Shown here piece after piece: positions 1 to 64,000 of a stretch of DNA of 64,000 nucleotides; the first letter of the stretch is position 1; every line of letters begins with the position of its first letter. The notes under the pieces were generated by a model. That model saw only the letters and a list, made by a program, of their open reading frames with translations, did not search any database and had not been told where the DNA came from. A program made the position numbers and the translations under genes. The stretch spans positions 54,581 to 118,580 of the forward strand of contig ONLH01000007.1 in assembly GCA_900318645.1 (NCBI GenBank). Reading direction: 5' to 3'. The DNA comes from an uncultured Prevotellaceae bacterium (GTDB taxonomy: Bacteria; Bacteroidota; Bacteroidia; Bacteroidales; Muribaculaceae).

Positions 1-377
1 AGCAGGTAGTTCCTCTCGGGTGTCGTCACCAATTCGGTCCTAATCAGCGGCTCGTCACCCATGATGTCAAACGGGCGGCAGAAGCCGTGGTGGGCATACT
101 CCTGGAAGTCGGCTTCGGACATCTCGCGACGCACGACGGTCAACGTCTTGTTGTCGTCGACATACTGTCGGGGCTCGCCGTTATCGTCAATGACGAAGCG
201 TATTTTCAGTTCCTTCCTTGCTGCGAAAATAGTTTGCAAGGCAGCTTCGACACGATCGAGATCAATGTCGTCGGTCAGAGGCACGATACACGGGATGTTG
301 TACTGCATCACTTTAGGATATTTCATGCAGTCATAGAAAACGCCCAGTTGGGATTGAAGCAATGGGTAAAGTTCCAT
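1..377 (-). CDS. Nonribosomal peptide synthetase, N-terminal condensation domain (partial, runs off left edge)
   Basis: The minus strand is open from an ATG at 377 to the window edge (125 codons). The translation starts MELYPLLQSQLGVFYDC and continues with MQYNIPCIVPL, a helix rich in LDRVEAALQTIFAARKELK, then FRIDDNG-like and RPFDIMGDEPLIRTEL segments. This is the opening of an NRPS condensation (C) domain: the LLQSQ-x-G start, the 'x-H/K-LRxRF' region and the 'PFDL...PLxRxxL' motif (C2) are in order. The catalytic HHxxxDG motif would lie beyond the edge. The C domain joins aminoacyl or peptidyl groups carried on phosphopantetheine arms. Starting directly with a C domain suggests either a lipo-initiation module or a module fed by another protein. 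The family call is firm; product and size are unknown. Confidence 0.85.
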   Translation of the reverse strand, partial: MELYPLLQSQLGVFYDCMKYPKVMQYNIPCIVPLTDDIDLDRVEAALQTIFAARKELKIRFVIDDNGEPRQYVDDNKTLTVVRREMSEADFQEYAHHGFCRPFDIMGDEPLIRTELVTTPERNYL

Positions 378-515
378 ATCTTTTTAGGTTTAAACGTTAT
401 TATCTATTACATAAGGCTATACGGACTATTCACGGCGAGCCCGTAGCTCCGCATTCCAGGCCGTTAGCGGCTTTACCACAGGGTCTGTTGACGGGCACGC
501 GGTCCGAATAAATCA

Positions 516-523
516 CAAAAATA
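516..523 (-). promoter_or_regulatory. Candidate -7 element for the NRPS gene; gap 378-669
   Basis: The minus strand reads TATTTTTG here, matching TAnnTTTG. It would give a leader of about 135 nt before the ATG at 377. I see no good -33 TTTG at the usual spacing, so the call is tentative. The leader contains a small GC-rich inverted repeat (GCCGCTAACGGC, near 463-474). The rest of the 346-bp gap 378-723 shows no gene; it ends with the terminator at 670-697. Confidence 0.35.
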
Positions 524-669
524 CGTTTTACTTCGCTAATCTTAAAAACGATGTGTGTTATACTTTGTTAAAGCAAACGATATAGAAGTGAGCACCGAAA
601 GCCGTTTCTATGCCAACCTGTAGCATCAGCCCTGCATAGCTTGGCTGGCAGCGATATCATTGCATCACA

Positions 670-697
670 AAAAAGCCACCCCGAAGGATGGCTTTTT
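670..697 (-). terminator. Intrinsic terminator after the acid phosphatase gene
   Basis: The arms AAAAAGCCA (670-678) and TGGCTTTTT (689-697) pair perfectly and end in a T run on either strand. It lies 27 bp past the stop of the minus-strand phosphatase gene. Confidence 0.75.
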
Positions 698-723
698 ATG
701 ATAATCCAGATGGGTTTGGTCCA

Positions 724-1590
724 TTACGGTCTGAGCATCTTTTTTCCGTCTTGGATGATGATGCCGCGGGTTTCACTCGTGGCGGGAACACCAGTGATGG
801 TATAAGCCCTTGAGGTGCCGACAGGGGCGTAAACCTCCTTCACCTTGCTTTGGCCCTCAGTCTTTTCCTTAAATTCCTGCTGAGCCTTTGCCAACTGGTC
901 ACGGAAGCGCTCGTTACCCTGCAATTTTGCATAGAGCACCGATGCACCCAGACGTCCTGCATCCACGTCGCTCTGCCAGTGATATCCGGCAATGACGCGG
1001 CTCTGGCCATACTCATAACCACGAGCCAGCAGTGCGTCGGCAACAGCGGGGTTGATATCCGACATCAATAAGGCCATCGTCCAGCCGAGGACGGTGTGTC
1101 CCGAGGGATAGGAACCATTGGTGATATGTTCCTCTTCCTGCTCAGGCACGAGAGTCGGCTGATTGTAGTATACGAAGGGGCGAGTGCGCATATACTTCTC
1201 CTTCGCGCGGTTGCTGATACTGTCGCAAGTAGCTCCTACGTCCTGCAAGAGGGTGTACAACTCAGGCGTGCCCTCCTTAGTGATTTCGAGGCCCAGGATG
1301 GGGCAGAACTCCTGAATGATGGTTTGCATTCCATAAACAGCATCACGGATGGCCATTTCAGCGCGCTCCTGGTTCTGACGCATACGGATACCCCAGAGGT
1401 ACTGCGTCTGGTCGGCAGCAAAGCGGGACGACTCAAATTCGGGAGGAGGCGGCAGGAAATTCACCATGTTAGGTAACTCAGCCTGGGTGAAATAGGCATT
1501 ACCGTTTTGCTCGTCTTGACCTGCAAATACCGTCATTGCGCCACATACAACAAAGAGGGTGGCAATGATAAACTTGTTGAATTTGTTCAT
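724..1590 (-). CDS. Secreted class A acid phosphatase (PAP2 superfamily)
   Basis: This 288-aa protein begins with a type I signal peptide (MNKFNKFIIATLFVVCGAM...FAG). It carries the three phosphatase motifs in order: KEKYMRTRP (KxxxxxxRP), GSYPSGHT (PSGH) and SRVIAGYHWQSD (SRxxxxxHxxxD), with the essential Arg, both His and Asp present. Class A non-specific acid phosphatases (PhoN/PhoC type) remove phosphate from small organic phosphates in the periplasm. After the catalytic domain there is a charged linker and a C-terminal tail of about 35 residues ending RGIIIQDGKKMLRP. A similar tail ends the double esterase at 57396-59381; it resembles the last half of a type IX sorting tail. Monocistronic, with a -7 element at 1721 and a terminator at 670. 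Confidence 0.9.
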   Translation of the reverse strand: MNKFNKFIIATLFVVCGAMTVFAGQDEQNGNAYFTQAELPNMVNFLPPPPEFESSRFAADQTQYLWGIRMRQNQERAEMAIRDAVYGMQTIIQEFCPILGLEITKEGTPELYTLLQDVGATCDSISNRAKEKYMRTRPFVYYNQPTLVPEQEEEHITNGSYPSGHTVLGWTMALLMSDINPAVADALLARGYEYGQSRVIAGYHWQSDVDAGRLGASVLYAKLQGNERFRDQLAKAQQEFKEKTEGQSKVKEVYAPVGTSRAYTITGVPATSETRGIIIQDGKKMLRP

Positions 1591-1720
1591 AATAATAAAG
1601 ATTAGTTAATGTTGTTATAAAAAAACCGAAATTAATCAGCTGACTCTGTTTGGTTTACGCTGTAACAATCAGATGCTGACACCGTAGCATCACAATTGAC
1701 AACTTATCCAATTCTCGCCG

Positions 1721-1728
1721 CAAATATA
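1721..1728 (-). promoter_or_regulatory. -7 promoter element of the acid phosphatase gene; gap 1591-1964
   Basis: The minus strand reads TATATTTG, matching TAnnTTTG, giving a leader of about 120 nt. No clear -33 box at 19-20 nt. The remainder of this 374-bp gap (1591-1964) shows no coding signal or repeat that I can name; an open frame entering it from the esterase region on the plus strand is antisense to the esterase. Confidence 0.5.
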
Positions 1729-1964
1729 GCAAATTCTTAGGAAATATAAGTAAAACCACCACCATTGTTTTCAACACCTGGCAGTTTGATGACAGTTTTC
1801 TTCTCGTTTCTATCAGATTTTGTTAGTTGACAAAAAGAGCAGTTGACACCATTTGTTTCGGGGCTCCAACAGCAATCGCCCATGTCGTTGTCCAACATGA
1901 ACAACACACAGGCAAAGGCCTTGAAACAGAAGGCAGCAATTATCGTGTTTATTATGAAATAAAT

Positions 1965-2915
1965 CTACTGCTGGATGATGGAGGAGATTTCGGTGCGGGC
2001 TTTTTTGCCTTCGGGACATGGCCAGAGGGGATAGACATGGCCCATCTTCTCAGCCACATGCAGACGGGCATCCACGCCGGCTGCCTTCATCTTATCAAAG
2101 GTCTTGACGATATCGGTATAGAAGATTTCCCACGTGCCTGTAAAAAGGTCGGTGGGAGGCAGGCCCTGCATATCACCATAGAGGGGCGAAATCATCGGGT
2201 CACGGGGGGCCATCTCCCCTGCCCAATCGGCACCGACTTTCCTGAGCACTTCGGCATTGAGGAAGGTATCATATCCCTGTAACGCATCATCACCTCCCAG
2301 CACATCAACCCAGGGCGAGATAAGCACCAGTCGCTTTGGCTGGTCAACGGTGTCATTACGAGCCTCTTGCGCCAGAGCGAGCGTGAAGCCTCCGCCAGCC
2401 GAGTCGCCCATAACGATGATGCGCCCTGCTGAATACTGCTTGACCAACTGCTGAAAGAGCTGCATCATCAGCGGATGGGCATCACGGGCGGTGTAGCAGT
2501 AAAGCAGCGGATAGTTGGGGGCTACGATGCCGCATCCCGTCCGCTTGGCCCACTCAGCCATCGCCTTCCAATGCAGCTCATTAAAGTTATGGTAATAGGC
2601 ACCGCCATGGATGTAAAGCACAACGGGTTTGCTGTCGTCCTGAGGCTCCATATGGAACACCTGCATGCCACCCACGCGGTATTGACGCATTTCACGGGGG
2701 AACGTCACATCCTGCGGTATCTCCACCGTGCTCTGGTCGGTCGTGTCTCCACGCTGCTGGTTGTAGGAATCCATGGTGGCCTGATCAAATAAATGACTGA
2801 TGACGATTGCCTGTGGCGAGCGCCCGTCAATCAGGCAAGCGATTCCACCGATGATGACGATGGCTGCGATGATTCCCGCCAACGTCAGTAGCACTTTCTT
2901 GGTTCTTCTCTTCAT
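1965..2915 (-). CDS. Membrane-anchored alpha/beta hydrolase (HSL-type esterase/lipase)
   Basis: A 316-aa protein with an N-terminal hydrophobic segment (about residues 8-27, VLLTLAGIIAAIVIIGGIA) that is probably a signal anchor. The core has the hormone-sensitive-lipase oxyanion motif HGGAYYH and the nucleophile elbow GDSAGGG. A DPMISPLYGD segment precedes the acid residue and the C-terminal GHVYPLWP supplies the His. HSL-family enzymes hydrolyse short-chain acyl or acetyl esters. Substrate cannot be inferred. It stands alone, with a TAnnTTTG element at 2956-2963 about 40 bp upstream. Confidence 0.85.
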   Translation of the reverse strand: MKRRTKKVLLTLAGIIAAIVIIGGIACLIDGRSPQAIVISHLFDQATMDSYNQQRGDTTDQSTVEIPQDVTFPREMRQYRVGGMQVFHMEPQDDSKPVVLYIHGGAYYHNFNELHWKAMAEWAKRTGCGIVAPNYPLLYCYTARDAHPLMMQLFQQLVKQYSAGRIIVMGDSAGGGFTLALAQEARNDTVDQPKRLVLISPWVDVLGGDDALQGYDTFLNAEVLRKVGADWAGEMAPRDPMISPLYGDMQGLPPTDLFTGTWEIFYTDIVKTFDKMKAAGVDARLHVAEKMGHVYPLWPCPEGKKARTEISSIIQQ

Positions 2916-2955
2916 AATGTCAATTTGTGAAATAAACTATAGCATTCTTAGGCGT

Positions 2956-2963
2956 CAAAGGTA
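2956..2963 (-). promoter_or_regulatory. -7 promoter element of the esterase gene
   Basis: The minus strand reads TACCTTTG, a frequent form of TAnnTTTG in this window, about 40 nt before the ATG. Confidence 0.55.
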
Positions 2964-3135
2964 CTATTTTATGCACAAATGGACATAATTATTTTAAAAA
3001 ATCTCAAAAACTATTCGTATTCTATTCAAAACCACAGATTGTTGGAACATTTCATATCATCAGCAGAACACACATACCGAACGGGCCGCCCCCCTGCTTG
3101 GAGAGGGTCGAGCGAGCATAGGGAGTATATGGCAA

Positions 3136-3633
3136 TCAGTGCTGTCTAGCTCGCACCAGTTCGATGGCTTCTTTGCCGGACAGGTGGTCGATGTTGAGGC
3201 GGAGGAGCAGGACGTGGTTCAGGGATTTGTCAATCTCGTGCTGGAGGCCGGGCTCGTCACCAGGTGAGTATCGGCGGCCCAGGAGGCGCAAGGCTTGGAC
3301 TTTTTCGTCGGCAGTCTCAAGGATGCGGATGCGACCGAAGGCAATGACGCTCCTGAAATAGGTTGTGAACTCGGCAGGTTTGATTTCGTTCTGCTCGATG
3401 ACACAAAATGAGCAACGGCTGTCTCGCTTGATAGCATCGACCTTGTGCCCCTCAACTGCCGAATGGAAGATGATTGCTCCGTCGGCATAGACGTAGCTGA
3501 GCGGCACGGCGTAAGGATAGCCGCTATCGCCTGCCAGCGCAAGCACGCCCGAGGTGCAACGGTCGAGGATGCGCTCACACTCCTCTCTGGATAACTGCTG
3601 CCGATTGCGGCGCATGGGTCTGAATTCTGTCAT
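3136..3633 (-). CDS. Nim-like FMN-binding split-barrel protein (pyridoxamine phosphate oxidase family)
   Basis: A 165-aa protein with the standard opening of Nim-type flavoproteins: MRRNRQQLSREECERIL, then TSGVLALAGDSGYPYAVPLSYVY, FHSAVEGHKVDAI and SRCSFCVIEQ. These fit the FMN-binding split barrel of the pyridoxamine 5'-phosphate oxidase superfamily; length is typical. Nim proteins can reduce 5-nitroimidazoles to harmless amines, but most chromosomal homologues are housekeeping flavoproteins of unknown substrate, so resistance should not be assumed. The gene lies 73 bp after the GNAT gene on the same strand, with a 22-bp palindromic repeat between them. Confidence 0.85.
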   Translation of the reverse strand: MTEFRPMRRNRQQLSREECERILDRCTSGVLALAGDSGYPYAVPLSYVYADGAIIFHSAVEGHKVDAIKRDSRCSFCVIEQNEIKPAEFTTYFRSVIAFGRIRILETADEKVQALRLLGRRYSPGDEPGLQHEIDKSLNHVLLLRLNIDHLSGKEAIELVRARQH

Positions 3634-3671
3634 ATTTAAAATGAGTTTATTTTGATAACGTCTTGCGGTTG

Positions 3672-3693
3672 GAGACGCAAAATTTTGCGTCTC
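3672..3693. repeat. 22-bp perfect palindrome (dispersed family, copy 1)
   Basis: GAGACGCAAAA is followed immediately by its exact reverse complement, then TACA. The same palindrome occurs at 33984-34005 and 34038-34059, and in degenerate form at 26813-26834 (inside a gene) and 47580-47601. Here it separates the GNAT and Nim-like genes. Confidence 0.9.
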
Positions 3694-3706
3694 TACATGT
3701 TAGCGG

Positions 3707-4231
3707 TTATTTCATGCGTTTCTCGAACACGAACAGACCGTCGCTGGGGTCAAACTGCTCGGGCATGTTCGGGTCACGGTGATGGGCGTTGAAGAACTCG
3801 ATAGCATGGAAACCGCAGCAGTTGATATAGAAATGGATGTTGCGGCGGTCGAAATAGGGAGTGCAAGTCTCCCACACCTCAACCTCGGGATGCATCGCCT
3901 CAATGGCTCTCCAGATGGCTTGGCCGATGCCCTTGCCCTGCATGCCGACCTTCACGTAGAGAAAAGACAATTCCCCATGATGTCTAGCTCCGTCGATATT
4001 GATAATGGCACCACCCACGCGCTCGCCATCGGCATCAACAGCCTCGTAGGCCTCGGCGCCCACGGCTTGCAGTGCCTGGTAGAAGTCCCTATCGGGCAAC
4101 ACCTGCCACTGGTTTTCGCCATCTTCTATAACATGCCCCTGGAAGCCGCTCTCAAATGCCTCCTGCATCTCCTCCTTGAAAGCGATAGTACGCTCCTCAG
4201 CGAGCCTGATAAGTCCGATTCCTGTTTCCAT
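3707..4231 (-). CDS. GNAT-family N-acetyltransferase
   Basis: A 174-aa cytosolic protein. The acetyl-CoA motif A is visible as ELSFLYVKVGMQGKGIGQAI (Q-x-x-G-x-G/A in QGKGIG), followed by an amphipathic helix and the motif B region VWETCTPYFDRRNIHFYINCCGF, typical of GNAT enzymes. Acyl acceptor unknown. It probably starts a two-gene transcript with the Nim-like gene downstream. The upstream -7 element at 4311 sits in an 18-nt stretch shared exactly with the promoter of the small lipoprotein gene at 8013-8402. Confidence 0.85.
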   Translation of the reverse strand: METGIGLIRLAEERTIAFKEEMQEAFESGFQGHVIEDGENQWQVLPDRDFYQALQAVGAEAYEAVDADGERVGGAIINIDGARHHGELSFLYVKVGMQGKGIGQAIWRAIEAMHPEVEVWETCTPYFDRRNIHFYINCCGFHAIEFFNAHHRDPNMPEQFDPSDGLFVFEKRMK

Positions 4232-4310
4232 TGTATTTCGTTTTAGATCGTTAATTGATGGCTATTGATTAATCTTCCTGATCACATTCAGATTTATCTT
4301 TCTCAATGGG

Positions 4311-4318
4311 CAAAATTA
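4311..4318 (-). promoter_or_regulatory. -7 promoter element of the GNAT gene
   Basis: The minus strand reads TAATTTTG. The initially transcribed region (4297-4314) is identical over 18 nt to 8416-8433, upstream of an unrelated gene. Confidence 0.6.
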
Positions 4319-4395
4319 GCAATTTCTCGCGAAACATCCGCAATCATTCAAGACGATATCATTGCTACGGATGCATTTAAATCCCTTCCCAATTG

Positions 4396-4426
4396 TTGTG
4401 ATTTCAAAAGAAATAGTATATATTTG
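4396..4426 (+). promoter_or_regulatory. Promoter of the C10 protease gene
   Basis: TTG at 4396-4398, 20 nt, then TATATTTG at 4419-4426: a full Bacteroidetes -33/-7 pair, giving a leader of about 35 nt before the ATG at 4469. Confidence 0.7.
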
Positions 4427-4468
4427 CAAGGTCAACATGTATAACAACTATTCAAACAGCTAATCATT

Positions 4469-7400
4469 ATGAATGAAAAACTACCATCAAGATTATTCCT
4501 GTTGATGATTATGGGGCTATTGGTGTCTATCCAGACTGTTCAAGCCAACCCGATCACACGTCAGCAGGCCCTTCAAAACGCTAATGAGTTCCTGCAGCAT
4601 CGGGGAATGAATCTGCAGCAAGCCTCGTTGAGACATGTTCCTGCGTTAAAGGGAAGTGAAACAGCATCGGAAAAAGCTCCTTACTATGTGTTCAACATCG
4701 GGGATGACAACGGATTTGTGATCGCATCGGGAGACGACTGTGCCTATGAAATTCTCGGCTACTGCAACGAGGGCCATTTCGACACGGAAAACATTCCTGA
4801 TGGAATGAAATACATGCTAGATTTCTATGCCGAACAAATAGACTACGATTCCAAGCGACCCAAAGCTGGGCAGCCAAAGTCAAGCCCCTCCTACCCTGCC
4901 GTGGAAGCCATGCTGACAACGACATGGAGCCAAAATGAGCCCTATAACGACAACTGTCCACTATATCAGTCCACTGATCAAAGGTGCGTCACAGGATGCG
5001 TTGCCACGGCCATGGCCCAGGTGATGTATTACCACCGCAATCACTCCACCAGGGAAGTCGTAAATGCCATTCCTGCTTACTATTTGCCTGGAGGAGAAAG
5101 AGTAGAAGGCATTCCTAAAGGTTCTCCCATCGATTGGGACAATATGCTAGATAGCTATCACAACTTTGGCAGCCAAGCCACCGATGTCCAAAGACAGGCC
5201 GTGGCCAACTTGATGCTCTATTGCGGCGTATCGGTAGAAATGGAATACGGTCTTAGTTCAGGGGCTTTTGATAATGATGTACCACGGGCTTTGATCAACT
5301 ATTTTGATTATACCGATGACATGAGATTGGAAGAACGGTATGACTATACCAACACAGAATGGGAGACGTTGATCTATGAAGACCTAGGGAAAGGGCTCCC
5401 TATTCTCTATTTCGGCGGATCACATGCCTATGTCGTTGACGGACATGACGGGAATGGATATGTTCACATCAATTGGGGATGGAACGGTTCCGGCAACGGT
5501 AATTTCCGGCTCACGGCCACCTATGCCGGCGAGCAGACCATGGGAGGATATAGCGCTGGCCAAGTAGCCATATTCGGTGCCACACCCAACGGAATCTTCC
5601 CACGCCTGACCACCACCGAATTGTCTCTGACGAGCAGCGACCTCGTTGAAAACCTTTCATCACTCACGTCCATTCCCGTCACGCTGGCGATGACTGTGAC
5701 TAACCTCACCGAGGAAACTGGCACTTTTGAGCAGGCTGTCGGTCTCTACAAGCTCGGAAAACTGCAGGCTGTCGTTTCACCTGTCAGCACCATCAGCGAG
5801 CTGGCACCCGGAGCGTCCCGAGACCTGAGCGTATCGATGGCATTGGAATCCACGCTGACGCCAGGGGCTTACACCCTTGTTCCAATAAGCAGACCTTCAG
5901 GCTCCGATAAATGGCACATCAACGGCAATCCTGACAAGTTTGTCACGATGTCGATTTATGCCAATGCAGCCCATTTGACCGAGGGAATGCCCGAGCAGGA
6001 GGGAGACATCATCACTTTTGCCTGTGATGATGTCAGGGATTTGTGCGTTCAGCACTGGGATATGAACGGAGACGGTGCCCTGAGCAAGCAAGAGGCTGCC
6101 GCCGTGACAAGTCTGGACGGAACTTTCAAATACAATCATGCCATCACATCCTTTAATGAACTACAATATTTTACGGGATTAACATCGTTAAGTAGTGTTG
6201 AATTTATATTTTGCCAAGGACTTGAACATGTCACTCTTCCCTCTAGCCTCCAGTCTATAGGGACCCGTGCATTTTATGGTTGCCATAACCTTCAACACAT
6301 CACTATACCCCGAAGCGTGACATCCATCGGGAACGAGGTGTTCGATGCTAACTATCTGCTTAAAGACATCTGTGTGGAGGAAGGCAATCCAGTCTATGAT
6401 TCCAGAAATGACTGCCATGCGCTGATCGAGACCGCGACCAACAGGCTGATTGCCGGAGGAAGCCGCAGCACCATTCCCGACGGTGTTACTGTCATTGGCG
6501 AGTCTGCTTTTCAATCTTGCAGTGGTTTGGAGTCTATTCAGATTCCCGAATCCGTAACCAGCATCGAGAAATATGCCTTCGCACACTGTTCCAATGTGAC
6601 TTCCATCACTATTTCAGAGGGTGTTACAAAGATTGGCGAAAGAGCGTTTTGGGACTGTAGCGCTGTTACCGCAGTCACGGTTCCGTCAAGTGTGACAAGC
6701 ATGGGGAGCAGTGTCTTCAACGAATGTACTGGATTAACCTCGGTCAATTTCCTGGCTAACGTGACAAGCATCAGCAGTGGGACTTTCGGCGGCTGTTCGG
6801 GATTGACTTCTTTCACCATCCCTGCCACTGTGACCAGCATCGGAGGCTCTGCTTTCAGCGGTACAGGCTTGACCACTATAACGATTCCGTCAAGTGTGAC
6901 TCACATCGGCACTGCCGCATTCTCGAGTTGCACAGGATTGACCTCCATCACGATACCCAATACAGTCTCGTCAATTGACGGCAATCCTTTTTATGGTTGT
7001 CCTAACCTTCAGAGTATTATCGTGGAGGCCGGAAATCCCTATTACGAATCAGACGGCAACAACACTGCCATTATTGAAACAGCGACCAACACATTGATTA
7101 CCGGAAGTGCCGGCACAGTGATTCCTGATGGCATAAAGGCAATTGGCACTTATGCATTCTATGATTGCACAGGATTGACCTCTATTGTCATTCCCGAAGG
7201 TGTGACCACCATCGGCAGCAACGCTTTCTATAAATGTAGTAACTTGACTACCGTTTCCCTGCCCAACAGCTTGATAATCATTGGGGATAACGCATTTAGG
7301 TCGTGTACGAGTTTGAAAACCCTAACGATTCCACCAGGTGTAACCAGTATTGGAAATTTAGCTTTTTGTGATTGTTCAAAATTGGAATCTGCCAACATTC

Positions 7401-7921
7401 CTAGCGGTGTGACCAAAATCAATAATGGCACTTTTCATAATTGTGAGAAGCTGACTTCTATCACCATTTCACATGGTGTAACTGCGATAGGTGTTGACGC
7501 ATTCGCTAGTTGCAAAAAATTGACCTCGGTCAGCCTTCCTTCTAGCCTTACCACTCTCGATAATTATGCTTTCCAGAATTGCACAGGTCTGACTTCCATC
7601 AAATCATATATTACAAACGTATTCACGACAGGAAAGAATCCTTTCTATAATTGCTCTAAGGCCACGCTGTATGTCCCTACGGGTTTGGTGGGCGTATATC
7701 AGTCAACACCCGACTGGAACAAAGTGAATTTCATTGAGGAAATGCCAATCATTCATGATGTCAATGGCGACGGCACCACTAATATCACCGACGTTATACG
7801 TCTCATTGAAAAATTATTAGGCTCGTCAAGCGATGAGAGCTATTCCTATGACATCAATAATGATGAAAAGATCAGTATATCGGATGTTATAACTCTTATT
7901 AATATCATTCTATCGATGTAG
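4469..7921 (+). CDS. Secreted C10 (streptopain-like) cysteine protease with BspA leucine-rich repeats and dockerin-like tail
   Basis: 1150 aa. A signal peptide (to about residue 26) is followed by a Spi-like propeptide and a C10 catalytic domain. The nucleophile is Cys177 in RCVTGCVATAMAQVMYY and the base is His319 in FGGSHAYVVDGHDG, followed by the family's WGWNGSGNG loop (336 on). After a beta-rich linker come many BspA-type LRR_5 repeats (about residues 545-1085; units like 'ITIPSSVTxIGxxAFxxCxGLTS'). The last 55 residues hold two calcium-loop repeats, DVNGDGTTNITDVIRLI and DINNDEKISISDVITLI, as in type I dockerins. C10 proteases (SpeB, PrtT, Bfp) are made as zymogens and degrade host or dietary protein. 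The repeats suggest adhesion; the tail suggests docking or calcium-stabilised anchoring. Confidence 0.93.
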   Translation: MNEKLPSRLFLLMIMGLLVSIQTVQANPITRQQALQNANEFLQHRGMNLQQASLRHVPALKGSETASEKAPYYVFNIGDDNGFVIASGDDCAYEILGYCNEGHFDTENIPDGMKYMLDFYAEQIDYDSKRPKAGQPKSSPSYPAVEAMLTTTWSQNEPYNDNCPLYQSTDQRCVTGCVATAMAQVMYYHRNHSTREVVNAIPAYYLPGGERVEGIPKGSPIDWDNMLDSYHNFGSQATDVQRQAVANLMLYCGVSVEMEYGLSSGAFDNDVPRALINYFDYTDDMRLEERYDYTNTEWETLIYEDLGKGLPILYFGGSHAYVVDGHDGNGYVHINWGWNGSGNGNFRLTATYAGEQTMGGYSAGQVAIFGATPNGIFPRLTTTELSLTSSDLVENLSSLTSIPVTLAMTVTNLTEETGTFEQAVGLYKLGKLQAVVSPVSTISELAPGASRDLSVSMALESTLTPGAYTLVPISRPSGSDKWHINGNPDKFVTMSIYANAAHLTEGMPEQEGDIITFACDDVRDLCVQHWDMNGDGALSKQEAAAVTSLDGTFKYNHAITSFNELQYFTGLTSLSSVEFIFCQGLEHVTLPSSLQSIGTRAFYGCHNLQHITIPRSVTSIGNEVFDANYLLKDICVEEGNPVYDSRNDCHALIETATNRLIAGGSRSTIPDGVTVIGESAFQSCSGLESIQIPESVTSIEKYAFAHCSNVTSITISEGVTKIGERAFWDCSAVTAVTVPSSVTSMGSSVFNECTGLTSVNFLANVTSISSGTFGGCSGLTSFTIPATVTSIGGSAFSGTGLTTITIPSSVTHIGTAAFSSCTGLTSITIPNTVSSIDGNPFYGCPNLQSIIVEAGNPYYESDGNNTAIIETATNTLITGSAGTVIPDGIKAIGTYAFYDCTGLTSIVIPEGVTTIGSNAFYKCSNLTTVSLPNSLIIIGDNAFRSCTSLKTLTIPPGVTSIGNLAFCDCSKLESANIPSGVTKINNGTFHNCEKLTSITISHGVTAIGVDAFASCKKLTSVSLPSSLTTLDNYAFQNCTGLTSIKSYITNVFTTGKNPFYNCSKATLYVPTGLVGVYQSTPDWNKVNFIEEMPIIHDVNGDGTTNITDVIRLIEKLLGSSSDESYSYDINNDEKISISDVITLINIILSM

Positions 7922-7944
7922 AGACGAAGCAACACATGATTTGA

Positions 7945-7987
7945 CACATCCCCAGCTTGCTACAGGTAAGTTGGGGATGTGTTTCTT
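7945..7987 (+). terminator. Intrinsic terminator of the C10 protease gene
   Basis: CACATCCCCAGCTT and AAGTTGGGGATGTG form a 14-bp stem with one mismatch, followed by TTTCTTATT. It also lies just past the stop of the convergent gene at 8013 and may serve both. Confidence 0.8.
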
Positions 7988-8012
7988 ATTTGACCAATTG
8001 ATGCCAATAAGG

Positions 8013-8402
8013 TTATTTCATTTCCGTTTCGTGCTGGGTTTTGCCTAAGTAGTCGTATATATCGATGGTGCCGGTAACGGTATCGACATCAAGAGCGGGG
8101 ACAGACTCCACCATGCGTGTCTTGCCGCTTGCTTTATCGACGTAGAAATTGACAATGGCGCCCGTGTAACTGCGGAATATCACCTTGTATTCAGATTCTG
8201 TCGAGTCACCCAACGCGACATACATCACGTCGGGGTTTTCCTCTGCCCTACTCCAGTCATATTCACTGTGGCAATAGTTGTTGACGCCCTCGTAGGCCAT
8301 CTCTGCAGTTACACTAGGGTGTTGCATCACATCGGTTTTGCTCCTATGACATGAACATAGAAGCAAGACGACTAACGCGAATAATATGACAATATTTTTC
8401 AT
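8013..8402 (-). CDS. Small lipoprotein of unknown function
   Basis: A 129-aa protein with a clear lipoprotein signal (MKNIVILFALVVLLLCSCHRS; the Cys of LCSC is the likely lipid site). The mature part contains an EYKVIFRSYTGAIVNFYVDKASGKTRMVESVP stretch (positions about 68-100), which has the beta-hairpin look of PepSY-like or small immunity-type folds, but I cannot assign a family. It ends with a charged DIYDYLGKTQHE segment. Own promoter at 8430. Function unknown. Confidence 0.7.
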   Translation of the reverse strand: MKNIVILFALVVLLLCSCHRSKTDVMQHPSVTAEMAYEGVNNYCHSEYDWSRAEENPDVMYVALGDSTESEYKVIFRSYTGAIVNFYVDKASGKTRMVESVPALDVDTVTGTIDIYDYLGKTQHETEMK

Positions 8403-8429
8403 AAATCTTGATTATTCTTTCTCAATGGG

Positions 8430-8437
8430 CAAAGATA
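8430..8437 (-). promoter_or_regulatory. -7 promoter element of the small lipoprotein gene
   Basis: The minus strand reads TATCTTTG (TAnnTTTG), 28 nt before the ATG. The adjoining 18 nt (8416-8433) match 4297-4314 exactly. Confidence 0.6.
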
Positions 8438-8510
8438 GCGATTTTTTAGCTAAACAATCATTTTTGTGAGAAAATACGCCAATCTTAAGTATCTATTGGA
8501 TTAATTTATC

Positions 8511-8518
8511 TAATTTTG
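8511..8518 (+). promoter_or_regulatory. -7 promoter element of the gene at 8615
   Basis: TAATTTTG, giving a leader of about 90 nt. The -33 box is weak. Confidence 0.5.
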
Positions 8519-8614
8519 TGGCAGAAATCATAGCGGCAGTATGGTCATTGCATGCTATGTAACGCTGATTTTAATTCATTTAATCATATCAACTCACACC
8601 AATTCATTTAGATT

Positions 8615-9127
8615 ATGAAAAAAACATTTTTTACCTTGATGCTGATGTTTGTGTCAGCGTTCGTGATGAATGCCCAGAGCCTGACTGCCCATCAATGGGG
8701 TACAAAACTTGCCGATGACGACGGCAAAGACGTGCTCGTGGCTTTGGCCTTTGATAAAAACGGAACCTGTGAACTCCTTGTCGGTGCCGAGCATCAGATG
8801 AAAGAGGATGGTGTGCCCATCACCATCACGGGCAGCGTGAGCGTTCCCGGTACCTACACCTTGAACGACAAAGACCTGACAATGGACCTTAACAAAAGCC
8901 AGGCCGAGGTTGATTTTGACTATGAAATCAAGGGTATGGACGCCAAGACCAAGGCGAAGATGGACAAGCAAATCAGGAACGAACTTAATGGTTTGAAAGG
9001 CGAATTCAAGAATACAATGCTTAACGGCATGCCCAAGATGCACAAAATGAAGATCGTCAAACTCACCAACAAGGAACTCACCCTCCAGATTGATAACGGA
9101 AAAGAAATGCCATTCTACGCATTATAA
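8615..9127 (+). CDS. Secreted protein of unknown function, lipocalin-like pattern
   Basis: 170 aa with a type I signal peptide (MKKTFFTLMLMFVSAFVMNAQS). The mature protein alternates short strands (ALAFDKNGTCELLV, GSVSVPGTYTLNDKDLTMDL, MKIVKLTNKELTLQID) around a lysine-rich helix (about residues 110-140). This is the pattern of the small 'lipocalin-like' proteins common in Prevotella and Bacteroides, but no diagnostic motif is present. Monocistronic with its own promoter and a strong terminator. Confidence 0.75.
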   Translation: MKKTFFTLMLMFVSAFVMNAQSLTAHQWGTKLADDDGKDVLVALAFDKNGTCELLVGAEHQMKEDGVPITITGSVSVPGTYTLNDKDLTMDLNKSQAEVDFDYEIKGMDAKTKAKMDKQIRNELNGLKGEFKNTMLNGMPKMHKMKIVKLTNKELTLQIDNGKEMPFYAL

Positions 9128-9151
9128 CGATTAGCCCATCGTCACCACATC

Positions 9152-9200
9152 ACGAAGGGGGGAGCAGACTGCCACAGTCCTGCTCCCCCCCTTCGTTTTC
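9152..9200 (+). terminator. Strong intrinsic terminator
   Basis: ACGAAGGGGGGAGCAG pairs with CTGCTCCCCCCCTTCGT (one extra C), followed by TTTC. It ends the gene at 8615-9127. Confidence 0.85.
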
Positions 9201-9289
9201 TCATGACCAGGTAGAGGAAGTTTATTCCCTCACATAGCACGGTCATATTAACGAATGGCAATGATGACACAGTTCTAGATATTACTGTA

Positions 9290-10123
9290 TCAAACACTCT
9301 CGGGATTATACTTGAGGGCATCCGACGGCCAACCGGTGACATTCCGGCCTGTATCAAGACGACGTATCTCATGCAGGTCATCATCGGTCAGCGTAAAGTC
9401 AAAGAGGTCAATATTCTCTATCATCCGCTCCTTGTGGGTGGTCTTGGGGATAATGATGACGCCATTCTGGATCAAAAACTTCAAGGCAATCTGGGCGGCG
9501 GTCTTTCCATATTTCTCGCCGATGCTCTTGAGAACCGGATTCTTGAAGATGCCATGCTTGCCCTCGGCCAACGGGCTCCAGGCTTCCAGGGCTACGTTGT
9601 AGGGCTGCAAGTATTCCATCATTCCCCGCTGCTGATAAAGTACATGGGTCTCGCATTGGTTCACAACAGGCATGACTCGGGCACCCTTCACAATCATCGG
9701 GAAGGTGTTGGGATAGAAATTCGACACACCGATAGCCTTGAACAGGCCTTGGCCATAGAGTTCCTCGAGCGCATGCCACATGACAGCAGGCTTCCCCACG
9801 GGCCAGTGAATCAGCATCAGATCCACATAGTCCAGACCAAGCTGCCGCATGGAATGATCTACCGAGCGCATCGTTTCATCCCGCGTATAGCAGGAATCAC
9901 AAATCTTCGTCGTAATGAATAGCTCTTCACGAGGAACGCCACAAGCCCGCACGGCATCCCCCACCCCTCTCTCATTGTAGTACATGGCTGCCGTGTCGAT
10001 GCTCCTGTAGCCAACCGATATGGCGTCTTCCACAACCCGCTGGGTTTCCCTTTCTGAGACATCATAGACACCAAGGCCCACCATCGGCATCTGCAAACCG
10101 TTGTTTAAGGTCTTATATTCCAT
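9290..10123 (-). CDS. Aldo/keto reductase (AKR5-like), cytosolic
   Basis: 277 aa. The AKR catalytic tetrad is complete: Asp43 and Tyr48 (SIDTAAMYYNE), Lys73 (TTKI), His106 (LIHWP). The AIGVSNF segment and the C-terminal phosphate-binding IIPKTTHKERM motif indicate NADPH use. AKR5-type enzymes reduce 2,5-diketogluconate, methylglyoxal, aldehydes or small ketones; substrate cannot be fixed. It has no signal peptide, unlike the AKR at 59455. It is one of four AKR genes in the window. Own promoter at 10151. Confidence 0.92.
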   Translation of the reverse strand: MEYKTLNNGLQMPMVGLGVYDVSERETQRVVEDAISVGYRSIDTAAMYYNERGVGDAVRACGVPREELFITTKICDSCYTRDETMRSVDHSMRQLGLDYVDLMLIHWPVGKPAVMWHALEELYGQGLFKAIGVSNFYPNTFPMIVKGARVMPVVNQCETHVLYQQRGMMEYLQPYNVALEAWSPLAEGKHGIFKNPVLKSIGEKYGKTAAQIALKFLIQNGVIIIPKTTHKERMIENIDLFDFTLTDDDLHEIRRLDTGRNVTGWPSDALKYNPESV

Positions 10124-10150
10124 ATTATAAACAATCCTAAAAGTCCGTCA

Positions 10151-10158
10151 CAAAATTA
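10151..10158 (-). promoter_or_regulatory. -7 promoter element of the AKR gene
   Basis: The minus strand reads TAATTTTG about 28 nt before the ATG. Confidence 0.55.
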
Positions 10159-10351
10159 GTGAAAATTTGTACAACTTGAATGATGATGTTAGAAATGGAC
10201 AAATTAGCCGATTAAAAAACTCACTTTTAGATTTTGTTAAGAATTGAACACATCATTCACTACCCGCTTAGCATCCTCTTTCACAAAACAAAGAGGGAAT
10301 GCTGTGTGACATTTCCCTCCTTAACTATAGATGATGTTTTTGTAAATATCG

Positions 10352-11770
10352 TCAGTCACCTTGGGTCAGTTCGAGCGTTGCGAACCGCAAGTGAGTGATA
10401 CCCTTGAATCCCGTCATGAAGATACGCATGAAACGGATGTTGGAGAAGTCCTGGATAGAACCGACTTTCTTCTGATATTGATTCAGAGGAATGGAGAACA
10501 GGTACCATGTCGCCTTCTGAGTCATCCCATTGCGTGTGTGCACGTTAGCCTCCTGCTTGGCGGTAATGTAGTTCTTACCCACCTGCATGGAGTCAGGACG
10601 GATAGCGATACGGTACTGGTAGAAACGCTCATACTCGTTGAGGGAGTTATCATAGTTGATATCCTCAACATCGGGATTTGAACGACCCTGCTGGTACTGT
10701 GCATCGGTAGTATGGCCCTGAAGGAGAGAGTTTCCGTCACAGTTGTTGTAGTGCTTGTAACGGCCGATAATCTGCACGCGCTGATTATCGTAGTACGTAT
10801 GGCGATAGTAGGCGTAATTATCTCCTGCCGGGTCATTGAAGGGCGAGAACGGATCGGCCTGCATGGCTGCATAGGTGGATGCAGACAAGGTAGCGCGCAA
10901 CTCATTCAGGTAATTGGCATAAGTGGGATGGGTGAACTCTTCTTGATTGATGAGACCGTCAAGACCGACATCCTGCAGGTGGCGTATGGCATCGGTGCTA
11001 TAATTCAGCAGCTCATCCTGAGCGTGGACTTTTCCCCAAACTGTTAGGATTGCATCAGCATCATCACCATTGAGCGGCAATCCTTGCTCATAACTCTTGA
11101 GACCATCCTTGAGGACATCCTCACTCACCTCACCCAGGTTGAAGTACAGATAGCCACCATCCTCGTTGCCCAATTCGGGGTCCATGAACGGGTCAAGCAG
11201 CCAGAACTGGATATACTTGATGCCAGCCTGCTCAAAGTTGGTATTGGCTATGTCAATCGGGCGCATGATACCGCCCCATCGACGCTCAGGATACAGCAGA
11301 TAGCCGTTCTCATCGACATTTTTGCCATCAAGGTTGTACGGGCCACGCTCGCGAGGATAGAACGAGAGGTTCAATGTCTGGATGACGGGGGACTGACCGT
11401 TGTTCAACTCCTGATCAGGGAACACTTCGTTAACTGCCACTTCGCGGGCATAGGGATAGGACAAGCCATCCAAGTCATTCTTGATGTAGCCGGGGGCATC
11501 GTGTGAATTGAGTTGAGTGAATAGTCGGTCGATGGTATACCACGCCAACAACGCGCGGTTCTTGCCATAATCGACATTGTTCATCAAAGACGCTTCGGGA
11601 AACAAATCGGCAGGAGTCGAAGCCAGCGTCCAAGCGGACGGATTGCTGAGATCGATAGTAGTCGTCTGGCTGATGTCGGGATCATCAATGATGGAGTTAT
11701 CCGAATCAGAGCAACTTGCCATTACAACAAATACCGCCAAGGCTAAAAGGATACTTTCTATTCTGTTCAT
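10352..11770 (-). CDS. Lipoprotein consisting of one SprA (type IX secretion) segment
   Basis: 472 aa. The first 20 residues are a lipoprotein signal (LALAVFVVMASCS; lipid Cys at 20). From about residue 45 the sequence follows an internal stretch of SprA/Sov, the giant outer-membrane protein of the type IX secretion and gliding machinery: WTLASTPADLFPEA, DYGKNRALLAWYTID, RWGGIMRPIDIANTNFEQAG, YIQFWLLDPF, YLYFNLGEVSEDVLKDG, DIGLDGL-like VGLDGL, PDVEDINYDNSLN, YRIAIRPDSMQVGKNYIT and RFMRIFMTGFKGITHLRFATLEL. SprA is usually over 2000 aa; here one SprA_N-type domain stands alone behind its own lipoprotein signal. The stop codon falls where SprA proteins usually have the Trp of 'GDWR'. It may be a functional surface or periplasmic derivative or a truncated remnant; an intact signal and a 472-codon frame without lesions favour expression. 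Confidence 0.85.
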   Translation of the reverse strand: MNRIESILLALAVFVVMASCSDSDNSIIDDPDISQTTTIDLSNPSAWTLASTPADLFPEASLMNNVDYGKNRALLAWYTIDRLFTQLNSHDAPGYIKNDLDGLSYPYAREVAVNEVFPDQELNNGQSPVIQTLNLSFYPRERGPYNLDGKNVDENGYLLYPERRWGGIMRPIDIANTNFEQAGIKYIQFWLLDPFMDPELGNEDGGYLYFNLGEVSEDVLKDGLKSYEQGLPLNGDDADAILTVWGKVHAQDELLNYSTDAIRHLQDVGLDGLINQEEFTHPTYANYLNELRATLSASTYAAMQADPFSPFNDPAGDNYAYYRHTYYDNQRVQIIGRYKHYNNCDGNSLLQGHTTDAQYQQGRSNPDVEDINYDNSLNEYERFYQYRIAIRPDSMQVGKNYITAKQEANVHTRNGMTQKATWYLFSIPLNQYQKKVGSIQDFSNIRFMRIFMTGFKGITHLRFATLELTQGD

Positions 11771-12032
11771 AACTCAGAATGTTTTTTTAAAAAAAAATTA
11801 GGTAATGATTTGATACTTAACGTTCCCAAACAAAATTTAGCGTTAAACTTAATTGTGTCCCCAAAAGGTTGACCATTCTCAAAAAACAGCCCCTTTACCA
11901 TAAAAAACGGAATAAAACAAAAATTATTATAGCCCAATCCCCTGTTTAACGGAAAAATAGGGCTGTCGTCTGGATGACATTTTCCGTAATTGTTGGGAAT
12001 TATTTTCGGTCATTCTTGAGGGTGGCGGGGCG

Positions 12033-12059
12033 TTGGTTTGGAAAATAGTAGTAATTTTG
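12033..12059 (+). promoter_or_regulatory. Promoter of the TonB receptor gene; gap 11771-12087
   Basis: TAATTTTG at 12052-12059 with TTG at 12033-12035, a slightly short spacing of 16 nt. The 317-bp gap otherwise shows AT-rich leader sequence of the two divergent genes and no further gene or repeat. Confidence 0.5.
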
Positions 12060-12087
12060 TTGCGGTTTTTGAAATTTGTATTTGGGA

Positions 12088-14148
12088 ATGACGGTTAGGA
12101 AGGTCATCATGGTGCTGGGAATGGCTGTGAGCTTATTGCAGGCTAGCGGTCAGGTCAGTAGCGTCGCTACCACCGATGTGGATACCACGTCGGTGAGGCA
12201 GCATGTGGACTCGATTCCCATGCAGTCGATCGGAGAGGTCACGGTGACCACGCGGCGGCCAGGTATGAGCCGCGTCGCCGGAGCAGAGAACACGATGCGC
12301 ATCAACAAGGCGGAACTGTTCAAGGCCGCTTGCTGCAACCTGGGCGAAAGTTTCACCACAAACCCGTCGGTGGACGTCAACTACAGCGACGCTGCCACGG
12401 GAGCCAAGCAAATCAAGTTGCTGGGGCTGAGCGGCACCTATGTGCAGATGCTTGCCGAGAATCTGCCCGACTGGCGGGGCGCTGCCCTACCCTTCGCCCT
12501 AAGCTATGTGCCTGGACCGTGGATGAAGAGTATCCAGGTGTCGAAAGGCGCCTCGTCGGTGCGTAATGGCTATGAGGGCATCACGGGACAGATTGATGTG
12601 GAATACCTCAAGCCCGAGGATGAGCAGGGCGTGACGCTCAACCTCTACGGAAACAGCGACGGCCGCATCGAGGCCAATGCCGACGGCAATCTGCACTTGA
12701 CACCTCGCCTGAATGCCAACGTGCTCGCCCACTACGAGGACAATCTGGTCGATATGGACCACAACCATGACCACTTTCTGGACCAGCCCAATGTGCGGCA
12801 GGTAAACCTGCAGAGCCGCTGGGATTGGCTGGGCGATCGCTACATCTTCCACGGCGGCGTGGCAATGATCAACGAGAAGCGCCACAGCGGACAGACTATG
12901 GCTCATCACGAGGGCGCGGAGCCTTTTGCCATCGACTTGAAGACGCGCCGCTATCAAGGCTACATGAAACACGCCTTCGTGCTCAACGCTGAGCACGGCA
13001 CCAATATTGCCCTGATGGCCTCGGTCGCCAATCACGACATGGACGGTGCTTACGGCTACAAACGATATAACGTCAATGAGACCAATGCCTATGGGCAACT
13101 CATGTTCGAGACCCGGTTGACCGACCCGCACACCCTGTCACTGGGCCTGAGCCTCAACCATGACCACCTGTCACAAGACTATCGCCTGGAGCACTTTGCC
13201 GAAGGCCCCCTGACCCATCTGGTGGAGAAGGAAACCGTCACTGGAGCCTATGGTCAGTACACTTTCACACCCGCCAGCGATGTGATGACCCTGATGGCCG
13301 GCGTGCGTATTGACCACAGTAGCCTGTACGGCACATTTGTCACGCCGCGCCTGCACCTGCGCCTGCACCCGGCACAATTCCTCACTGTGCGCCTGTCGGC
13401 AGGCAAAGGCTACCGCACGGCATACGCTCTGGCCGAAAACCACTATATGCTGGCCAGCGGACGTCGGCTGGTTTTCTACGGTCTGAATCAAGAGAGCGCC
13501 TGGAACTACGGCATCACCACGGCATGGGATATCCCATTGTGGGGCAAGCCGTTGAAGATCAATGCCGAGTACCATTACACCCACTTCAATAATCAGATGG
13601 TCATTGACTTGGACAGTGACCCATTGATCGTCAGTATCCACGACCTGGACGGCAAGTCCCGTTCCCACACATGGCAGGTGGATGTTTCCTATCCCGTCTT
13701 TGAAGGGCTGGAACTGACCGTCGCCTATCGCTACAACGACGTCAAGGCGACCTATGGCGACGAACTGCGCGAGAAGCCTCTCACGCCGCGCTACAAGGGC
13801 CTGGTAGCGGCATCTTACAAGACTCCGCTTGGACTTTGGGAATTTGACGTGACGCTGCAGCTCAACGGCAGCGGCCGCATGCCTGATCCCTATTATATCG
13901 ACGACCCCGACCAGTTGTCATGGCCCGCCCGTTTCCCCGCCCATTGCCAGCTCAATGCCCAAGTCACCCGCTGGTTCAGGCATTTTTCCATCTACCTGGG
14001 TGGAGAAAACTTGACCAACTACCGCCAGCCTCATCCCATCATCGCCGCCGACCAACCCTGGAGCCAGCTGTTCGAGCCCACATTGATATGGGGACCCGTG
14101 AGTGGTGCGATGGCTTATTTGGGCATCCGTATCAACCTGTTCCGATAA
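12088..14148 (+). CDS. TonB-dependent outer-membrane receptor, probably for copper or another metal
   Basis: 686 aa from ATG 12088; an upstream in-frame TTG (12076) lies too close to the promoter. Signal peptide MTVRKVIMVLGMAVSLLQASGQ. A TonB-box-like SIGEVTVTTRR segment leads into the plug (about residues 50-170: NPSVDVNYSDAATGAKQIKLLG, IQVSKGASSVRNGYEGITGQI), then a 22-strand barrel ending in LGIRINLFR. No carboxypeptidase-like N-terminal domain, so it is not a SusC. The barrel contains His clusters (DMDHNHDHF, TMAHHEGAE). It is followed 28 bp later by an HMA-domain protein, an arrangement seen for copper or heavy-metal acquisition in Bacteroidales. Substrate is inferred from that neighbour. 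Confidence 0.9.
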   Translation: MTVRKVIMVLGMAVSLLQASGQVSSVATTDVDTTSVRQHVDSIPMQSIGEVTVTTRRPGMSRVAGAENTMRINKAELFKAACCNLGESFTTNPSVDVNYSDAATGAKQIKLLGLSGTYVQMLAENLPDWRGAALPFALSYVPGPWMKSIQVSKGASSVRNGYEGITGQIDVEYLKPEDEQGVTLNLYGNSDGRIEANADGNLHLTPRLNANVLAHYEDNLVDMDHNHDHFLDQPNVRQVNLQSRWDWLGDRYIFHGGVAMINEKRHSGQTMAHHEGAEPFAIDLKTRRYQGYMKHAFVLNAEHGTNIALMASVANHDMDGAYGYKRYNVNETNAYGQLMFETRLTDPHTLSLGLSLNHDHLSQDYRLEHFAEGPLTHLVEKETVTGAYGQYTFTPASDVMTLMAGVRIDHSSLYGTFVTPRLHLRLHPAQFLTVRLSAGKGYRTAYALAENHYMLASGRRLVFYGLNQESAWNYGITTAWDIPLWGKPLKINAEYHYTHFNNQMVIDLDSDPLIVSIHDLDGKSRSHTWQVDVSYPVFEGLELTVAYRYNDVKATYGDELREKPLTPRYKGLVAASYKTPLGLWEFDVTLQLNGSGRMPDPYYIDDPDQLSWPARFPAHCQLNAQVTRWFRHFSIYLGGENLTNYRQPHPIIAADQPWSQLFEPTLIWGPVSGAMAYLGIRINLFR

Positions 14149-14176
14149 ATTAAAATAACAAGATAATCAAACGACA

Positions 14177-14506
14177 ATGAAAAAGATTCTTTTACTGCTT
14201 ATCGCTGCGCTCACCATGACCATTGCCAGTGCCAAGGACATTAAGACTGTAGTGCTCACCACCGACCCGCAAATGCACTGCGAGAGCTGCGAGAAGCGCA
14301 TTAAGGAAAACATCCGCTTTGAGAAGGGCATCAAGAAAATCGTCACCGACGTCGAGCACCAGACGGTCACTATCACCTATGACGCCGACAAGACCACCGT
14401 CGAGAACATCATCAAGGGCTTTGAGAAAATTAAGTACAATGCCCGCGAGGTCAAGGAGGGCGAGCAGGTCGTTACCGACGAGAAAAACGAGTGCCCCAAC
14501 ATGTAA
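14177..14506 (+). CDS. Exported HMA-domain metal-binding protein
   Basis: 109 aa: signal peptide (MKKILLLLIAALTMTIASA) followed by one heavy-metal-associated domain. The metal loop is MHCESCEKRI (Cys35, Cys38), and the beta-alpha-beta-beta-alpha-beta order is recognisable up to ENIIKGFEKIKYNAREV. HMA domains bind Cu(I) or similar soft metals. Being exported and directly downstream of the TonB receptor, it is a likely periplasmic carrier accepting metal from the receptor. Its own partner in the inner membrane is not in the window. Confidence 0.9.
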   Translation: MKKILLLLIAALTMTIASAKDIKTVVLTTDPQMHCESCEKRIKENIRFEKGIKKIVTDVEHQTVTITYDADKTTVENIIKGFEKIKYNAREVKEGEQVVTDEKNECPNM

Positions 14507-14568
14507 AATGCCGGTGTTTCATCATTCAAAGGATGGAACAATAACCTCTCCGCAAGTGGGAAAATTAC

Positions 14569-14626
14569 ATCAAAAGAACCGTCCCTATTTTACGTTCATC
14601 AAAAGAACCGTCCCTATTTTACGTTC
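14569..14626. repeat. 29-bp direct tandem repeat at the 3' end of the tannase-like gene
   Basis: Two identical 29-bp units abut at 14569-14597 and 14598-14626, each holding AGAACCGTCCCTATTTTACG. The second unit carries the last codons and stop of the minus-strand gene; the first is a duplicate just past it. Confidence 0.9.
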
Positions 14627-16149
14627 ACGATGGTGTTGATCCAGTTGAAGAGTTCGTCGAGGGCATAGTCGCCGCTGTGAGGGCGGTTCCATGCCAGCAG
14701 GAAGTTGACGTCCTTGCCTGCGTTCTGGAGCTTGAGGGCAAGGTTGATGGGGACAGGGAATGAGGTGTCGCGGTCGCGGGCTCCGTGGCGGATATACCAA
14801 TGTGGCGCCACGTCGGTCACACCGTCGCCGATGAAATTCATCGGGTTCAACAGGCGCACGTTTTCACGGATGTCATCGGTTAAGTTGAAGCCGGTCTTGG
14901 CGGCGCTGTAGTCTGTAAAGTTGACTTTACTGCCGCTCTTGTCACCAAACTCCTCGTTCTCGCCCGAGGCACGGCCGCCTGCTACGCCCTGAGTGTCAAA
15001 GGCGGGAGCGGTCTTCAACGGCTGTGTGGAAACGACGTAATTGAGATAGGTCGCCATATCCAAGTCGATGATGTAATCACCCGGTTTGTTGCCACCACGG
15101 CCGCCGCGTTGCATCATGGGCGGCATCTGACTGCCTCCCTGACGTACGCCGCCATTGATGGGAGGCATTCCACCCATTTCCTCCTTGCTGAACTTGAAGC
15201 CGAGGCTATCGGGGATGTCGGCGCCGGCATTCTTGGCAATTTGTGCCGCACGGATGATTTCACGCTTGATGTAATCCAGGTAATTGTCGGCAGTGAGTAG
15301 CGTGCCATCGGGCGTGTGCAGGTTCAGGCTTGCCAGATAGGCAGGGAACTGCGCCTTCAATTCATTGCTCACAGCGAGCACATCGGCATCGCCCTGCTGA
15401 CGGCTGTCGGTCCCGTTATAAAGCCACTCATAGGCCATGTCGGCATGGTCCAAGTCGATAATCGGGCAATAGCACACCGAGGCAAACACGTCGTCGCGCT
15501 GCTGGGCAGCACCCATGGCACGAAGCATTGGCTCATAGGCGGGATTGTTGCCTGTGGCGCCCATCAGACTTGACATCGCTCCACCGGCACTGGTGCCGTC
15601 GGTGATGATCTTTTCAGCGTCGCCGAGCATCACGTCGTCAAACTGACGCAGGTAACGGATGGCGGCTTTCAGGTCCAGGATGGCAGCAGGAGCGCGGCCC
15701 GTATAGATGGTCTGTCCCTTTTTGATGCCAGCCTTCTTGTCGGTTTTGGTGGCGACTACTGTCGAGTTGCGACCACGGCTGCCGGGAATGGCTACCACAT
15801 AGCCCTCACGCAAGGCTCTGCCTGTGGCATCGCTGGCCTTGGGCTGCTGGGCTGGTGCCGCCATATATCCACCCACATAGGTACGCAACAGTATCGGGGT
15901 CTGCTGCGTCGCTCCGTCAGGAACATACACGTTGATGGTCTGATAGGCGGAGTCTTCCACGTTGGTCACAAAGAACATGCCCTCATAGGCCGTGTAGTTC
16001 ACCTCTACCCCATCTGGCATCGACAAGGTCCTCGTCTGTCCGATTGACGGGTCAAACTTCAGTTGCGGTTGCGGTTTCACCGCCTTGGTCTTAGCGCCAG
16101 CACCAGCCACCACGGCAAGCGCCAGCATCCATGTCAATATCCTTTTCAT
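14614..16149 (-). CDS. Secreted subtype B tannase-like alpha/beta hydrolase
   Basis: 511 aa with a signal peptide (MKRILTWMLALAVVAGAGA). The nucleophile is Ser187 in TDGTSAGGAMSSLMGATGNN; the acid is in ARDRDTSF (Asp459 or 461) and the base is His491 in RPHSGDYALDELFNWI. The segment CYCPIIDLDHADMAYEWLYNG matches the substrate-lid region of Lactobacillus/Staphylococcus subtype B tannases. Such enzymes cleave galloyl esters of plant tannins and release gallate. An insertion rich in Gly, Met and Pro (about residues 325-355, MGGMPPINGGVRQGG...) lies in the lid and looks flexible. Homology is good; galloyl specificity is inferred. Own promoter in a palindromic region at 16156-16184. Confidence 0.8.
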   Translation of the reverse strand: MKRILTWMLALAVVAGAGAKTKAVKPQPQLKFDPSIGQTRTLSMPDGVEVNYTAYEGMFFVTNVEDSAYQTINVYVPDGATQQTPILLRTYVGGYMAAPAQQPKASDATGRALREGYVVAIPGSRGRNSTVVATKTDKKAGIKKGQTIYTGRAPAAILDLKAAIRYLRQFDDVMLGDAEKIITDGTSAGGAMSSLMGATGNNPAYEPMLRAMGAAQQRDDVFASVCYCPIIDLDHADMAYEWLYNGTDSRQQGDADVLAVSNELKAQFPAYLASLNLHTPDGTLLTADNYLDYIKREIIRAAQIAKNAGADIPDSLGFKFSKEEMGGMPPINGGVRQGGSQMPPMMQRGGRGGNKPGDYIIDLDMATYLNYVVSTQPLKTAPAFDTQGVAGGRASGENEEFGDKSGSKVNFTDYSAAKTGFNLTDDIRENVRLLNPMNFIGDGVTDVAPHWYIRHGARDRDTSFPVPINLALKLQNAGKDVNFLLAWNRPHSGDYALDELFNWINTIVNVK

Positions 16150-16155
16150 GTCACA

Positions 16156-16184
16156 TTACTTTTGGTTATTTGCTCCAAAAGTAA
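16156..16184 (-). promoter_or_regulatory. Promoter with symmetrical inverted repeat upstream of the tannase-like gene
   Basis: TTACTTTTGG (16156-16165) and CCAAAAGTAA (16175-16184) are exact inverted repeats 9 bp apart. Each arm contains TACTTTTG (TAnnTTTG), one per strand. The minus-strand copy (16176-16183) fits as the -7 box of the gene at 14614-16149; the symmetry could be an operator. Confidence 0.5.
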
Positions 16185-16282
16185 TCAAAAAAACGACATA
16201 GGCGGTTCACAAAAACTCACTTTTTATAATTTTGCCATCAGTCGTTTGTTCCTGAATGATGTCCAAAAAACATAATACAAAG

Positions 16283-16312
16283 AAAAAAGCCCCAGACCTA
16301 AGTGAGGGGCTT
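16283..16312 (-). terminator. Terminator of the AKR-flavodoxin-SDR operon
   Basis: On the minus strand AAGCCCC and GGGGCTT form a 7-bp stem followed by TTTTTTC, 8 bp past the stop of the last operon gene. Confidence 0.75.
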
Positions 16313-16319
16313 CATTTAC

Positions 16320-17165
16320 CTATCCGTAGTTTTCAATCAGGTACTTCACAAACTGCGGGTCTCCGAAGTTGATGGTACCCGTGTCGTGCTGGTTCAGCTT
16401 GGCAATTCGGGCCATATCGTCGACGCTCAGTGTAAAGTCGAAGATGTCAAAGTTCTGGGTCATGCGTTCCTTGTGGGTTGACTTGGGAATGGCGACAATG
16501 CCTCGCTGTGTGAGCCAGCGGAGGGCTACTTGAGCAGCGCTCTTATTGTACTTGGCACCTATTGCTGCCAGTTCCTCGCTCTTGACGATACCGTCAACAC
16601 CCTGTCCTCCGAGTGGTCCCCATGCCATCATTCGGGTACCGAACTCGGCATGAATCGGCTCAATGCCCTGCTGCTGGATGAGCGTGTTGCACTGCAGCTG
16701 GTTGATCATCGGCTTGACATCTACATAGTGGACAAAGTCAAAGAAACGGCCCGCCTGGAAGTTGCTCACGCCGATAGCGCGCACCTTGCCGGCACGATAA
16801 GCCTTCTCCATGGCTCGCCACGAGCCGAATACGTCACCGTAGGCCTGATGGATAAGCAGCAGATCAATGTACTCTGTCTGTAGCTTACGCAGGCTCTCGT
16901 CGATACTCTTCATTGCTTTTTCCTCACCAGCATTGGCAATCCACACTTTAGTCACAAGGAACAAATCCTCTCGCTTGATGCCACTCTTGCGCCAGGCATT
17001 ACCCACGCCTTCTTCGTTCTGGTAGGCCTGTGCCGTATCAATCAAGCGATAGCCCACGCTCAGCGCATCACTTACGCATCGTTCACACTCGTCAGGGCTC
17101 ACCAGAAACACGCCGTAGCCCAGGGTCGGCATCTCAACGCCGTTACTTAACTTGATGTATTCCAT
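16320..17165 (-). CDS. Aldo/keto reductase, cytosolic (last gene of redox operon)
   Basis: 281 aa. Complete AKR tetrad: Asp43 and Tyr48 (LIDTAQAYQNEEG), Lys73 (VTKVW), His106 (LIHQAYG); cofactor motif AIPKSTHKERM. It is close to the AKR at 53820 (shared openings LSNGVEMP/LNNGVEMP and SIDESLRKLQT) and more distant from that at 9290. It is the promoter-distal gene of a minus-strand set: acetyltransferase, SDR, lipoprotein flavodoxin, AKR. A spacer of TCAG/AGTT repeats separates it from the flavodoxin gene. AKR plus flavodoxin plus SDR beside an AraC regulator suggests inducible carbonyl or aldehyde reduction. Confidence 0.92.
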   Translation of the reverse strand: MEYIKLSNGVEMPTLGYGVFLVSPDECERCVSDALSVGYRLIDTAQAYQNEEGVGNAWRKSGIKREDLFLVTKVWIANAGEEKAMKSIDESLRKLQTEYIDLLLIHQAYGDVFGSWRAMEKAYRAGKVRAIGVSNFQAGRFFDFVHYVDVKPMINQLQCNTLIQQQGIEPIHAEFGTRMMAWGPLGGQGVDGIVKSEELAAIGAKYNKSAAQVALRWLTQRGIVAIPKSTHKERMTQNFDIFDFTLSVDDMARIAKLNQHDTGTINFGDPQFVKYLIENYG

Positions 17166-17170
17166 TGTGT

Positions 17171-17236
17171 TCAGTTGTCAGTTTTCAGTTGTCAGTTTTT
17201 AGTTGTCAGTTGTCAGCTTTCAGTTGTCAGTTTTCA
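17171..17236. repeat. TCAGTTgTCAGTTtTCAG short repeat array
   Basis: Seven imperfect units of TCAGTTGTCAG/TCAGTTTTCAG follow one another between two operon genes. The stop codon of the flavodoxin gene (17234-17236) lies inside the last unit. Related arrays are at 42855-42950 and, shorter, at 31951-31980. Confidence 0.85.
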
Positions 17237-17845
17237 GAGCTTTAAGCCTTTCAGCCATTTTTCTACCTTTGACTTGCCGGAACGCACCTCGTGTCCGTAG
17301 ATACTGAAGCCTCTGGTAACGTTGGCACCAGGGAAGGCGGCTTTCACGTCCTCCACGCAGTTGGCGAGCCCGCTGCCCTCATGGGTAGTGAAGGGGATGA
17401 CGGTCTTGCCTTGCAAGTCATCACCATGCTTCTTGAAGAAGGTGAACATCACTTGTGGGTAAGTGCCCCACCACACGGGACCACCGATGAAAACGGTGTC
17501 ATACTGGCTCATATCCACGTCGCCCTCATACTCTGGCAGTTCGCCATTGTTGGCTTCTTCCTGTGCGAGCTTGATGAGCGGGTTATAGGCCATGCCGTCA
17601 TACTTGTGCGTCACGATCTCAAACTGGTCGGCACCTGTCATTTCGCTGATGTAGTCAGCAACAATCTTGGTGTTGCCCACTTCAATGTTTCCTACCGCGT
17701 AGTTGTCTCCCGCATGCGAGAAGAACACTACCAATGATTTCCCTGTTGTTTCCATAACTTTTTCGTTTTCTTGTTTTGCCTGGCCGCTGCATGCCGTCGG
17801 GATGAGCAATGCCAGTGTGGCCATAATAATGTTCTTGATGTTCAT
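17234..17845 (-). CDS. Flavodoxin with lipoprotein signal
   Basis: 203 aa. The N-terminus is a lipoprotein signal (MNIKNIIMATLALLIPTACSGQ; Cys19), followed by about 15 linker residues and a flavodoxin fold: SLVVFFSHAGDNYAVG (phosphate loop region), TVFIGGPVWWGTYPQVMFTF (aromatic loop) and HEGSGLANCVEDV. Flavodoxins are normally cytosolic one- or two-electron carriers with FMN; here export to the periplasm or outer membrane is predicted. A Met (METTGKSLVVFF) sits exactly before the first beta strand, so an internal start could also give a cytosolic form. Same operon as AKR and SDR. A paralogue is at 61878. Confidence 0.88.
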   Translation of the reverse strand: MNIKNIIMATLALLIPTACSGQAKQENEKVMETTGKSLVVFFSHAGDNYAVGNIEVGNTKIVADYISEMTGADQFEIVTHKYDGMAYNPLIKLAQEEANNGELPEYEGDVDMSQYDTVFIGGPVWWGTYPQVMFTFFKKHGDDLQGKTVIPFTTHEGSGLANCVEDVKAAFPGANVTRGFSIYGHEVRSGKSKVEKWLKGLKL

Positions 17846-17857
17846 AGTAATTGCTTG

Positions 17858-18703
17858 TTATCCTAGTTGATATTCTCCTGTGCGGATGGCAGCAATGACG
17901 CCACCGTCAATGAGCAGGTCGGTGCCAGTGATGAACTTGGCATGTTCGCCAAGCAGGAAGGCAGCGGCCTCGGCAATTTCATCGCTCGTTCCCGTGCGCT
18001 GGGCAGCCGAGGCATCAATCATGCGCTGGTAGCCCTCACCGTTGGCGCTGAACTCATCATAAGCAAGTGGTGTAACGATGACCCCCGGCGAGATGGTGTT
18101 GATGCGTGCACGGCGCTTGCGCCAGCTAGTGGCAGCGGCACGCTGTGCCTGCAGGTGGTTCATGCGTTTGGCAATCATGTAGGCAAAGCCGCTGTTCTGC
18201 ATAGCCACTTCTTGGATGAACTTGACGTTCTTCAGTTCTTCGGTCGGCGTGCTCACGAGTTGTAGTTCAATGTCGTTGGGGATAGGATACATATAAGCAG
18301 CTTGACTCGAGATGATGAGTCCAGCACCGCCCTCGGCCATCACCTGCCCGAAAGCATCCACAGCATAGCCCGTACCTACCATGTCAAGATTGACGATGTG
18401 CTCAGGGCTGGCCTGATTGGGCGATGCACCAGCCGTATCGATAAAGTACATCACAGGACCCAGTTCGGCGGCACGATGTGCAAAAGCCTCCACACTGGCC
18501 TGCTGCAAAGCATTCACCACCATGGTCTCCACGTCATAGCCACAACGCTTGAAGTCCTCGCCAACGCGGTCCAATGCCTTCTCGCTGATGTCGCCCAGCA
18601 GAATCTTCTTGCCTGCTGCAATGCGACGTACAATGGCGGTTCCCATGCTACCGGCACCCAAGAGTGCCACAACTGCTTTCTGCTCGTTTCTGTCAAAAAT
18701 CAT
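17858..18703 (-). CDS. Short-chain dehydrogenase/reductase
   Basis: 281 aa. The Rossmann opening is VALLGAGSMGTAIVRRI, an unusual GxGxxG that looks more like a pyrroline-carboxylate/6PG-type glycine loop than the classical TGxxxGIG, followed by LLGDIS. Later parts are SDR-like: IDTAGASPN (for NNAG), IISSQAAYMYP (catalytic Ser), FAYMIAKRMN (YxxxK as YMIAK), NTISPGVIVTPLA and the C-terminal FITGTDLLIDGGV. Thus an extended-family SDR acting on a hydroxyl/carbonyl group. Twelve bp upstream of the flavodoxin gene, so co-transcribed. Confidence 0.88.
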   Translation of the reverse strand: MIFDRNEQKAVVALLGAGSMGTAIVRRIAAGKKILLGDISEKALDRVGEDFKRCGYDVETMVVNALQQASVEAFAHRAAELGPVMYFIDTAGASPNQASPEHIVNLDMVGTGYAVDAFGQVMAEGGAGLIISSQAAYMYPIPNDIELQLVSTPTEELKNVKFIQEVAMQNSGFAYMIAKRMNHLQAQRAAATSWRKRRARINTISPGVIVTPLAYDEFSANGEGYQRMIDASAAQRTGTSDEIAEAAAFLLGEHAKFITGTDLLIDGGVIAAIRTGEYQLG

Positions 18704-18723
18704 AGTCTGTCCTCCTGTCCTTA

Positions 18724-19251
18724 TTAATCTATATTCTTGATAAACTTTGCTGGATTGCCGCCCACGATGGTATTCGGTGCCACATCCTTAGTGACTACGG
18801 CACCAGCTGCAACGACGGCATTCTCGCCCACGGTCACTCCCGGCAGGATGGTAGCGCCCGCGCCAATCCATGCGTTGCGCCCGATGTGGACGGGTTTGCA
18901 GATAAGCAACTGGCGGTCGTGCAAGTCATGATTGTTGCTAATGAGCTGCACATTGGCGGCTATCATGGCATGATCGTCAATGGTGATACCGCCTTGCGAC
19001 ATCATCAGACAGTCGGGCATAATCATCACTTGCTTGCCAATTTTCACCCTGTCGAAGCACACGCCTTTGAGCGGTGGCATCACCGTGGCTCCGTCACCCA
19101 GGTTATCGCCAAATAGTTCCTTTACCAGATTGTTATATTCCTCGGTATAGGGCATCGTGTGGTTGATGGTGAAAACGAGTTTCACATCTCGCATGCCGCG
19201 CTCCATTTCCTCGGGAGTAGTTTTGCGGGGGTCAACAATGATTGTTTCCAT
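18724..19251 (-). CDS. Hexapeptide-repeat O-acetyltransferase (maltose/galactoside acetyltransferase-like)
   Basis: 175 aa. A short N-terminal helical part (PEEMERGMRDV... YTEEYNNLVKELFG) is followed by left-handed beta-helix hexapeptides: MPPLKGVCFDRVKIGKQV, MMSQGGITIDDHAMIAANV, catalytic-His region SNNHDLHDRQ, HIGRNAWIGAGATILPGVTV and the C-terminal GGNPAKFIKNID. The family transfers acetyl from acetyl-CoA to sugars or small alcohols. It is the first gene of the minus-strand operon facing the AraC regulator. Confidence 0.9.
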   Translation of the reverse strand: METIIVDPRKTTPEEMERGMRDVKLVFTINHTMPYTEEYNNLVKELFGDNLGDGATVMPPLKGVCFDRVKIGKQVMIMPDCLMMSQGGITIDDHAMIAANVQLISNNHDLHDRQLLICKPVHIGRNAWIGAGATILPGVTVGENAVVAAGAVVTKDVAPNTIVGGNPAKFIKNID

Positions 19252-19285
19252 TTTTCTTTTTTTCTTGATGTTGTTAATTACACTG

Positions 19286-19293
19286 CAAAATTA
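19286..19293 (-). promoter_or_regulatory. -7 promoter element of the acetyltransferase-SDR-flavodoxin-AKR operon
   Basis: The minus strand reads TAATTTTG about 35 nt before the ATG at 19251. No good -33 box, which fits a promoter that needs an activator such as the divergent AraC protein. Confidence 0.6.
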
Positions 19294-19358
19294 CATCTGT
19301 TTTTCATGGCAGTGGTTGCACAAAAAGCATCACAATTTTCACTTTTTGCACCAAAGTG

Positions 19359-19389
19359 TTGATGATGTGTTTTTTATTACCTAACTTTG
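19359..19389 (+). promoter_or_regulatory. Promoter of the AraC gene, abutting the start codon
   Basis: TTG (19359-19361), 20 nt, TAACTTTG (19382-19389), then only TGGCC before ATG 19395. The transcript should begin at or within a base or two of the start codon. Confidence 0.7.
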
Positions 19390-19394
19390 TGGCC

Positions 19395-20213
19395 ATGAAA
19401 ACAGATTTTCTTTATTCAACCGATTTTTTCGGGATGAATGGTCCAGAGCTGAACCACACCTGTATGCACCTGCTTTGCACAGCGGGTGAGGGCAGTTTTG
19501 TATTCAACGAGCATTGCTATCACATCATGAAGAATGACCTGGTGGTGATACCTATGCCCGACAGGATCAAGAACCTGGCTGCACATCCCGATATGCAGGT
19601 AGAGTGGTTTGCTGCCGACTACAAATTCTTGCAGAACCTGCTACCATCCAACAATTACAGTATCGGCGGCAGCATCTCATTAAACCAGGACCCCGTGATA
19701 TCGCTAAACGATGAACAGGCTCGGCGTATGCTGGAGGATTTCCACCGCTTGCGTGACCGCATGGGGGATCGCGACTTGCAATTCTACCATCAGCTAATGG
19801 GAAGCCTGTGCCTGACCATGATGTACGACATCTTCGAGGCTCATGCTCAACGTGAAGCCACCGACACACATACCGACCGCACAGCCTACATCGTGAAACA
19901 ACTGATGGCTCTACTTGCTACCGGTGTCTGCCAGACAGAGCGCGATGTCAGCTACTATGCCGAGCGACTGAATGTATCGTCCAAATATCTCTCAGCCACC
20001 GTCAAACGTGTGACAGGGCACAGTGTCACCTCCTATATTGACCGCCATGCTATACCTATATTAAAAGATTATCTGGATGACGATCGCTTGTCGCTCACCC
20101 AGATAGCCGAACGGATGAATTTCACCTCTCTATCTTACTTCAGCCGCTACTGTTCCAAGCACCTCGGTCACTCGCCTAGCGAGTACCGACGGAGCCTGCA
20201 GCCCAAGCGATAA
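19395..20213 (+). CDS. AraC-family transcriptional regulator (operon 1)
   Basis: 272 aa from ATG 19395; an upstream in-frame ATG at 19356 is inside the promoter and is rejected. The N-terminal part (about 1-150) is a cupin-type sensor (LLCTAGEGSFVFNEHCYHIMKNDLVVIP). The C-terminal 100 residues hold two helix-turn-helix units: DVSYYAERLNVSSKYLSATV and LSLTQIAERMNFTSLSYFSRYC, ending in the family signature GHSPSEYRRS. It is transcribed away from the AKR-flavodoxin-SDR operon and is its likely regulator. It shares design with the AraC gene at 55499. Confidence 0.92.
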   Translation: MKTDFLYSTDFFGMNGPELNHTCMHLLCTAGEGSFVFNEHCYHIMKNDLVVIPMPDRIKNLAAHPDMQVEWFAADYKFLQNLLPSNNYSIGGSISLNQDPVISLNDEQARRMLEDFHRLRDRMGDRDLQFYHQLMGSLCLTMMYDIFEAHAQREATDTHTDRTAYIVKQLMALLATGVCQTERDVSYYAERLNVSSKYLSATVKRVTGHSVTSYIDRHAIPILKDYLDDDRLSLTQIAERMNFTSLSYFSRYCSKHLGHSPSEYRRSLQPKR

Positions 20214-20392
20214 CAGTTGTGGGGATAGTATAAAAATAGTGTGTGTCATAATGACACCCTCCTCATGGGAAACATGTCCCAAGAGGAATATTTTTGAGGG
20301 TGAATCATGCTCCTCCGCCCTGACGGGCACCTCCTCTAATCTTAGGGGAGGAGTTGAGTATCAGCAATTTTTTCTCGTCGAACTCACATTAA

Positions 20393-20444
20393 TTACACAT
20401 TAATCCCCTCATGGCGCTTGACTTATGAGGGGATTAATGTGTAA
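20393..20444. terminator. 20-bp perfect inverted repeat between convergent genes
   Basis: Arms at 20393-20412 (TTACACATTAATCCCCTCAT) and 20425-20444 are exact reverse complements with a 12-nt loop. It lies between the AraC stop and the stop of the convergent gene at 20472, so a bidirectional terminator is likely, although no long T run follows. Confidence 0.6.
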
Positions 20445-20471
20445 CTGCCAAACTATTGTCAGGAAGTTTAT

Positions 20472-20921
20472 TTACTCGGGATTGGTCTTGATCTCATATA
20501 GTATCATTGCATTCTCGGCAATGATCTTGAACAGTGAATCATCAAGAATATCAATTGCAGTATTTTCCAAGTCGGGATTTGAATACTGGTATATCACGCT
20601 GTCATCCTCGCCATAGTTTGACGACTGCACAATATTCAGTTTCTTTCCGTTATCGGAGAACTTATAGAGTGTAATCTTGTAGGCCACAGTCTTGTTGAAT
20701 TCGTTCTCACGGGTATATGATTCACGGGTTTCAGGTTCGTCAAACGTGTTGCAAATCCAAACCAAATAACTGTTGCCGTTATCGGTTTGAGTAATATCAG
20801 GATTTATCATATAAGTCTCACCGCCACCTGACCAGACGATAAACCAATCGCTCGGTGGAGCCGCTTGTACGGCAAACGTCAGCGCTATAAGCGCAATAAA
20901 AGTTACAAATAGTCTTTTCAT
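20472..20921 (-). CDS. Secreted protein of unknown function (surface-adhesin E-like pattern)
   Basis: 149 aa with a type I signal peptide (MKRLFVTFIALIALTFAVQAA). The mature part resembles the small adhesin-E-type beta proteins: ETYMINPDITQTDNGNSYLV, VWICNTF, TVAYKITLYKFSDNGKKLNI and a C-terminal helix DSLFKIIAENAMILYEIK. No catalytic motif. The family resemblance is weak and based on strand pattern only. Own promoter at 20954. Confidence 0.7.
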   Translation of the reverse strand: MKRLFVTFIALIALTFAVQAAPPSDWFIVWSGGGETYMINPDITQTDNGNSYLVWICNTFDEPETRESYTRENEFNKTVAYKITLYKFSDNGKKLNIVQSSNYGEDDSVIYQYSNPDLENTAIDILDDSLFKIIAENAMILYEIKTNPE

Positions 20922-20953
20922 GTTATCTAATCATTTCAGTTATTCTCTGGCGG

Positions 20954-20986
20954 CAAAGGTATAAATAAATCATTAAATAGTGACAA
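20954..20986 (-). promoter_or_regulatory. Promoter of the gene at 20472
   Basis: The minus strand reads TTG, 22 nt, TACCTTTG; leader about 27 nt. Confidence 0.55.
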
Positions 20987-21086
20987 GAAATCGGAAACTT
21001 TTGAAATGTTTTCCCACAAAGAGTACACCGCAAATGATAAGAACAAGCGCTTTACAAGTCAAAAAAACAAAAAAACGTCCAAATTA

Positions 21087-21118
21087 TTTGCACATTCCGA
21101 CTAACGATATTACTTTTG
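21087..21118 (+). promoter_or_regulatory. Upstream promoter P1 before the DUF362 gene
   Basis: TTTG (21087-21090), 20 nt, TACTTTTG (21111-21118). A transcript from about 21124 would meet the hairpin at 21151-21178 after some 30 nt. Confidence 0.6.
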
Positions 21119-21123
21119 CAGCA

Positions 21124-21178
21124 ATATGATACTTTTTTCCTAACAAGGCAGCTTCGTCGTGAGACGAGGCCCTTTTTT
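21124..21178 (+). ncRNA. Candidate short terminated RNA or attenuator
   Basis: GCTTCGTC (21151-21158), loop GTGA, GACGAGGC (21163-21170), then CCTTTTTT: an intrinsic terminator directly downstream of promoter P1, with no coding sequence before it. This predicts a roughly 55-nt RNA, or an attenuator controlling read-through into the DUF362 gene. Confidence 0.4.
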
Positions 21179-21193
21179 ATTTCCTCTTTTTAT

Positions 21194-21224
21194 TTTGAAA
21201 ATCAGTTTATTTACACTACTTTTG
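21194..21224 (+). promoter_or_regulatory. Downstream promoter P2 of the DUF362 gene
   Basis: TTTG (21194-21197), 19 nt, TACTTTTG (21217-21224): consensus spacing, leader about 25 nt to ATG 21254. Confidence 0.7.
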
Positions 21225-21253
21225 CCGAGGATAACTCTCAAATCGCAACTGTT

Positions 21254-22345
21254 ATGAATTTCAAGTATGTACTCACTGCACTGCTCATCGCTCTCCTGAT
21301 GGCCAGCTGCACCACAACATCACAACAAAACAACGACAACATGGAACAGAAACCCGTAGCCGGCGTTGACGGCAACAAGTATGTCCCCTATGACGAACGC
21401 ACCGGCGACGAGGCGGTGGTCTATTTCACACGCAACCTGAGTGCCGAGGGACTGATCATGGCCTATGAGCAGGTCAACAAGATGATCGAGGGCCGCGTGG
21501 CAGTGAAGCTGCACACGGGCGAGCAACATGGACCCAACATCATCCCGAGTGCTTGGGTCAAGGCGCTGATGGAGAAGGACCTAAAGGGTGCCACCATCAT
21601 CGAGACCAACACCTACTATGAGGGCGACCGTTACACCACCGAACTGCACCGCAAGACGCTGGAGGTGAACGGCTGGACCTTCTGCCCCGTGGATATCCTT
21701 GACGAGGAAGACACCGTGACGCTGCCTGTCGTGGGCGGCAAGTGGTTTGACAAGATGTCGGTGGGCAGCCACCTAAAGAACTATGACTCTATGGTGGCGC
21801 TGACCCATTTCAAGGGCCATACCCAGGGCGGCTTTGGCGGCTCTAACAAGAACATCGGCATCGGTTGTGCCGACGGACGCATCGGCAAGGCATGGATTCA
21901 CACCACTCCGGGCCAGGACGACCAGTGGGACATCAAGGAGGAGGAATTCATGGAACGCATGACCGAATCCACCAAGGCGAGCATCGACTTCTTCGGCAAG
22001 CATGTGACCTACGTCAATGTGATGCGTAACATGTCGGTGTCCTGTGACTGCGAGGGTCTGGAAGCCGAACCAGTAGTCACGCCCAACGTCGGCATCCTGT
22101 CCTCGACCGACCTGCTCGCTATCGACCAGGCCTGCATCGATATTATCTACGCCATGACCGAAGAGGAACACCACGACATGCTGGAGCGCATCGAGAGCCG
22201 CCACGGCCTGCGCCAGCTGTCTTACATGAAGGAACTGGGCATGGGCCACGACCGCTATATCCTCATTGACCTGGATAACGGCGGCAAACGCATTACCGCC
22301 AAGGAAGCGGCTAAAGGACTGAAACCCTTCGTGCAAGAGAAGTAA
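21254..22345 (+). CDS. DUF362-domain lipoprotein
   Basis: 363 aa from ATG 21254, placed after promoter P2; the frame extends upstream but through the promoters. Lipoprotein signal MNFKYVLTALLIALLMASCTT (Cys19). The body matches DUF362: VAVKLHTGEQHGPNIIPS, IIETNTYYEGDRYTTELHR, LTHFKGHTQGGFGGSNKNIGIGCA, SCDCEG and the HDMLERIESRHGLRQLSY C-terminal part. In many anaerobes DUF362 is fused to or next to 2[4Fe-4S] ferredoxins; here no cluster-binding Cys set is seen. Function is unknown, but the exported redox context is notable. Met25 (NMEQKP) separates signal and domain. Confidence 0.87.
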   Translation: MNFKYVLTALLIALLMASCTTTSQQNNDNMEQKPVAGVDGNKYVPYDERTGDEAVVYFTRNLSAEGLIMAYEQVNKMIEGRVAVKLHTGEQHGPNIIPSAWVKALMEKDLKGATIIETNTYYEGDRYTTELHRKTLEVNGWTFCPVDILDEEDTVTLPVVGGKWFDKMSVGSHLKNYDSMVALTHFKGHTQGGFGGSNKNIGIGCADGRIGKAWIHTTPGQDDQWDIKEEEFMERMTESTKASIDFFGKHVTYVNVMRNMSVSCDCEGLEAEPVVTPNVGILSSTDLLAIDQACIDIIYAMTEEEHHDMLERIESRHGLRQLSYMKELGMGHDRYILIDLDNGGKRITAKEAAKGLKPFVQEK

Positions 22346-22370
22346 CGAACAACAAATCTTAATACACAAT

Positions 22371-22402
22371 AAAAACCCACTTTTTGCAAAAAGTGGGTTT
22401 TT
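22371..22402 (+). terminator. Perfect 15-bp terminator after the DUF362 gene
   Basis: AAAAACCCACTTTTT, loop GC, AAAAAGTGGGTTTTT. It overlaps the upstream edge of the next promoter. Confidence 0.85.
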
Positions 22403-22403
22403 A

Positions 22404-22435
22404 TTTGGGTGATTGGAGATTTTGCACTAACTTTG
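22404..22435 (+). promoter_or_regulatory. Promoter of the phosphohexomutase gene
   Basis: TTTG (22404-22407), 20 nt, TAACTTTG (22428-22435); leader about 50 nt. Confidence 0.7.
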
Positions 22436-22491
22436 TCAGTTTGAAGAGAAAAAACAACCAACAACAATAACCTAAATAAACCGAATCGAGT

Positions 22492-24249
22492 ATGTTTGAC
22501 GAGAAATTATTACAGGAAGTGACAGCAAAGGCCCAGACGTGGCTCAGTGACAGTTATGACGAGCAGACCCGTGCCCAAGTGCAGGCTATGCTTGACAACG
22601 AGGACAAGACCGAGCTTGTAGAATCTTTCTACAAGATTCTTGAGTTTGGCACCGGTGGATTGCGCGGCATCATGGGTCCTGGTTGTAACCGCATGAACAT
22701 CTATACCGTGGGCAGCGCCACACAGGGTCTTGCCAACTATCTGAAGGAGGTTTTCAAGGACCTGCCTCAGATTTCGGTAGTCGTTGGCCATGACGTGCGC
22801 AACAACAGCCGCCTGTTTGCCGAGACGGTCGCCAACATCTTCAGCGCCAATGGCATCAAGGTCTATCTGTTTGAGGGCCCGCGTCCCACTCCGGAAGTCA
22901 GCTACGCTATCCGCCGTCTGGGCTGCCAGAGCGGTGTGAACATCACGGCGTCTCACAACCCCAAGATTTACAACGGCTACAAAGCCTATTGGGATGACGG
23001 TGCACAGGTGATCTCCCCGCACGACGTGAATATCATCAACCACGTCAACGCCATTGAGGACGTGCGCGACATCAAGTTTGAGGGCAACCCCGACCTGATC
23101 CAGATCATCGGCGAAGACGTTGACGGTCCCTACATCGAGGACATCTACACCCTCTCGCTCAGCCCCGAGATCAACAAGAAATACCACGACCTGAAGATCG
23201 TCTATACCCCCATCCATGGCGTGGGACGCTATATCATTCCACGTTCTATCGAGCGCTGGGGATTTGACAACATCATCCACATTCCCGAGCAGGACGTGAT
23301 GAGCGGCGACTTCCCCACTGTCGATTCACCCAACCCCGAGATGCCCAGCGCAATGGAGATGGCGGTTGCCAAGGCCACTGAGGTTCAGGCCGACCTGGCC
23401 CTCGCCAGCGATCCCGATGCCGACCGCATCAGCCTGGTCATCAAGAACACCAAGGGCAAATATGAGCTGGTGAACGGTAACCAGATCCAGATTCTGTTCC
23501 ACTACTACCTAATTGAGCGCAACCGCGAACTGGGTCTGCTCAAGGGCGACGAGTACATCGTCAAGACCATCGTGACCAGCGAGACCATCGCACGCATCGC
23601 CAAGAAGCAGAACATCAAGATGTTTGACTGCTACACCGGCTTCAAGTGGATTGCGACCGTGATGCGCGAGATGGAAGCAGCAGGCAAGGGACGCTACCTG
23701 GGTGGTGGCGAGGAGAGCTACGGCTTCCTGCCCGAGACCTTCGCCCGAGACAAGGATGCCGTATCGTCTATCCCCCTGATGTGCGAGATTGCAGCATGGG
23801 CCAAGGACAAGGGTATGACCTTGAACGACCTGTTCATCAACTGCTATGTCAACTACGGCTACAGCAAGGAGCGCGGCATCAGCGTCGTACGTCCTGGAAA
23901 GAGCGGTGCCGACGAGATTGCCCAGATGATGGTCAACTTCCGCGAGAACCCGCAGAAGGAAATCGACGGCTCGCCCGTAACCATCGTGAAGGACTTCCTG
24001 AAGCTCGAGCAGCGCAACATGCTCACCGGCGAGGTCACCAAGCTCGACATGCCCACGACCAGCAACGTGCTGCAGTACTACACCGAGGACGGCACCAAGG
24101 TATCTATCCGTCCCTCGGGCACCGAGCCCAAGATCAAGTTCTACATGGAGGTGCATGACAAGCTCGACAAGCCCGAGAACTATGACGCCAAGAACGAGTG
24201 GGCCGATGCTAAGATGGACCGCATCTGCGAGTCACTGGGCATCGCCTGA
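22492..24249 (+). CDS. Phospho-sugar mutase (phosphoglucomutase/phosphomannomutase)
   Basis: 585 aa, the length of the long bacterial PGM/PMM type. Four signature loops are present: TASHNPKIYNGYKAY with the phospho-Ser, the metal loop SDPDADRIS, the sugar loop GGGEESYGF and the phosphate loop IRPSGTEPKIKFY. The enzyme interconverts hexose 1- and 6-phosphates in the cytosol and feeds glycolysis and polysaccharide synthesis. Housekeeping; own promoter. Confident family call, exact hexose preference open. Confidence 0.95.
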   Translation: MFDEKLLQEVTAKAQTWLSDSYDEQTRAQVQAMLDNEDKTELVESFYKILEFGTGGLRGIMGPGCNRMNIYTVGSATQGLANYLKEVFKDLPQISVVVGHDVRNNSRLFAETVANIFSANGIKVYLFEGPRPTPEVSYAIRRLGCQSGVNITASHNPKIYNGYKAYWDDGAQVISPHDVNIINHVNAIEDVRDIKFEGNPDLIQIIGEDVDGPYIEDIYTLSLSPEINKKYHDLKIVYTPIHGVGRYIIPRSIERWGFDNIIHIPEQDVMSGDFPTVDSPNPEMPSAMEMAVAKATEVQADLALASDPDADRISLVIKNTKGKYELVNGNQIQILFHYYLIERNRELGLLKGDEYIVKTIVTSETIARIAKKQNIKMFDCYTGFKWIATVMREMEAAGKGRYLGGGEESYGFLPETFARDKDAVSSIPLMCEIAAWAKDKGMTLNDLFINCYVNYGYSKERGISVVRPGKSGADEIAQMMVNFRENPQKEIDGSPVTIVKDFLKLEQRNMLTGEVTKLDMPTTSNVLQYYTEDGTKVSIRPSGTEPKIKFYMEVHDKLDKPENYDAKNEWADAKMDRICESLGIA

Positions 24250-24279
24250 AGGAATCCGATATCACTACCCGGTTCACTG

Positions 24280-24303
24280 TGCCGCGACAATGTCGCGGCC
24301 ACA
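24280..24303. repeat. GC-rich hairpin after the phosphohexomutase gene
   Basis: TGTGCCGCGACA and TGTCGCGGCCACA form a compact inverted repeat without a T run. It lies between the mutase stop and the MFS gene. Confidence 0.5.
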
Positions 24304-24380
24304 GCCCGGAATTCAGGACCAAGAATTAAAAAACCATTAATAAACCAAATAACAACAATTTTAAAAACAAAATTAATTTT

Positions 24381-26006
24381 ATGTCAGAAAAGATTCAGAC
24401 TTTAAGAGACTCTGCAGGAATGCGCTGGACGGCGCTGCTCTTACTCGCTTTGGGTATGTTCTGCAGTTACATTTTCATGGACATCCTGTCGCCCATCAAG
24501 GACTTGATGGAAACAACTCGTGGATGGGATTCCACTTCTTTCGGTAGAATGCAAGGCAGTGAGGTATTCCTCAATGTATGGGTATTCTTCCTGATTTTTG
24601 CAGGTATCATCCTCGACAAGATGGGTGTGCGCTTCACGGCAGTTCTTTCGGGTGCCGTAATGCTCATCGGTGCCATTATCAAGTGGTATGCCGTTAGCGA
24701 TGCGTTCATCGGAACCGGTTTGGAGACCTGGTTCACCGAGCACCTGAACTGGAAGCCCATCGCCCCCTGGTTCGACATTCTGCCGTTCGCCGACGGAATG
24801 CCTGCATCGGCTAAATTAGCAGCTTGCGGCTTCATGATCTTCGGTTGTGGTGTCGAGATGGCTGGTATCACGGTAAGTCGTGGTATCGTGAAGTGGTTCA
24901 AGGGTCGCGAGATGGCACTGGCCATGGGTAGCGAGATGGCACTGGCCCGTCTGGGTGTAGCCACCTGTATGATCTTCTCGCCCTTCTTCGCACGCTTGGG
25001 CGGTCAGGTGAGCGTATCGCGCTCGGTTGCCTTCGGTGTCGTTCTGATGTGCATCGCCCTGATCATGTTCATCGTCTATTTCTTCATGGACAGCAAGCTC
25101 GACAAGCAGACCGGTGAGGCCGAAGAGAAGGACGATCCGTTCAAGGTGAGCGACATCGGCAAGATCCTTACCAACAAGGGTTTCTGGATTGTATCGTTGC
25201 TGTGCGTACTCTATTACAGCGCCATCTTCCCCTTCCAGAAATATGCCGTTAACATGTTGCAGTGCAACCTCACGTTCACCGAGGTTGACCCCAACTCGTT
25301 CTGGGCTAATGAGAGTCTGACCATCTATCAGTATATCGTGATGCTCATCGTAGCAGCCACCGCCTTCATGAGCAACTTCATGAAGAACAAGGGTGCCAAG
25401 TACGGCCTGCTTATCGTTTCGATTGCAGCACTGATCTGCTACTGCTACATGGGTTACATGCGCCAGAGCGCCGAGAGCGTCTTCGCTGTATTCCCCTTGC
25501 TGGCTGTGGGTATCACCCCCATCCTGGGCAACTATGTTGACCACAAGGGTAAAGCTGCCTCAATGCTCGTGCTCGGCTCGCTGCTGCTCATCATCTGCCA
25601 CTTGACCTTCGCTTACGTTCTGCCGCTGTTCAAGGGCAGTACGGCTGCTGGCTTCATCATGGCTTACATCACCATTCTGGTGCTGGGTTCGTCGTTCTCG
25701 CTCGTTCCCGCCGCCTTGTGGCCCAGCGTTCCCAAGCTGGTGGACTCCAAGATTATCGGTAGCGCTTACGCCCTGATTTTCTGGATTCAGAACATCGGTC
25801 TGTGGCTCTTCCCGATGCTCATCGGTATGGTTCTCGACAACACCAACCCCGGTGTTACCGACCCGACGAAGTATGACTACACTTGGCCCATGGTAATCTT
25901 TGCCAGCCTCGGTATTCTTGCTCTGCTGTTCGGTCTGTACCTCAAGGTGGTTGACAAGAAGAAGCACCTCGGCCTCGAGGAGCCCAACATCAAGCCTGAG
26001 GCTTAA
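24381..26006 (+). CDS. MFS transporter (MFSD1-like), first of tandem pair
   Basis: 541 aa with about 12 hydrophobic helices. The MFS loop 2-3 signature is GIILDKMGVRFTAVLSG, and a central cytoplasmic linker DSKLDKQTGEAEEKDDPFK divides the two six-helix halves. The sequence style (DKMGVR, the ITVSRGIVKWFKGREMALAMG loop and ALWPSVPKLV) is that of the MFSD1-like group in Bacteroidetes, whose eukaryotic relative moves dipeptides; the bacterial substrate is unknown. It is followed 92 bp later by a related MFS gene, so the pair arose by duplication. Confidence 0.9.
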   Translation: MSEKIQTLRDSAGMRWTALLLLALGMFCSYIFMDILSPIKDLMETTRGWDSTSFGRMQGSEVFLNVWVFFLIFAGIILDKMGVRFTAVLSGAVMLIGAIIKWYAVSDAFIGTGLETWFTEHLNWKPIAPWFDILPFADGMPASAKLAACGFMIFGCGVEMAGITVSRGIVKWFKGREMALAMGSEMALARLGVATCMIFSPFFARLGGQVSVSRSVAFGVVLMCIALIMFIVYFFMDSKLDKQTGEAEEKDDPFKVSDIGKILTNKGFWIVSLLCVLYYSAIFPFQKYAVNMLQCNLTFTEVDPNSFWANESLTIYQYIVMLIVAATAFMSNFMKNKGAKYGLLIVSIAALICYCYMGYMRQSAESVFAVFPLLAVGITPILGNYVDHKGKAASMLVLGSLLLIICHLTFAYVLPLFKGSTAAGFIMAYITILVLGSSFSLVPAALWPSVPKLVDSKIIGSAYALIFWIQNIGLWLFPMLIGMVLDNTNPGVTDPTKYDYTWPMVIFASLGILALLFGLYLKVVDKKKHLGLEEPNIKPEA

Positions 26007-26040
26007 TCAGCTGTCAGCTATTAGAAATTAATAAGGACTT

Positions 26041-26078
26041 TAGGGACCTTAAGGACATTACAGACTTTAAGGTCCCTA
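26041..26078 (+). terminator. 12-bp inverted repeat between the two MFS genes
   Basis: TAGGGACCTTAA (26041-26052) and TTAAGGTCCCTA (26067-26078) are exact inverted repeats followed by TTCATTT. It may terminate the first MFS message in part. Confidence 0.5.
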
Positions 26079-26098
26079 TTCATTTAAACTGAAAGCAC

Positions 26099-27502
26099 AT
26101 GAGAGACGAGATAAGAAACACGATTGCGACCAAGGCGTGGGCACGGTGGACCGTGCTGGCGATTGTGTCATTCACGATGATGGCGGGCTATGTCGTCGCC
26201 AAGGAGATGTCCCCGCTGCAATTTATGCTCGAGAAGGCCGTCGGCGACGGTGGCATGGGGTGGACAAGCGGCGAATTCGGCATTTTTGCCGGGTCACGCG
26301 GCTTCTTCAACGTGTTCCTGCTGATGCTGTTTGTGGGCGGTATCATCCTCGACAAGATGGGTGTGCGCTTCACGGGCATCCTCTCGTGTGTGTTGATGCT
26401 GGCTGGTTCGGCTGCCGTCTATGGCGCCATCACCTATACTTTGCCCGACCCGATGTGGAATGTTCCCCTGCTGGGCCTTATCAAGCGGCAAGTGGCGTTG
26501 GCTGCATTGGGATTCGCCTTCTTCGGCATTGGCTATGAGATGTGCGGCATCACGGTGTCCAAGGTCGTCGTGCGCTGGTTCTCGGGCAAGGAGATGGCCC
26601 TCGCTATGGGTCTGCAGGTGGCGATGGCACGTCTGGGCACTGCTTTGGCGCTAGGCTTCAGCCCCATCATCGCCCTCAAGTGGGGTCTTCCCCGCCCCAT
26701 CCTCATCGGCGTGTTCTGCGTCGGTGTGGGCCTCATCGCCTATCTTTACTACTGCACGATGGACCGCCGCCTCGATACTGAAACGCAAAATCTTGATGCC
26801 CAACAAGATGTAGAGACACAAAATCTTGCGTCTCCCGTAGCCGAAGAAGACGAGCAGTTCCATTTCTCGGACATGAAGCTCACAATCAAGAATCCAGGCT
26901 TCTGGCTCATCACCCTGCTGTGTCTGTTCTATTACTCGGCACTTTATCCCTTCCTGGACTTCGCCACCAAACTAATGATTTCCAAGTATGGTGTCGATAG
27001 CCATTTGGCAGGTCTGATTCCCGCTATCCTGCCCTTCACCTCGATTGTACTGACACCGCTATTCGGTGGCTGGTGCGACAAGAAGGGACGCGGTGCCACG
27101 ATGATGGTCATCGGTAGCGTGATGCTTACTGTGGTGCTCATCGTGTTCGCCATGCCTGGCAGTGCCAGCTGGCTGGCTGTTACACTGATGTGTGTGCTGG
27201 GCATCGCCTTCTCGCTGCTGCCCGCCGCCCTGTGGCCCGCAGTACCCAAAATCGTGCCCATGAAGCAACTGGGTACCTCCTACTCCATCATCTATTACAT
27301 CCAGAACATCGGACTCATGCTCATCCCCGTGCTCATCGGTAAGGTCCTCGAGCATGACACCATGGGCGAGCAGGTGGACTACACCAATTCGCTCATTATC
27401 TTCGCTATCATCGGCGTTGGCGCCATCGTCACCGCCAGCCTGCTGCTCTGGCTCGACCGCAAACGTCACTACGGGCTCGAAGACCCGAATATCAACTCAT
27501 GA
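26099..27502 (+). CDS. MFS transporter, second of tandem pair, with repeat-derived insert
   Basis: 467 aa, 12 predicted helices. It shares with its neighbour GIILDKMGVRFTGILS, GITVSKVVVRWFSGKEMALAMG and ALWPAVPKIVP, so both are paralogues. In the central cytoplasmic linker (about residues 227-246) it carries ETQNLDAQQDVETQNLASP, absent from the paralogue, encoded by two copies of the dispersed palindrome family (26780-26834). The frame is kept, so the repeat has been turned into coding sequence at a site that tolerates length change. Substrate unknown; the adjacent gene is the exported nitroreductase fusion. Confidence 0.9.
   Translation: MRDEIRNTIATKAWARWTVLAIVSFTMMAGYVVAKEMSPLQFMLEKAVGDGGMGWTSGEFGIFAGSRGFFNVFLLMLFVGGIILDKMGVRFTGILSCVLMLAGSAAVYGAITYTLPDPMWNVPLLGLIKRQVALAALGFAFFGIGYEMCGITVSKVVVRWFSGKEMALAMGLQVAMARLGTALALGFSPIIALKWGLPRPILIGVFCVGVGLIAYLYYCTMDRRLDTETQNLDAQQDVETQNLASPVAEEDEQFHFSDMKLTIKNPGFWLITLLCLFYYSALYPFLDFATKLMISKYGVDSHLAGLIPAILPFTSIVLTPLFGGWCDKKGRGATMMVIGSVMLTVVLIVFAMPGSASWLAVTLMCVLGIAFSLLPAALWPAVPKIVPMKQLGTSYSIIYYIQNIGLMLIPVLIGKVLEHDTMGEQVDYTNSLIIFAIIGVGAIVTASLLLWLDRKRHYGLEDPNINS
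26780..26834. repeat. Palindrome-family element inside the MFS reading frame
   Basis: A partial unit (GAAACGCAAAATCTTG, from 26780) and a nearly complete 22-bp unit (26813-26834, two mismatches to the consensus) are separated by a spacer, the same two-unit layout as at 33984-34059. Both are read in one frame as ETQNL. Confidence 0.8.
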
Positions 27503-27541
27503 CACTCTTGATTGAATAACCATTCATAACCATTCCTCATT

Positions 27542-28711
27542 ATGAAAATCCATCATCTGTTTGCGGGTGCCTGCATCATGGCTTTACTACTCATGATTGG
27601 TCAGCCCGCCACAGCACAAGACAAAAGACAAAATGCAATCGGTATGGAAGAAATCGTTCTTGACAACATCCTGGCTCGAACCAGCATCCGCTCCTATCAG
27701 GACCGCCCAGTGGAGCAAGACAAAATCGAGAAACTGCTGCACGCCGGCATGGCTGCCCCGTCGGCCGTTGATAAGCGCCCGTGGCACTTTATTGTGGTGA
27801 CAGACAAGCAAGTGCTTCAAGGTCTGGCCGAGGCCAATCCTAACGCAGGCATGGCCGCCCGTGCACCGCTGGCCATTGTCGTGTGTGGCGACAAGACTAA
27901 GGCGTTGACACGTGTTCCCGACTATTGGGTTCAGGATGTCGCCGCTGCCACCGAGAACATCCTGCTTGCTGCCCATGGCATGGGCCTAGGGGCTGTCTGG
28001 ACCGGCACTTATCCTGTTGCCGACCGCGTCGAGAAAGTAGCTAAGGTTGTCAATTTGCCCGAGCACATCATCCCCTTCTGCACCATCGTCATCGGCTATC
28101 CCGAGAAACCGCAAGCGCCCAAGGACAAGTGGAACGAGGGCAACATCAGTTACAACACCTATGGTGGTGCGAAACCCGCCATCAAGGATCCTGAGCCCAC
28201 CTTCCATGAGTTTGACGTGAATGAAGACTTCCTGCTCAATCCCTTCAACTATTTCTCCCAGCTGGGCGGGATGCTCGTGTGTGCCGGCAACCGTGACAAG
28301 AGCAATGCCATGACCATCGGTTGGGGAGCGCTGGGCACCCTGTGGGGACATGGCACCAACACAGTCACCGTATATGTCGCCGAGAAACGGTACACCCGTG
28401 AATTCATGGAGAATAGCGACTATTTCACCATCATGACCTTCAAGGACCAGAATGTGCTGCAATACATGGGAACCAAGAGCGGACGTGATGGCGACAAAGC
28501 CGCGGCACTAGGTCTGCACGTGGCCTATACCGAGAACGGCACCCCCTACTATGAGGAAGCCGAGTGCGTCATCGAGTGCAAAAAGATGTACACCCAGGAG
28601 TTTGACCCCGCCAACTTCAATGACGAAGTGCCGCGCAAATTCTACGAAAGATTCAGTGCCGGCTACCACACCCTTTACATCGGCAAGGTAGTCAAGGCCA
28701 TGAAGAAATAA
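27542..28711 (+). CDS. Exported nitroreductase-flavin reductase fusion
   Basis: 389 aa. Signal peptide MKIHHLFAGACIMALLLMIGQPATAQ. Residues about 35-205 are a nitroreductase-family FMN domain (ARTSIRSYQDRPVEQDKIEKLL, AAPSAVDKRPWHFIVV, GLGAVWTGTYP, IVIGYPEKPQAP). Residues about 220-389 are an FMN-binding split-barrel flavin-reductase domain (LLNPFNYFSQLGGMLVCAG, NAMTIGWGALGTLWG, CVIECKKMY). Both domains bind FMN and use NAD(P)H in cytosolic relatives, so an exported fusion needs another electron source. A Met (GMEEIVLDN, residue 35) lies right at the start of the first domain. It ends a plus-strand run with the two MFS genes and has a strong terminator. Confidence 0.9.
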   Translation: MKIHHLFAGACIMALLLMIGQPATAQDKRQNAIGMEEIVLDNILARTSIRSYQDRPVEQDKIEKLLHAGMAAPSAVDKRPWHFIVVTDKQVLQGLAEANPNAGMAARAPLAIVVCGDKTKALTRVPDYWVQDVAAATENILLAAHGMGLGAVWTGTYPVADRVEKVAKVVNLPEHIIPFCTIVIGYPEKPQAPKDKWNEGNISYNTYGGAKPAIKDPEPTFHEFDVNEDFLLNPFNYFSQLGGMLVCAGNRDKSNAMTIGWGALGTLWGHGTNTVTVYVAEKRYTREFMENSDYFTIMTFKDQNVLQYMGTKSGRDGDKAAALGLHVAYTENGTPYYEEAECVIECKKMYTQEFDPANFNDEVPRKFYERFSAGYHTLYIGKVVKAMKK

Positions 28712-28755
28712 ATGAGATGAGGGTGCGCCTAATTATGGCTCACCCTCATCTCATT
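28711..28755 (+). terminator. 15-bp terminator after the nitroreductase fusion
   Basis: AATGAGATGAGGGTG (28711-28725) and CACCCTCATCTCATT (28741-28755) are exact inverted repeats followed by TTATTATTAT; it also ends the convergent SDR gene. Confidence 0.85.
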
Positions 28756-28768
28756 TTATTATTATATC

Positions 28769-29524
28769 TTAGCTGCGGTGGATCACGCTGCCGCTAGCCT
28801 GGTGGGTAGCTAGGACGAGCAACTCGGCTACCTGGACATGAGGCGGGGCGCTAACTGCGAAAGCGACGCACTCGGCGATATCGTCGCCCGACAGGGGCTG
28901 GATGCCCTTATAGACATTGTCGGCCCTCTCCTTGTCGCCATGGAAACGGATGACAGAGAAGTTGGTCTCGACCAGGCCGGGCTTGATATTGGTCACGCGC
29001 ACGCTGGTGTGGGCCACGTCGATACGCAAGCCGTCGCTCAGGGCCTTGACGGCCGACTTGGTGGCGCAATAGACGTTGCCGCCAGCATAGGCTGCATCAC
29101 CTGCCACACTACCGATGTTCACCACATGACCACGGTCACGCTCCACCATGCCGGGCACGATGAGACGCGTCATCGTCAGCAGGCCCTTGATGTTGGTGTC
29201 AATCATCGTATCCCAATCCTCGTAGTTGCCTTCATACTCGGGTTCCAGGCCCCATGCACCACCAGCATTGTTGACCAGGACGTCAATCTCTTGCCACTCG
29301 GGTGGCAGGCTCGTGATGGCAGCAGCTGCCGCCTCACGGTCACGCACGTCAAATTCAAGTGTTATCACTCCGACGCCCATAGCAGATAATTCTCTGGCCA
29401 GCGCATCCAGGCGGTCGGCCTTGCGGCCAGTAATAATCATGTTGTAGCCGATGAGGGCAAGTTTGCGCGCACAGGCTTCTCCGATGCCACTTGTCGCGCC
29501 AGTCACTAAAGCAATCTTGTTCAT
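28769..29524 (-). CDS. Short-chain dehydrogenase (YdfG-like serine/3-hydroxy acid type)
   Basis: 251 aa from ATG 29524 (MNKIALVTGATSGIGEACARKL); the frame extends 32 codons further upstream into low-complexity repeat, which is not coding. Classical SDR: TGATSGIG cofactor loop, LVNNAGGAWGL, catalytic SVAG... Y-x-x-x-K as NVYCATKSAVKAL, and NIKPGLVETNF. This matches NADP-dependent 3-hydroxy acid dehydrogenases (YdfG type), which oxidise L-allo-threonine, serine or 3-hydroxypropionate. An AAAGAAAC stretch precedes the start. Confidence 0.92.
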   Translation of the reverse strand: MNKIALVTGATSGIGEACARKLALIGYNMIITGRKADRLDALARELSAMGVGVITLEFDVRDREAAAAAITSLPPEWQEIDVLVNNAGGAWGLEPEYEGNYEDWDTMIDTNIKGLLTMTRLIVPGMVERDRGHVVNIGSVAGDAAYAGGNVYCATKSAVKALSDGLRIDVAHTSVRVTNIKPGLVETNFSVIRFHGDKERADNVYKGIQPLSGDDIAECVAFAVSAPPHVQVAELLVLATHQASGSVIHRS

Positions 29525-29551
29525 TGTTTCTTTATTTTTATTTTTTATTGT

Positions 29552-29630
29552 GGGGGGTGATGGGGATTGATGGGGTGTGATGGGGTTGATTTCCCATCGT
29601 TCCTCATTACTCCCTATCACACCCCATTAT
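29552..29630. repeat. Phased G-run array with inverted C-rich arm
   Basis: Plus strand: four runs of four or more G begin every 10 nt (29552-29585, units TGATGGGG). They are followed by the near-inverse TCCCTATCACACCCCATTA (29611-29629). A G-quadruplex or a long hairpin can form just upstream of the SDR start. Confidence 0.75.
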
Positions 29631-29633
29631 TCC

Positions 29634-30404
29634 TCATTGCTCTCTATCACTCCCCAGTCCGGCAAGTTGTAGTAATCTCGCTAGTTCCTGTTCCCGGATG
29701 GTGATTGCCTGCTCACGTTGGGTGACAGCGGCTTCGCGAATAGCGAGTTCTTTTTCTTTTTGTGAAATAGCGGCCTCACGTGTATTGAGTTCATCTTCTC
29801 GACGCGACAACATGGTCCCTGAGGCAACAGGTTGTCGCTGAGGATTATCTCGTCTATAAGCAAGCCGTCCTCGTGCCATCTCCTCGCGTATTCCCCCTTG
29901 TTCAAGAAATTCCTGTTTGTGGTACTCGATGAGATTACGCAACATCACATCAACCTGGCAAATCAATGTGATGGCAATATTACAAATCATTTCATCGGTG
30001 CAATCAGGCAAGATACCGTTATAGTATTCACGGTCGCTATGTTCACGACAACGGGCTCGAGTATAGTCGTATCTCTTGTCACCAGATTTCCACAATACCA
30101 GATGATGATGAGCAAGATAATCCTTGTAATCTTCCAACAATTCCTGATGGCTGGCTTTGGCGACATTAAGTAACTTGATCTCAGTCTCTTTGCTTGTTGC
30201 TGACGCCGATGTTCCTTCCACTATATTCTGCTTGCCACTCCGCGCAGCCTGCACCATTTGGTCTACAGTACGGTCTCTACGACTATCCAAGAAATGCTTG
30301 CAGAAAAAGTCGGTCACATCACAAATGCACTCCGACTTCTTATAAACAAGCAAGTCGTCGTAGCGTCCATCTTGAGGCAAAAAATCCCTATTCTCATTAC
30401 CCAT
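29634..30404 (-). CDS. Four-helix-bundle suffix-domain protein with coiled-coil tail
   Basis: 256 aa from ATG 30404 (MGNENRDFLPQDGRY), chosen because the -7 element at 30429 rules out starts further upstream. Residues about 15-160 are the four-helix bundle of the 23S intervening-sequence/avd class (DLLVYKKSECICDVTDFFCKHFL, RTVDQMVQAARSGKQNIVEGT, ETEIKLLNVAKASHQELLEDY). The rest is a heptad-like coiled coil with three units of 'REAAxxQKEKELAI'. Such bundles bind nucleic acid in rRNA intervening sequences and diversity-generating retroelements; no reverse transcriptase is nearby. Function here unknown. Confidence 0.85.
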   Translation of the reverse strand: MGNENRDFLPQDGRYDDLLVYKKSECICDVTDFFCKHFLDSRRDRTVDQMVQAARSGKQNIVEGTSASATSKETEIKLLNVAKASHQELLEDYKDYLAHHHLVLWKSGDKRYDYTRARCREHSDREYYNGILPDCTDEMICNIAITLICQVDVMLRNLIEYHKQEFLEQGGIREEMARGRLAYRRDNPQRQPVASGTMLSRREDELNTREAAISQKEKELAIREAAVTQREQAITIREQELARLLQLAGLGSDREQ

Positions 30405-30428
30405 GATTACACAATGAATAACCATTTG

Positions 30429-30436
30429 CAAAGGTA
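30429..30436 (-). promoter_or_regulatory. -7 promoter element of the four-helix-bundle gene
   Basis: The minus strand reads TACCTTTG, about 25 nt before ATG 30404. Confidence 0.6.
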
Positions 30437-30552
30437 CAAAATCTTTACAATTCAGCAACGGGGAGGGGGCTAAAACTGAAAAAACGGCTACGGCTCTCGG
30501 CCGTTTAGCCGATTAAAAAAACAGAAGCTAATGATGGCACATCCTCACGCCG

Positions 30553-31845
30553 TTATAGTGCGACGAGCACTTTGGGCAGGGCTGGTACAGTGATCATATC
30601 GTCAATACTGGGACGCAGTGGGGGTTGGTATGCTTCGCCCAATGTCGTGGTCTTCATGACATAGACTTGGGGCCGCATGGTCATGTATTGTGGCATACAC
30701 CTGCCAATGGGAGCCCCGACAAAGGAAGGATCGCAGATGAGATAGAACTCTCCATCAAGATAGTAACCGCTGCCATAGGTGCGACAATCGGTGAAATGTA
30801 CTCCCGTGCACTCGTGACCTGGATACTGGATAATCTGAACGTCAAGGTCCAGCAGTGACCGAACAAGAAACGCGTAGAGGATAGAACGGTCCTCACAGTC
30901 ATTCTTATCATAGTAGAAGTTCTCCTCTACAAAATAGACCTTCTCATGACCGTGCAGCTCATTGTCATTCTCATAGTCAAACACATACTGCACGAAATGC
31001 AACAGCGCATTGGCTGCCTCACATTGGCTCAAATCCTCAAGCTGCGGCTTCATCTGTTCCAAAATCGAGTGCTGGAACTGAGGCATGACCACCGAGGTGA
31101 CGTAGCACCTGAGGTCCATCATCGGATAATCGCGCAACATCTCCATGACGCCCTCGTTGACCATGCAGGAAAGGCGTATATTGCCATCGTCATATTCACA
31201 GCACTTATCGCTGCCCGAGCGCAATTTCAAGGGTTCGCCCTCAAACAACAGACTCAGGGCATGTCCCTTCCCAAGGTCCGTCTTGGAGGGGTCACACGGG
31301 TATAGTACCGACAACTCATCCCGATCGGCATCCAAATCATCAAAATACAAGTAATAATCCTTGCCCTCGATTTTCACAAAGTCCTGTTCATAAACCTCCT
31401 GTTTAAAGGGTACCAACAGTACCAACTGTCGCTCGGTACGCGCCAACCTTACGTCATAGCCCATCTCCATCAACAGGTAATGCTCCAGTACCATGCGATC
31501 CATCGGAGTAGCGCTTTTCAACAATGCATCGACATATTGCCTGACCAGTTGAAAGACAAACCAGTCATTCAGACCCAAGCTGCTCGACAATGAGCCCAAT
31601 GTGGTCAACACGGGAGCGACATCGCGCTTCTTGTATTTGTTCCAAGCTGCCGAAACATCGCTGTTGAACACCGATTTCACCTCCACAGGATTGAGCTTCG
31701 CAACATTCAACGTCAGACCATAAAATGAGAAATCAACAGCATCGTCCTGAAGAGGAGGCGACACCTCCCCTGCCCCAGCAGACATTGCCGTCATCCAGAA
31801 GATGAAGATTGATAATAATGGCCGTATAACTCGTAAAGATTTCAT
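30553..31845 (-). CDS. Secreted transglutaminase-like (papain-fold) protein
   Basis: 430 aa with a signal peptide (MKSLRVIRPLLSIFIFWMTAMSAGA). The C-terminal half has a Cys-His-Asp order expected of transglutaminase-like folds: YYDKNDCEDRSILYAFLVRSL (Cys), YPGHECTGVHF (His) and YLICDPSFVGAPIG (Asp). The N-terminal 250 residues are a mixed helix/strand region with FYGLTLNVAKLNP and no known motif. The family includes proteases, amidases and crosslinking enzymes; activity here is not predictable. Stands alone with a consensus promoter. Confidence 0.8.
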   Translation of the reverse strand: MKSLRVIRPLLSIFIFWMTAMSAGAGEVSPPLQDDAVDFSFYGLTLNVAKLNPVEVKSVFNSDVSAAWNKYKKRDVAPVLTTLGSLSSSLGLNDWFVFQLVRQYVDALLKSATPMDRMVLEHYLLMEMGYDVRLARTERQLVLLVPFKQEVYEQDFVKIEGKDYYLYFDDLDADRDELSVLYPCDPSKTDLGKGHALSLLFEGEPLKLRSGSDKCCEYDDGNIRLSCMVNEGVMEMLRDYPMMDLRCYVTSVVMPQFQHSILEQMKPQLEDLSQCEAANALLHFVQYVFDYENDNELHGHEKVYFVEENFYYDKNDCEDRSILYAFLVRSLLDLDVQIIQYPGHECTGVHFTDCRTYGSGYYLDGEFYLICDPSFVGAPIGRCMPQYMTMRPQVYVMKTTTLGEAYQPPLRPSIDDMITVPALPKVLVAL

Positions 31846-31873
31846 AATAATTAGGTATTTATTTTATCCGCTG

Positions 31874-31904
31874 CAAATATAAAGAAATATTTGGATAAAA
31901 ACAA
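31874..31904 (-). promoter_or_regulatory. Promoter of the transglutaminase-like gene
   Basis: Minus strand: TTG, 20 nt, TATATTTG (31874-31881). Confidence 0.65.
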
Positions 31905-31987
31905 GCAACTCATAGAATATTTTTAATAATTCGAGGCATATTATAATAAAACTGACAGCCGAAAACCGACAACTGAAAACTTTTTTG

Positions 31988-31995
31988 TACCTTTG
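31988..31995 (+). promoter_or_regulatory. -7 promoter element of typA
   Basis: TACCTTTG, with an AAGAAGG ribosome-binding-like stretch before ATG 32018. Immediately upstream (31951-31980) are short AACTGACAG/AACTGAAAAC units of the TCAG repeat family, occupying the expected -33 area. Confidence 0.6.
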
Positions 31996-32017
31996 CAGCC
32001 AAATTTAAGAAGGCAAT

Positions 32018-33835
32018 ATGCAAAACATCCGCAACGTGGCCATCATCGCACACGTCGATCATGGCAAAACAACTCTGGTAGATAAGATGTTAGCGGCAGG
32101 TAACCTGTTCCGCGACAACCAAAACATGGGTACCCAGATCCTTGACAGCAACGATCTGGAGCGTGAGCGAGGCATCACTATCCTGTCCAAAAATGTGTCC
32201 ATTTCCTACAATGGCTATAAAATCAACATCATCGACACCCCGGGGCACAGTGACTTCGGCGGCGAGGTGGAACGCGTGCTGAACATGGCCGACGGCTGCC
32301 TGCTGCTGGTTGACGCCTTTGAGGGTCCGATGCCCCAGACGCGTTTTGTGTTGCAGAAGGCGTTACAGCTTGGCCTCAAGCCCATCGTCGTCATCAACAA
32401 GGTTGATAAGCCCAACTGCCGTCCCGACGAGGTACAGGAGATGGTCTTTGACCTGATGTGCAACCTCGACGCAAACGAGGACCAGCTCGACTTCCCCACC
32501 ATCTTCGGATCGGCCAAGGAAGGCTGGATGAGCGAGGACTGGCAGAAGCCCACCGACAACATCACTGCTGTGCTTGATGCCATCATCAAGTACATCCCTG
32601 AGCCCGAAATGCTCGAGGGTGACGCCCAGATGCTCATCACATCACTGGACTATAGCAGCTATGTGGGACGTATCGCCGTGGGACGCGTTCACCGCGGAAC
32701 CCTCAAGGACGGCATGGAAGTCGCCTTGTGCAAGAAGGACGGTGAGGTATCCAAGCAGAAAATCAAGGAATTACGTACCTTTGAAGGCATGGGACAAAAG
32801 CATGTCGAGAGCGTGAGCAGCGGCGACATCTGCGCCATCATCGGCCTTGAAGGCTTTGAGATCGGCGACACCGTCACCCTGCCTACCAACCCCGAGGCAC
32901 TGCCCCGTATTGCCATTGATGAGCCGACGATGTCGATGCGCTTCTGCATCAACGACTCGCCTTTCTTCGGCAGAGACGGCAAGTATGTGACGTCACGCCA
33001 CATCTGGGACCGCCTGCAGCGCGAGCTGGACAAGAACCTGGCCCTGCGCGTCGAGCGCACCGAGAATGAGGACGCTTGGAACGTCTTCGGCCGCGGCGTG
33101 CTGCACCTGTCGGTGCTCATCGAGGAGATGCGCCGCGAGGGTTACGAGCTCCAGGTGGGCCAGCCCCAGGTCATCATCAAGCAAATCGACGGCGTGAAGT
33201 GCGAACCCATTGAGGAATTGAGCATCAACGTCCCTGAGGAATATTCCAGCAAGATGATCGACATGGTTACCCGCCGCAAGGGTGAGATGACCATGATGGA
33301 GACCCAGAACGACCGCATCCACCTGCAGTTCAAGATTCCGTCACGCGGCATCATCGGCCTGCGCACCAACGTGCTCACGGCGAGCGCCGGCGAAGCCATC
33401 ATGTCACATCGTTTCCTTGACTACGAACCCTGGAAGGGCGAAATCGCCCGCCGCACCAACGGTTCGCTCGTCGCCATGGAAGGTGGCACGGCCTACGCCT
33501 ACGCTATCGACAAACTGCAAGACCGCGGCCGCTTCTTCATCTTCCCGCAAGAGGAGGTCTATGGCGGACAGGTTGTCGGCGAGCACACCAAGGAGAAAGA
33601 CCTGGTCATCAACGTCACCAAGTCCAAGAAGCTGACCAACATGCGTGCCAGCGGTGCCGATGACAAGGTGAAGATCGTGCCGCCCATCGTGTTCAGCCTT
33701 GAAGAAGCCCTCGAGTATATCAAGGCCGATGAGTATGTGGAAATCACACCCAACCACATCCGCATGCGCAAGATCATCCTTGACGAACTTGAACGCAAAC
33801 GTATCGCCAAGGCGAACGGCCAAGACGAAGATTAA
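32018..33835 (+). CDS. typA: Ribosome-associated GTPase TypA/BipA
   Basis: 605 aa, full length. G motifs: [10 protein letters not shown] (G1), RGITI (G2), [12 protein letters not shown] (G3), NKVDK (G4). The elongation-factor-like domains II, III and V and the BipA-specific C-terminal domain ([14 protein letters not shown]-like [11 protein letters not shown], ending HIRMRK) follow. TypA acts on the 50S subunit in ribosome assembly and under stress or cold. Well-conserved housekeeping gene with its own promoter and terminator. Confidence 0.97.
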
Positions 33836-33854
33836 TCCATTACATTAAATACCG

Positions 33855-33900
33855 CCCTCCAGTCGTTTGAAATCCAACCGATTGGAGGGTGTTATTTTTG
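33855..33900 (+). terminator. Terminator of typA
   Basis: CCCTCCAGTCG and CGATTGGAGGG pair (one G-T), followed by TGTTATTTTTG. Confidence 0.75.
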
Positions 33901-33983
33901 TCTGGAGTTTAAAGTAATTGTTTAACGTAGATTAGATGTCCAACTCACACGAACTGGGGATTGTCCAACTCACACGAACTGTA

Positions 33984-34059
33984 GAGACGCAAAATTTTGC
34001 GTCTCCAATCGCCAGGCGTAACCAAAAGCCTTCCCGGGAGACGCAAAATTTTGCGTCTC
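33984..34059. repeat. Two copies of the 22-bp palindrome in a composite inverted element
   Basis: Perfect palindromes at 33984-34005 and 34038-34059 are separated by 32 bp. The outer flanks are TGTA and TACA, so the whole unit (33981-34063) is itself an inverted repeat, like a miniature transposable element. Just upstream a 17-bp direct repeat, TGTCCAACTCACACGAA, occurs twice. Confidence 0.85.
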
Positions 34060-34111
34060 TACATTTAACTCGCTAAAGATTAGAACAATACCTTTTTTAC
34101 CTATCGGGACC

Positions 34112-35770
34112 CTACATGCCGATGGCCTTGATGCGTGATTCAAAGGTGTCGCGGTCGCCGATGGCGCCGTTTTTAATCTTGGCGCGGTAATTATAAATGG
34201 TGTTGACCGAGTAGTGCAGGAACTCGGCGATACGGCTGCTATCCTCAATACCCAAGCGAATGAGGGCAAAGATGCGGATATCGGTATTCAGCGTCGACGG
34301 GTTGGAAAGCGTGACGCGACACTCGGGCCGCAACAACGCATTGAAATCATCCACAAAATTGGGGAAAAGGTTCAGGAAGGTGCTGTCAAACATCTCATAC
34401 AACTCCTTGAGGTTCTTATCCCTCAACTCACTATCGCTGGTAAACTGGTGCAACGCATTGAGGTCCTTGCTTTTAGCCATCTTGTTGACACGCTTACGCA
34501 TCTCGTCAAGGCGGTCGATATAGAAGGAGCACAAGTGGATGAAGCGCCCCACATACTCATCTTTCACGCGGTTGGACTCGTTGAGTTTGAGATTGGTCTC
34601 ACGCATCTGGCTATTCAGGTCAGATAGCTGAGCATTCAGCTGTGCCAACTGTTTATTGCTGTCGCTCAAGTCATTACGTGCTCGTGCCAACTTCTTGCGC
34701 TGGCTGTTGCTGTAGAAGAGGATGACCGAGAACAATGCCGCTAGCAGAGTTGCCACAACGACAAGGACAAGCAACAGACGATTGGCCTTCTGGAGCGTTG
34801 CCTCATAGTTGTCGCTGATGGTGGTCATCACAGGAGAAATCTGGTTATTGCGTTTCAATGTGTTGAATTTGTTGGCGCACTGCCAGGCAAAACGTATGTA
34901 CCTGTATGCACGATCCATATCACCGTCAAGCATCAGCAGATTGGCCAGTTCCCACAAGGCGCCCTGGTCCATAACGGCGTTTTCCACATCGCTAAGCGCC
35001 GACTGTGACACCCAATAACGAGCCTGAACCGAGTCACCCATCAAACTATAGTCCAGATAACGGTAGAAGGCCACGATGGCATACTCATGAGAGCCCTTCT
35101 TCACCTGCTTCAAGCGCTGGTCATTGTAGGCGAGAGCGCCCTTGGCATCCTGAGCGGCAAAGCGCTCTAACTCCTTGAGCTGCAAGTCCTCATCACTGGC
35201 ACCTCCAGCCACGCCAACCATCACGTCAACCATTTGGTTATACTTGCTACGCATGGCATAGTATTCCTGCTGCAATGCCGGTACCTTGCTATAATAGGCC
35301 ATCTCACCGTACAGGTGGGAAAAGGTGCCATAATAGCGCTTCTTATCGCTGTCGTTCAGGCGATTGGGGTCAATATCCTGAAGGATGTCCATCGACTCAT
35401 GGTACATGCCCGCATCTGTACACTGGAAAGCCAGCTCCAAGTTACACTCATCGAGGCGTGCATTGTCGCCCATCTCCTGTGCCAACGAGATGCAGCGGCT
35501 CAGGTAATAAATAGCCGAGTCGTTGACATAGGAGTGGTACTCCTCGTACAAGTTGTGACACAAATCATATTGCGCGTTTGTCGCCTTGGTCACCTCTAAC
35601 GCTGTCTTGAGCTTGGCAATGCGGGTCTCTCGCAGCTGCACATATTGATCGGAACGGCTGATGGCCTCATCAAGTTGCCTGTAGGCTTGTGCCAGGTCAA
35701 CATCTGCCGCCATCGTGAGCCAGGGGAGCAACAACAGCATCAAGGTTATGGTAATGGTATTCTTTCTCAT
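34112..35770 (-). CDS. DUF6377-type membrane regulator of the beta-glucan locus
   Basis: 552 aa. Signal peptide, then a periplasmic TPR-like helical region (about residues 25-325, many ALxYxxLxxxxG units such as YYLSRCISLAQEMGD), one transmembrane helix (about 333-356, LLLVLVVVATLLAALFSVILFY), a coiled coil (RARNDLSDSNKQLAQLNAQL) and a C-terminal cytosolic part with a LuxR-like helix-turn-helix (FALIRLGIEDSSRIAEFLHY, SVNTIYNYRAKIKN). This is the DUF6377/SusR-like class that senses sugars in the periplasm and controls adjacent SusC/SusD genes. It is divergent from SusC, so it is the likely activator of that locus. Confidence 0.88.
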   Translation of the reverse strand: MRKNTITITLMLLLLPWLTMAADVDLAQAYRQLDEAISRSDQYVQLRETRIAKLKTALEVTKATNAQYDLCHNLYEEYHSYVNDSAIYYLSRCISLAQEMGDNARLDECNLELAFQCTDAGMYHESMDILQDIDPNRLNDSDKKRYYGTFSHLYGEMAYYSKVPALQQEYYAMRSKYNQMVDVMVGVAGGASDEDLQLKELERFAAQDAKGALAYNDQRLKQVKKGSHEYAIVAFYRYLDYSLMGDSVQARYWVSQSALSDVENAVMDQGALWELANLLMLDGDMDRAYRYIRFAWQCANKFNTLKRNNQISPVMTTISDNYEATLQKANRLLLVLVVVATLLAALFSVILFYSNSQRKKLARARNDLSDSNKQLAQLNAQLSDLNSQMRETNLKLNESNRVKDEYVGRFIHLCSFYIDRLDEMRKRVNKMAKSKDLNALHQFTSDSELRDKNLKELYEMFDSTFLNLFPNFVDDFNALLRPECRVTLSNPSTLNTDIRIFALIRLGIEDSSRIAEFLHYSVNTIYNYRAKIKNGAIGDRDTFESRIKAIGM

Positions 35771-35799
35771 TTATCATCATGGTTGGTTTCTATCTGTCG

Positions 35800-35807
35800 C
35801 AAATGTA
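35800..35807 (-). promoter_or_regulatory. -7 promoter element of the DUF6377 regulator gene
   Basis: The minus strand reads TACATTTG about 30 nt before ATG 35770. Confidence 0.55.
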
Positions 35808-35955
35808 CTCCTTATCTTGTTATCCCGCAAGATTCACCCCCGAAAAAGTGTAAAAACAATCATTTCCAGTCAACATCGGCACTACATTTTAACCACTTTT
35901 TAACGATTAGACGAATTTGCTAACATACTAAAAATCAATAATATATTTTTTTGAG

Positions 35956-35978
35956 GTGGATGAAATCATCCACTTTTT
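35956..35978 (+). promoter_or_regulatory. Inverted repeat upstream of the SusC promoter
   Basis: GTGGATGA-AA-TCATCCAC is a perfect 8-bp inverted repeat followed by TTTTT, about 40 bp before the SusC -7 box. It could be the regulator's binding site or a terminator-like hairpin; position before the promoter favours an operator. Confidence 0.4.
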
Positions 35979-36013
35979 ACTCATTTGTCACGCTTATACG
36001 TTCTTTATTTATA

Positions 36014-36021
36014 TATTTTTG
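36014..36021 (+). promoter_or_regulatory. -7 promoter element of the SusC operon; gap 35771-36143
   Basis: TATTTTTG, leader about 115 nt. No -33 TTTG at normal spacing (nearest 26 nt away), as expected for an activator-dependent promoter. The 373-bp gap also holds the regulator promoter at 35800 and the inverted repeat at 35956; no gene. Confidence 0.5.
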
Positions 36022-36143
36022 CATCGCAACATTGTTTTGCCAGGAATATGGCAACCGCAACAACGACCCAAAAACCTCAAGATTAGAATTGAACAAAACA
36101 GCATACAACCTAATCATTTTTATAAATTAATAAATTATGTGAC

Positions 36144-39100
36144 ATGAAAGAGAAAAGATTACTTTCACTGCTATTGACAGTCATGCTGTCCATAGTGGCA
36201 TTTGCACAGAATCAGACTTTCACGGGCACCGTCGTTGATCCCAACGGCGAGCCGGTGATTGGTGCTACAATTGTGCAAAAGGGCACGTCGAACACCACCG
36301 CAACGGACTTCGACGGCAATTTTTCCATCACCTGCCCTGCTGGTGCAGAGTTGGAAATCACTTATGTAGGTTACGGCAAGCAGACCATGCAAGCCGGTAA
36401 CAACATGTACATCACCATCACCGAGGACTCCGAGTTGCTCAACGAGGTGGTCGTGATCGGTTACGGTGTACAGAAGAAGAGCGTCGTGACGGCCTCCATC
36501 GCCAAGGTCAGCTCCGAGGACCTGGCTGGCAAGACCCGCCTGCGTGCTGAGGATGCCCTGAAGGGTATGGCCGCTGGTGTCAACGTCACCTCATCTTCGG
36601 GTCAGCCTGGCTCACAGTCGATGATCCGCATCCGTGGTATCGGTACCATCAACGACTCCAATCCTCTTTACATCATTGACGGCATGCCCACCGACCAGTA
36701 TGGTATGGAGAGCGTCAATCCCAATGATATCGAGAGCATCGAGGTGTTGAAGGATGCCGCTTCGGGTGCCATCTACGGTGCTCGTGCTGCCAACGGTGTT
36801 ATCCTCGTGACGACCAAGAAGGGTAAAACTGGCAAGGCCAACATCGACTACACCTTCTCCTATGGCTGGCAGAGCGCCTGGAGAAAGCGCAGTGTGACCA
36901 ATGCTACCGACTATGCCATCCTGCAGAATGAGCGTCGCATACAGAACGGCCTGTCTCCGCTTTATCCCGACCCCTACAACCTGACGGATGCCAACGGTGA
37001 CAAGATTGTCGGCTTCGGTACCGATTGGCAGAAGTTGCTGTTCAACGACAATGCTCCCATCATGCAGCACGACGTGAGCGTGAGCGGTGCCAGCGAGAAG
37101 GTGAACTACTATCTGTCACTGGGTTACTTCAAGCAGGACGGTATCGTGGGCGGTAACTATGGCCAGTCAAACTATGACCGTCTGACTGTCCGCGCCAACA
37201 ATACGTTCAACATCATTGACGCCACCAAGGAGCGCAACTTCCTGAACAAATTGGATCTGGGTGCTAACCTTTCCTACATGCGCGTGCACAGCACCGGCAT
37301 CGAGGCCAACTCAACGTGGGGTTCTCCCCTGGGTTCAGCCCTCTACCTGGCTCCTACCCTGCCCGTTACCTTGAGGGGTGACGCAGCAAAGGAGATGATT
37401 AAGCGCTACAGCGCCTTTGACCTGTTCTACGATGAGAACGACAATCCCTATACGATTCCCGGCTTCATCGGCAGCTATCAGGAGCAGAACAACCCCATCG
37501 CCATGATGCAAGGCAACCCCAACAAGAACTGGAGCCACAAGTTCATGCCCAAGTTCTCGATTGACCTGCAATTGTGGGATGCACTGAAGTACCACTTCAC
37601 CTACAGTGCCGAGCTCTCCTTCTGGGGCTACGACGGCGCTACCCTGCAGCACTATTACCTCTCGGGTAACAACAATGCCGACCACACCTCGGCTGTGGCC
37701 TTCAAGGGCAACAACAACACCTGGCAGGTGGAGAACACCGTAACCTACGACAAGACCTTCGGCAAGCACACCATCGGTGTTGTGCTCGGCCAGAGTGCTC
37801 TGAAGTTCAAGGGTGACGAGCTGGGTGGTTCACACTGGTATCTCGTGAACCCCGATAAGCCCAGCATCAACTACACCACTGGTGGCGATCTGGAAATCTC
37901 CACCGATGCTGATGGCAAGATGACGGGTGCCACGAGCCTCGTTGGTGTTTGGGGTGGTCCCTACACCGAGCACAGGCTGTCTTCAATGTTCGCCCGTTTG
38001 AGCTACAACTTCGACGAGCGCTACATGTTCCAGGCTACCGTCCGCCGCGATGGTTCAAGCCGCTTCGGTTCAAACCACAAGTATGGTATCTTCCCCTCAT
38101 TCTCGGCTGGTTGGAACATCATGAACGAGAAGTTCATGGAGAGCAGCCGCGACTGGTTGAACAACTTGAAGCTCCGCGTCAGCTGGGGTAAGAACGGTAA
38201 CGACAACATCGGTGACTTTGCTTACACCACCCTGACAACCATTGGTAACACCAGTAACTACTACTTCGGACAGACTGCAGCCATGGTCTATGGTTCCAAG
38301 GCCAACCGTCTCGCCAACGAAGACCTCAAGTGGGAGGAGAGCGAACAGACCGACCTCGGTATCGACCTCGGTTTCTGGAACAATAAGCTGACCTTCAGCT
38401 TTGACTACTTTATCAAGAAGACCAACGGCATGATCATCGAGATGCCTATCCCCAGCTATGTGGGTGAGGCTCGTCCTCTGGCCAACGTCGGTGATATGGA
38501 GAACAGCGGTGTTGAGTTTGAGCTCGGTTACCGTTGGAATGTTTCAGATGTACACTTTGCTGTAAAGGGTAACGCTTCTTACCTGAAGAACAAACTGAAG
38601 AACCTGGGTAATGACACCGGCTTCCTGAACTACGGCATCAGCCAGTTCAGCGACGGTGGCACTCGCGCCGAGAACGGCCAGCCCTTCCCCTTCTTCTATG
38701 GCTACAAGACCGACGGCATCCTGCAGACTCAGAACGAGGCCGACGCCTATAATGCCAAGTATGGTACCAACTCTAAACCCGGTGACTTCCGCTTCCTGGA
38801 CACCAACGCCGACAACGTGATCAACAGCGACGACCGTACCAACATCGGTAACGGTGTGCCCGACTGGACCTTCGGTCTGACATTCAACGTTGACTGGAGA
38901 GGCTTTGACTTCGGCGTATTCTTCCAGGGCGTTCATGGTGCCAACATCTTTGATGCCACCTACCGTCAGGACATCGCCTCGGGTAACTATCCCACCTGGG
39001 TTCTCCAGCGTTGGACCGGTGAGGGCACCAGCGATAAGGTTCCCACCCTCGGTGACTCCAAGAACTGGGTTTGCAGCGACATGTATATCCAGGACGGCAG

Positions 39101-39332
39101 CTACCTGCGTCTGAAGAACATCACCCTCGGTTACACCTTGAACCCGCGCCTGACTAACAAGATCCGTATCAGCCGTCTGCGCATCTTCGGTCGTGCCGAG
39201 AACCTCTTCACCTGGACCAAGTACTGGGGCTTCGATCCCGAAATCGGTTCCGGTGCCACCAGCCTCGGTGTTGACTATGGTGTTTATCCCCAGGCCCGCA
39301 CCTTCACTGTCGGATTTAACCTCTCACTCTAA
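36144..39332 (+). CDS. SusC-family TonB-linked outer-membrane transporter
   Basis: 1062 aa. Signal peptide (MKEKRLLSLLLTVMLSIVAFAQ), an N-terminal carboxypeptidase-regulatory-like domain (FTGTVVDPNGEPVIGATIVQ through DFDGNFSI to LEITYVGY), a TonB box/plug beginning LNEVVVIGYGVQKKSVVTAS, SusC signatures IRIRGIGTIN and PLYIIDGMP, and the barrel ending in RTFTVGFNLSL. It imports glycan oligosaccharides with SusD as lid. First gene of the beta-glucan operon; SusD follows after 23 bp. Confidence 0.96.
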   Translation: MKEKRLLSLLLTVMLSIVAFAQNQTFTGTVVDPNGEPVIGATIVQKGTSNTTATDFDGNFSITCPAGAELEITYVGYGKQTMQAGNNMYITITEDSELLNEVVVIGYGVQKKSVVTASIAKVSSEDLAGKTRLRAEDALKGMAAGVNVTSSSGQPGSQSMIRIRGIGTINDSNPLYIIDGMPTDQYGMESVNPNDIESIEVLKDAASGAIYGARAANGVILVTTKKGKTGKANIDYTFSYGWQSAWRKRSVTNATDYAILQNERRIQNGLSPLYPDPYNLTDANGDKIVGFGTDWQKLLFNDNAPIMQHDVSVSGASEKVNYYLSLGYFKQDGIVGGNYGQSNYDRLTVRANNTFNIIDATKERNFLNKLDLGANLSYMRVHSTGIEANSTWGSPLGSALYLAPTLPVTLRGDAAKEMIKRYSAFDLFYDENDNPYTIPGFIGSYQEQNNPIAMMQGNPNKNWSHKFMPKFSIDLQLWDALKYHFTYSAELSFWGYDGATLQHYYLSGNNNADHTSAVAFKGNNNTWQVENTVTYDKTFGKHTIGVVLGQSALKFKGDELGGSHWYLVNPDKPSINYTTGGDLEISTDADGKMTGATSLVGVWGGPYTEHRLSSMFARLSYNFDERYMFQATVRRDGSSRFGSNHKYGIFPSFSAGWNIMNEKFMESSRDWLNNLKLRVSWGKNGNDNIGDFAYTTLTTIGNTSNYYFGQTAAMVYGSKANRLANEDLKWEESEQTDLGIDLGFWNNKLTFSFDYFIKKTNGMIIEMPIPSYVGEARPLANVGDMENSGVEFELGYRWNVSDVHFAVKGNASYLKNKLKNLGNDTGFLNYGISQFSDGGTRAENGQPFPFFYGYKTDGILQTQNEADAYNAKYGTNSKPGDFRFLDTNADNVINSDDRTNIGNGVPDWTFGLTFNVDWRGFDFGVFFQGVHGANIFDATYRQDIASGNYPTWVLQRWTGEGTSDKVPTLGDSKNWVCSDMYIQDGSYLRLKNITLGYTLNPRLTNKIRISRLRIFGRAENLFTWTKYWGFDPEIGSGATSLGVDYGVYPQARTFTVGFNLSL

Positions 39333-39355
39333 CAATCCAATAAAGAATTATCAAT

Positions 39356-40891
39356 ATGAAAAAGCATATTTCAATCATAGCAGGTCTGTGTGCAGCATTT
39401 CTTGCACTGACTTCCTGCAGCGACGATTTTCTTGAGGTGAAGAACCCGACGGGTGAACCCCTTGAGGAATATTACACCGACGAGGAGACCCTTAACGAGG
39501 CACTCACTGCTGCCTATGCTCCTCTTCACTGGCCCGACTGGGACGGTTCGGCCTACAACGACCTGACCGTTGACGGTGAGATCATGGGCGACGACTTCTA
39601 TCCCGGTGGTTCTGACAACACCGACAACCAGCACTGGCACCGTCTGTTCAACTTTGAAGCCGACGGCAACAACACCCTCGCTACCCTGTGGGGCGACTTC
39701 TACAGCGGTATCAAGCGCTGCAACGATGCTGTCAAGTATGCATCGTGGGAAACCGAAGCCAGCGAGAGTTTCCGTCGTTCGATGGAGATGCAGGCCCGCC
39801 TGTTACGCGTGTACTATTATAATATCCTGTGGCACTACTACGGCAATGTGCCCTTCTATCTGGAGAACCTCACTCAGCCCTATACTGCTCCGCAGATCAC
39901 TGCTGACGAGATTTACAACAAGCTCATTCCCGAGCTCGAGGAAATCATTGCCTCCAACGTGCTCCCGATGCGTTGGCCCAATGCCGAGGCAGGTCGCGTG
40001 AGCCAGGCATTCGCCTATATGCTCTATGCCGAGATGGTTATGTACCAGAACGACAACAGCCGTTATGCAACTGCTCTGGGTTACATGAAGCAGATCATCG
40101 GTGACAGCAGCTACAAGCTCAACCCGAGTTTCAAAGACTTGTGGCAAGAGAGTGGCGAGTGGTGCTCTGAGAGCATCTTCGAGATCAACTACAACGACGA
40201 CCAGGCTCAGCGTGACTGGGGTACTCCCCTGGCTGCTGGTGGTACCGTATTCCCCACCCTGTGCTCCCCCAACGGTTGGGGTGGCGGCGAAGGCTGGGAC
40301 AGCGGTAACGATGGTTGGGGCTTCCTGCCCATGCGTCTCGAGACCTATAACATGTATGCCGATAATGACTTGCGTCGTGACGTTACCTGCTGGGACCTGC
40401 GCGGCTACAGCTACACCGAGCGCTATCAGGACACCCACATCTGGCACGGCAAGTATCGCCCGCAGTCTGCCAACAATCAGGACTGCCCGACGTCCAAGAA
40501 CCTGAACTATAACAACAACAAGCGCATCTATCGCTATGCCGAGACCCTGCTCAACGCAGCCGAGCTGCTGCTCCAGACTGGTGGCAGTGCAGCCGAGGCC
40601 GCAGGCTATGTGAATGAGGTTCGCGCACGTGCCGGTCTGCCCGCATTGGCCACCGTGACCATGGATGACATCTTCAACGAGCGTCACCTGGAATTCTGCG
40701 GCGAGGGCAAGCGCTACTTCGACCTCGTGCGTGCCGAGGGCATCCCTGGTATCACCCAGAAGGCCTCTAACGTACTCGTGCCCGACAACTACGGCTATCG
40801 TACCAACTCGTGGACTCCCAGCAAGAAGTACATCCCTCTGTCACAGAGCGAGCTCGATGCTGATCCCACGCTGGTTCAGAACAACTATTAA
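39356..40891 (+). CDS. SusD-family glycan-binding lipoprotein
   Basis: 511 aa. Lipoprotein signal ending LALTSCSDDFLEV with the usual SusD opening after the Cys. TPR-type helical segments (LLRVYYYNILWHYYGNVPFYLENL) and the C-terminal SusD signature (RYAETLLNAAELLLQ, YVNEVRARAGLPAL, IFNERHLEFCGEGKRYFDLVR) are all present. It captures oligosaccharide at the cell surface and closes over SusC. Same operon as SusC and the glycan-binding protein. Confidence 0.96.
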   Translation: MKKHISIIAGLCAAFLALTSCSDDFLEVKNPTGEPLEEYYTDEETLNEALTAAYAPLHWPDWDGSAYNDLTVDGEIMGDDFYPGGSDNTDNQHWHRLFNFEADGNNTLATLWGDFYSGIKRCNDAVKYASWETEASESFRRSMEMQARLLRVYYYNILWHYYGNVPFYLENLTQPYTAPQITADEIYNKLIPELEEIIASNVLPMRWPNAEAGRVSQAFAYMLYAEMVMYQNDNSRYATALGYMKQIIGDSSYKLNPSFKDLWQESGEWCSESIFEINYNDDQAQRDWGTPLAAGGTVFPTLCSPNGWGGGEGWDSGNDGWGFLPMRLETYNMYADNDLRRDVTCWDLRGYSYTERYQDTHIWHGKYRPQSANNQDCPTSKNLNYNNNKRIYRYAETLLNAAELLLQTGGSAAEAAGYVNEVRARAGLPALATVTMDDIFNERHLEFCGEGKRYFDLVRAEGIPGITQKASNVLVPDNYGYRTNSWTPSKKYIPLSQSELDADPTLVQNNY

Positions 40892-40918
40892 TCATCCGTA
40901 ACTTAGAGATCAAATATT

Positions 40919-42850
40919 ATGATTACCAAGATAAATAAAACATTAGCAATCATCAGTTATTGCTTGTTGGCTATTGGCTTCACCGCCTGCTCGCCCGAAG
41001 ACTTCACGGGTGCAGACCCCAATGGTCTTCCCACGGTGAGCGGTATCGACTTCAGCGTCTCTGTTGACCAAGAGACCAACCAGATGATCGCCAAGTACAC
41101 CCCGCAGCCGGGCACCTATCCCGTCTGGATTCTTGACGGTACGTCCTACTCCACCCTGCAAGAGGTGGGTTACAAGAACAGCGAGGCCGGTACTCACACT
41201 ATCGAGCTGCGTCTGGGTAACCGCAACGGCATCAGCCAGACCGGTATCAAGAAGGAATATACCTTCAACGAGTCCAAGATTGACTACACCAACGACTTCC
41301 GCCGCATCTGTGAGAAGGATTGGCGCCTCGACCACAAGGAAGTGGCCCACTTGGCTTGCGGTCCTGCTGGAGCCGATGGTACCGGATGGTGGTCGGCTCA
41401 ACCCGATGAGAAGAAGGCCTTCGGTCTGTATGACGACCGCATCTATTTCACCGCCGAGACCCGTAAGGGAGGTAAATTCCTCTACAATTGCGGTGAGGAT
41501 GGATTGACCTATGTGAACAAGGGCACCACCAAGTGGGGTCCCACAGCAAGTGACGACTGGGATGCCACCATCGGTGACCAAACCTCCAGCTGGAGTTTTG
41601 AGGTATATGACTGGGAGGATGTTAACGGCAACGTGACCAAGCAGACCTTTATCCAGCTTGCCCCCAATACCTTGTTCCCCTACATGAGTTCTGATGAGCA
41701 GTACGAGAACCCGCGTTTCCGTATCGAAATGCTGACTGCCAAGAAGATGGTGCTTATTTATGAGCCGAAGAACCGCAGCATCGCCTGGCGCTTCATCTTC
41801 ACCAGCGATCCCGAGGAGAAGGAATTTGACGGTTTCGATCCCTACAGCGACTTCAATATGTGGAAGAATGCCGAATTCAGTATGTTCTTCTGGTACGCTC
41901 CCGGCTGGAGTCAGATTGCTGATCCCGAATTTGAGGACAACGGTATTGACTATACCGTATTCCTGCCCGAGGCTACTACCGACCAGTGGCAGGCTCAGAT
42001 GGCCTTCAAGACCACCAACATCTCAACCTCGGCCGACAAGAACTATGACTTCTCTTGCATCCTCACCAGCGACAAGGACCTGAATGGTGTTACCGTGAAG
42101 CTCGTGATGGATGGCGATGACAACGTCTTCTACTTTGCTGACCGCATCGACCTGAAGGCTGGAGAGGACTACATCTTCTGGAAGAGCGACATGCCCGGTA
42201 TCGATATGGAACGTGTTAACCTGTTCTTCGACTTCGGTGGCTGTCAGGCTGGTACCACGGTCAACATCGCTAACATCGTACTCAAGGACCATGCCAACGA
42301 TGACGGCACCGTGCTGCCCGTCATTCCCGATGAGCCCACAGTAGAATGGGTAGATGTGAACTCACCCGACAACCTGGGTGCAGGCTTCAATACCGCTGGC
42401 ACAATGGGCTTCTGGTGGGCTGACGCCGGCTGGCAGCAGATTGCCGATCCCGGCTTCTCCTATGCCAATGGCGTCTATACCATCACGGCCAACAATGCTA
42501 CCTCAGCCGAGTGGCAAGCCCAGTGCTCAATCACTGGTGTGCCCCTCCATATTGAGAAAGGCCAGGGCTATGACGTGCGCGTCACCATCACCACCAATAT
42601 GGAGCTGGCTCGTGCCACCGTCAAGGTCAATAAGGATCCCGACGTGACCAATGACCCCAACACGCTTTGCTACAATGGCAAGTTTGCGCTTGAGGATGGC
42701 GAGAACGTACTCCAGTTCGTTAACGTCGTTGCCAAGAATGGTGAGGATAAAATTGAGTTCGATCAGGGTAAGATGATCTTCGACTTCGGTGGATGTCCCG
42801 CCGGATTTGAGGCCAAGATCAGCAACATCATCATCCAAAAGCACAAATAA
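40919..42850 (+). CDS. Surface glycan-binding lipoprotein with two tandem carbohydrate-binding modules
   Basis: 643 aa. Lipoprotein signal ending in AIGFTACS (Cys24). After a PKD-like domain (about 36-125) and a middle beta region there are two related modules. Module 1 (about 318-465) has WYAPGWSQIADPEF, DQWQAQMAFKTTNI and FFDFGGCQAGTTVNIANIVL; module 2 (about 485-643) has WWADAGWQQIADPGF, AEWQAQCSITGVPL and IFDFGGCPAGFEAKISNIII. The shared WxQIADPxF and FDFGGCxAG motifs show an internal duplication of a CBM4/9-like sandwich. It occupies the SusE/SGBP-B position and should bind the same glucan as the downstream GH16. Confidence 0.88.
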   Translation: MITKINKTLAIISYCLLAIGFTACSPEDFTGADPNGLPTVSGIDFSVSVDQETNQMIAKYTPQPGTYPVWILDGTSYSTLQEVGYKNSEAGTHTIELRLGNRNGISQTGIKKEYTFNESKIDYTNDFRRICEKDWRLDHKEVAHLACGPAGADGTGWWSAQPDEKKAFGLYDDRIYFTAETRKGGKFLYNCGEDGLTYVNKGTTKWGPTASDDWDATIGDQTSSWSFEVYDWEDVNGNVTKQTFIQLAPNTLFPYMSSDEQYENPRFRIEMLTAKKMVLIYEPKNRSIAWRFIFTSDPEEKEFDGFDPYSDFNMWKNAEFSMFFWYAPGWSQIADPEFEDNGIDYTVFLPEATTDQWQAQMAFKTTNISTSADKNYDFSCILTSDKDLNGVTVKLVMDGDDNVFYFADRIDLKAGEDYIFWKSDMPGIDMERVNLFFDFGGCQAGTTVNIANIVLKDHANDDGTVLPVIPDEPTVEWVDVNSPDNLGAGFNTAGTMGFWWADAGWQQIADPGFSYANGVYTITANNATSAEWQAQCSITGVPLHIEKGQGYDVRVTITTNMELARATVKVNKDPDVTNDPNTLCYNGKFALEDGENVLQFVNVVAKNGEDKIEFDQGKMIFDFGGCPAGFEAKISNIIIQKHK

Positions 42851-42854
42851 ATGT

Positions 42855-42950
42855 CAAGCGTCAGTTATCAGTTTTCAGTTTTTCAGTTGTTAGCGGCTTC
42901 CGCATTCAACCGAGAACTGAAAACTGAAAACTGAGAGCTGAAAACTCAAC
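42855..42950. repeat. TCAG/AGTT repeat pair forming a long hairpin inside the glucan operon
   Basis: A left arm of TCAGTTATCAGTTTTCAG-type units and a right arm of AACTGAAAACTGAAAACTG-type units flank a short spacer (TTAGCGGCTTCCGC...). The message can fold into a long imperfect hairpin between the binding-protein genes and the enzyme genes. Confidence 0.8.
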
Positions 42951-42953
42951 AAA

Positions 42954-44054
42954 ATGAAAAGGTTAATGATTCATACGCTACTGTTCGCTTTTGCCGTGGC
43001 CCTCTTTGGGGGCTGCGGTGGGAGCGGAGATGAGCCCAAGTCAGCAACTATCACCGTCTCACAAGAGAGTGTGGCAGTGCCTGCTGCTGGCGGTACCTAC
43101 TCCATCAATGTCACTACCACTGGCAAGGAATGGGGTGCCTATGCCGACCAAGATTTCATCACCATCGACACAAAGAACACGTTGTCACAATCAGGCTCGG
43201 TGACGATTACGGTAGCTGCTAATCCCATGACCGATGCCCGCACGGGAAATGTCACCATCATGTCGGGTGCCGCCCGCCAAACCATCAGTGTTACGCAGGA
43301 AGCTGCCGCCGAGGCTACCTACTATGCTCCTGATGGCTACAGCCTCGTCTGGCATGACGAGTTTGACAAGGGCTCGGAATTGAATGCTGATGACTGGGTA
43401 CATGAGGTGCAAAATGCTGGTTGGGTCAACCACGAGTTACAGAACTACGTGAACCACAAGACGCCCGGCGGTGCTCTTGTCACTCAGATCAGCAACGGCA
43501 AGCTGTGCATTACGGCGCTCAAGGAGAACGGCAAGATTTACTCAGGCCGTGTCTATGCCAAGCGCTCCACGGGTTGGAAGTATGGCTACATCGAGGCCAG
43601 CATTAAGCTGCCGAAGGGCAAGGGAACTTGGCCCGCCTTCTGGATGATGCCCGTCAACTTCCATTCATGGCCTGCCGACGGTGAGATTGACATCATGGAA
43701 GAGGTGGGTTACCACCCCGACTATGTTTCGTCGAGCCTACACGCCAATGCCCACGTTCACTCCAACGGTACTCAGGTCACCCACGAGATGTATTGCAAGG
43801 GTGCTGAGGGCGAGTTCCACACCTATGCCATCGAATGGACGGCCCAGAACATCACCACCTATGTTGACGGCAAGGTGCAGCTGAGCTACAACAACCGTGG
43901 CCTGGGACGTGATGACTGGCCCTATGACGACCCCTTCTACGTCATCTTCAACCTCGCATGGGGCGGTGACTGGGGAGGCGCTCAAGGCGTTGACGAGAGC
44001 GCTCTGCCCGTGACGATGGAGGTGGACTACGTGCGCGTATTCCAAAAGAAATAA
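42954..44054 (+). CDS. BACON-GH16 endo-beta-glucanase lipoprotein
   Basis: 366 aa. Lipoprotein signal ending FGGCGGSG (Cys21), a BACON domain (about 30-118, PAAGGTYSINVTTTGKEW...) and a GH16 catalytic domain. The active site is WPADGEIDIMEEVG: nucleophile Glu244, assisting Asp246, acid/base Glu249, in the E-x-D-x-x-E form with one inserted residue typical of laminarinases and lichenases. It should cut beta-1,3- or beta-1,3/1,4-glucan at the cell surface and feed SusC/SusD. Exact subfamily needs a profile search. Confidence 0.94.
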   Translation: MKRLMIHTLLFAFAVALFGGCGGSGDEPKSATITVSQESVAVPAAGGTYSINVTTTGKEWGAYADQDFITIDTKNTLSQSGSVTITVAANPMTDARTGNVTIMSGAARQTISVTQEAAAEATYYAPDGYSLVWHDEFDKGSELNADDWVHEVQNAGWVNHELQNYVNHKTPGGALVTQISNGKLCITALKENGKIYSGRVYAKRSTGWKYGYIEASIKLPKGKGTWPAFWMMPVNFHSWPADGEIDIMEEVGYHPDYVSSSLHANAHVHSNGTQVTHEMYCKGAEGEFHTYAIEWTAQNITTYVDGKVQLSYNNRGLGRDDWPYDDPFYVIFNLAWGGDWGGAQGVDESALPVTMEVDYVRVFQKK

Positions 44055-44077
44055 CCATCTTTAACCCAAATGAAAGT

Positions 44078-47000
44078 ATGAGAGGTTTATTATTTGCAAT
44101 ACTCTCTCTAATCATTGCCTTGGGGCTTGAGGCTAAGCCTCAAGGCAATTTTGTTCGCGTGGAAGGCACCGACCTGGTGAAGCCTAACGGAGAAAAGCTT
44201 TTTATCCAAGGAACAAATTTAGGCAACTGGCTCAACCCTGAGGGCTACATGTTCGGTCTGAGCAAGACCAATTCGCCCTGGATGATTGATCTGATGATCA
44301 AGGAGGCCGTGGGCCCTGACTTTGCCGCCGACTTTTGGCGCCAATTTAAAGACAACTACATTACACGTGCCGACATCAACTTCATCGCCCGTCAGGGAGC
44401 CAACACCATCCGCCTACCGTTCAACTACAGGCTGTTCACCGATGAGGACTACATGGGCCGCGCCAAGGATCAGGACGGCTTTGCCCGCATCGACTCGGTC
44501 GTGAACTGGTGCCGTGCCGCAGGTCTGTATCTCATCCTTGACATGCACGACTGCCCCGGCGGACAAACGGGCGACAACATCGATGACGGTCACGGCTACC
44601 CGTGGCTGTTCGAGAGCGAGCCGAGCCAGCAGCTGTTCTGCGACATCTGGCAACGTATCGCTGCCCGCTACAAGGACGAGCCGGTAATTCTCGGCTATGA
44701 GCTGATGAATGAGCCGATTGCCCATTATTTTGAGAACAAGGAGGAGCTGAACAAGCAACTCGAGCCGCTGTACAAGCGTGCCGTCAAGGCCATCCGCCAA
44801 GTGGATACCAACCACGTGATCCTGTTGGGCGGGGCCCGCTGGAACTCCGATTTCTATATGTTCAGCGACTGGACCTTCGATGACAACATCATATATACCT
44901 GCCACCGCTATGGCGGCGATGCCACTGCCGAGGCCATCAAGGACTACATTGACTTCCGCGACAAGACCGGACTGCCGATGTACATGGGTGAGACAGGGCA
45001 CAACAGTATCGAGTGGCAGACACAGCTGGTCAACGTGATGAAGCAGGCCAACATCGGTTACACCTTCTGGCCCTACAAGAAGGTTGACGGCTCGTGCATG
45101 ATGGGCTTTGCAAGGCCCGAACTATGGGACAGCGTCGTAGTGAAGTACTCCGAGACTCCCCGTGATTCCTACAAGGAATGGCGCGAAGCACGTCCCGACC
45201 AGGCCATTTTCCGCCAGCAGTTGCTGCAGTATGTCAAAAACTGCCGCTATGAGAACTGCACGCCGCAGACCGACTACATCCAGTCACTGGGGCTGACAGC
45301 GGGTGAGCCACTCTACCTTGACGATACTGCTCCCATCGAGCAACGTGTCGAGGATGCGCTCGGCCGCATGACACTTGATGAAAAGATTGCCGTCATCCAT
45401 GCCCAGAGCAAGTTCTCTTCACCTGGCGTGAAGCGCCTCGGTATGCCGGACTTCTGGACCGACGACGGACCTCACGGCGTGCGCCCCGACGTCCTGTGGG
45501 ACGAGTGGGTACAGGCAGGACAGACCAACGACTCGTGTGTCGCATTCCCTGCTCTGACTTGCCTCGCCGCCTCATGGAACCCTGTGTTGGCCGAGCTTTA
45601 TGGCCGCAGCTTGGGTGAGGAGGCTCGTTATCGTGGCAAGGACATGATCCTGGGCCCTGGCGTGAACATCAACCGCACGCCGCTCAATGGCCGCAACTTT
45701 GAGTATCTGGGCGAGGATCCCCTGCTGGCCTCGCGCATGGTAGTCCCCTACATCAAGGGGCTGCAGAGCACTGGCACAGCAGCCTGTGTGAAGCACTTCT
45801 GTCTCAATAACGATGAGGAATACCGCCATCAGGTCAATGTCACCGTCAGCGACCGTGCCTTGCGCGAAATCTATCTGCCCGCGTTTGAGGCCGCTGTCAA
45901 GGAAGGTCACACCTGGGGCATCATGGGTTCCTACAACCTCTACAAGAACCAACACTGCTGCCAGAACCAGTACACCCTCAATGATATCCTCAAGGGCGAC
46001 TGGAAGTATGACGGCGTGGTGGTCAGCGACTGGGGTGGTACCCACGACACCGAGATGGCTGTGAAAAACGGTCTGGATATGGAGTTCGGCAGCTGGACCG
46101 ACGGTCTGGCATGGGGCGCCAGCAACGCCTATGACGCCTACTACATGGCCATGCCCTACAAGAAGCTGATTGAGGAAGGCAAGTTCACGACCCGCGAGCT
46201 CGACGACAAGGTGAGCCGCGTGCTGCGCCTGTTCTTCCGCACAACGATGAGCAACAATCGTGCTCGCGGTTTTCTCTGCAGCGAGGCTCACTATGACGCC
46301 GCGCTCAAGATTGCCCAGGACGGTATCGTGCTCCTGCAGAACAAGAGCAACGTGCTGCCCATCAACGTTGACAAGGCCAAGCGCATTCTCGTTGTCGGCG
46401 AGAATGCCATCAAGATGATGACCGTCGGCGGCGGCAGCAGTTCGCTCAAGGCACAGCACGAAATTCTGCCTCTTGAAGGACTGAAAGCACGTCTGGCAGG
46501 CACCGGTATCGAGGTGGACTATGCCCGCGGCTACGTGGGTGACACCACGGGCGAATACAACGGTGTAGTCGCCAAGCAATCACTGGCCGAAAACCGTCCC
46601 GCCAACGAACTCATCGCCGAGGCAGTCGCCAAGGCCAAGACAGCCGATTATGTCATCATCTTCGGCGGTCTGAACAAGAGCGACTACCAAGACTCCGAGG
46701 GTCATGACCGCAAGCACATGGACTTGCCCTACGGTCAGGATGCACTGGTCGAGGCACTCGCCAAGGCCAATAAGAATGTGGTGTTTGTCAACATCTCGGG
46801 CGACGCTGTAGCCATGCCGTGGCGCGACAAGGTCGCCGCTATCGTGCAGGGCTGGTTCATCGGCAGCGAGACCGGCAAGGCATTTGCCAGCATCCTCGTG
46901 GGCGACGTGAATCCCTCGGGAAAACTGCCGTTCACCTGGTATCAAAAACTGAACGATGTAGGAGCCCATGCACTCGGCTCATACCCTGGCACTTGGCGCG

Positions 47001-47473
47001 ATGACCATAAGATCATCGACGAAGAGTACAAGGAGGGCATTTACGTGGGCTACCGCTGGGCCGACAAACAGAAGAAGAAACCGATGTTTGCCTTCGGTCA
47101 CGGACTGAGTTATACGACCTTCGCCGTGAGCAACCTGCGCATCGACAAGCGCGAGGTGGCGGCCGATGGAACGGTTACTGCTACGGTAACTGTCAAGAAC
47201 ACGGGTAACCGTGAGGGCGCCGAGGTCATCCAGCTCTACGTCAGCGACCTGAGCACGAGCGTTGAGATGCCCGTGAAGGAGTTACGCGGATTCCAGAAGG
47301 TTTCCCTTAAGCCCGGCGAAAGCCGCGATGTGAGCATTACCATCGGCGGCCGCGCCTTCCAGTATTGGGACGAGGCTAGTGGTGACTGGACGACATCCCT
47401 GGGCAAGCGTACGCTGCTCATCGGTACCGCCAGCGACAACCTCCCCCTCAAGGCCGACTTCACCGTCCGCTGA
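44078..47473 (+). CDS. GH5-GH3 fusion glycoside hydrolase
   Basis: 1131 aa, signal peptide MRGLLFAILSLIIALGLEA without a lipid Cys, so probably periplasmic. Residues about 25-400 are GH5: FIQGTNLGNWLNPEGYMFG, NTIRLPFNY, acid/base Glu212 in ELMNEPIA, nucleophile Glu305 in MYMGETGHNS. Residues about 420-1131 are GH3: FWTDDGPHGVRPD, NRTPLNGRNFEYLGEDP, KHFCLNN, nucleophile Asp651 in VVVSDWGGTHD, then the alpha/beta sandwich and a C-terminal fibronectin III-like domain (VTVKNTGNREGAEVIQLYV). One chain would thus cut internal beta-glucosidic links and release terminal glucose. Last gene of the operon. Confidence 0.94.
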   Translation: MRGLLFAILSLIIALGLEAKPQGNFVRVEGTDLVKPNGEKLFIQGTNLGNWLNPEGYMFGLSKTNSPWMIDLMIKEAVGPDFAADFWRQFKDNYITRADINFIARQGANTIRLPFNYRLFTDEDYMGRAKDQDGFARIDSVVNWCRAAGLYLILDMHDCPGGQTGDNIDDGHGYPWLFESEPSQQLFCDIWQRIAARYKDEPVILGYELMNEPIAHYFENKEELNKQLEPLYKRAVKAIRQVDTNHVILLGGARWNSDFYMFSDWTFDDNIIYTCHRYGGDATAEAIKDYIDFRDKTGLPMYMGETGHNSIEWQTQLVNVMKQANIGYTFWPYKKVDGSCMMGFARPELWDSVVVKYSETPRDSYKEWREARPDQAIFRQQLLQYVKNCRYENCTPQTDYIQSLGLTAGEPLYLDDTAPIEQRVEDALGRMTLDEKIAVIHAQSKFSSPGVKRLGMPDFWTDDGPHGVRPDVLWDEWVQAGQTNDSCVAFPALTCLAASWNPVLAELYGRSLGEEARYRGKDMILGPGVNINRTPLNGRNFEYLGEDPLLASRMVVPYIKGLQSTGTAACVKHFCLNNDEEYRHQVNVTVSDRALREIYLPAFEAAVKEGHTWGIMGSYNLYKNQHCCQNQYTLNDILKGDWKYDGVVVSDWGGTHDTEMAVKNGLDMEFGSWTDGLAWGASNAYDAYYMAMPYKKLIEEGKFTTRELDDKVSRVLRLFFRTTMSNNRARGFLCSEAHYDAALKIAQDGIVLLQNKSNVLPINVDKAKRILVVGENAIKMMTVGGGSSSLKAQHEILPLEGLKARLAGTGIEVDYARGYVGDTTGEYNGVVAKQSLAENRPANELIAEAVAKAKTADYVIIFGGLNKSDYQDSEGHDRKHMDLPYGQDALVEALAKANKNVVFVNISGDAVAMPWRDKVAAIVQGWFIGSETGKAFASILVGDVNPSGKLPFTWYQKLNDVGAHALGSYPGTWRDDHKIIDEEYKEGIYVGYRWADKQKKKPMFAFGHGLSYTTFAVSNLRIDKREVAADGTVTATVTVKNTGNREGAEVIQLYVSDLSTSVEMPVKELRGFQKVSLKPGESRDVSITIGGRAFQYWDEASGDWTTSLGKRTLLIGTASDNLPLKADFTVR

Positions 47474-47504
47474 CTCCTCTACCCCACTATCATCAGTTAT
47501 AAAA

Positions 47505-47539
47505 TAAAGGCAGGAAGCCGTTGTGGCTTCCTGCCTTTA
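47505..47539 (+). terminator. Terminator of the beta-glucan operon
   Basis: TAAAGGCAGGAAGCC, loop GTTGT, GGCTTCCTGCCTTTA: perfect 15-bp stem, 31 bp after the GH5-GH3 stop. Confidence 0.88.
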
Positions 47540-47579
47540 ACTATATCCCACCCGAAGGTTAGCCAACAGATGACCAGTA

Positions 47580-47601
47580 GAGACGCAAAATTCTGCGTCC
47601 A
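47580..47601. repeat. Degenerate copy of the 22-bp palindrome
   Basis: GAGACGCAAAATTCTGCGTCCA differs from the consensus at a few positions in its right arm; it lies between the glucan operon and the efflux operon. Confidence 0.75.
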
Positions 47602-47654
47602 TACATAGTGAATAAATTGAGCATCAGTATTTTACACCATCAAACACACTTTGA

Positions 47655-49007
47655 TTATTGGCCCGTAGCCTGACGGTATTCAAGCAGTTTGTTCTGATAA
47701 TCGGCGAAAGCATCGGTTCGCTTGTCGCAAGCTTGCTGATAAAGTAATTGTGCTTCAAGCAGGTCGCTCATCTTGGAAATGCCGGCATTATAGTAATCTC
47801 GGTTCAAGCGCAGGTTCTCCTCGGCCTGTTCAATGCTTCGTTGGGCAAGCAGCAGTTGCTGATAGGATTCCTCCACGCTGTTCCACGCACCCTGCATCCT
47901 GATCTTCAACAGTTCGGCATTGTCAGCGAGTTGCTCTTGTGCCTGTTGCTGCTCAAGTTTCTTGCGCTTGATAGCGTGAGAGCCACCCCACCAGTCAGAG
48001 ATGGGCACGCTGACCGTAGCAAAAACCATTCCGAAGGATTGATTCCTTTCCAACAGGTTATGATAATTAAAACCAGCTCCCACGGCGACAGACGGGAGAT
48101 TCTGGCCGACAGCGATTTTCTTCTGAAGGTCAGCAGCCTCGACCTGTTTTCCCAACAATCGGTACTCTGCTGTTCCCAACAAGGCCTGTTGAGGGTCTTG
48201 CTTTAAGCCGATGAGTGAAACAGCATCTGTCTGATAGGAAATGACGAACGACGTGTCGCGAAGGCCACAGTACTGGGAGACCAACATGCGCATCAAGGAG
48301 AGGCCGTTGACAATCTTGAGCCGCTGACTGGCGATGTCATTCTGGCGCAGTTGCACCTGCAGCAGGTCGTTGCGCATGGCGACTCCCGCACGTACGGCCA
48401 CTTCCACGTCTTTGCCAATGTCGTTGAGCAGTTTCTCGGCCGCTTCAACAGTCTTCATCTTCTCCTGCAGGGAGGCCATTTGCCAGAAATACTGCTCGGC
48501 GGTTTTCTCCACCTCATTTTCCGAGAGTTGCATCTGCAGCCTGCTCACATCCTCGCCCACCTTGGCCAACTTGTTGCCATTGACAATCTGACCGCCTGCA
48601 AAAACGGGCTGCACGGCCTGCACGCCAGCGATGACTCCATTCTTCATCATCGAAATGCTGACGGGATTTGCAAGGGCGGCAAGAGCTTCAGGCGGCAAAA
48701 GCTGAGTCAGAGGAGCCAGGGAGGTGCTCAACTCGGGGGGCATCATCTCTGAGAGGTTGAAGGAGGTCTGCGCCATAGCTTTATTGGCATTAAACCACAA
48801 TCCCGTACCACTGACGTTGGGGAAATACTTGGTAAAAGCCTCCTTGCGTTGCTGGCTGGCGGCCTCCACGTCATATCGTGCAGAACGGATGGCAAAGTTG
48901 TTGTGCAGGGCAGAGTCCTTCAGCTGTTCCAAGGTGTAGGTTTGGGCTGACACAAAGCCACAGCACAGGGAACAAAGCACTATAGCAAATATCTTTTTTA
49001 TCATCAT
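47655..49007 (-). CDS. TolC-family outer-membrane efflux protein
   Basis: 450 aa. Signal peptide (MMIKKIFAIVLCSLCCGFVSAQ), then the two TolC repeats rich in long helices: YTLEQLKDSALHNNFAIRSARYDVEAASQQRKEA at the start and LQKKIAVGQNLPSVAVGAGFNYHN, VSVPISDWWGG, YQQLLLAQRSIEQAEENLRLNRDYYNAGISKMSDLLEAQ in the second half. It forms the exit duct of the tripartite pump whose inner parts are encoded just upstream on the same strand. Last gene of the operon. Confidence 0.93.
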   Translation of the reverse strand: MMIKKIFAIVLCSLCCGFVSAQTYTLEQLKDSALHNNFAIRSARYDVEAASQQRKEAFTKYFPNVSGTGLWFNANKAMAQTSFNLSEMMPPELSTSLAPLTQLLPPEALAALANPVSISMMKNGVIAGVQAVQPVFAGGQIVNGNKLAKVGEDVSRLQMQLSENEVEKTAEQYFWQMASLQEKMKTVEAAEKLLNDIGKDVEVAVRAGVAMRNDLLQVQLRQNDIASQRLKIVNGLSLMRMLVSQYCGLRDTSFVISYQTDAVSLIGLKQDPQQALLGTAEYRLLGKQVEAADLQKKIAVGQNLPSVAVGAGFNYHNLLERNQSFGMVFATVSVPISDWWGGSHAIKRKKLEQQQAQEQLADNAELLKIRMQGAWNSVEESYQQLLLAQRSIEQAEENLRLNRDYYNAGISKMSDLLEAQLLYQQACDKRTDAFADYQNKLLEYRQATGQ

Positions 49008-49036
49008 ATTCCGTTATATAATAGACAACGAATAAA

Positions 49037-52000
49037 TCACTTTAGACTCACTTTCCAATAAATCACGGGCAACATAGTTACCACCATGATGAGCGAACCA
49101 ATGCCACCGGCAAAAATGGTGACACCCACAGGCATCCAGAACGAACTCTGCGCGATAATCATCGGCACCACACCGACGGCCGTGGTAGCTGTCGTGAGGA
49201 AGATGGGCACCATGCGCCGCTTGCCAGCATCATAGGCGGCCTGCTTCACTGCATTGTTATAGCCCTCGCGGTCAACAGTCCAGTCACCATGTTCGGCCAC
49301 ATATTTCTTTATCAGGTCAATCGCATGCTCGAAAATCAAAATCTCGTTGCGCATGATCATTCCCATCAACGTGATCAGTCCAAAGATGGAGGTGAGTCCC
49401 AGGGAACGGTTCATCAGCCCTAACCCAATCAGCGACCCCGGGATCATCAGCGCAAGGGCGACCATGCAAACCGTCGTGATGCCGAACTTCTTGAAGTTGA
49501 ACAGCAGGAAGAAGAACACGATAATCAAGGCGATGACGATACCTCCGAATATCTGTGGCAAGGCCTCATCGTCATACTCTATCTCACCGCCCACCTCAGA
49601 CCGCACGCCTTGAGGCATCTCAATCTCCTGTTGCATGATGCGGACTATCTCCTTTTCGACGGGAGCCGTATAAACACCCTGCGCGAAATGTCCCGTCACC
49701 GTGATGCAGCGCTCACCGCCACGATGAATGATGCGGCTCTCGCTCCACTGGGGTGACACTTTTGCAATTTGCCGAAGAGGAACGGTGCTGTTGGTATGGT
49801 TGATACCCGACGATACGATGGACATCGGTGATGCGATACCCAGGTTAGCGACATCCGAGAATGTCATGTCGGCATCATCCTTCACGACAATGGGCAACTC
49901 ATAATTGCCTTCCCATACCTGTCCCACACGCAGGTCGGACGAGTTGGCACTCAACGCCAACTGTGCCGTAGTGCGCGTCACGCCCAACTGCGCCGAGGCA
50001 ACAGGATCAAGCTCAACGTTGATGATGGGTTGGGGCTGAAAGTGATCAGTATGCACCCATTCCACCTCTGGCATCTGGCGCATACGCTCCATCAGCCGCT
50101 CGGCCACTACATGGAGAGAATCGAGGTTGTCGCCATAGAAACGGTACTCCAATTCAGTAACTTCCAGATAGTCCAGTCGTTTGAATTTCACATAGGCGTT
50201 GGGGAAGGTTTCTCCCAACTGTGGCTGATACTTCGCCAACAGGTCGAGCGTCGCCTTGTCTGATTGTGTGTTCACAATCAACTGGGCATAGTTTTTCCCT
50301 GCCATCTGTGGTGCATAGGCATCCATGAAACGTGGCGAGGAACAGCCGATGAAACTGGTGATACCCGTGACACGCTCGTCCCGGGCCAGCACATGACGGA
50401 CAGAATCTGCCAATTCGGTGGTCTCTGCCAGGCCCTTGCCATCTGGCAGGAAGATTTCCACGGCAAACTGGTCGCGATCGGCATAGGGGAAAAGTCGTAT
50501 CTTCAGCGTCGGGACAATAATTGTAGACAATAAGATGACAGCGATGCCGCCAAAGATAGTCACCCATGGCCTTCGGAAAGTAAAGTCGAGCACCTTGTCA
50601 TAAGTCTTCTGCACCCATTTGGTGATCGCATTCCCGTCAGTTTTCACGTTCTCGGGCCTAATCAGCCTCACTTCCAAGAAAGGAATCACTGTCACAGCCA
50701 GTAAAAGTGATACCATCAAGTTGATGGTGACCGTGATGGGGAAGTCCTTCAGACAGTCATGGAAGATGCCCTTCATGGTAATCAGGAAAGGATAGAAGAT
50801 GGCACAGATGCAAATGGTGGCCAACATCATGGGCATGAAATATTGCTTGGCAGACTCGATAGCTGCACGCTTGGGTTCGTACCCCTTTCCTAGATATTCC
50901 AGATAGCCGTCTATCACCACAATGGAGTTATCGACCACCATTCCCAGCACCACAATCAGTGCTGCCAACGTCACGATGTTCAGTTCGATGCCCAACATAT
51001 ACATGATAGCCACCGAGACGAATGTGCTCAACGGAATGGTGATAGATGCCACAATAGCTGAGCGTAGCGGGAAGAGCACCATCATCACCAAGATAATGAC
51101 GAGCATCGCTATCAGCAGATCACGAAGGAAGTCGGTGATACTGATGTGCACCACCTTTGGCTTGTCGGCAATGCGAGTGACCTTCACATCATCGGGCAGC
51201 TCATTCTCACGGAATTCGTCAAGCACCTTGTCCACCTCACGGCCATACTGCAACACATTGTTGCCGGGATTCATCTCCATCGACAGCAGCACACAGGGGT
51301 GCCCGTCCTGCTCTATGCGGCTCGACATCGGTTCGTATTCCCTGACCACACGCGCCACATCCCTCACACGGGCCACCTTGCCCGTTAAGGGGTCTGAAAT
51401 GATAATCTGATTGGCAATCTCCGCCTCGCTATTCTCTTGAGCAGCCACGTGGATAGGTATCTGCTGATCATCGTCATCGATGCTGCCGCTCATCGTGGTG
51501 ATGCCCTGGGCTTGCAGACGTGAAAAGAGCATTTGCTGTCCGATTCCATAAGCCTGAAGCCGCTGGCGGTCGACATAGAGTGATATCTGCTCCTTCTGTT
51601 CGCCAAACAATTTCACGTTGGCCACCGAAGGTATCCTGCGCAGCCGGTCGCTCAGTTCATCACTGTATTCTTTCAACTCACGATAGCTGCGCTGGTCGCT
51701 CTCGATGGCGATGAGCAGTGCCGAGGTGTTGCCGAAGTCATCGTTCACCACAACGGCCAATACGCCAGAGGGCAACTGTGACTTGAAGCCGTTCAGGCCA
51801 TGCTTAATCTTACTCCACACCTCATCCTTGTTGTTCACATCATCGTTGAGCCGCACCATCACGATGCACATGCCATTCTGTGAAGTCGTAGTTGTCTTCA
51901 CACGATTGACCTCTCCATAGGTGAAGAGATAGCGCTCCAGCGGACGGGCCACCTGCTGTTCCACCTCCTCGGTCGTCGCACCTGGATAGACTGCCACCAC

Positions 52001-52150
52001 CACACCCTGACGGATGATAGCATGAGGAAATTCATCCTTGGGCATGTCATACATGCCAAAGATGCCCAGCACAAAGAAGATGCCTATGAAGAGCAGCGTT
52101 ATCGGGTAATGTTCCAATGGCCACTTCAGCCATTTCATCTTGCGTCCCAT
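49037..52150 (-). CDS. RND-family efflux permease
   Basis: 1037 aa, standard RND length with 12 transmembrane helices and two large periplasmic loops. Landmarks are PGATTEEVEQQVARPLE, the TM4 proton-relay region GMVVDNSIVVIDGYLEYLG (Asp followed by Asn, not the Asp-Asp of AcrB), GGIVIALIIVFFFLLFNF and LITLMGMIMRNEILIFEHA. The single Asp in TM4 is the form seen in several non-AcrB RND branches. It exports drugs, bile acids or lipophilic compounds by proton antiport. Start is 1 bp after the adaptor's stop, so the two are translationally linked. Confidence 0.94.
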   Translation of the reverse strand: MGRKMKWLKWPLEHYPITLLFIGIFFVLGIFGMYDMPKDEFPHAIIRQGVVVAVYPGATTEEVEQQVARPLERYLFTYGEVNRVKTTTTSQNGMCIVMVRLNDDVNNKDEVWSKIKHGLNGFKSQLPSGVLAVVVNDDFGNTSALLIAIESDQRSYRELKEYSDELSDRLRRIPSVANVKLFGEQKEQISLYVDRQRLQAYGIGQQMLFSRLQAQGITTMSGSIDDDDQQIPIHVAAQENSEAEIANQIIISDPLTGKVARVRDVARVVREYEPMSSRIEQDGHPCVLLSMEMNPGNNVLQYGREVDKVLDEFRENELPDDVKVTRIADKPKVVHISITDFLRDLLIAMLVIILVMMVLFPLRSAIVASITIPLSTFVSVAIMYMLGIELNIVTLAALIVVLGMVVDNSIVVIDGYLEYLGKGYEPKRAAIESAKQYFMPMMLATICICAIFYPFLITMKGIFHDCLKDFPITVTINLMVSLLLAVTVIPFLEVRLIRPENVKTDGNAITKWVQKTYDKVLDFTFRRPWVTIFGGIAVILLSTIIVPTLKIRLFPYADRDQFAVEIFLPDGKGLAETTELADSVRHVLARDERVTGITSFIGCSSPRFMDAYAPQMAGKNYAQLIVNTQSDKATLDLLAKYQPQLGETFPNAYVKFKRLDYLEVTELEYRFYGDNLDSLHVVAERLMERMRQMPEVEWVHTDHFQPQPIINVELDPVASAQLGVTRTTAQLALSANSSDLRVGQVWEGNYELPIVVKDDADMTFSDVANLGIASPMSIVSSGINHTNSTVPLRQIAKVSPQWSESRIIHRGGERCITVTGHFAQGVYTAPVEKEIVRIMQQEIEMPQGVRSEVGGEIEYDDEALPQIFGGIVIALIIVFFFLLFNFKKFGITTVCMVALALMIPGSLIGLGLMNRSLGLTSIFGLITLMGMIMRNEILIFEHAIDLIKKYVAEHGDWTVDREGYNNAVKQAAYDAGKRRMVPIFLTTATTAVGVVPMIIAQSSFWMPVGVTIFAGGIGSLIMVVTMLPVIYWKVSLK

Positions 52151-52151
52151 A

Positions 52152-53255
52152 CTAATACACTACTTTTGTTCCTTCACTCAGTTTATGGTATCCCTCAGTC
52201 ACGATGATCTGGCCATTGCCCAGTCCGTCGACAACCGTCACATAGTTGCCCTGTGTCTCGCCGATCCTCACCTTGGTGCGATGTGCAACATTTTTACTGT
52301 CCACTGTCCAAACGAACAGTGTGCCGTCAGATTTCTTCTGCACCGATGTTACGGGAATCAGCATGCGTCCAGCACCCTGAGCTCCATTTGGAACGAAGCT
52401 GACGTTGGCCACCATACCCGGCAATAGTTTAAAGTCGCGATTCACGACATTGATGCGGATATCATAAGTATGAGTGAGCGCATCGGCCTGCACGCCTTTC
52501 TCTATCTTGCCACCTCTATAATTGCGCCCGATGGCATCCACCTTGACGGTGGTTGGCGTGTTGGCATTGATGCTGCCGATCTCTGATTCTGGCACAGCCA
52601 CCTTCACTTTCACGGTTGAGATGTCGAGGATATTCACCACCGCCTGTGAAGGCAACGCTGTCTCTCCCGCCATCAATTGCTTCCTGCCGATGACGCCACT
52701 GACCGGGGCATAGAGACGGGTATCGGCAAGCCCCTTACGTGCTATCTTCTCGGTCGCGGTGGCCGAGACCACACCTGAACGGGCTGTATTCAGGGCTGAT
52801 GTAGCCTGTGCGAGACGAGTCTCTGCCTCAATCCATTTCACCTCTGGCAGCGAACCGTTGTCGTGCAGCAGTTTCATGCGGTCATAAGCATCCTTGGCCT
52901 GGTTGTAGGTCGCTTCGGCCTGCTTCACCATGTCTTTGGCTTGGTCAACCGATGCATGCGCCATCTCAACGCTGTTGCTCGAAGTGGTCGGATCGATTTC
53001 AGCCAACAACTGACCACGGTGCACGACCTGACCCTCTTTGACCAGAATCCGCTTCAGCACACCCATACTGGTGAAACTCACTGCAGTAGCCTCACGCTCC
53101 TCAACGATGCCCACATAAGTCTGTGCATTGTCAGCCATACCAGGCGACACCACCAGCGTTTCTACTCTTATAGGAGCTTTCTGCTCCACCTTTTTGTTCT
53201 CGCTGCAACTGATGACAGCAAGCACAACCAATAGCAGAAATACAATTTTTTTCAT
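52152..53255 (-). CDS. RND periplasmic adaptor (membrane fusion protein), lipoprotein
   Basis: 367 aa from ATG 53255 (MKKIVFLLLVVLAVISCSENKK, lipid Cys17). A frame extending 19 codons upstream would run through the promoter and is rejected. HlyD/MFP features: SMGVLKRILVKEGQVVHRGQLLAEID (lipoyl half), a helical hairpin (DQAKDMVKQAEATYNQAKDAYDRMKLL), the second lipoyl half RLYAPVSGVIGRKQLMAGET and the beta-barrel TVKVAVPESEIGSI. It bridges permease and TolC-like channel. First gene of the three-gene operon. Confidence 0.94.
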   Translation of the reverse strand: MKKIVFLLLVVLAVISCSENKKVEQKAPIRVETLVVSPGMADNAQTYVGIVEEREATAVSFTSMGVLKRILVKEGQVVHRGQLLAEIDPTTSSNSVEMAHASVDQAKDMVKQAEATYNQAKDAYDRMKLLHDNGSLPEVKWIEAETRLAQATSALNTARSGVVSATATEKIARKGLADTRLYAPVSGVIGRKQLMAGETALPSQAVVNILDISTVKVKVAVPESEIGSINANTPTTVKVDAIGRNYRGGKIEKGVQADALTHTYDIRINVVNRDFKLLPGMVANVSFVPNGAQGAGRMLIPVTSVQKKSDGTLFVWTVDSKNVAHRTKVRIGETQGNYVTVVDGLGNGQIIVTEGYHKLSEGTKVVY

Positions 53256-53278
53256 AAGCACTGTCCTATTTTCTTTTG

Positions 53279-53286
53279 CAAAATTA
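53279..53286 (-). promoter_or_regulatory. -7 promoter element of the RND efflux operon
   Basis: The minus strand reads TAATTTTG, about 24 nt before ATG 53255; no normal-spaced -33 box. No adjacent regulator gene is seen. Confidence 0.55.
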
Positions 53287-53405
53287 AGTATTTCTTCTTT
53301 AAAAAGAGACATTCAACAAGGTATTACATATTATCAATTAAAGTTTTGCAGAAAAATCAAACAATTTTTATCCTAAATGAAACAATATATCTCATGTGAA
53401 AACGA

Positions 53406-53765
53406 TTATTTCTGCCCCAAGAACAAACCACACCCAAGCATTCCAAAAAGAAGTGAAGCGTGGTCTTCAAGAAGGTTCGCCCTCCAAGCCCGAATACTGC
53501 TCTTGGGTGATGGGGACGTTGACGAGGTGGGTATGTCGCATTCCCTACTCCTGTTACGTATCGTCCCATCTGATAGATTCAAGCCATACTGTAACAATTT
53601 CTCACGATTCTTGGCCTCTGACAGGTTCAGATCATAATAGAGCATAAACCTGGCCTTCTTGTCTGCTTTGTCCTGTTTCTTGGCTTGATGCTTTTGAACA
53701 CACGTCTGCCCTTCCCTGAATCTGTCATTTATAGATACAATGTGGCCGGGGAGTGTGTTTTTCAA
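53406..53765 (-). pseudogene. Possible gene remnant with helix-turn-helix-like segment; gap 53287-53819
   Basis: An open frame of 119 codons lies in the 564-bp gap between the efflux operon and the AKR. The middle (KKQDKADKKARFMLYYDLNLS, then EAKNREKLLQYGLNLSDGTI) resembles the short 'xKKxRFxxxYDxxxSxxxNxxxLxxxGxxxSxxT' helix-turn-helix tail seen in Bacteroidetes mobile-element replication proteins; the rest is Ser/Pro/Gly-rich without pattern. No promoter or ribosome site is evident. Treat as a possible decayed fragment, not a confirmed gene. Confidence 0.3.
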
Positions 53766-53775
53766 TTTTTATCAT

Positions 53776-53783
53776 TACCTTTG
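53776..53783 (+). promoter_or_regulatory. -7 promoter element of the AKR gene at 53820
   Basis: TACCTTTG, leader about 30 nt. Confidence 0.6.
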
Positions 53784-53819
53784 CCATCAATAGTAACCCA
53801 ATGACATGATTTCACCCGT

Positions 53820-54671
53820 ATGAAAACAATTCAACTGAACAATGGTGTAGAGATGCCCGCACTGGGTTTTGGCGTATTCAGACTCTCACCAGCCGAATGT
53901 GAGCGCTGCGTGCTGGACGCCATCGAGATTGGCTACCGCAGCATCGACACGGCCCAAGATTATAAGAATGAAGAAGGCGTGGGTGCAGCTATCAAGAAGT
54001 GCGGCATACCACGCGACCAACTGTTCATCACCACCAAGGTGTGGATCAGCAACGCCGGCGAGGAACGTGCGGCACTAAGCATCGATGAGTCGCTACGCAA
54101 ACTGCAGACCGACTATGTTGACCTGCTGCTGGTGCATGAGCCCTATGGTGACTGCTATGGCACCTATCGAGCTATGGAAAAAGCCTATCAGGCTGGCAAA
54201 GCAAGGGCCATCGGACTGAGCAACTTCTACAACGTGCGTTTTATCGACATCGCCGAGCACATGGACGTCAAGCCCGCCGTGCTACAGCTCGAGACTCATG
54301 TGTTTGCCCAGCAAAAGGCCATGCGTACACTCATGAAAGACTATGGCACCCGGCTCATGGCATGGGGACCGTTGGCACAAGGCCGACACGGCTTCTTTGA
54401 AAACGAGATACTAAAGGCCATCGGAGCAAAATATGGCAAAACCAACGCCCAAGTAGCCCTCAACTGGTTAGTGTCGCAAGACATCATGCCGGTGCCCAAG
54501 ACATCGCACAAGGAGCGAATGGCAAGCAATCTGGACATCTTTGACTTTGAACTCTCCAGCGAGGACATGGAGGCCATTAGCCGCTTAGATCAAGGCGAAA
54601 AGCTCATCAACGACTTCAACAACGACACCGACCTGGCACAAATGTTCCTGGGCCTCAAGCCGTGGAGCTAA
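53820..54671 (+). CDS. Aldo/keto reductase, cytosolic
   Basis: 283 aa. Tetrad complete: Asp43 and Tyr48 (SIDTAQDYKNEEG), Lys73 (TTKVW), His106 (LVHEPYG). Cofactor-phosphate motif VPKTSHKERM. Closest in the window to the AKR at 16320 (shared LSPxECERCV, SNAGEE-like and SIDESLRKLQT segments). Monocistronic with its own promoter, followed by mobile-element debris. Substrate not predictable. Confidence 0.92.
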   Translation: MKTIQLNNGVEMPALGFGVFRLSPAECERCVLDAIEIGYRSIDTAQDYKNEEGVGAAIKKCGIPRDQLFITTKVWISNAGEERAALSIDESLRKLQTDYVDLLLVHEPYGDCYGTYRAMEKAYQAGKARAIGLSNFYNVRFIDIAEHMDVKPAVLQLETHVFAQQKAMRTLMKDYGTRLMAWGPLAQGRHGFFENEILKAIGAKYGKTNAQVALNWLVSQDIMPVPKTSHKERMASNLDIFDFELSSEDMEAISRLDQGEKLINDFNNDTDLAQMFLGLKPWS

Positions 54672-54768
54672 GAAAGATAGTGCAAGCCGAGCGAAGGACA
54701 AAAAGAATTCATTCTTTTTTTATCCCGAGGCGCCGTCTATCTTGCCCGAGCGCAGCGAGGAAATGAGC
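54671..54768. repeat. MITE-like inverted-repeat element
   Basis: AAGATAG near 54675 and CTATCTT near 54737 are inverted, enclosing GCAAGCCGAGCG and an AAAGAATTCATTCTTT palindrome (54703-54718), with GCCCGAGCGCAGCGAGG outside. This layout fits short non-coding Bacteroidetes repeat elements. Confidence 0.5.
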
Positions 54769-54838
54769 AATTAGAAATCAAATCCTATTTATAGAAGCAA
54801 TCGTTGATCTAGAAGCTATAACAACGAATGATAATAAT

Positions 54839-55048
54839 GTAGATTCACGGTGCCTGAGATTCGCTCACGGCATCGCCGCCATAACCTCAAGAGCCGGCAG
54901 CACATTCGTGGGACTGTTATACAATCAGATTCAGGACCCCAACCTAATCAGTTCAATGTCAGGCCATGTCGAGGGTAGCAGGGAGTTCGCCAGATACCGC
55001 AAGATCGAACGTGAAGCGAAGAAGAAGGCGGTTGACCTGATTAATTAG
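54839..55048 (+). pseudogene. C-terminal remnant of a tyrosine recombinase (integrase)
   Basis: The plus frame ending at TAG 55046-55048 reads LRFAHGIAAITSRAGSTFVG, LLYNQIQDPNLISSMSGHVE, GSREFARYRKIEREAKKKAV, DLIN. The 'SMSGHxEGSxxFARYRxI' part with a following 'KK..VDLI' matches the end of phage-type integrases, including the His and the Tyr of the active site. Nothing upstream restores the catalytic core and there is no start codon in frame, so it is the decayed tail of an integrated element. Confidence 0.6.
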
Positions 55049-55461
55049 TGTTCAGCCATTCCGCACGTGAACAACTTGAACATTTGAACAAGCTGAACAC
55101 GCCCCACCCTACCTATGAACATGCTATCGTCGCGCGCGGATACCTGGTAATTTTGGGCCGGAAGAACCCTTATATGTAAGAGAAACACATGCCCCCAAGA
55201 GGACCGCTGGCTTAACAATGAGCACGCTGGCGGCATGGGGGCAAAGACAATATATAAACGTAACACGATGGAGAAGGACCTGCTGGCGAGGAGTTAGCAT
55301 GGACAACCAACCATCACGGACGATGACCCATTGGAGTGACACCGTAACCTCAAGACGTTACACCGTTACTTTCATTGGCGAGTCCGATTGAAGCAGTGAT
55401 ATCAGTGCTGGAGAAGCATTGACGTCGCTACTTCTTTTTTTTCGGTTCCACGGGTGGGAAT
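55049..55461. other. Gene-free stretch after the integrase remnant
   Basis: About 410 bp without a convincing gene. It holds a short open frame (55218-55391, plus, 57 codons, MSTLAAWGQRQYINVTRWRR...) of odd composition rich in Arg, Trp and Thr, and an inverted repeat TGCCCCCA/TGGGGGCA (near 55190-55243). Both are probably debris of the element that left the integrase tail. Confidence 0.4.
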
Positions 55462-55492
55462 TTTGTTTTTTTGTTGAAAATGAGTATATTTG
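55462..55492 (+). promoter_or_regulatory. Consensus promoter abutting the second AraC gene
   Basis: TTTG (55462-55465), exactly 19 nt, TATATTTG (55485-55492), then CGCCCG and ATG at 55499. Transcription should start at or next to the start codon. Confidence 0.75.
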
Positions 55493-55498
55493 CGCCCG

Positions 55499-56299
55499 AT
55501 GAATGGAACGGAACACATTATCGTTGAGGATCGGTTGACTGGTGTCGGCAATCATGCCGGCTATCTGTGCCATGCCTATTGCCATCGGGGGGCATGCTCG
55601 TTTGACTTCAATAATGGGTCTTACAGCATGGAGGCTGGGGATTGCCTGGTGGTACGGCGTACTGACTTGATGTCTAATGTCGTGCAAAGTGATGACTTTG
55701 TCGTTGACGTGGTCTATGTGACACCCGAGTTTATCGCTATCTCGACTCCGAATAGCAATTATGGCACCAAAGGCCAGTTGGCACTGTTCAACAACCCCAT
55801 CATGCGCCTCACGCCTGAGCAGCAGCGTGTGTGTGCCCTGGATTTTGACTACATCAAGCGACGGTTGGCACTGACTACCCACAACTTTCACCGTGACGCG
55901 ATGATCAATGCCATCCAGTGCATGATTATCGACTTGTTTGACTTTCATGTGGAGTTGCATGGCGGAGAGACGGTTTCGGCCCAGTATGCCCAATTGATGG
56001 AGGGTTTTCTGGAAATGCTGGAGCGTGGCGATTACCGTCAGAACCGCGAGGTCGCCTACTATGCCGACAAGTTGTGCGTCACGTCCAAGTACCTGTCCGA
56101 AGTGTCCAAGAAGGTGAGTGGCTTTCCCGCTAACTACTGGATTATCCGTTACACATCGCTTGACATCAGCCGCCTGTTGCGCGACAAGACGCTGACACTT
56201 AACGAGATTGCTGACATGTTCGGTTTCTCCTCGCCGTCCTATTTGAGCCGCTACGTCCAGAAGTATCTGGGCACAACGCCCACCACCTTCCGCGAATAA
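55499..56299 (+). CDS. AraC-family transcriptional regulator (operon 2)
   Basis: 266 aa from ATG 55499 (MNGTEHIIVEDRLTG); a TTG three codons earlier lies in the -7 box. N-terminal cupin-like sensor (FDFNNGSYSMEAGDCLVVRR). C-terminal double helix-turn-helix: EVAYYADKLCVTSKYLSEVS and LTLNEIADMFGFSSPSYLSRYV, then the signature YLGTTPTTFRE. It is the same design as the AraC gene at 19395. It lies upstream of and codirectional with the exported redox/esterase genes and is their likely regulator, though a hairpin follows it. Confidence 0.92.
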   Translation: MNGTEHIIVEDRLTGVGNHAGYLCHAYCHRGACSFDFNNGSYSMEAGDCLVVRRTDLMSNVVQSDDFVVDVVYVTPEFIAISTPNSNYGTKGQLALFNNPIMRLTPEQQRVCALDFDYIKRRLALTTHNFHRDAMINAIQCMIIDLFDFHVELHGGETVSAQYAQLMEGFLEMLERGDYRQNREVAYYADKLCVTSKYLSEVSKKVSGFPANYWIIRYTSLDISRLLRDKTLTLNEIADMFGFSSPSYLSRYVQKYLGTTPTTFRE

Positions 56300-56340
56300 A
56301 ACCGCAGCCACACAAGAGAAACGGAATTATTGAAATAAAT

Positions 56341-56375
56341 ACCCGAAATCTGTTTAACGACGGTTTCGGGTTTTC
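56341..56375 (+). terminator. Terminator after the AraC gene
   Basis: ACCCGAAA and TTTCGGGT with a 15-nt loop, followed by TTTCG. The next genes therefore probably have their own promoter within 56376-56479, which I could not identify. Confidence 0.55.
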
Positions 56376-56479
56376 GTTGTTATTTTGCAGCATGGAATCA
56401 TGTTTCAGATTAATCTATTAATGAATCCATCGCCATCTTTAACTAACCAAAATATCAACGGCAAGAAACAGATAATTCA

Positions 56480-57382
56480 ATGAACAAGAACCGCAAAATG
56501 AACCGACGTGATGCGCTCAAGGCCATGGGATGTATTGTGGCTACGACCACTTTGTCATCCACAGGCTTGACCTCGCTGGCCGCAACCACGGGAGACGATA
56601 TGGAAAAGAGAAAGAAACGACTCGTGTTTTACTTCACCGCGACAGGCAACAGCTTGTATGCGGCAAGGGCCTTCTCGGCAGAGCCAATCAGTATTCCACA
56701 AGCGTTGAAAGACGGTGCACTGGACTATGAGGCCGACGAGATCGGCATTGTCTTTCCAGACTTTGCGGCCGCGGCGCCGCTCATGGTTCGGGAATTTGTG
56801 AACAAGGCGCGGCTCAAGGCAAGGTACATCTTTTCGATTATCACCTATGGCAACTATGCCGCCAACGTTGCCGACTGGTGGAATGAGTACTGCCTGGAGC
56901 AAGGACTCACCGTCCACTATATCAACACGCTGCTCATGGTTGACAATTACCTGCCGGTGTTTGACATGAATGAGCAGACGCGCATTGACAAACACATTCC
57001 CGAGGCCCTCGCTCAACTGGTCGCCGACGTGGAGAGCCAGCGGCAATACATCAGTCATGTCGAGATTGATGACCAGATGCGCGGATGGCTCAAGCGGTTG
57101 CAGGAGAACCACTCCCCGATGGAGGCCGAGCGCCTATTGAGGCTGAATGTCGAAGCCTGCATTGCCTGTGGCACCTGTGCAGCCGTCTGTCCTCACGGCA
57201 ACTTCAGCATGACGGATAGCCGTGCCGAGTTCTCGGGCCCTTGCGAGTATTGCCTTGCCTGCGTCCATGCCTGTCCGCCGAAAGCACTGACACTGGAGCG
57301 TGAACGCAACCCGATGGCCCGCTACCGTAACGAGAACGTGTCGCTGGTCGATATCAAGAAGGCCAATAACCAAAACCGATAA
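56480..57382 (+). CDS. Exported EFR1-type flavodoxin/2[4Fe-4S] ferredoxin protein with Tat-like signal
   Basis: 300 aa. The N-terminus MNKNRKMNRRDALKAMGCIV has the twin-arginine pattern RRDxL followed by a hydrophobic, Ala/Thr-rich stretch to about residue 36. A flavodoxin-like domain follows (LVFYFTATGNSLYAARAF with the FMN phosphate loop; IGIVFPDFAAAAPLMVREFV). The C-terminal part binds two [4Fe-4S] clusters: CIACGTCAAVCPHGNF and CEYCLACVHACPPKAL. EFR1-family proteins are normally cytosolic electron carriers; Tat export would suit a pre-folded iron-sulfur protein. Met41 (MEKRKKRLVFYF) precedes the first strand. It starts the exported redox block 13 bp before the esterase gene. Confidence 0.88.
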   Translation: MNKNRKMNRRDALKAMGCIVATTTLSSTGLTSLAATTGDDMEKRKKRLVFYFTATGNSLYAARAFSAEPISIPQALKDGALDYEADEIGIVFPDFAAAAPLMVREFVNKARLKARYIFSIITYGNYAANVADWWNEYCLEQGLTVHYINTLLMVDNYLPVFDMNEQTRIDKHIPEALAQLVADVESQRQYISHVEIDDQMRGWLKRLQENHSPMEAERLLRLNVEACIACGTCAAVCPHGNFSMTDSRAEFSGPCEYCLACVHACPPKALTLERERNPMARYRNENVSLVDIKKANNQNR

Positions 57383-57395
57383 AACTTAAGGTGAA

Positions 57396-59381
57396 ATGAA
57401 GAGAGCGTTTATTAACATGACGATGCTGATGGCGGTTACTGCCTGTTCGACCGACGGCGTTGAGGCCCTGGCCGAGACTGGCGGCACTCCTTCAGATTTT
57501 GAGATACAATACACCATGCCTGTCCCGTCAGACTTTTTCCAGGCAGCAGAGCATCAAGGAACGATAGAACTTGTAGAGTACGACTCCAAGGACTACACTT
57601 CAAGCAGCCAGCCTGTGACCCACAAACCCGCCTATGTATATGTGCCCTATGGCTACGACCCGTCCAAGCAGTATGACATCATCTATCTGCTGCATGGCTG
57701 GACAGGCGTTGCCCAAGAATATTTCCTGGGGCGAAATGGCAACAGCAAAACCCCGATGGTGCATCTGTTCGACCACTTGATCGAGAGCGGCCAGTGTCGG
57801 CCTTTCATCGCCGTGTCACCGACGTGGGACAAGGACAACCAGGCCAAGGATTGGGGCGAGAGCACTCGTGAGGCTGCTGTGTTCTCTCAGGAATATGTCA
57901 ATGACCTGATTCCTGCCGTCGAGAGCCGTTACAGCACCTATTGTACTGATTTCACCCCCGAGGGCATCCTCGCCTCGCGCGAGCATCGTGCCATCGGTGG
58001 CTTCTCGCTGGGCGCCATCACCACATGGTATGTCTTTGAGCAGGCATTTCCCTATAGCCGCATGTACCTGCCCATGAGTGGTGATAACTGGAGCCAGGGC
58101 ATGTATGGCGGTCAATACTATCCCGAGGAAACGGCTCAGTTCCTGGCCGACCTGGTGAATGCCTCACCCTATGGCAACAACTTCTACGTCTGGTACGCCG
58201 TCGGGACCAATGACGTGCGCCGCCCCCAGACCCACAACCAGGCACTCGCCATGGCTGCCTTGAGCGACACATTCAATGCCAGCAATTTTTCTTATCACAT
58301 GAAGGAGGGCGGCCAGCACGACTTCAATGCCGTGTGGGAGTTCTGTTACAATGCCCTGCCGTTTTTCTTCCCGGCAAACGAGCAGCAGGCTTGTTACACT
58401 CGTGAGACCCTGATCGAAGATGTTATCAACGACCCTGCCTTTAAGGACTATGGCCGTCTCATCTTTCCCGTGAACACGGGCTACTGGAGTGGCACCACCC
58501 TCGAGGATCTTGACCTGGCGTGGTACAACTACATCGACCCCGACAAGACCGTGGAGGTGTGCAACTACCTGCGCTCTCATGCCGATGGCTGCTTTCTCGA
58601 CATCTATACCGAGGCCGAGAAACAGGCCAATCCCGAGTTGCGCAATACCGGTCTGTTCTTTTTCAAGGGTGAGAATGGCGCTCCCTTTGCCATCTGCAAC
58701 GCTGGCGGCGGCTTCTCCTATGTGGGAGCCATGCATGACAGTTACCCTCATGCACTGGAGTTGTCCAAGAAAGGGTATAATGCCTTTGCGCTGATTTATC
58801 GTCCTGGCGATGCCTATGAGGACCTGGCACGGGCCATCACATTCATCCGTGACCATGCCGATGAACTCGGGGTGAATCCTGACGGCTACTCGCTGTGGGG
58901 CGGCTCGGCTGGTGCCCGCATGGCAGCGACGCTGGGCAATAGCGGCTACCTTCACCAGTTGACGGGACGCACCGATGTCCCTCAAGCCTCTGCCGTTATC
59001 ATGCAATACACAGGATATACCGCCGTGAGCCAGGATGATGCGCCCACCTATGCCTGCTGCGGTACCAGCGATGGCATTGCATCGTGGCGGACTATGCAAA
59101 GTCGCCTTGAAAGCCTTGCCGCACTGGGCATTCCCACTGAATTCCACGCCTATAGCGGCCTGCCTCACGGTTTCGGTCTGGGTACCGGCACAGTAGCCGA
59201 GGGCTGGATTGACGATGCGGTGGCCTTTTGGCAAGCGCAATCTGGCTCTTCAGGGATTAACCAGGTCATGGCCGACTCCAGACCGGACGATTGCCGTATC
59301 TATTCGATTGACGGTCGCCGCCTGGCTACCATTCAGCCAGGCATCAACATCGTCAACGGTAAAAAGATCCTGGCCCAGTGA
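57396..59381 (+). CDS. Two-domain esterase lipoprotein (CE1/EstD-like plus BD-FAE-like)
   Basis: 661 aa. Lipoprotein signal ending LMAVTACSTDG (Cys17). Domain 1 (about 35-325) is a CE1-type feruloyl/acetyl xylan esterase: KPAYVYVPYGYDPSKQYDI, LLHGWTG, nucleophile GGFSLGAITTW, His in EGGQHDF. Domain 2 (about 345-620) is an HSL/BD-FAE-like esterase: FAICNAGGGFSYVG as oxyanion loop, WGGSAGARMAATLG with Ser, and GLPHGFGLGTG with His. The end IYSIDGRRLATIQPGINIVN, GKKILAQ is a type IX-like C-terminal tail, shared with the phosphatase at 724. Such fusions release ferulate and acetate from xylan; specificity is inferred. A second copy starts at 63404. Confidence 0.88.
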   Translation: MKRAFINMTMLMAVTACSTDGVEALAETGGTPSDFEIQYTMPVPSDFFQAAEHQGTIELVEYDSKDYTSSSQPVTHKPAYVYVPYGYDPSKQYDIIYLLHGWTGVAQEYFLGRNGNSKTPMVHLFDHLIESGQCRPFIAVSPTWDKDNQAKDWGESTREAAVFSQEYVNDLIPAVESRYSTYCTDFTPEGILASREHRAIGGFSLGAITTWYVFEQAFPYSRMYLPMSGDNWSQGMYGGQYYPEETAQFLADLVNASPYGNNFYVWYAVGTNDVRRPQTHNQALAMAALSDTFNASNFSYHMKEGGQHDFNAVWEFCYNALPFFFPANEQQACYTRETLIEDVINDPAFKDYGRLIFPVNTGYWSGTTLEDLDLAWYNYIDPDKTVEVCNYLRSHADGCFLDIYTEAEKQANPELRNTGLFFFKGENGAPFAICNAGGGFSYVGAMHDSYPHALELSKKGYNAFALIYRPGDAYEDLARAITFIRDHADELGVNPDGYSLWGGSAGARMAATLGNSGYLHQLTGRTDVPQASAVIMQYTGYTAVSQDDAPTYACCGTSDGIASWRTMQSRLESLAALGIPTEFHAYSGLPHGFGLGTGTVAEGWIDDAVAFWQAQSGSSGINQVMADSRPDDCRIYSIDGRRLATIQPGINIVNGKKILAQ

Positions 59382-59454
59382 TAAAAATTCTTTTTAACAG
59401 AATAGCCCAAAACACAACACGCTGCATTAATAATCAACTAAAACCAAATCAAGT

Positions 59455-60714
59455 ATGAAGACAAGATTTTTCATGATGCTGGCAGCGGTGCTGCTGAGTA
59501 TCGGTGCTATGGCACAGAGCGAGAACAATTACGCCTTCGGTAATTTTGACCACGTGGTGACTCAACCAGCGCCAGGCGGTAACACGGCTGACGGCGGTCC
59601 TCAGGCAGTCTCAAACATCAGATCGGTTGCCGGTGTCCCGCTGGTTGGGCTCAATAACGGCGTGATGATGCCGCGTTTCGGTCTCGGTACCCAGGTGCAG
59701 AGCATGGAAAATGCGAGCATGCGCCAGCAACTCAACGAGACGGTGCGCGGAATGGTCATCTCAGCCCTGCAATCGGGCTACCGTCACTTGGACGATGCGA
59801 TGTTCTACTATAATGAGCGCGGTACTGGATGGGGTATCAAGGAAAGCGGCATACCCCGCGAGCAGATTTGGGTGACGAGTAAGATCTCGGGCAATCTGGC
59901 CGATGCGCAAAATGCGTTTAACGGCATGCTCCAGAGGCTGCAAGTCGATTACATTGATCTCGTGTATATCCACCATCCCGCTGGCACCCTGCAAGACATT
60001 CTTGCCTGCTGGCGTGTAATGGAGGCGGAATACAAGGCTGGCCGCATCCGCGCACTTGGTATCAGCAACTTTGACAATCGCATGGAAGCGTTCAACTACA
60101 TCATGGACAATGCCGAGATCAAGCCGCAAATGGCACAGATAGAGTGTCATCCGCTTGCCCAGAGAACAGATGCCAGGGAACTGTATGCCAACAATTATGA
60201 CATTCAGGTGGAATGCTGGTACCCGTTGAACCACAACCGCACTGACCCCAACAACACGACCATCCAGCAGATTGCCCAGGCCCATGGCCGAACGGTCTAT
60301 CAGATTATCCTGCGCTGGCACATGCAAGAAGGTCTCTGCCCCGTTCCTGGCTCTACCAATGCTGCCCACATCGCCGAGAACATCAACATCTTTGACTTTG
60401 AACTGACCGACGAGGAGATGGCAGCAATCAGAGCCATCGACAGGGGCGATGCAGGCAGGTCGTTCAATCTCCAGTATGGAAACTGGGGATTCGGTAATTT
60501 CCAGGATTATAACTATAATCACACATTCACTCCAGCCTACCTCACGGGTGATGTGAACTTTGATGGCGAAATCAATATCGGTGATGTGACAGGGCTGATT
60601 GATTTTTTGCTCAGCGATGTTAGAATGGCACCAGTACCAGCCGATGTGAACGAGGATGGGGAAACAAACATCGGTGATGTGACAGCATTAATTGACATTT
60701 TGCTCAGATCCTGA
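59455..60714 (+). CDS. Secreted aldo/keto reductase with dockerin-type calcium repeats
   Basis: 419 aa. Signal peptide MKTRFFMMLAAVLLSIGAMAQ. After a 40-residue linker, residues about 60-345 form a complete AKR barrel with its tetrad intact: Asp113 and Tyr118 (HLDDAMFYYNERG), Lys143 (VTSKI), His173 (YIHHPAG), ALGISNF and the cofactor end VPGSTNAAHIAENI, in which the usual K-x-x-x-x-R phosphate clamp (IPKSTHKERM) is lost. Residues about 365-419 are two dockerin-like EF-hand loops, GDVNFDGEINIGDVTGLIDF and DVNEDGETNIGDVTALIDIL, as in the C10 protease. An NAD(P)H-type enzyme outside the cytoplasm is unusual; either another electron donor or a non-redox role is implied. Confidence 0.9.
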   Translation: MKTRFFMMLAAVLLSIGAMAQSENNYAFGNFDHVVTQPAPGGNTADGGPQAVSNIRSVAGVPLVGLNNGVMMPRFGLGTQVQSMENASMRQQLNETVRGMVISALQSGYRHLDDAMFYYNERGTGWGIKESGIPREQIWVTSKISGNLADAQNAFNGMLQRLQVDYIDLVYIHHPAGTLQDILACWRVMEAEYKAGRIRALGISNFDNRMEAFNYIMDNAEIKPQMAQIECHPLAQRTDARELYANNYDIQVECWYPLNHNRTDPNNTTIQQIAQAHGRTVYQIILRWHMQEGLCPVPGSTNAAHIAENINIFDFELTDEEMAAIRAIDRGDAGRSFNLQYGNWGFGNFQDYNYNHTFTPAYLTGDVNFDGEINIGDVTGLIDFLLSDVRMAPVPADVNEDGETNIGDVTALIDILLRS

Positions 60715-60769
60715 TAAAATGTTGATCGCCATAACGAAGTCAAACTTTATTATAATATTTAATTTGAAC

Positions 60770-61870
60770 ATGAAAGATTTCCAGTTAAGAAATGACACAA
60801 AATTGTTGCTGCTCAATGACCCCGCGCCCACGCTCACGTCTTTGATGTCTGGCAAGAAGGTCTTGTTTGTCTTTGGCAATGGCTCTGTGTTTGAAAACGG
60901 TTGCTACGATGATGTATTCAAGTCGGCCAAAGTTGCGAATGCCGAATTCCATGAATTGGCTGAGGCTTCGCGCGAACTTGCCGATATTGAGCGGGGCATT
61001 GCCCTGTGCAAGGAACACGGCATCAACCTTGTCATCGGTGCCGGCGGAGCCAGCATCATGGATTGTGCCAAGTTGATAGCCTTCGGCACAAGTCACGAGG
61101 ATGACTTGTGGGAGTATGTGAAGAACAGGAAGGGCCCTCACGGTGAAGAGAAATTACCGCTGGTGTTGATGCCTACCTATCCGTCGAGCGGATCGGAGTA
61201 TGGCCTTGGTGCAGTTTCGGCCGACAAACGGACCGGGGATTTCGGTACCGCCTATGGCATTGGCGCTGATGTCGCTATTCTGGTGCCCAAGTATGCACTC
61301 ACCCTTAGTAGCGAGATGACGGCCTATACCGGGCTGGTGACACTGGTTCAGCTGTCGGCAGCCACGCTGGGTGATAAGAACCCTGTTTCCTATGACATCG
61401 GCATCTCTGTTATTAAGAATGTACTGAGGGCCATCACGACTTTGCAGAAAGAACCGAATGACCTGGATGCGAGAGGTATCATTCTCTACGGTGCTTCCAT
61501 TTCTACGTCAAGTCGCTTGGGACTGGGCAAAGAAGCGAACTATGCCTACGAGATCTACGAACTGGAGTTTATTCCTGAAGTTCTGTTCGGTGTGCCTTAT
61601 CGCCGCAGCCTGACGACGATTTTCCCCCGTTTCCTCACCGCGATGGCACCTTATCATCAGGAGGACATCGGGCAATTCCTCAAGGATGCCTTCGGGCTGG
61701 AGGGCGAGATGAAGGATTGTGAAAAACGATTGGTCGAGTTGTTCTCGTCGTTTGGGGTTCCCATGCATTTTGAAGGCGAGGCAGGCAGTGCTCAGATTGC
61801 CGACATCGACATCACCACTTCATTGTCAATTGATGAGGTGACTACTGTGATTAACAACTGCTTAAAATGA
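60770..61870 (+). CDS. Iron-alcohol-dehydrogenase-like protein lacking the metal-binding histidines
   Basis: 366 aa from ATG 60770 (MKDFQLRNDTKLLLLND, the BDH/YqhD opening); the frame runs 26 codons upstream into the 3' side of the AKR gap but that part is not family-like. Nucleotide-binding motifs are kept: GAGGASIMDCAKLIAFG (GGGSxxDxAK) and PTYPSSGSEYG. The metal site is not: where relatives have D-x-x-A-H this has EMTAYTGLVTLVQ, and where they have the H-x-x-x-H and T-H-G set it has YAYEIYELEFIPEVLFG. So it probably binds NAD(P)H but no iron. No signal peptide; cytosolic. It is 7 bp upstream of the flavodoxin gene. Confidence 0.85.
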   Translation: MKDFQLRNDTKLLLLNDPAPTLTSLMSGKKVLFVFGNGSVFENGCYDDVFKSAKVANAEFHELAEASRELADIERGIALCKEHGINLVIGAGGASIMDCAKLIAFGTSHEDDLWEYVKNRKGPHGEEKLPLVLMPTYPSSGSEYGLGAVSADKRTGDFGTAYGIGADVAILVPKYALTLSSEMTAYTGLVTLVQLSAATLGDKNPVSYDIGISVIKNVLRAITTLQKEPNDLDARGIILYGASISTSSRLGLGKEANYAYEIYELEFIPEVLFGVPYRRSLTTIFPRFLTAMAPYHQEDIGQFLKDAFGLEGEMKDCEKRLVELFSSFGVPMHFEGEAGSAQIADIDITTSLSIDEVTTVINNCLK

Positions 61871-61877
61871 AATTGAT

Positions 61878-62471
61878 ATGAACAGATTCATCACAACATT
61901 ATTCTTGCTGTTTGTTGCTACATTATGCCTTAATGCATGCACGACAACCGATCAGGGAGAGAAACAAACAATTGACATGAAAGGTAAGAAAGTCCTGGTT
62001 GCCTACTTCTCATGGAGCGGCAACACACGCGAGGTGGCTCAGTACATCGCCCTGAAGACGGGTGCCGACGAGTTTGAAATCATCCGCGAAAAGGCATATC
62101 CCACGGAATATAACGCTTGCGCCGAGGATGCCAAGGCCGAGAAAGAAGCTGGCGAGCGTCCTGCCATCAAAGGAAAGGTTGAAAACATGGCACAGTATGA
62201 CGTGGTGTTCGTCTGCGTCCCCGTATGGTGGTACACGGCTCCGATGCCCGTCTTCACATTCTTAGAGCAGTACGACCTGAGTGGCAAGACGGTCATCCCG
62301 TTCTGCACGGCTTACAGTGGCCCGTCATCGACACTGGACGACATCGTGAGTGCTACACCTCAGAGCAACCATCTGGACGGCATCTGCATCGTGACCAAGG
62401 AGATGGGCGGCAAGGACATGGACAAGAAACATGGCGAGATTGACAAGTGGCTCACCGAAATAGGACTCTAA
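61878..62471 (+). CDS. Flavodoxin with lipoprotein signal (paralogue of 17234)
   Basis: 197 aa. Lipoprotein signal MNRFITTLFLLFVATLCLNACTT (Cys21). The flavodoxin fold starts at MKGKKVLVAYFSWSGNTREVA (Met35), with the FMN phosphate loop SWSGNTRE, and continues VVFVCVPVWWYTAPMPVFTFLEQYD and FCTAYSGPSSTLDD. Mature part about 160 aa, as usual for long-type flavodoxins. Met35 could serve as an internal start for a cytosolic form. Gaps of 7 and 4 bp to its neighbours place it in one transcript with the ADH-like and cupin genes. Confidence 0.9.
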   Translation: MNRFITTLFLLFVATLCLNACTTTDQGEKQTIDMKGKKVLVAYFSWSGNTREVAQYIALKTGADEFEIIREKAYPTEYNACAEDAKAEKEAGERPAIKGKVENMAQYDVVFVCVPVWWYTAPMPVFTFLEQYDLSGKTVIPFCTAYSGPSSTLDDIVSATPQSNHLDGICIVTKEMGGKDMDKKHGEIDKWLTEIGL

Positions 62472-62475
62472 GCGT

Positions 62476-63399
62476 ATGAAGAAACTGTTTGCAATCATCA
62501 TGAGCGGTTTGCTGCTGGCTTCGTGTGCCGAGAATAAGCAAAGTATAGTGGGTGTTACACGGGAGCAGATTTCGTTCCCCATCGGTGAGCGGATAGATAA
62601 CCCCTCATTTACAGGCGAGGCTTATCTGAAGCCACTGATTAGCGTAGATTCTGTGTTCAATTTTCCACAAACCAATGTCGTGACGTTCGGCCCTGCGGCA
62701 CACAGCAGTTGGCATCGTCACGGTGGTATGGTTGTGCTGGTGACTGACGGTGTGGGACTCTATCAGGAGGAGGGCAAGCCTGCACAGATTCTGCGTCGCG
62801 GTGACGTATTGCAGATTCCTGCAGGAGTGCGCCATTGGCACGGAGCCACAAAGGACAACTGGTTCTCTCAGGTAGTGATTTATGATTCGGCTTGGAAACC
62901 TGCAGAAACATACAATGACAGCGACAATTCCATTTCGGATGATTATTACAATGGATTAGAGATGGTGGAGTATGCGCACCAGACCACTACTGACAGCCTG
63001 ATATTTGCAGCACCAGACTCCACGCTATCACTGCCGACATTCAACGGGCCGATTCGTCTGGCAAATACAGTGGATGCTCCAAATGTGGCAGGCGCTCCAG
63101 GACTTCACTACGTCGTGTTCGAGCCTGGTGTCATTAATGCCTGGCACACCCATCCCGGAGGCCAGATACTGATAGCAACCGACGGCATCGGATACCACCA
63201 GATTGAAGGTCAGCCTGTAGAGGTATTGCATCCAGGCGATGTCGTGATGTGTCCGCCCAATGTGAAGCATTGGCACGGTGCCTCCCCCAATTCGCGCTTC
63301 GCCCACCTGGCTGTAGGTACCAATCCAGATCGTCCAGCCGTAGTGTGGACTGACGAGATGCTGAGTAAAGAGGAATACGAGCGACTTCCAAAGGAATAG
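62476..63399 (+). CDS. Double-cupin lipoprotein
   Basis: 307 aa. Lipoprotein signal [21 protein letters not shown] (Cys17). Two cupin domains are arranged head to tail: [20 protein letters not shown] with GVRHWHGAT, and [20 protein letters not shown] with NVKHWHGAS. Each has the metal-binding HxH plus a second HWH, so both metal sites look complete although the usual Glu is absent. In related clusters such cupins sit beside carboxymuconolactone decarboxylase-like or AKR/flavodoxin genes. Role unknown; possibly a metal-dependent isomerase or dioxygenase acting on the same exported pathway. Confidence 0.88.
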
Positions 63400-63403
63400 G
63401 AAT

Positions 63404-64000
63404 ATGAGAAAATCAATGACTACAATGATGATGCTGATGACTTCGATGTTTGGTTGTGCAGCCTGTTCATCGGACGGTGCTTCAAAAGAGGCAGCAGACG
63501 TTTCGGAAAATGACAACGTGCCGACAGATTTCCAGATACAGTACACCACACCCGTGCCGTCGGAGTTCTTTCAGGCTGCAACGCAGCAGGGAACGATTGA
63601 GTTGGTTGAGTATGATTCAAAGGACTACACGCAAAGCAGCCGTCCCGCAACGAGGAAACCTGCCTACGTGTATGTGCCATACGGCTATGACCCGTCGAAG
63701 CAGTACGACGTTATCTACCTGCTACACGGCTGGACAGGAGTGGCCGAGGAGTATTTCCTGGGGCGCAGCGGTAGCAGCCGCACAGGGTTGGTACACATCT
63801 TCGACAACCTGATTCAGCGTGGACTCTGCCGTCCGTTCATCGCCGTATCGCCCACATGGGACAAGGACAACCTATCAAAAGGATGGGGAGAGAGCACCCA
63901 AGAGGCTGCCGTATTCTCGCAGGAATATGTAAACGACCTCATCCCCGCTGTGGAGACGCACTACTCCACCTATCTGACAGAGGCGACACCCGAAGGCATC
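63404..64000 (+). CDS. Second CE1-like esterase lipoprotein (partial, runs off right edge)
   Basis: 199 codons are open from ATG 63404 to the window end. Lipoprotein signal (MRKSMTTMMMLMTSMFGCAACSS). From about residue 38 it closely follows domain 1 of the protein at 57396: DFQIQYTTPVPSEFFQAA, QGTIELVEYDSKDYT, KPAYVYVPYGYDPSKQYD, LLHGWTGVAEEYFLG, FIAVSPTWDKDN and AAVFSQEYVNDLIPAVE, most residues identical. The catalytic elbow is beyond the edge. It starts 4 bp after the cupin gene, so the exported redox set is bracketed by two copies of this esterase. Confidence 0.9.
   Translation, partial: MRKSMTTMMMLMTSMFGCAACSSDGASKEAADVSENDNVPTDFQIQYTTPVPSEFFQAATQQGTIELVEYDSKDYTQSSRPATRKPAYVYVPYGYDPSKQYDVIYLLHGWTGVAEEYFLGRSGSSRTGLVHIFDNLIQRGLCRPFIAVSPTWDKDNLSKGWGESTQEAAVFSQEYVNDLIPAVETHYSTYLTEATPEGI

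Follow-up and report, generated by a model that had tools for sequence, protein, structure and literature searches.

Organization of the gene run

At the 3′ end of the window (the whole 64,000-nucleotide stretch of DNA analysed), an AraC-type regulator gene is followed by seven genes on the same strand, with gaps of 4-73 bp between the called open reading frames. These encode, in order, a Tat-type EFR1 ferredoxin, an esterase, an exported AKR, an iron-containing alcohol dehydrogenase (Fe-ADH), a lipoprotein flavodoxin, a lipoprotein double cupin and a second esterase, which is incomplete because the contig ends with the window (Table 1). Profile searches recovered every gene named in the initial annotation in its place, including the second flavodoxin, the nitroreductase::flavin reductase and the DUF362 protein; the leaderless Fe-ADH in the middle of the run had been omitted from that list.

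Table 1. Redox genes of the window and their surroundings.
Feature	Position	Strand	Evidence and remarks
Exported BD-FAE-type esterase, second cluster	14614..16149	-	Signal by N-terminal scan
Cytosolic AKR, second cluster	16320..17165	-	PKS....R
Lipoprotein Flavodoxin_4, second cluster	17234..17845	-	PF12682, 77.6 bits; signal by N-terminal scan
DUF362 lipoprotein	21254..22345	+	PF04015, 134 bits; signal by N-terminal scan
Exported nitroreductase::flavin reductase	27542..28711	+	PF00881 and PF01613; signal by N-terminal scan
Polysaccharide utilization locus (PUL)	36144-47473		Outside the redox run
RND efflux genes	49037-53312		Close to the redox run
Cytosolic AKR	53820..54671	+	NADPH-type motif PKT....R
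AraC-type regulator, cytosolic	55490..56299	+	PF12833, 54 bits
Tat-type EFR1 protein	56480..57382	+	NF038196, 173 bits (cut-off 75)
Lipoprotein esterase	57396..59381	+	N-terminal PF00756 half, C-terminal BD-FAE half; signal by N-terminal scan
Exported AKR with C-terminal Dockerin_1	59455..60714	+	PF00248, 138 bits (cut-off 24)
Fe-ADH, leaderless	60770..61870	+	PF00465, 88.6 bits; ATG checked
Lipoprotein Flavodoxin_4	61878..62471	+	PF12682, 109.9 bits; PDB match 3KLB
Lipoprotein double cupin	62476..63399	+	PF07883, two stretches; PDB matches 4UXA/4BIF
Second lipoprotein esterase, open at 3′ end	63404..64000	+	PF00756

The double cupin scored 191.8 bits against NF049940 (cut-off 140), a model for the (R)-mandelonitrile lyase cupin, and lyase activity is putative. 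Homologues of the first esterase (67-74%) were found in loci L163, L165, L180 and L181, and those of the DUF362 protein cluster with flavodoxin, AKR, cupin or EFR1 genes in L143, L159, L179 and L180. Homologues of the AraC regulator were seen again in AKR/flavodoxin clusters of other genomes. A link of the run to a xylan PUL was rejected, since no SusC/SusD pair occurs among the genes of 53820-64000.

Export signals

The textbook view places AKRs, most flavodoxins and bacterial ferredoxins in the cytosol, where they draw on the NADPH and ferredoxin pools of the cell. Using a home-made N-terminal scan rather than SignalP, we found export-type signals on all redox, esterase and cupin proteins of the window named here as exported, as the initial annotation had proposed. 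No signal was called on seven cytosolic neighbours (the AKRs at 53820 and 16320, the AraC regulator at 55490, the Fe-ADH, a hexapeptide transferase, AraC2 and PGM), and one cytosolic SDR, at 17858, was a false positive. Both window flavodoxins and the second esterase came out of the scan with plain signal peptides; their lipoboxes LNAC, PTAC and CAAC were read by eye. Signals were present in 46/61 flavodoxin homologues, 10/12 cupins and 6/9 EFR1 frames. Because homologues keep their signals while four cytosolic control families show none (0/40), the recurrence of predicted export signals is more than chance.

Internal starts could nevertheless yield a cytosolic EFR1 and flavodoxin that work inside the cell, the leaders being read only in part. 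A Met lies just before the domain in the window EFR1 and in both window flavodoxins, an in-frame ATG follows the signal start in 6/9 EFR1s (just before the domain in two) and in 51/102 exported flavodoxins, and related leaderless EFR1s exist (L152, L157, L194 and L196). However, the other 51 flavodoxins and three EFR1s have no such ATG, in four more EFR1s it falls within the leader, and the twin arginines are retained in 8/9 leader-bearing EFR1s. We regard cytosolic function by this route as very improbable.

The EFR1 protein

Besides exceeding the NF038196 cut-off, the EFR1 protein has a flavodoxin-like half with the FMN loop FTATGN, followed by two CxxCxxCxxxC motifs at 227 and 255; the eight cysteines and T55, G56 and N57 are invariant in an alignment of nine rows. 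The structure model is of middling quality (pLDDT 72.9) and weakly resembles flavodoxin folds (TM ∼0.3 by query length). With a twin-arginine leader (NRRDALK) and TatC encoded in the genome (205 bits), the protein is a predicted Tat substrate.

EFR1 leaders were seen in 6/6 rows from exported-AKR loci and 0/3 from other loci (Fisher p 0.012, rows not independent). In L167, L168 and L263, which are near copies from one lineage, a leader-bearing EFR1 immediately precedes the exported AKR; in L166 such an EFR1 immediately follows an exported AKR, and in L169 it lies 1.5 kb upstream. Only 5/26 exported-AKR loci contain EFR1, and the fetched stretches of L260-L262, three loci with a leader-bearing EFR1, hold no AKR.

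Cofactor site of the exported AKR

The exported AKR retains an intact Asp/Tyr/Lys/His tetrad, and all its PDB matches among the 50 listed are AKRs; the structure model is of middling quality (pLDDT 73.0). At the site for the NADPH 2′-phosphate, the Lys and Arg of NADPH-type AKRs are replaced by Gly and His, with PGSTNAAH where the NADPH type has PKS....R. The enzyme thus falls outside the NADPH type as defined by this Lys/Arg pair.

The Arg was kept in 0/18 AKR rows labelled exported and in 39/75 labelled cytosolic; the raw Fisher p of 2e-5 ignores kinship and carries no weight in our reading. A looser scan that allowed GTG and TTG starts flagged Arg-bearing L206 and L014 as exported, which we took as false calls; the ATG-first scan left both unflagged, and L014 was also set cytosolic by hand for the tree. 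In the tree test L198_p_9105 was relabelled cytosolic by hand, and L183_p_4120, L184_p_5505, L198_p_10838 and L250 were labelled cytosolic though their leaders are visible; the cytosolic label of L136_p_15753, which aligns from residue 2, is probably wrong too. Mending these labels would add Arg-less exported rows. We rejected the idea that export caused the loss, since Arg-less parts of the tree also hold cytosolic rows (30 labelled so in the same tree part, three of them mislabelled) and independent pairs give nothing. In the tree, the Arg loss predates export.

Exported NAD-dependent glycosidases and glucose-fructose oxidoreductase carry out redox-neutral chemistry, in which a substrate is oxidised, transformed and re-reduced. 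An exported AKR with tightly held NAD could act likewise and need no electron donor, which would suit the changed 2′-phosphate site, the retained tetrad and the general expectation that NAD(P)H pools are confined to the cytoplasm. We nevertheless consider this improbable: AKRs of this kind are fused or adjacent to flavodoxin and Fe-S partners, and the leader of the window AKR is of the Sec type, which probably makes pre-loading with NAD unlikely.

Homologous loci, fusions and flavodoxin pairs

A near-syntenic Prevotella MAG locus, L180, holds the AraC, exported AKR, lipoprotein flavodoxin, cupin (95% identical) and esterase genes, together with a second lipoprotein flavodoxin, a Tat-type EFR1 (61%) and DUF362. 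Loci of Segatella maculosa DSM 19339 and Parabacteroides bouchesdurhonensis carry related sets, but the full gene set is uncommon. Flavodoxin, esterase and AKR are found fused pairwise (Fld::AKR, Fld::BD-FAE and BD-FAE::AKR), the Fld::AKR fusion occurring in six genomes through about one event, and a Tat-type AKR::4Fe-4S fusion was also found.

Flavodoxins are not enriched beside exported AKRs (14/26 exported-AKR loci versus 26/54 others). Among Arg-less pairs, the flavodoxin was exported in 8/9 with an exported AKR and in 9/17 with a leaderless one, and the expected match of compartments fell short of significance (p 0.098). Where the AKR bears the Arg, each of the 18 non-redundant adjacent pairs (Lys and Arg in 15, Gly and Arg in three) combines a leaderless AKR with a signal-bearing flavodoxin; neighbourhood alone therefore does not mean direct electron transfer.

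These 18 pairs would also suit an aldehyde or electrophile response operon. The aldehyde response of E. coli, YqhC-YqhD-DkgA, comprises an AraC regulator with an Fe-ADH and an AKR. In a similar operon here the outer proteins would act singly, with no chain between them: flavodoxin and nitroreductase on quinones, esterases on esters, and cytosolic AKR and Fe-ADH on entering aldehydes. AraC, AKR, Fe-ADH, SDR and flavodoxin genes do recur together in other loci, and the RND efflux genes lie nearby. Such an operon leaves unexplained the leaders on both AKR and EFR1 and the leader-bearing Fld::AKR and AKR::4Fe-4S fusions, and the corresponding models score far below cut-off in the window (for the DkgA model PRK11565, 231 and 187 of 425 bits with the two AKRs; Fe-ADH 68 of 645 for PRK15138, which we take to be YqhD). 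We judge both the operon and these assigned roles rather unlikely.

Candidate electron donors

The cluster encodes no membrane electron donor. The initial annotation had pointed to ApbE and to Rnf or Nqr as links worth seeking; ApbE, NqrC and NqrF are encoded in the same genome, whereas RnfB had no match over cut-off there, and Rnf was rejected as donor. The ApbE flavinylation motif D..[ST][GS]A[ST] occurs in 9/103 signal-bearing flavodoxins gathered and in 0/6 flavodoxin ORFs of this genome, and a covalent flavin on the window flavodoxin was rejected on this ground.

On a different contig of the genome, a Tat-type AKR::[4Fe-4S] protein adjoins a membrane polyferredoxin. The AKR::ferredoxin was matched in 83/119 family genomes, and the two occur together in 15/15 and 19/19 of the best-scoring loci (34 inspected). 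The polyferredoxin scored far below the curated cut-offs of the NapH and NapG models, at 76.4 of 213 bits for TIGR02163 and 71.9 of 179 for TIGR00397, a resemblance only.

A proposed extracytoplasmic pathway

The conserved signals, the fusions, the changed 2′-phosphate site and the AKR::ferredoxin beside a polyferredoxin make extracytoplasmic electron supply to an AKR plausible. Our preferred, still tentative reading is that the run is an AraC-linked operon for extracytoplasmic redox chemistry around an exported AKR with an NADH-type cofactor pocket. Electrons would leave the membrane through a quinol- or Nqr-linked carrier and pass to EFR1, exported folded with its FMN and 2[4Fe-4S], then to the lipoprotein flavodoxin and on to NAD held in the exported AKR, where it would be re-reduced. 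The AKR would reduce a carbonyl compound that the two lipoprotein esterases release or uncover, with the cupin aiding substrate handling; the product would be imported, and the cytosolic NADPH-type AKR and the Fe-ADH would complete its conversion. We infer from the genes the export itself, the identity of the cofactor, donor and substrate, the order of the chain and the transcription of the redox run as an operon. The chain foreseen in the initial annotation draws partial support from the conserved signals, the presence of TatC, ApbE, NqrC and NqrF in the genome, the fusions and the Tat-leader EFR1s in exported-AKR loci of other Bacteroidales, and is weakened by the 18 Arg-bearing pairs and by L260-L262.

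It is conceivable, if somewhat doubtful, that in Bacteroidales and some other bacteria AKR barrels serve more widely as extracytoplasmic carbonyl reductases, fed not by soluble NADPH but by exported Fe-S/FMN carriers, to which a NapH/NapG-like polyferredoxin would pass electrons across the membrane. In this respiratory-type route NAD(H) would either stay bound and relay the electrons or play no part. If whole sets act outside the cytoplasm, common gut and rumen Bacteroidales would have an envelope reductive chemistry missing from metabolic maps, with dietary esters, phenolics or aldehydes as possible targets. The exported AKR yields testable predictions as to which cofactor is bound and which partner reduces it.

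Comparison with known systems

The initial annotation had taken flavodoxins to be cytosolic in known pathways, which is too strong: extracytosolic Flavodoxin_4 proteins, ApbE-flavinylated and presumed to act there as electron carriers, have been published (PMC11334425). Exported Flavodoxin_4 is common to those systems and ours, and ApbE is encoded in the window's genome, but the flavinylation motif is absent from the flavodoxins of the window, and neither 'aldo' nor 'cupin' came up when that article was searched for these terms. We found no description of an exported AKR/flavodoxin module in the literature, a weak negative as most subscription journals lay outside the search. What we propose as new, from sequence comparison, is a variant of extracytosolic electron transfer.

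Like the NapG/NapH quinol dehydrogenase ferredoxins, the polyferredoxin of this genome has NapH-like and NapG-like parts, but these form one fused protein, encoded outside the window, with an AKR as partner. The window AKR shares its barrel fold and tetrad with DkgA-like 2,5-diketogluconate reductases and differs in bearing a signal peptide and in its Gly/His, where they have the Lys/Arg that bind NADPH. Compared with YqhC-YqhD-DkgA of E. coli, the window run has AraC, Fe-ADH and AKR in common, but is mostly export-signalled and adds flavodoxin, ferredoxin, cupin and esterases. The Gly/His pair of the window AKR is that of PDB entry 1M9H, a mutant of the DkgA-like Corynebacterium enzyme, and the exported AKR is a natural counterpart of a cofactor-pocket change made in the laboratory.

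Gene content

The source genome is a 3.6 Mb draft in 75 contigs, about 91% complete, and the window is positions 54581-118580 of its contig 41. Successive gaps between the genes of the redox run are 180, 13, 73, 55, 7, 4 and 4 bases, and the contig end truncates the last esterase gene. The gene list of the initial annotation was correct as given, except that it omitted an iron-containing alcohol dehydrogenase (Fe-ADH).

Features of the window and of other contigs (loci L143, L144 and L250) of the same genome
Feature	Coordinates	Strand	Description
Redox run	55490-64000	+	AraC, EFR1 (Tat-type flavodoxin-like/2[4Fe-4S] ferredoxin), esterase, aldo-keto reductase (AKR), Fe-ADH, flavodoxin, double cupin, esterase, in this order
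Exported AKR	59455-60714		
Dockerin tail of exported AKR	60547-60702		Found again at at least 11 other places of the genome
Fe-ADH	60770-61870	+	Leaderless, inside redox run
Second set	14614-20213		Exported BD-FAE esterase, cytosolic AKR, lipoprotein flavodoxin, SDR, hexapeptide transferase, AraC
Fourth AKR gene of window	9290-10123		Motif of NADPH type
LRR/C10-peptidase protein	4469-7921		Also has dockerin tail
PUL	36144-47473		SusC/SusD, GH16, GH5::GH3 protein
RND efflux genes	49037-53312		
Flavodoxin::cyclophilin-like::dockerin fusion, contig 49	L143:6735-7865		Signal-bearing; adjoins flavodoxin, DUF362, Fe-ADH genes
Lipoprotein flavodoxin and nqrF, contig 12	L144:1337-3392		Tail to tail
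AKR::ferredoxin and adjoining membrane polyferredoxin, contig 38	L250:4955-8149		AKR with Tat-type leader and C-terminal ferredoxin part

Export signals and co-occurrence

Export signals were called with a home-made scan, whose criteria were a charged start, a hydrophobic stretch, a lipobox or small-residue site, or an RR motif. The redox proteins had been described as bearing export signals, and this held: the scan marked all of those named and 0/7 cytosolic neighbours, its false positive being one cytosolic SDR. All six Flavodoxin_4 frames found in the genome carry a signal, and the genome encodes TatC. We then compared 80 named loci retrieved using alignment A1 of exported AKRs; they represent the best 80 of at least 581 confirmed relatives. 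Signal counts differed among families, with the control families (AraC, Fe-ADH, SDR, hexapeptide) at zero, making chance signals unlikely. Cupin, AraC and signal-bearing flavodoxin genes lean towards the loci with a signal-bearing AKR, and no such tendency was seen for flavodoxin regardless of signal in the same 26 and 54 loci. The full gene set was uncommon among the 80.

Signals called by the home-made scan, and occurrence by locus type, in the 80 loci
Family	Frames with signal	Exported-AKR loci	Other loci
AKR	28/129		
Flavodoxin	46/61	14/26	26/54
Signal-bearing flavodoxin		14/26	16/54
Cupin	10/12	8/26	3/54
EFR1	6/9	5/26	3/54
Esterase	9/27	11/26	10/54
DUF362	3/5	2/26	3/54
AraC	0/10	7/26	1/54
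Fe-ADH	0/16	5/26	9/54
SDR	0/5		
Hexapeptide	0/9		

The EFR1 protein of the window exceeds the EFR1 model cut-off, and T55, G56 and N57 of the loop and eight cysteines are invariant across nine aligned rows. Close relatives are rare (7/295 genomes of the order, including its own, at E 1e-30), with the leader region aligned in five of the seven and unaligned in two. RR is present in 8/9 distinct leaders. Leader-bearing copies lay in exported-AKR loci (6/6) and leaderless copies in other loci (3/3), an association whose p = 0.012 is generous because L167 and L168 are near copies. Among four further leader-bearing copies, one adjoins an exported AKR (L263), two adjoin flavodoxins in stretches without an AKR (L260, L261), and one adjoins an AraC gene only (L262). 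The module is likely to be exported and conserved.

Exchange and fusion of parts

The redox set was seen again in other genera with parts swapped. A Prevotella MAG locus (L180) is almost syntenic with the window, with identities of 95% for the cupin, 76% for the flavodoxin and only 46% for the AKR; from these unequal values, cassette parts seem to have been exchanged separately. The nearest exported AKRs, from a rumen MAG, Segatella maculosa and Geofilum rhodophaeum (L162-L164), are 74-79% identical over the whole protein, whereas the best identity outside its own genome among the matches listed in 119 family genomes was 48%, which suggests horizontal transfer. Parabacteroides bouchesdurhonensis (L166) encodes consecutively a flavodoxin, a frame without a label whose start is hydrophobic, an exported AKR and an EFR1 with a QR leader, then an EamA transporter, an RR-leader EFR1, a membrane polyferredoxin and a Tat-type AKR that carries a 4Fe-4S tail.

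A lipoprotein flavodoxin::AKR fusion occurs in six genomes, which form two groups sharing 93-96% and 73-74% identity with the first, levels that indicate about one event. Other fusions were flavodoxin::BD-FAE (L122, plus one in L166 whose flavodoxin part is shortened), BD-FAE::AKR (L183), DUF4440::AKR (L181) and cupin::CMD (L124).

Cofactor pocket of the exported AKRs

The window AKR has an ordinary AKR fold and tetrad, with Gly and His in place of the usual Lys and Arg that hold the NADPH 2'-phosphate. A Corynebacterium 2,5-diketogluconate reductase mutant was reportedly built to accept NADH. The title of its structure entry (PDB 1M9H) names F22Y, K232G and an altered Arg 238, and the window AKR stretch aligns better to it (48.6 bits) than to the wild type 1A80 (41.3 bits). 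An excerpt of PMC4580623 gives the substitutions as K232G and R238H, and paper titles cited in an excerpt of PMC3565945 agree with NADH acceptance.

Among 93 AKR domains (80% identity limit), the Arg was retained in 0/18 labelled exported versus 39/75 labelled cytosolic. Most exported AKRs group in a single branch (15 rows, support 99), in which 13 rows are labelled exported and two are mislabelled; further exported rows lie at two more places. The tree half around this branch holds 30 Arg-less rows labelled cytosolic (27 after label correction), indicating that Arg loss preceded export. On this phylogeny, the predicted exported AKRs descend from an ancestral group that was not adapted to NADPH.

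Proposed electron transfer outside the cytoplasm

The proposal of an extracytoplasmic chain from ferredoxin through flavodoxin to reductase remains hypothetical. It has gained support but faces one clear objection: all 18 Arg-bearing AKRs beside signal-bearing flavodoxins are leaderless. A direct chain reaching the AKR is plausible but tentative.

The genome encodes ApbE, NqrC and NqrF. An ApbE-like protein releasing FMN in the periplasm is known (excerpt of PMC4767422), which may bear on how Sec-exported flavodoxins obtain FMN. A motif check found no flavinylation motif in the window flavodoxins, unlike extracytosolic flavodoxins that show flavinylation signs in an excerpt of PMC11334425. The L180 flavodoxin directly upstream of a Tat-type EFR1 carries the motif.

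The strongest hint that an AKR could be Fe-S-fed outside the cytoplasm comes from the contig 38 AKR::ferredoxin, away from the window operon. At E 1e-60 it has matches in 83/119 family genomes, two of them partial, and in 50/295 genomes of the order. A membrane polyferredoxin accompanied such fusions in 15/15 and 19/19 loci inspected, these being the best-scoring rather than a random draw, with 1.5 kb on each side. Tat-type leaders were called in 14/15 and 17/19, the fifteenth leader being visible by eye. The adjoining membrane protein on contig 38 has two Fer4_5 stretches and a NapG-like second half, and this fused membrane polyferredoxin resembles NapH/NapG.
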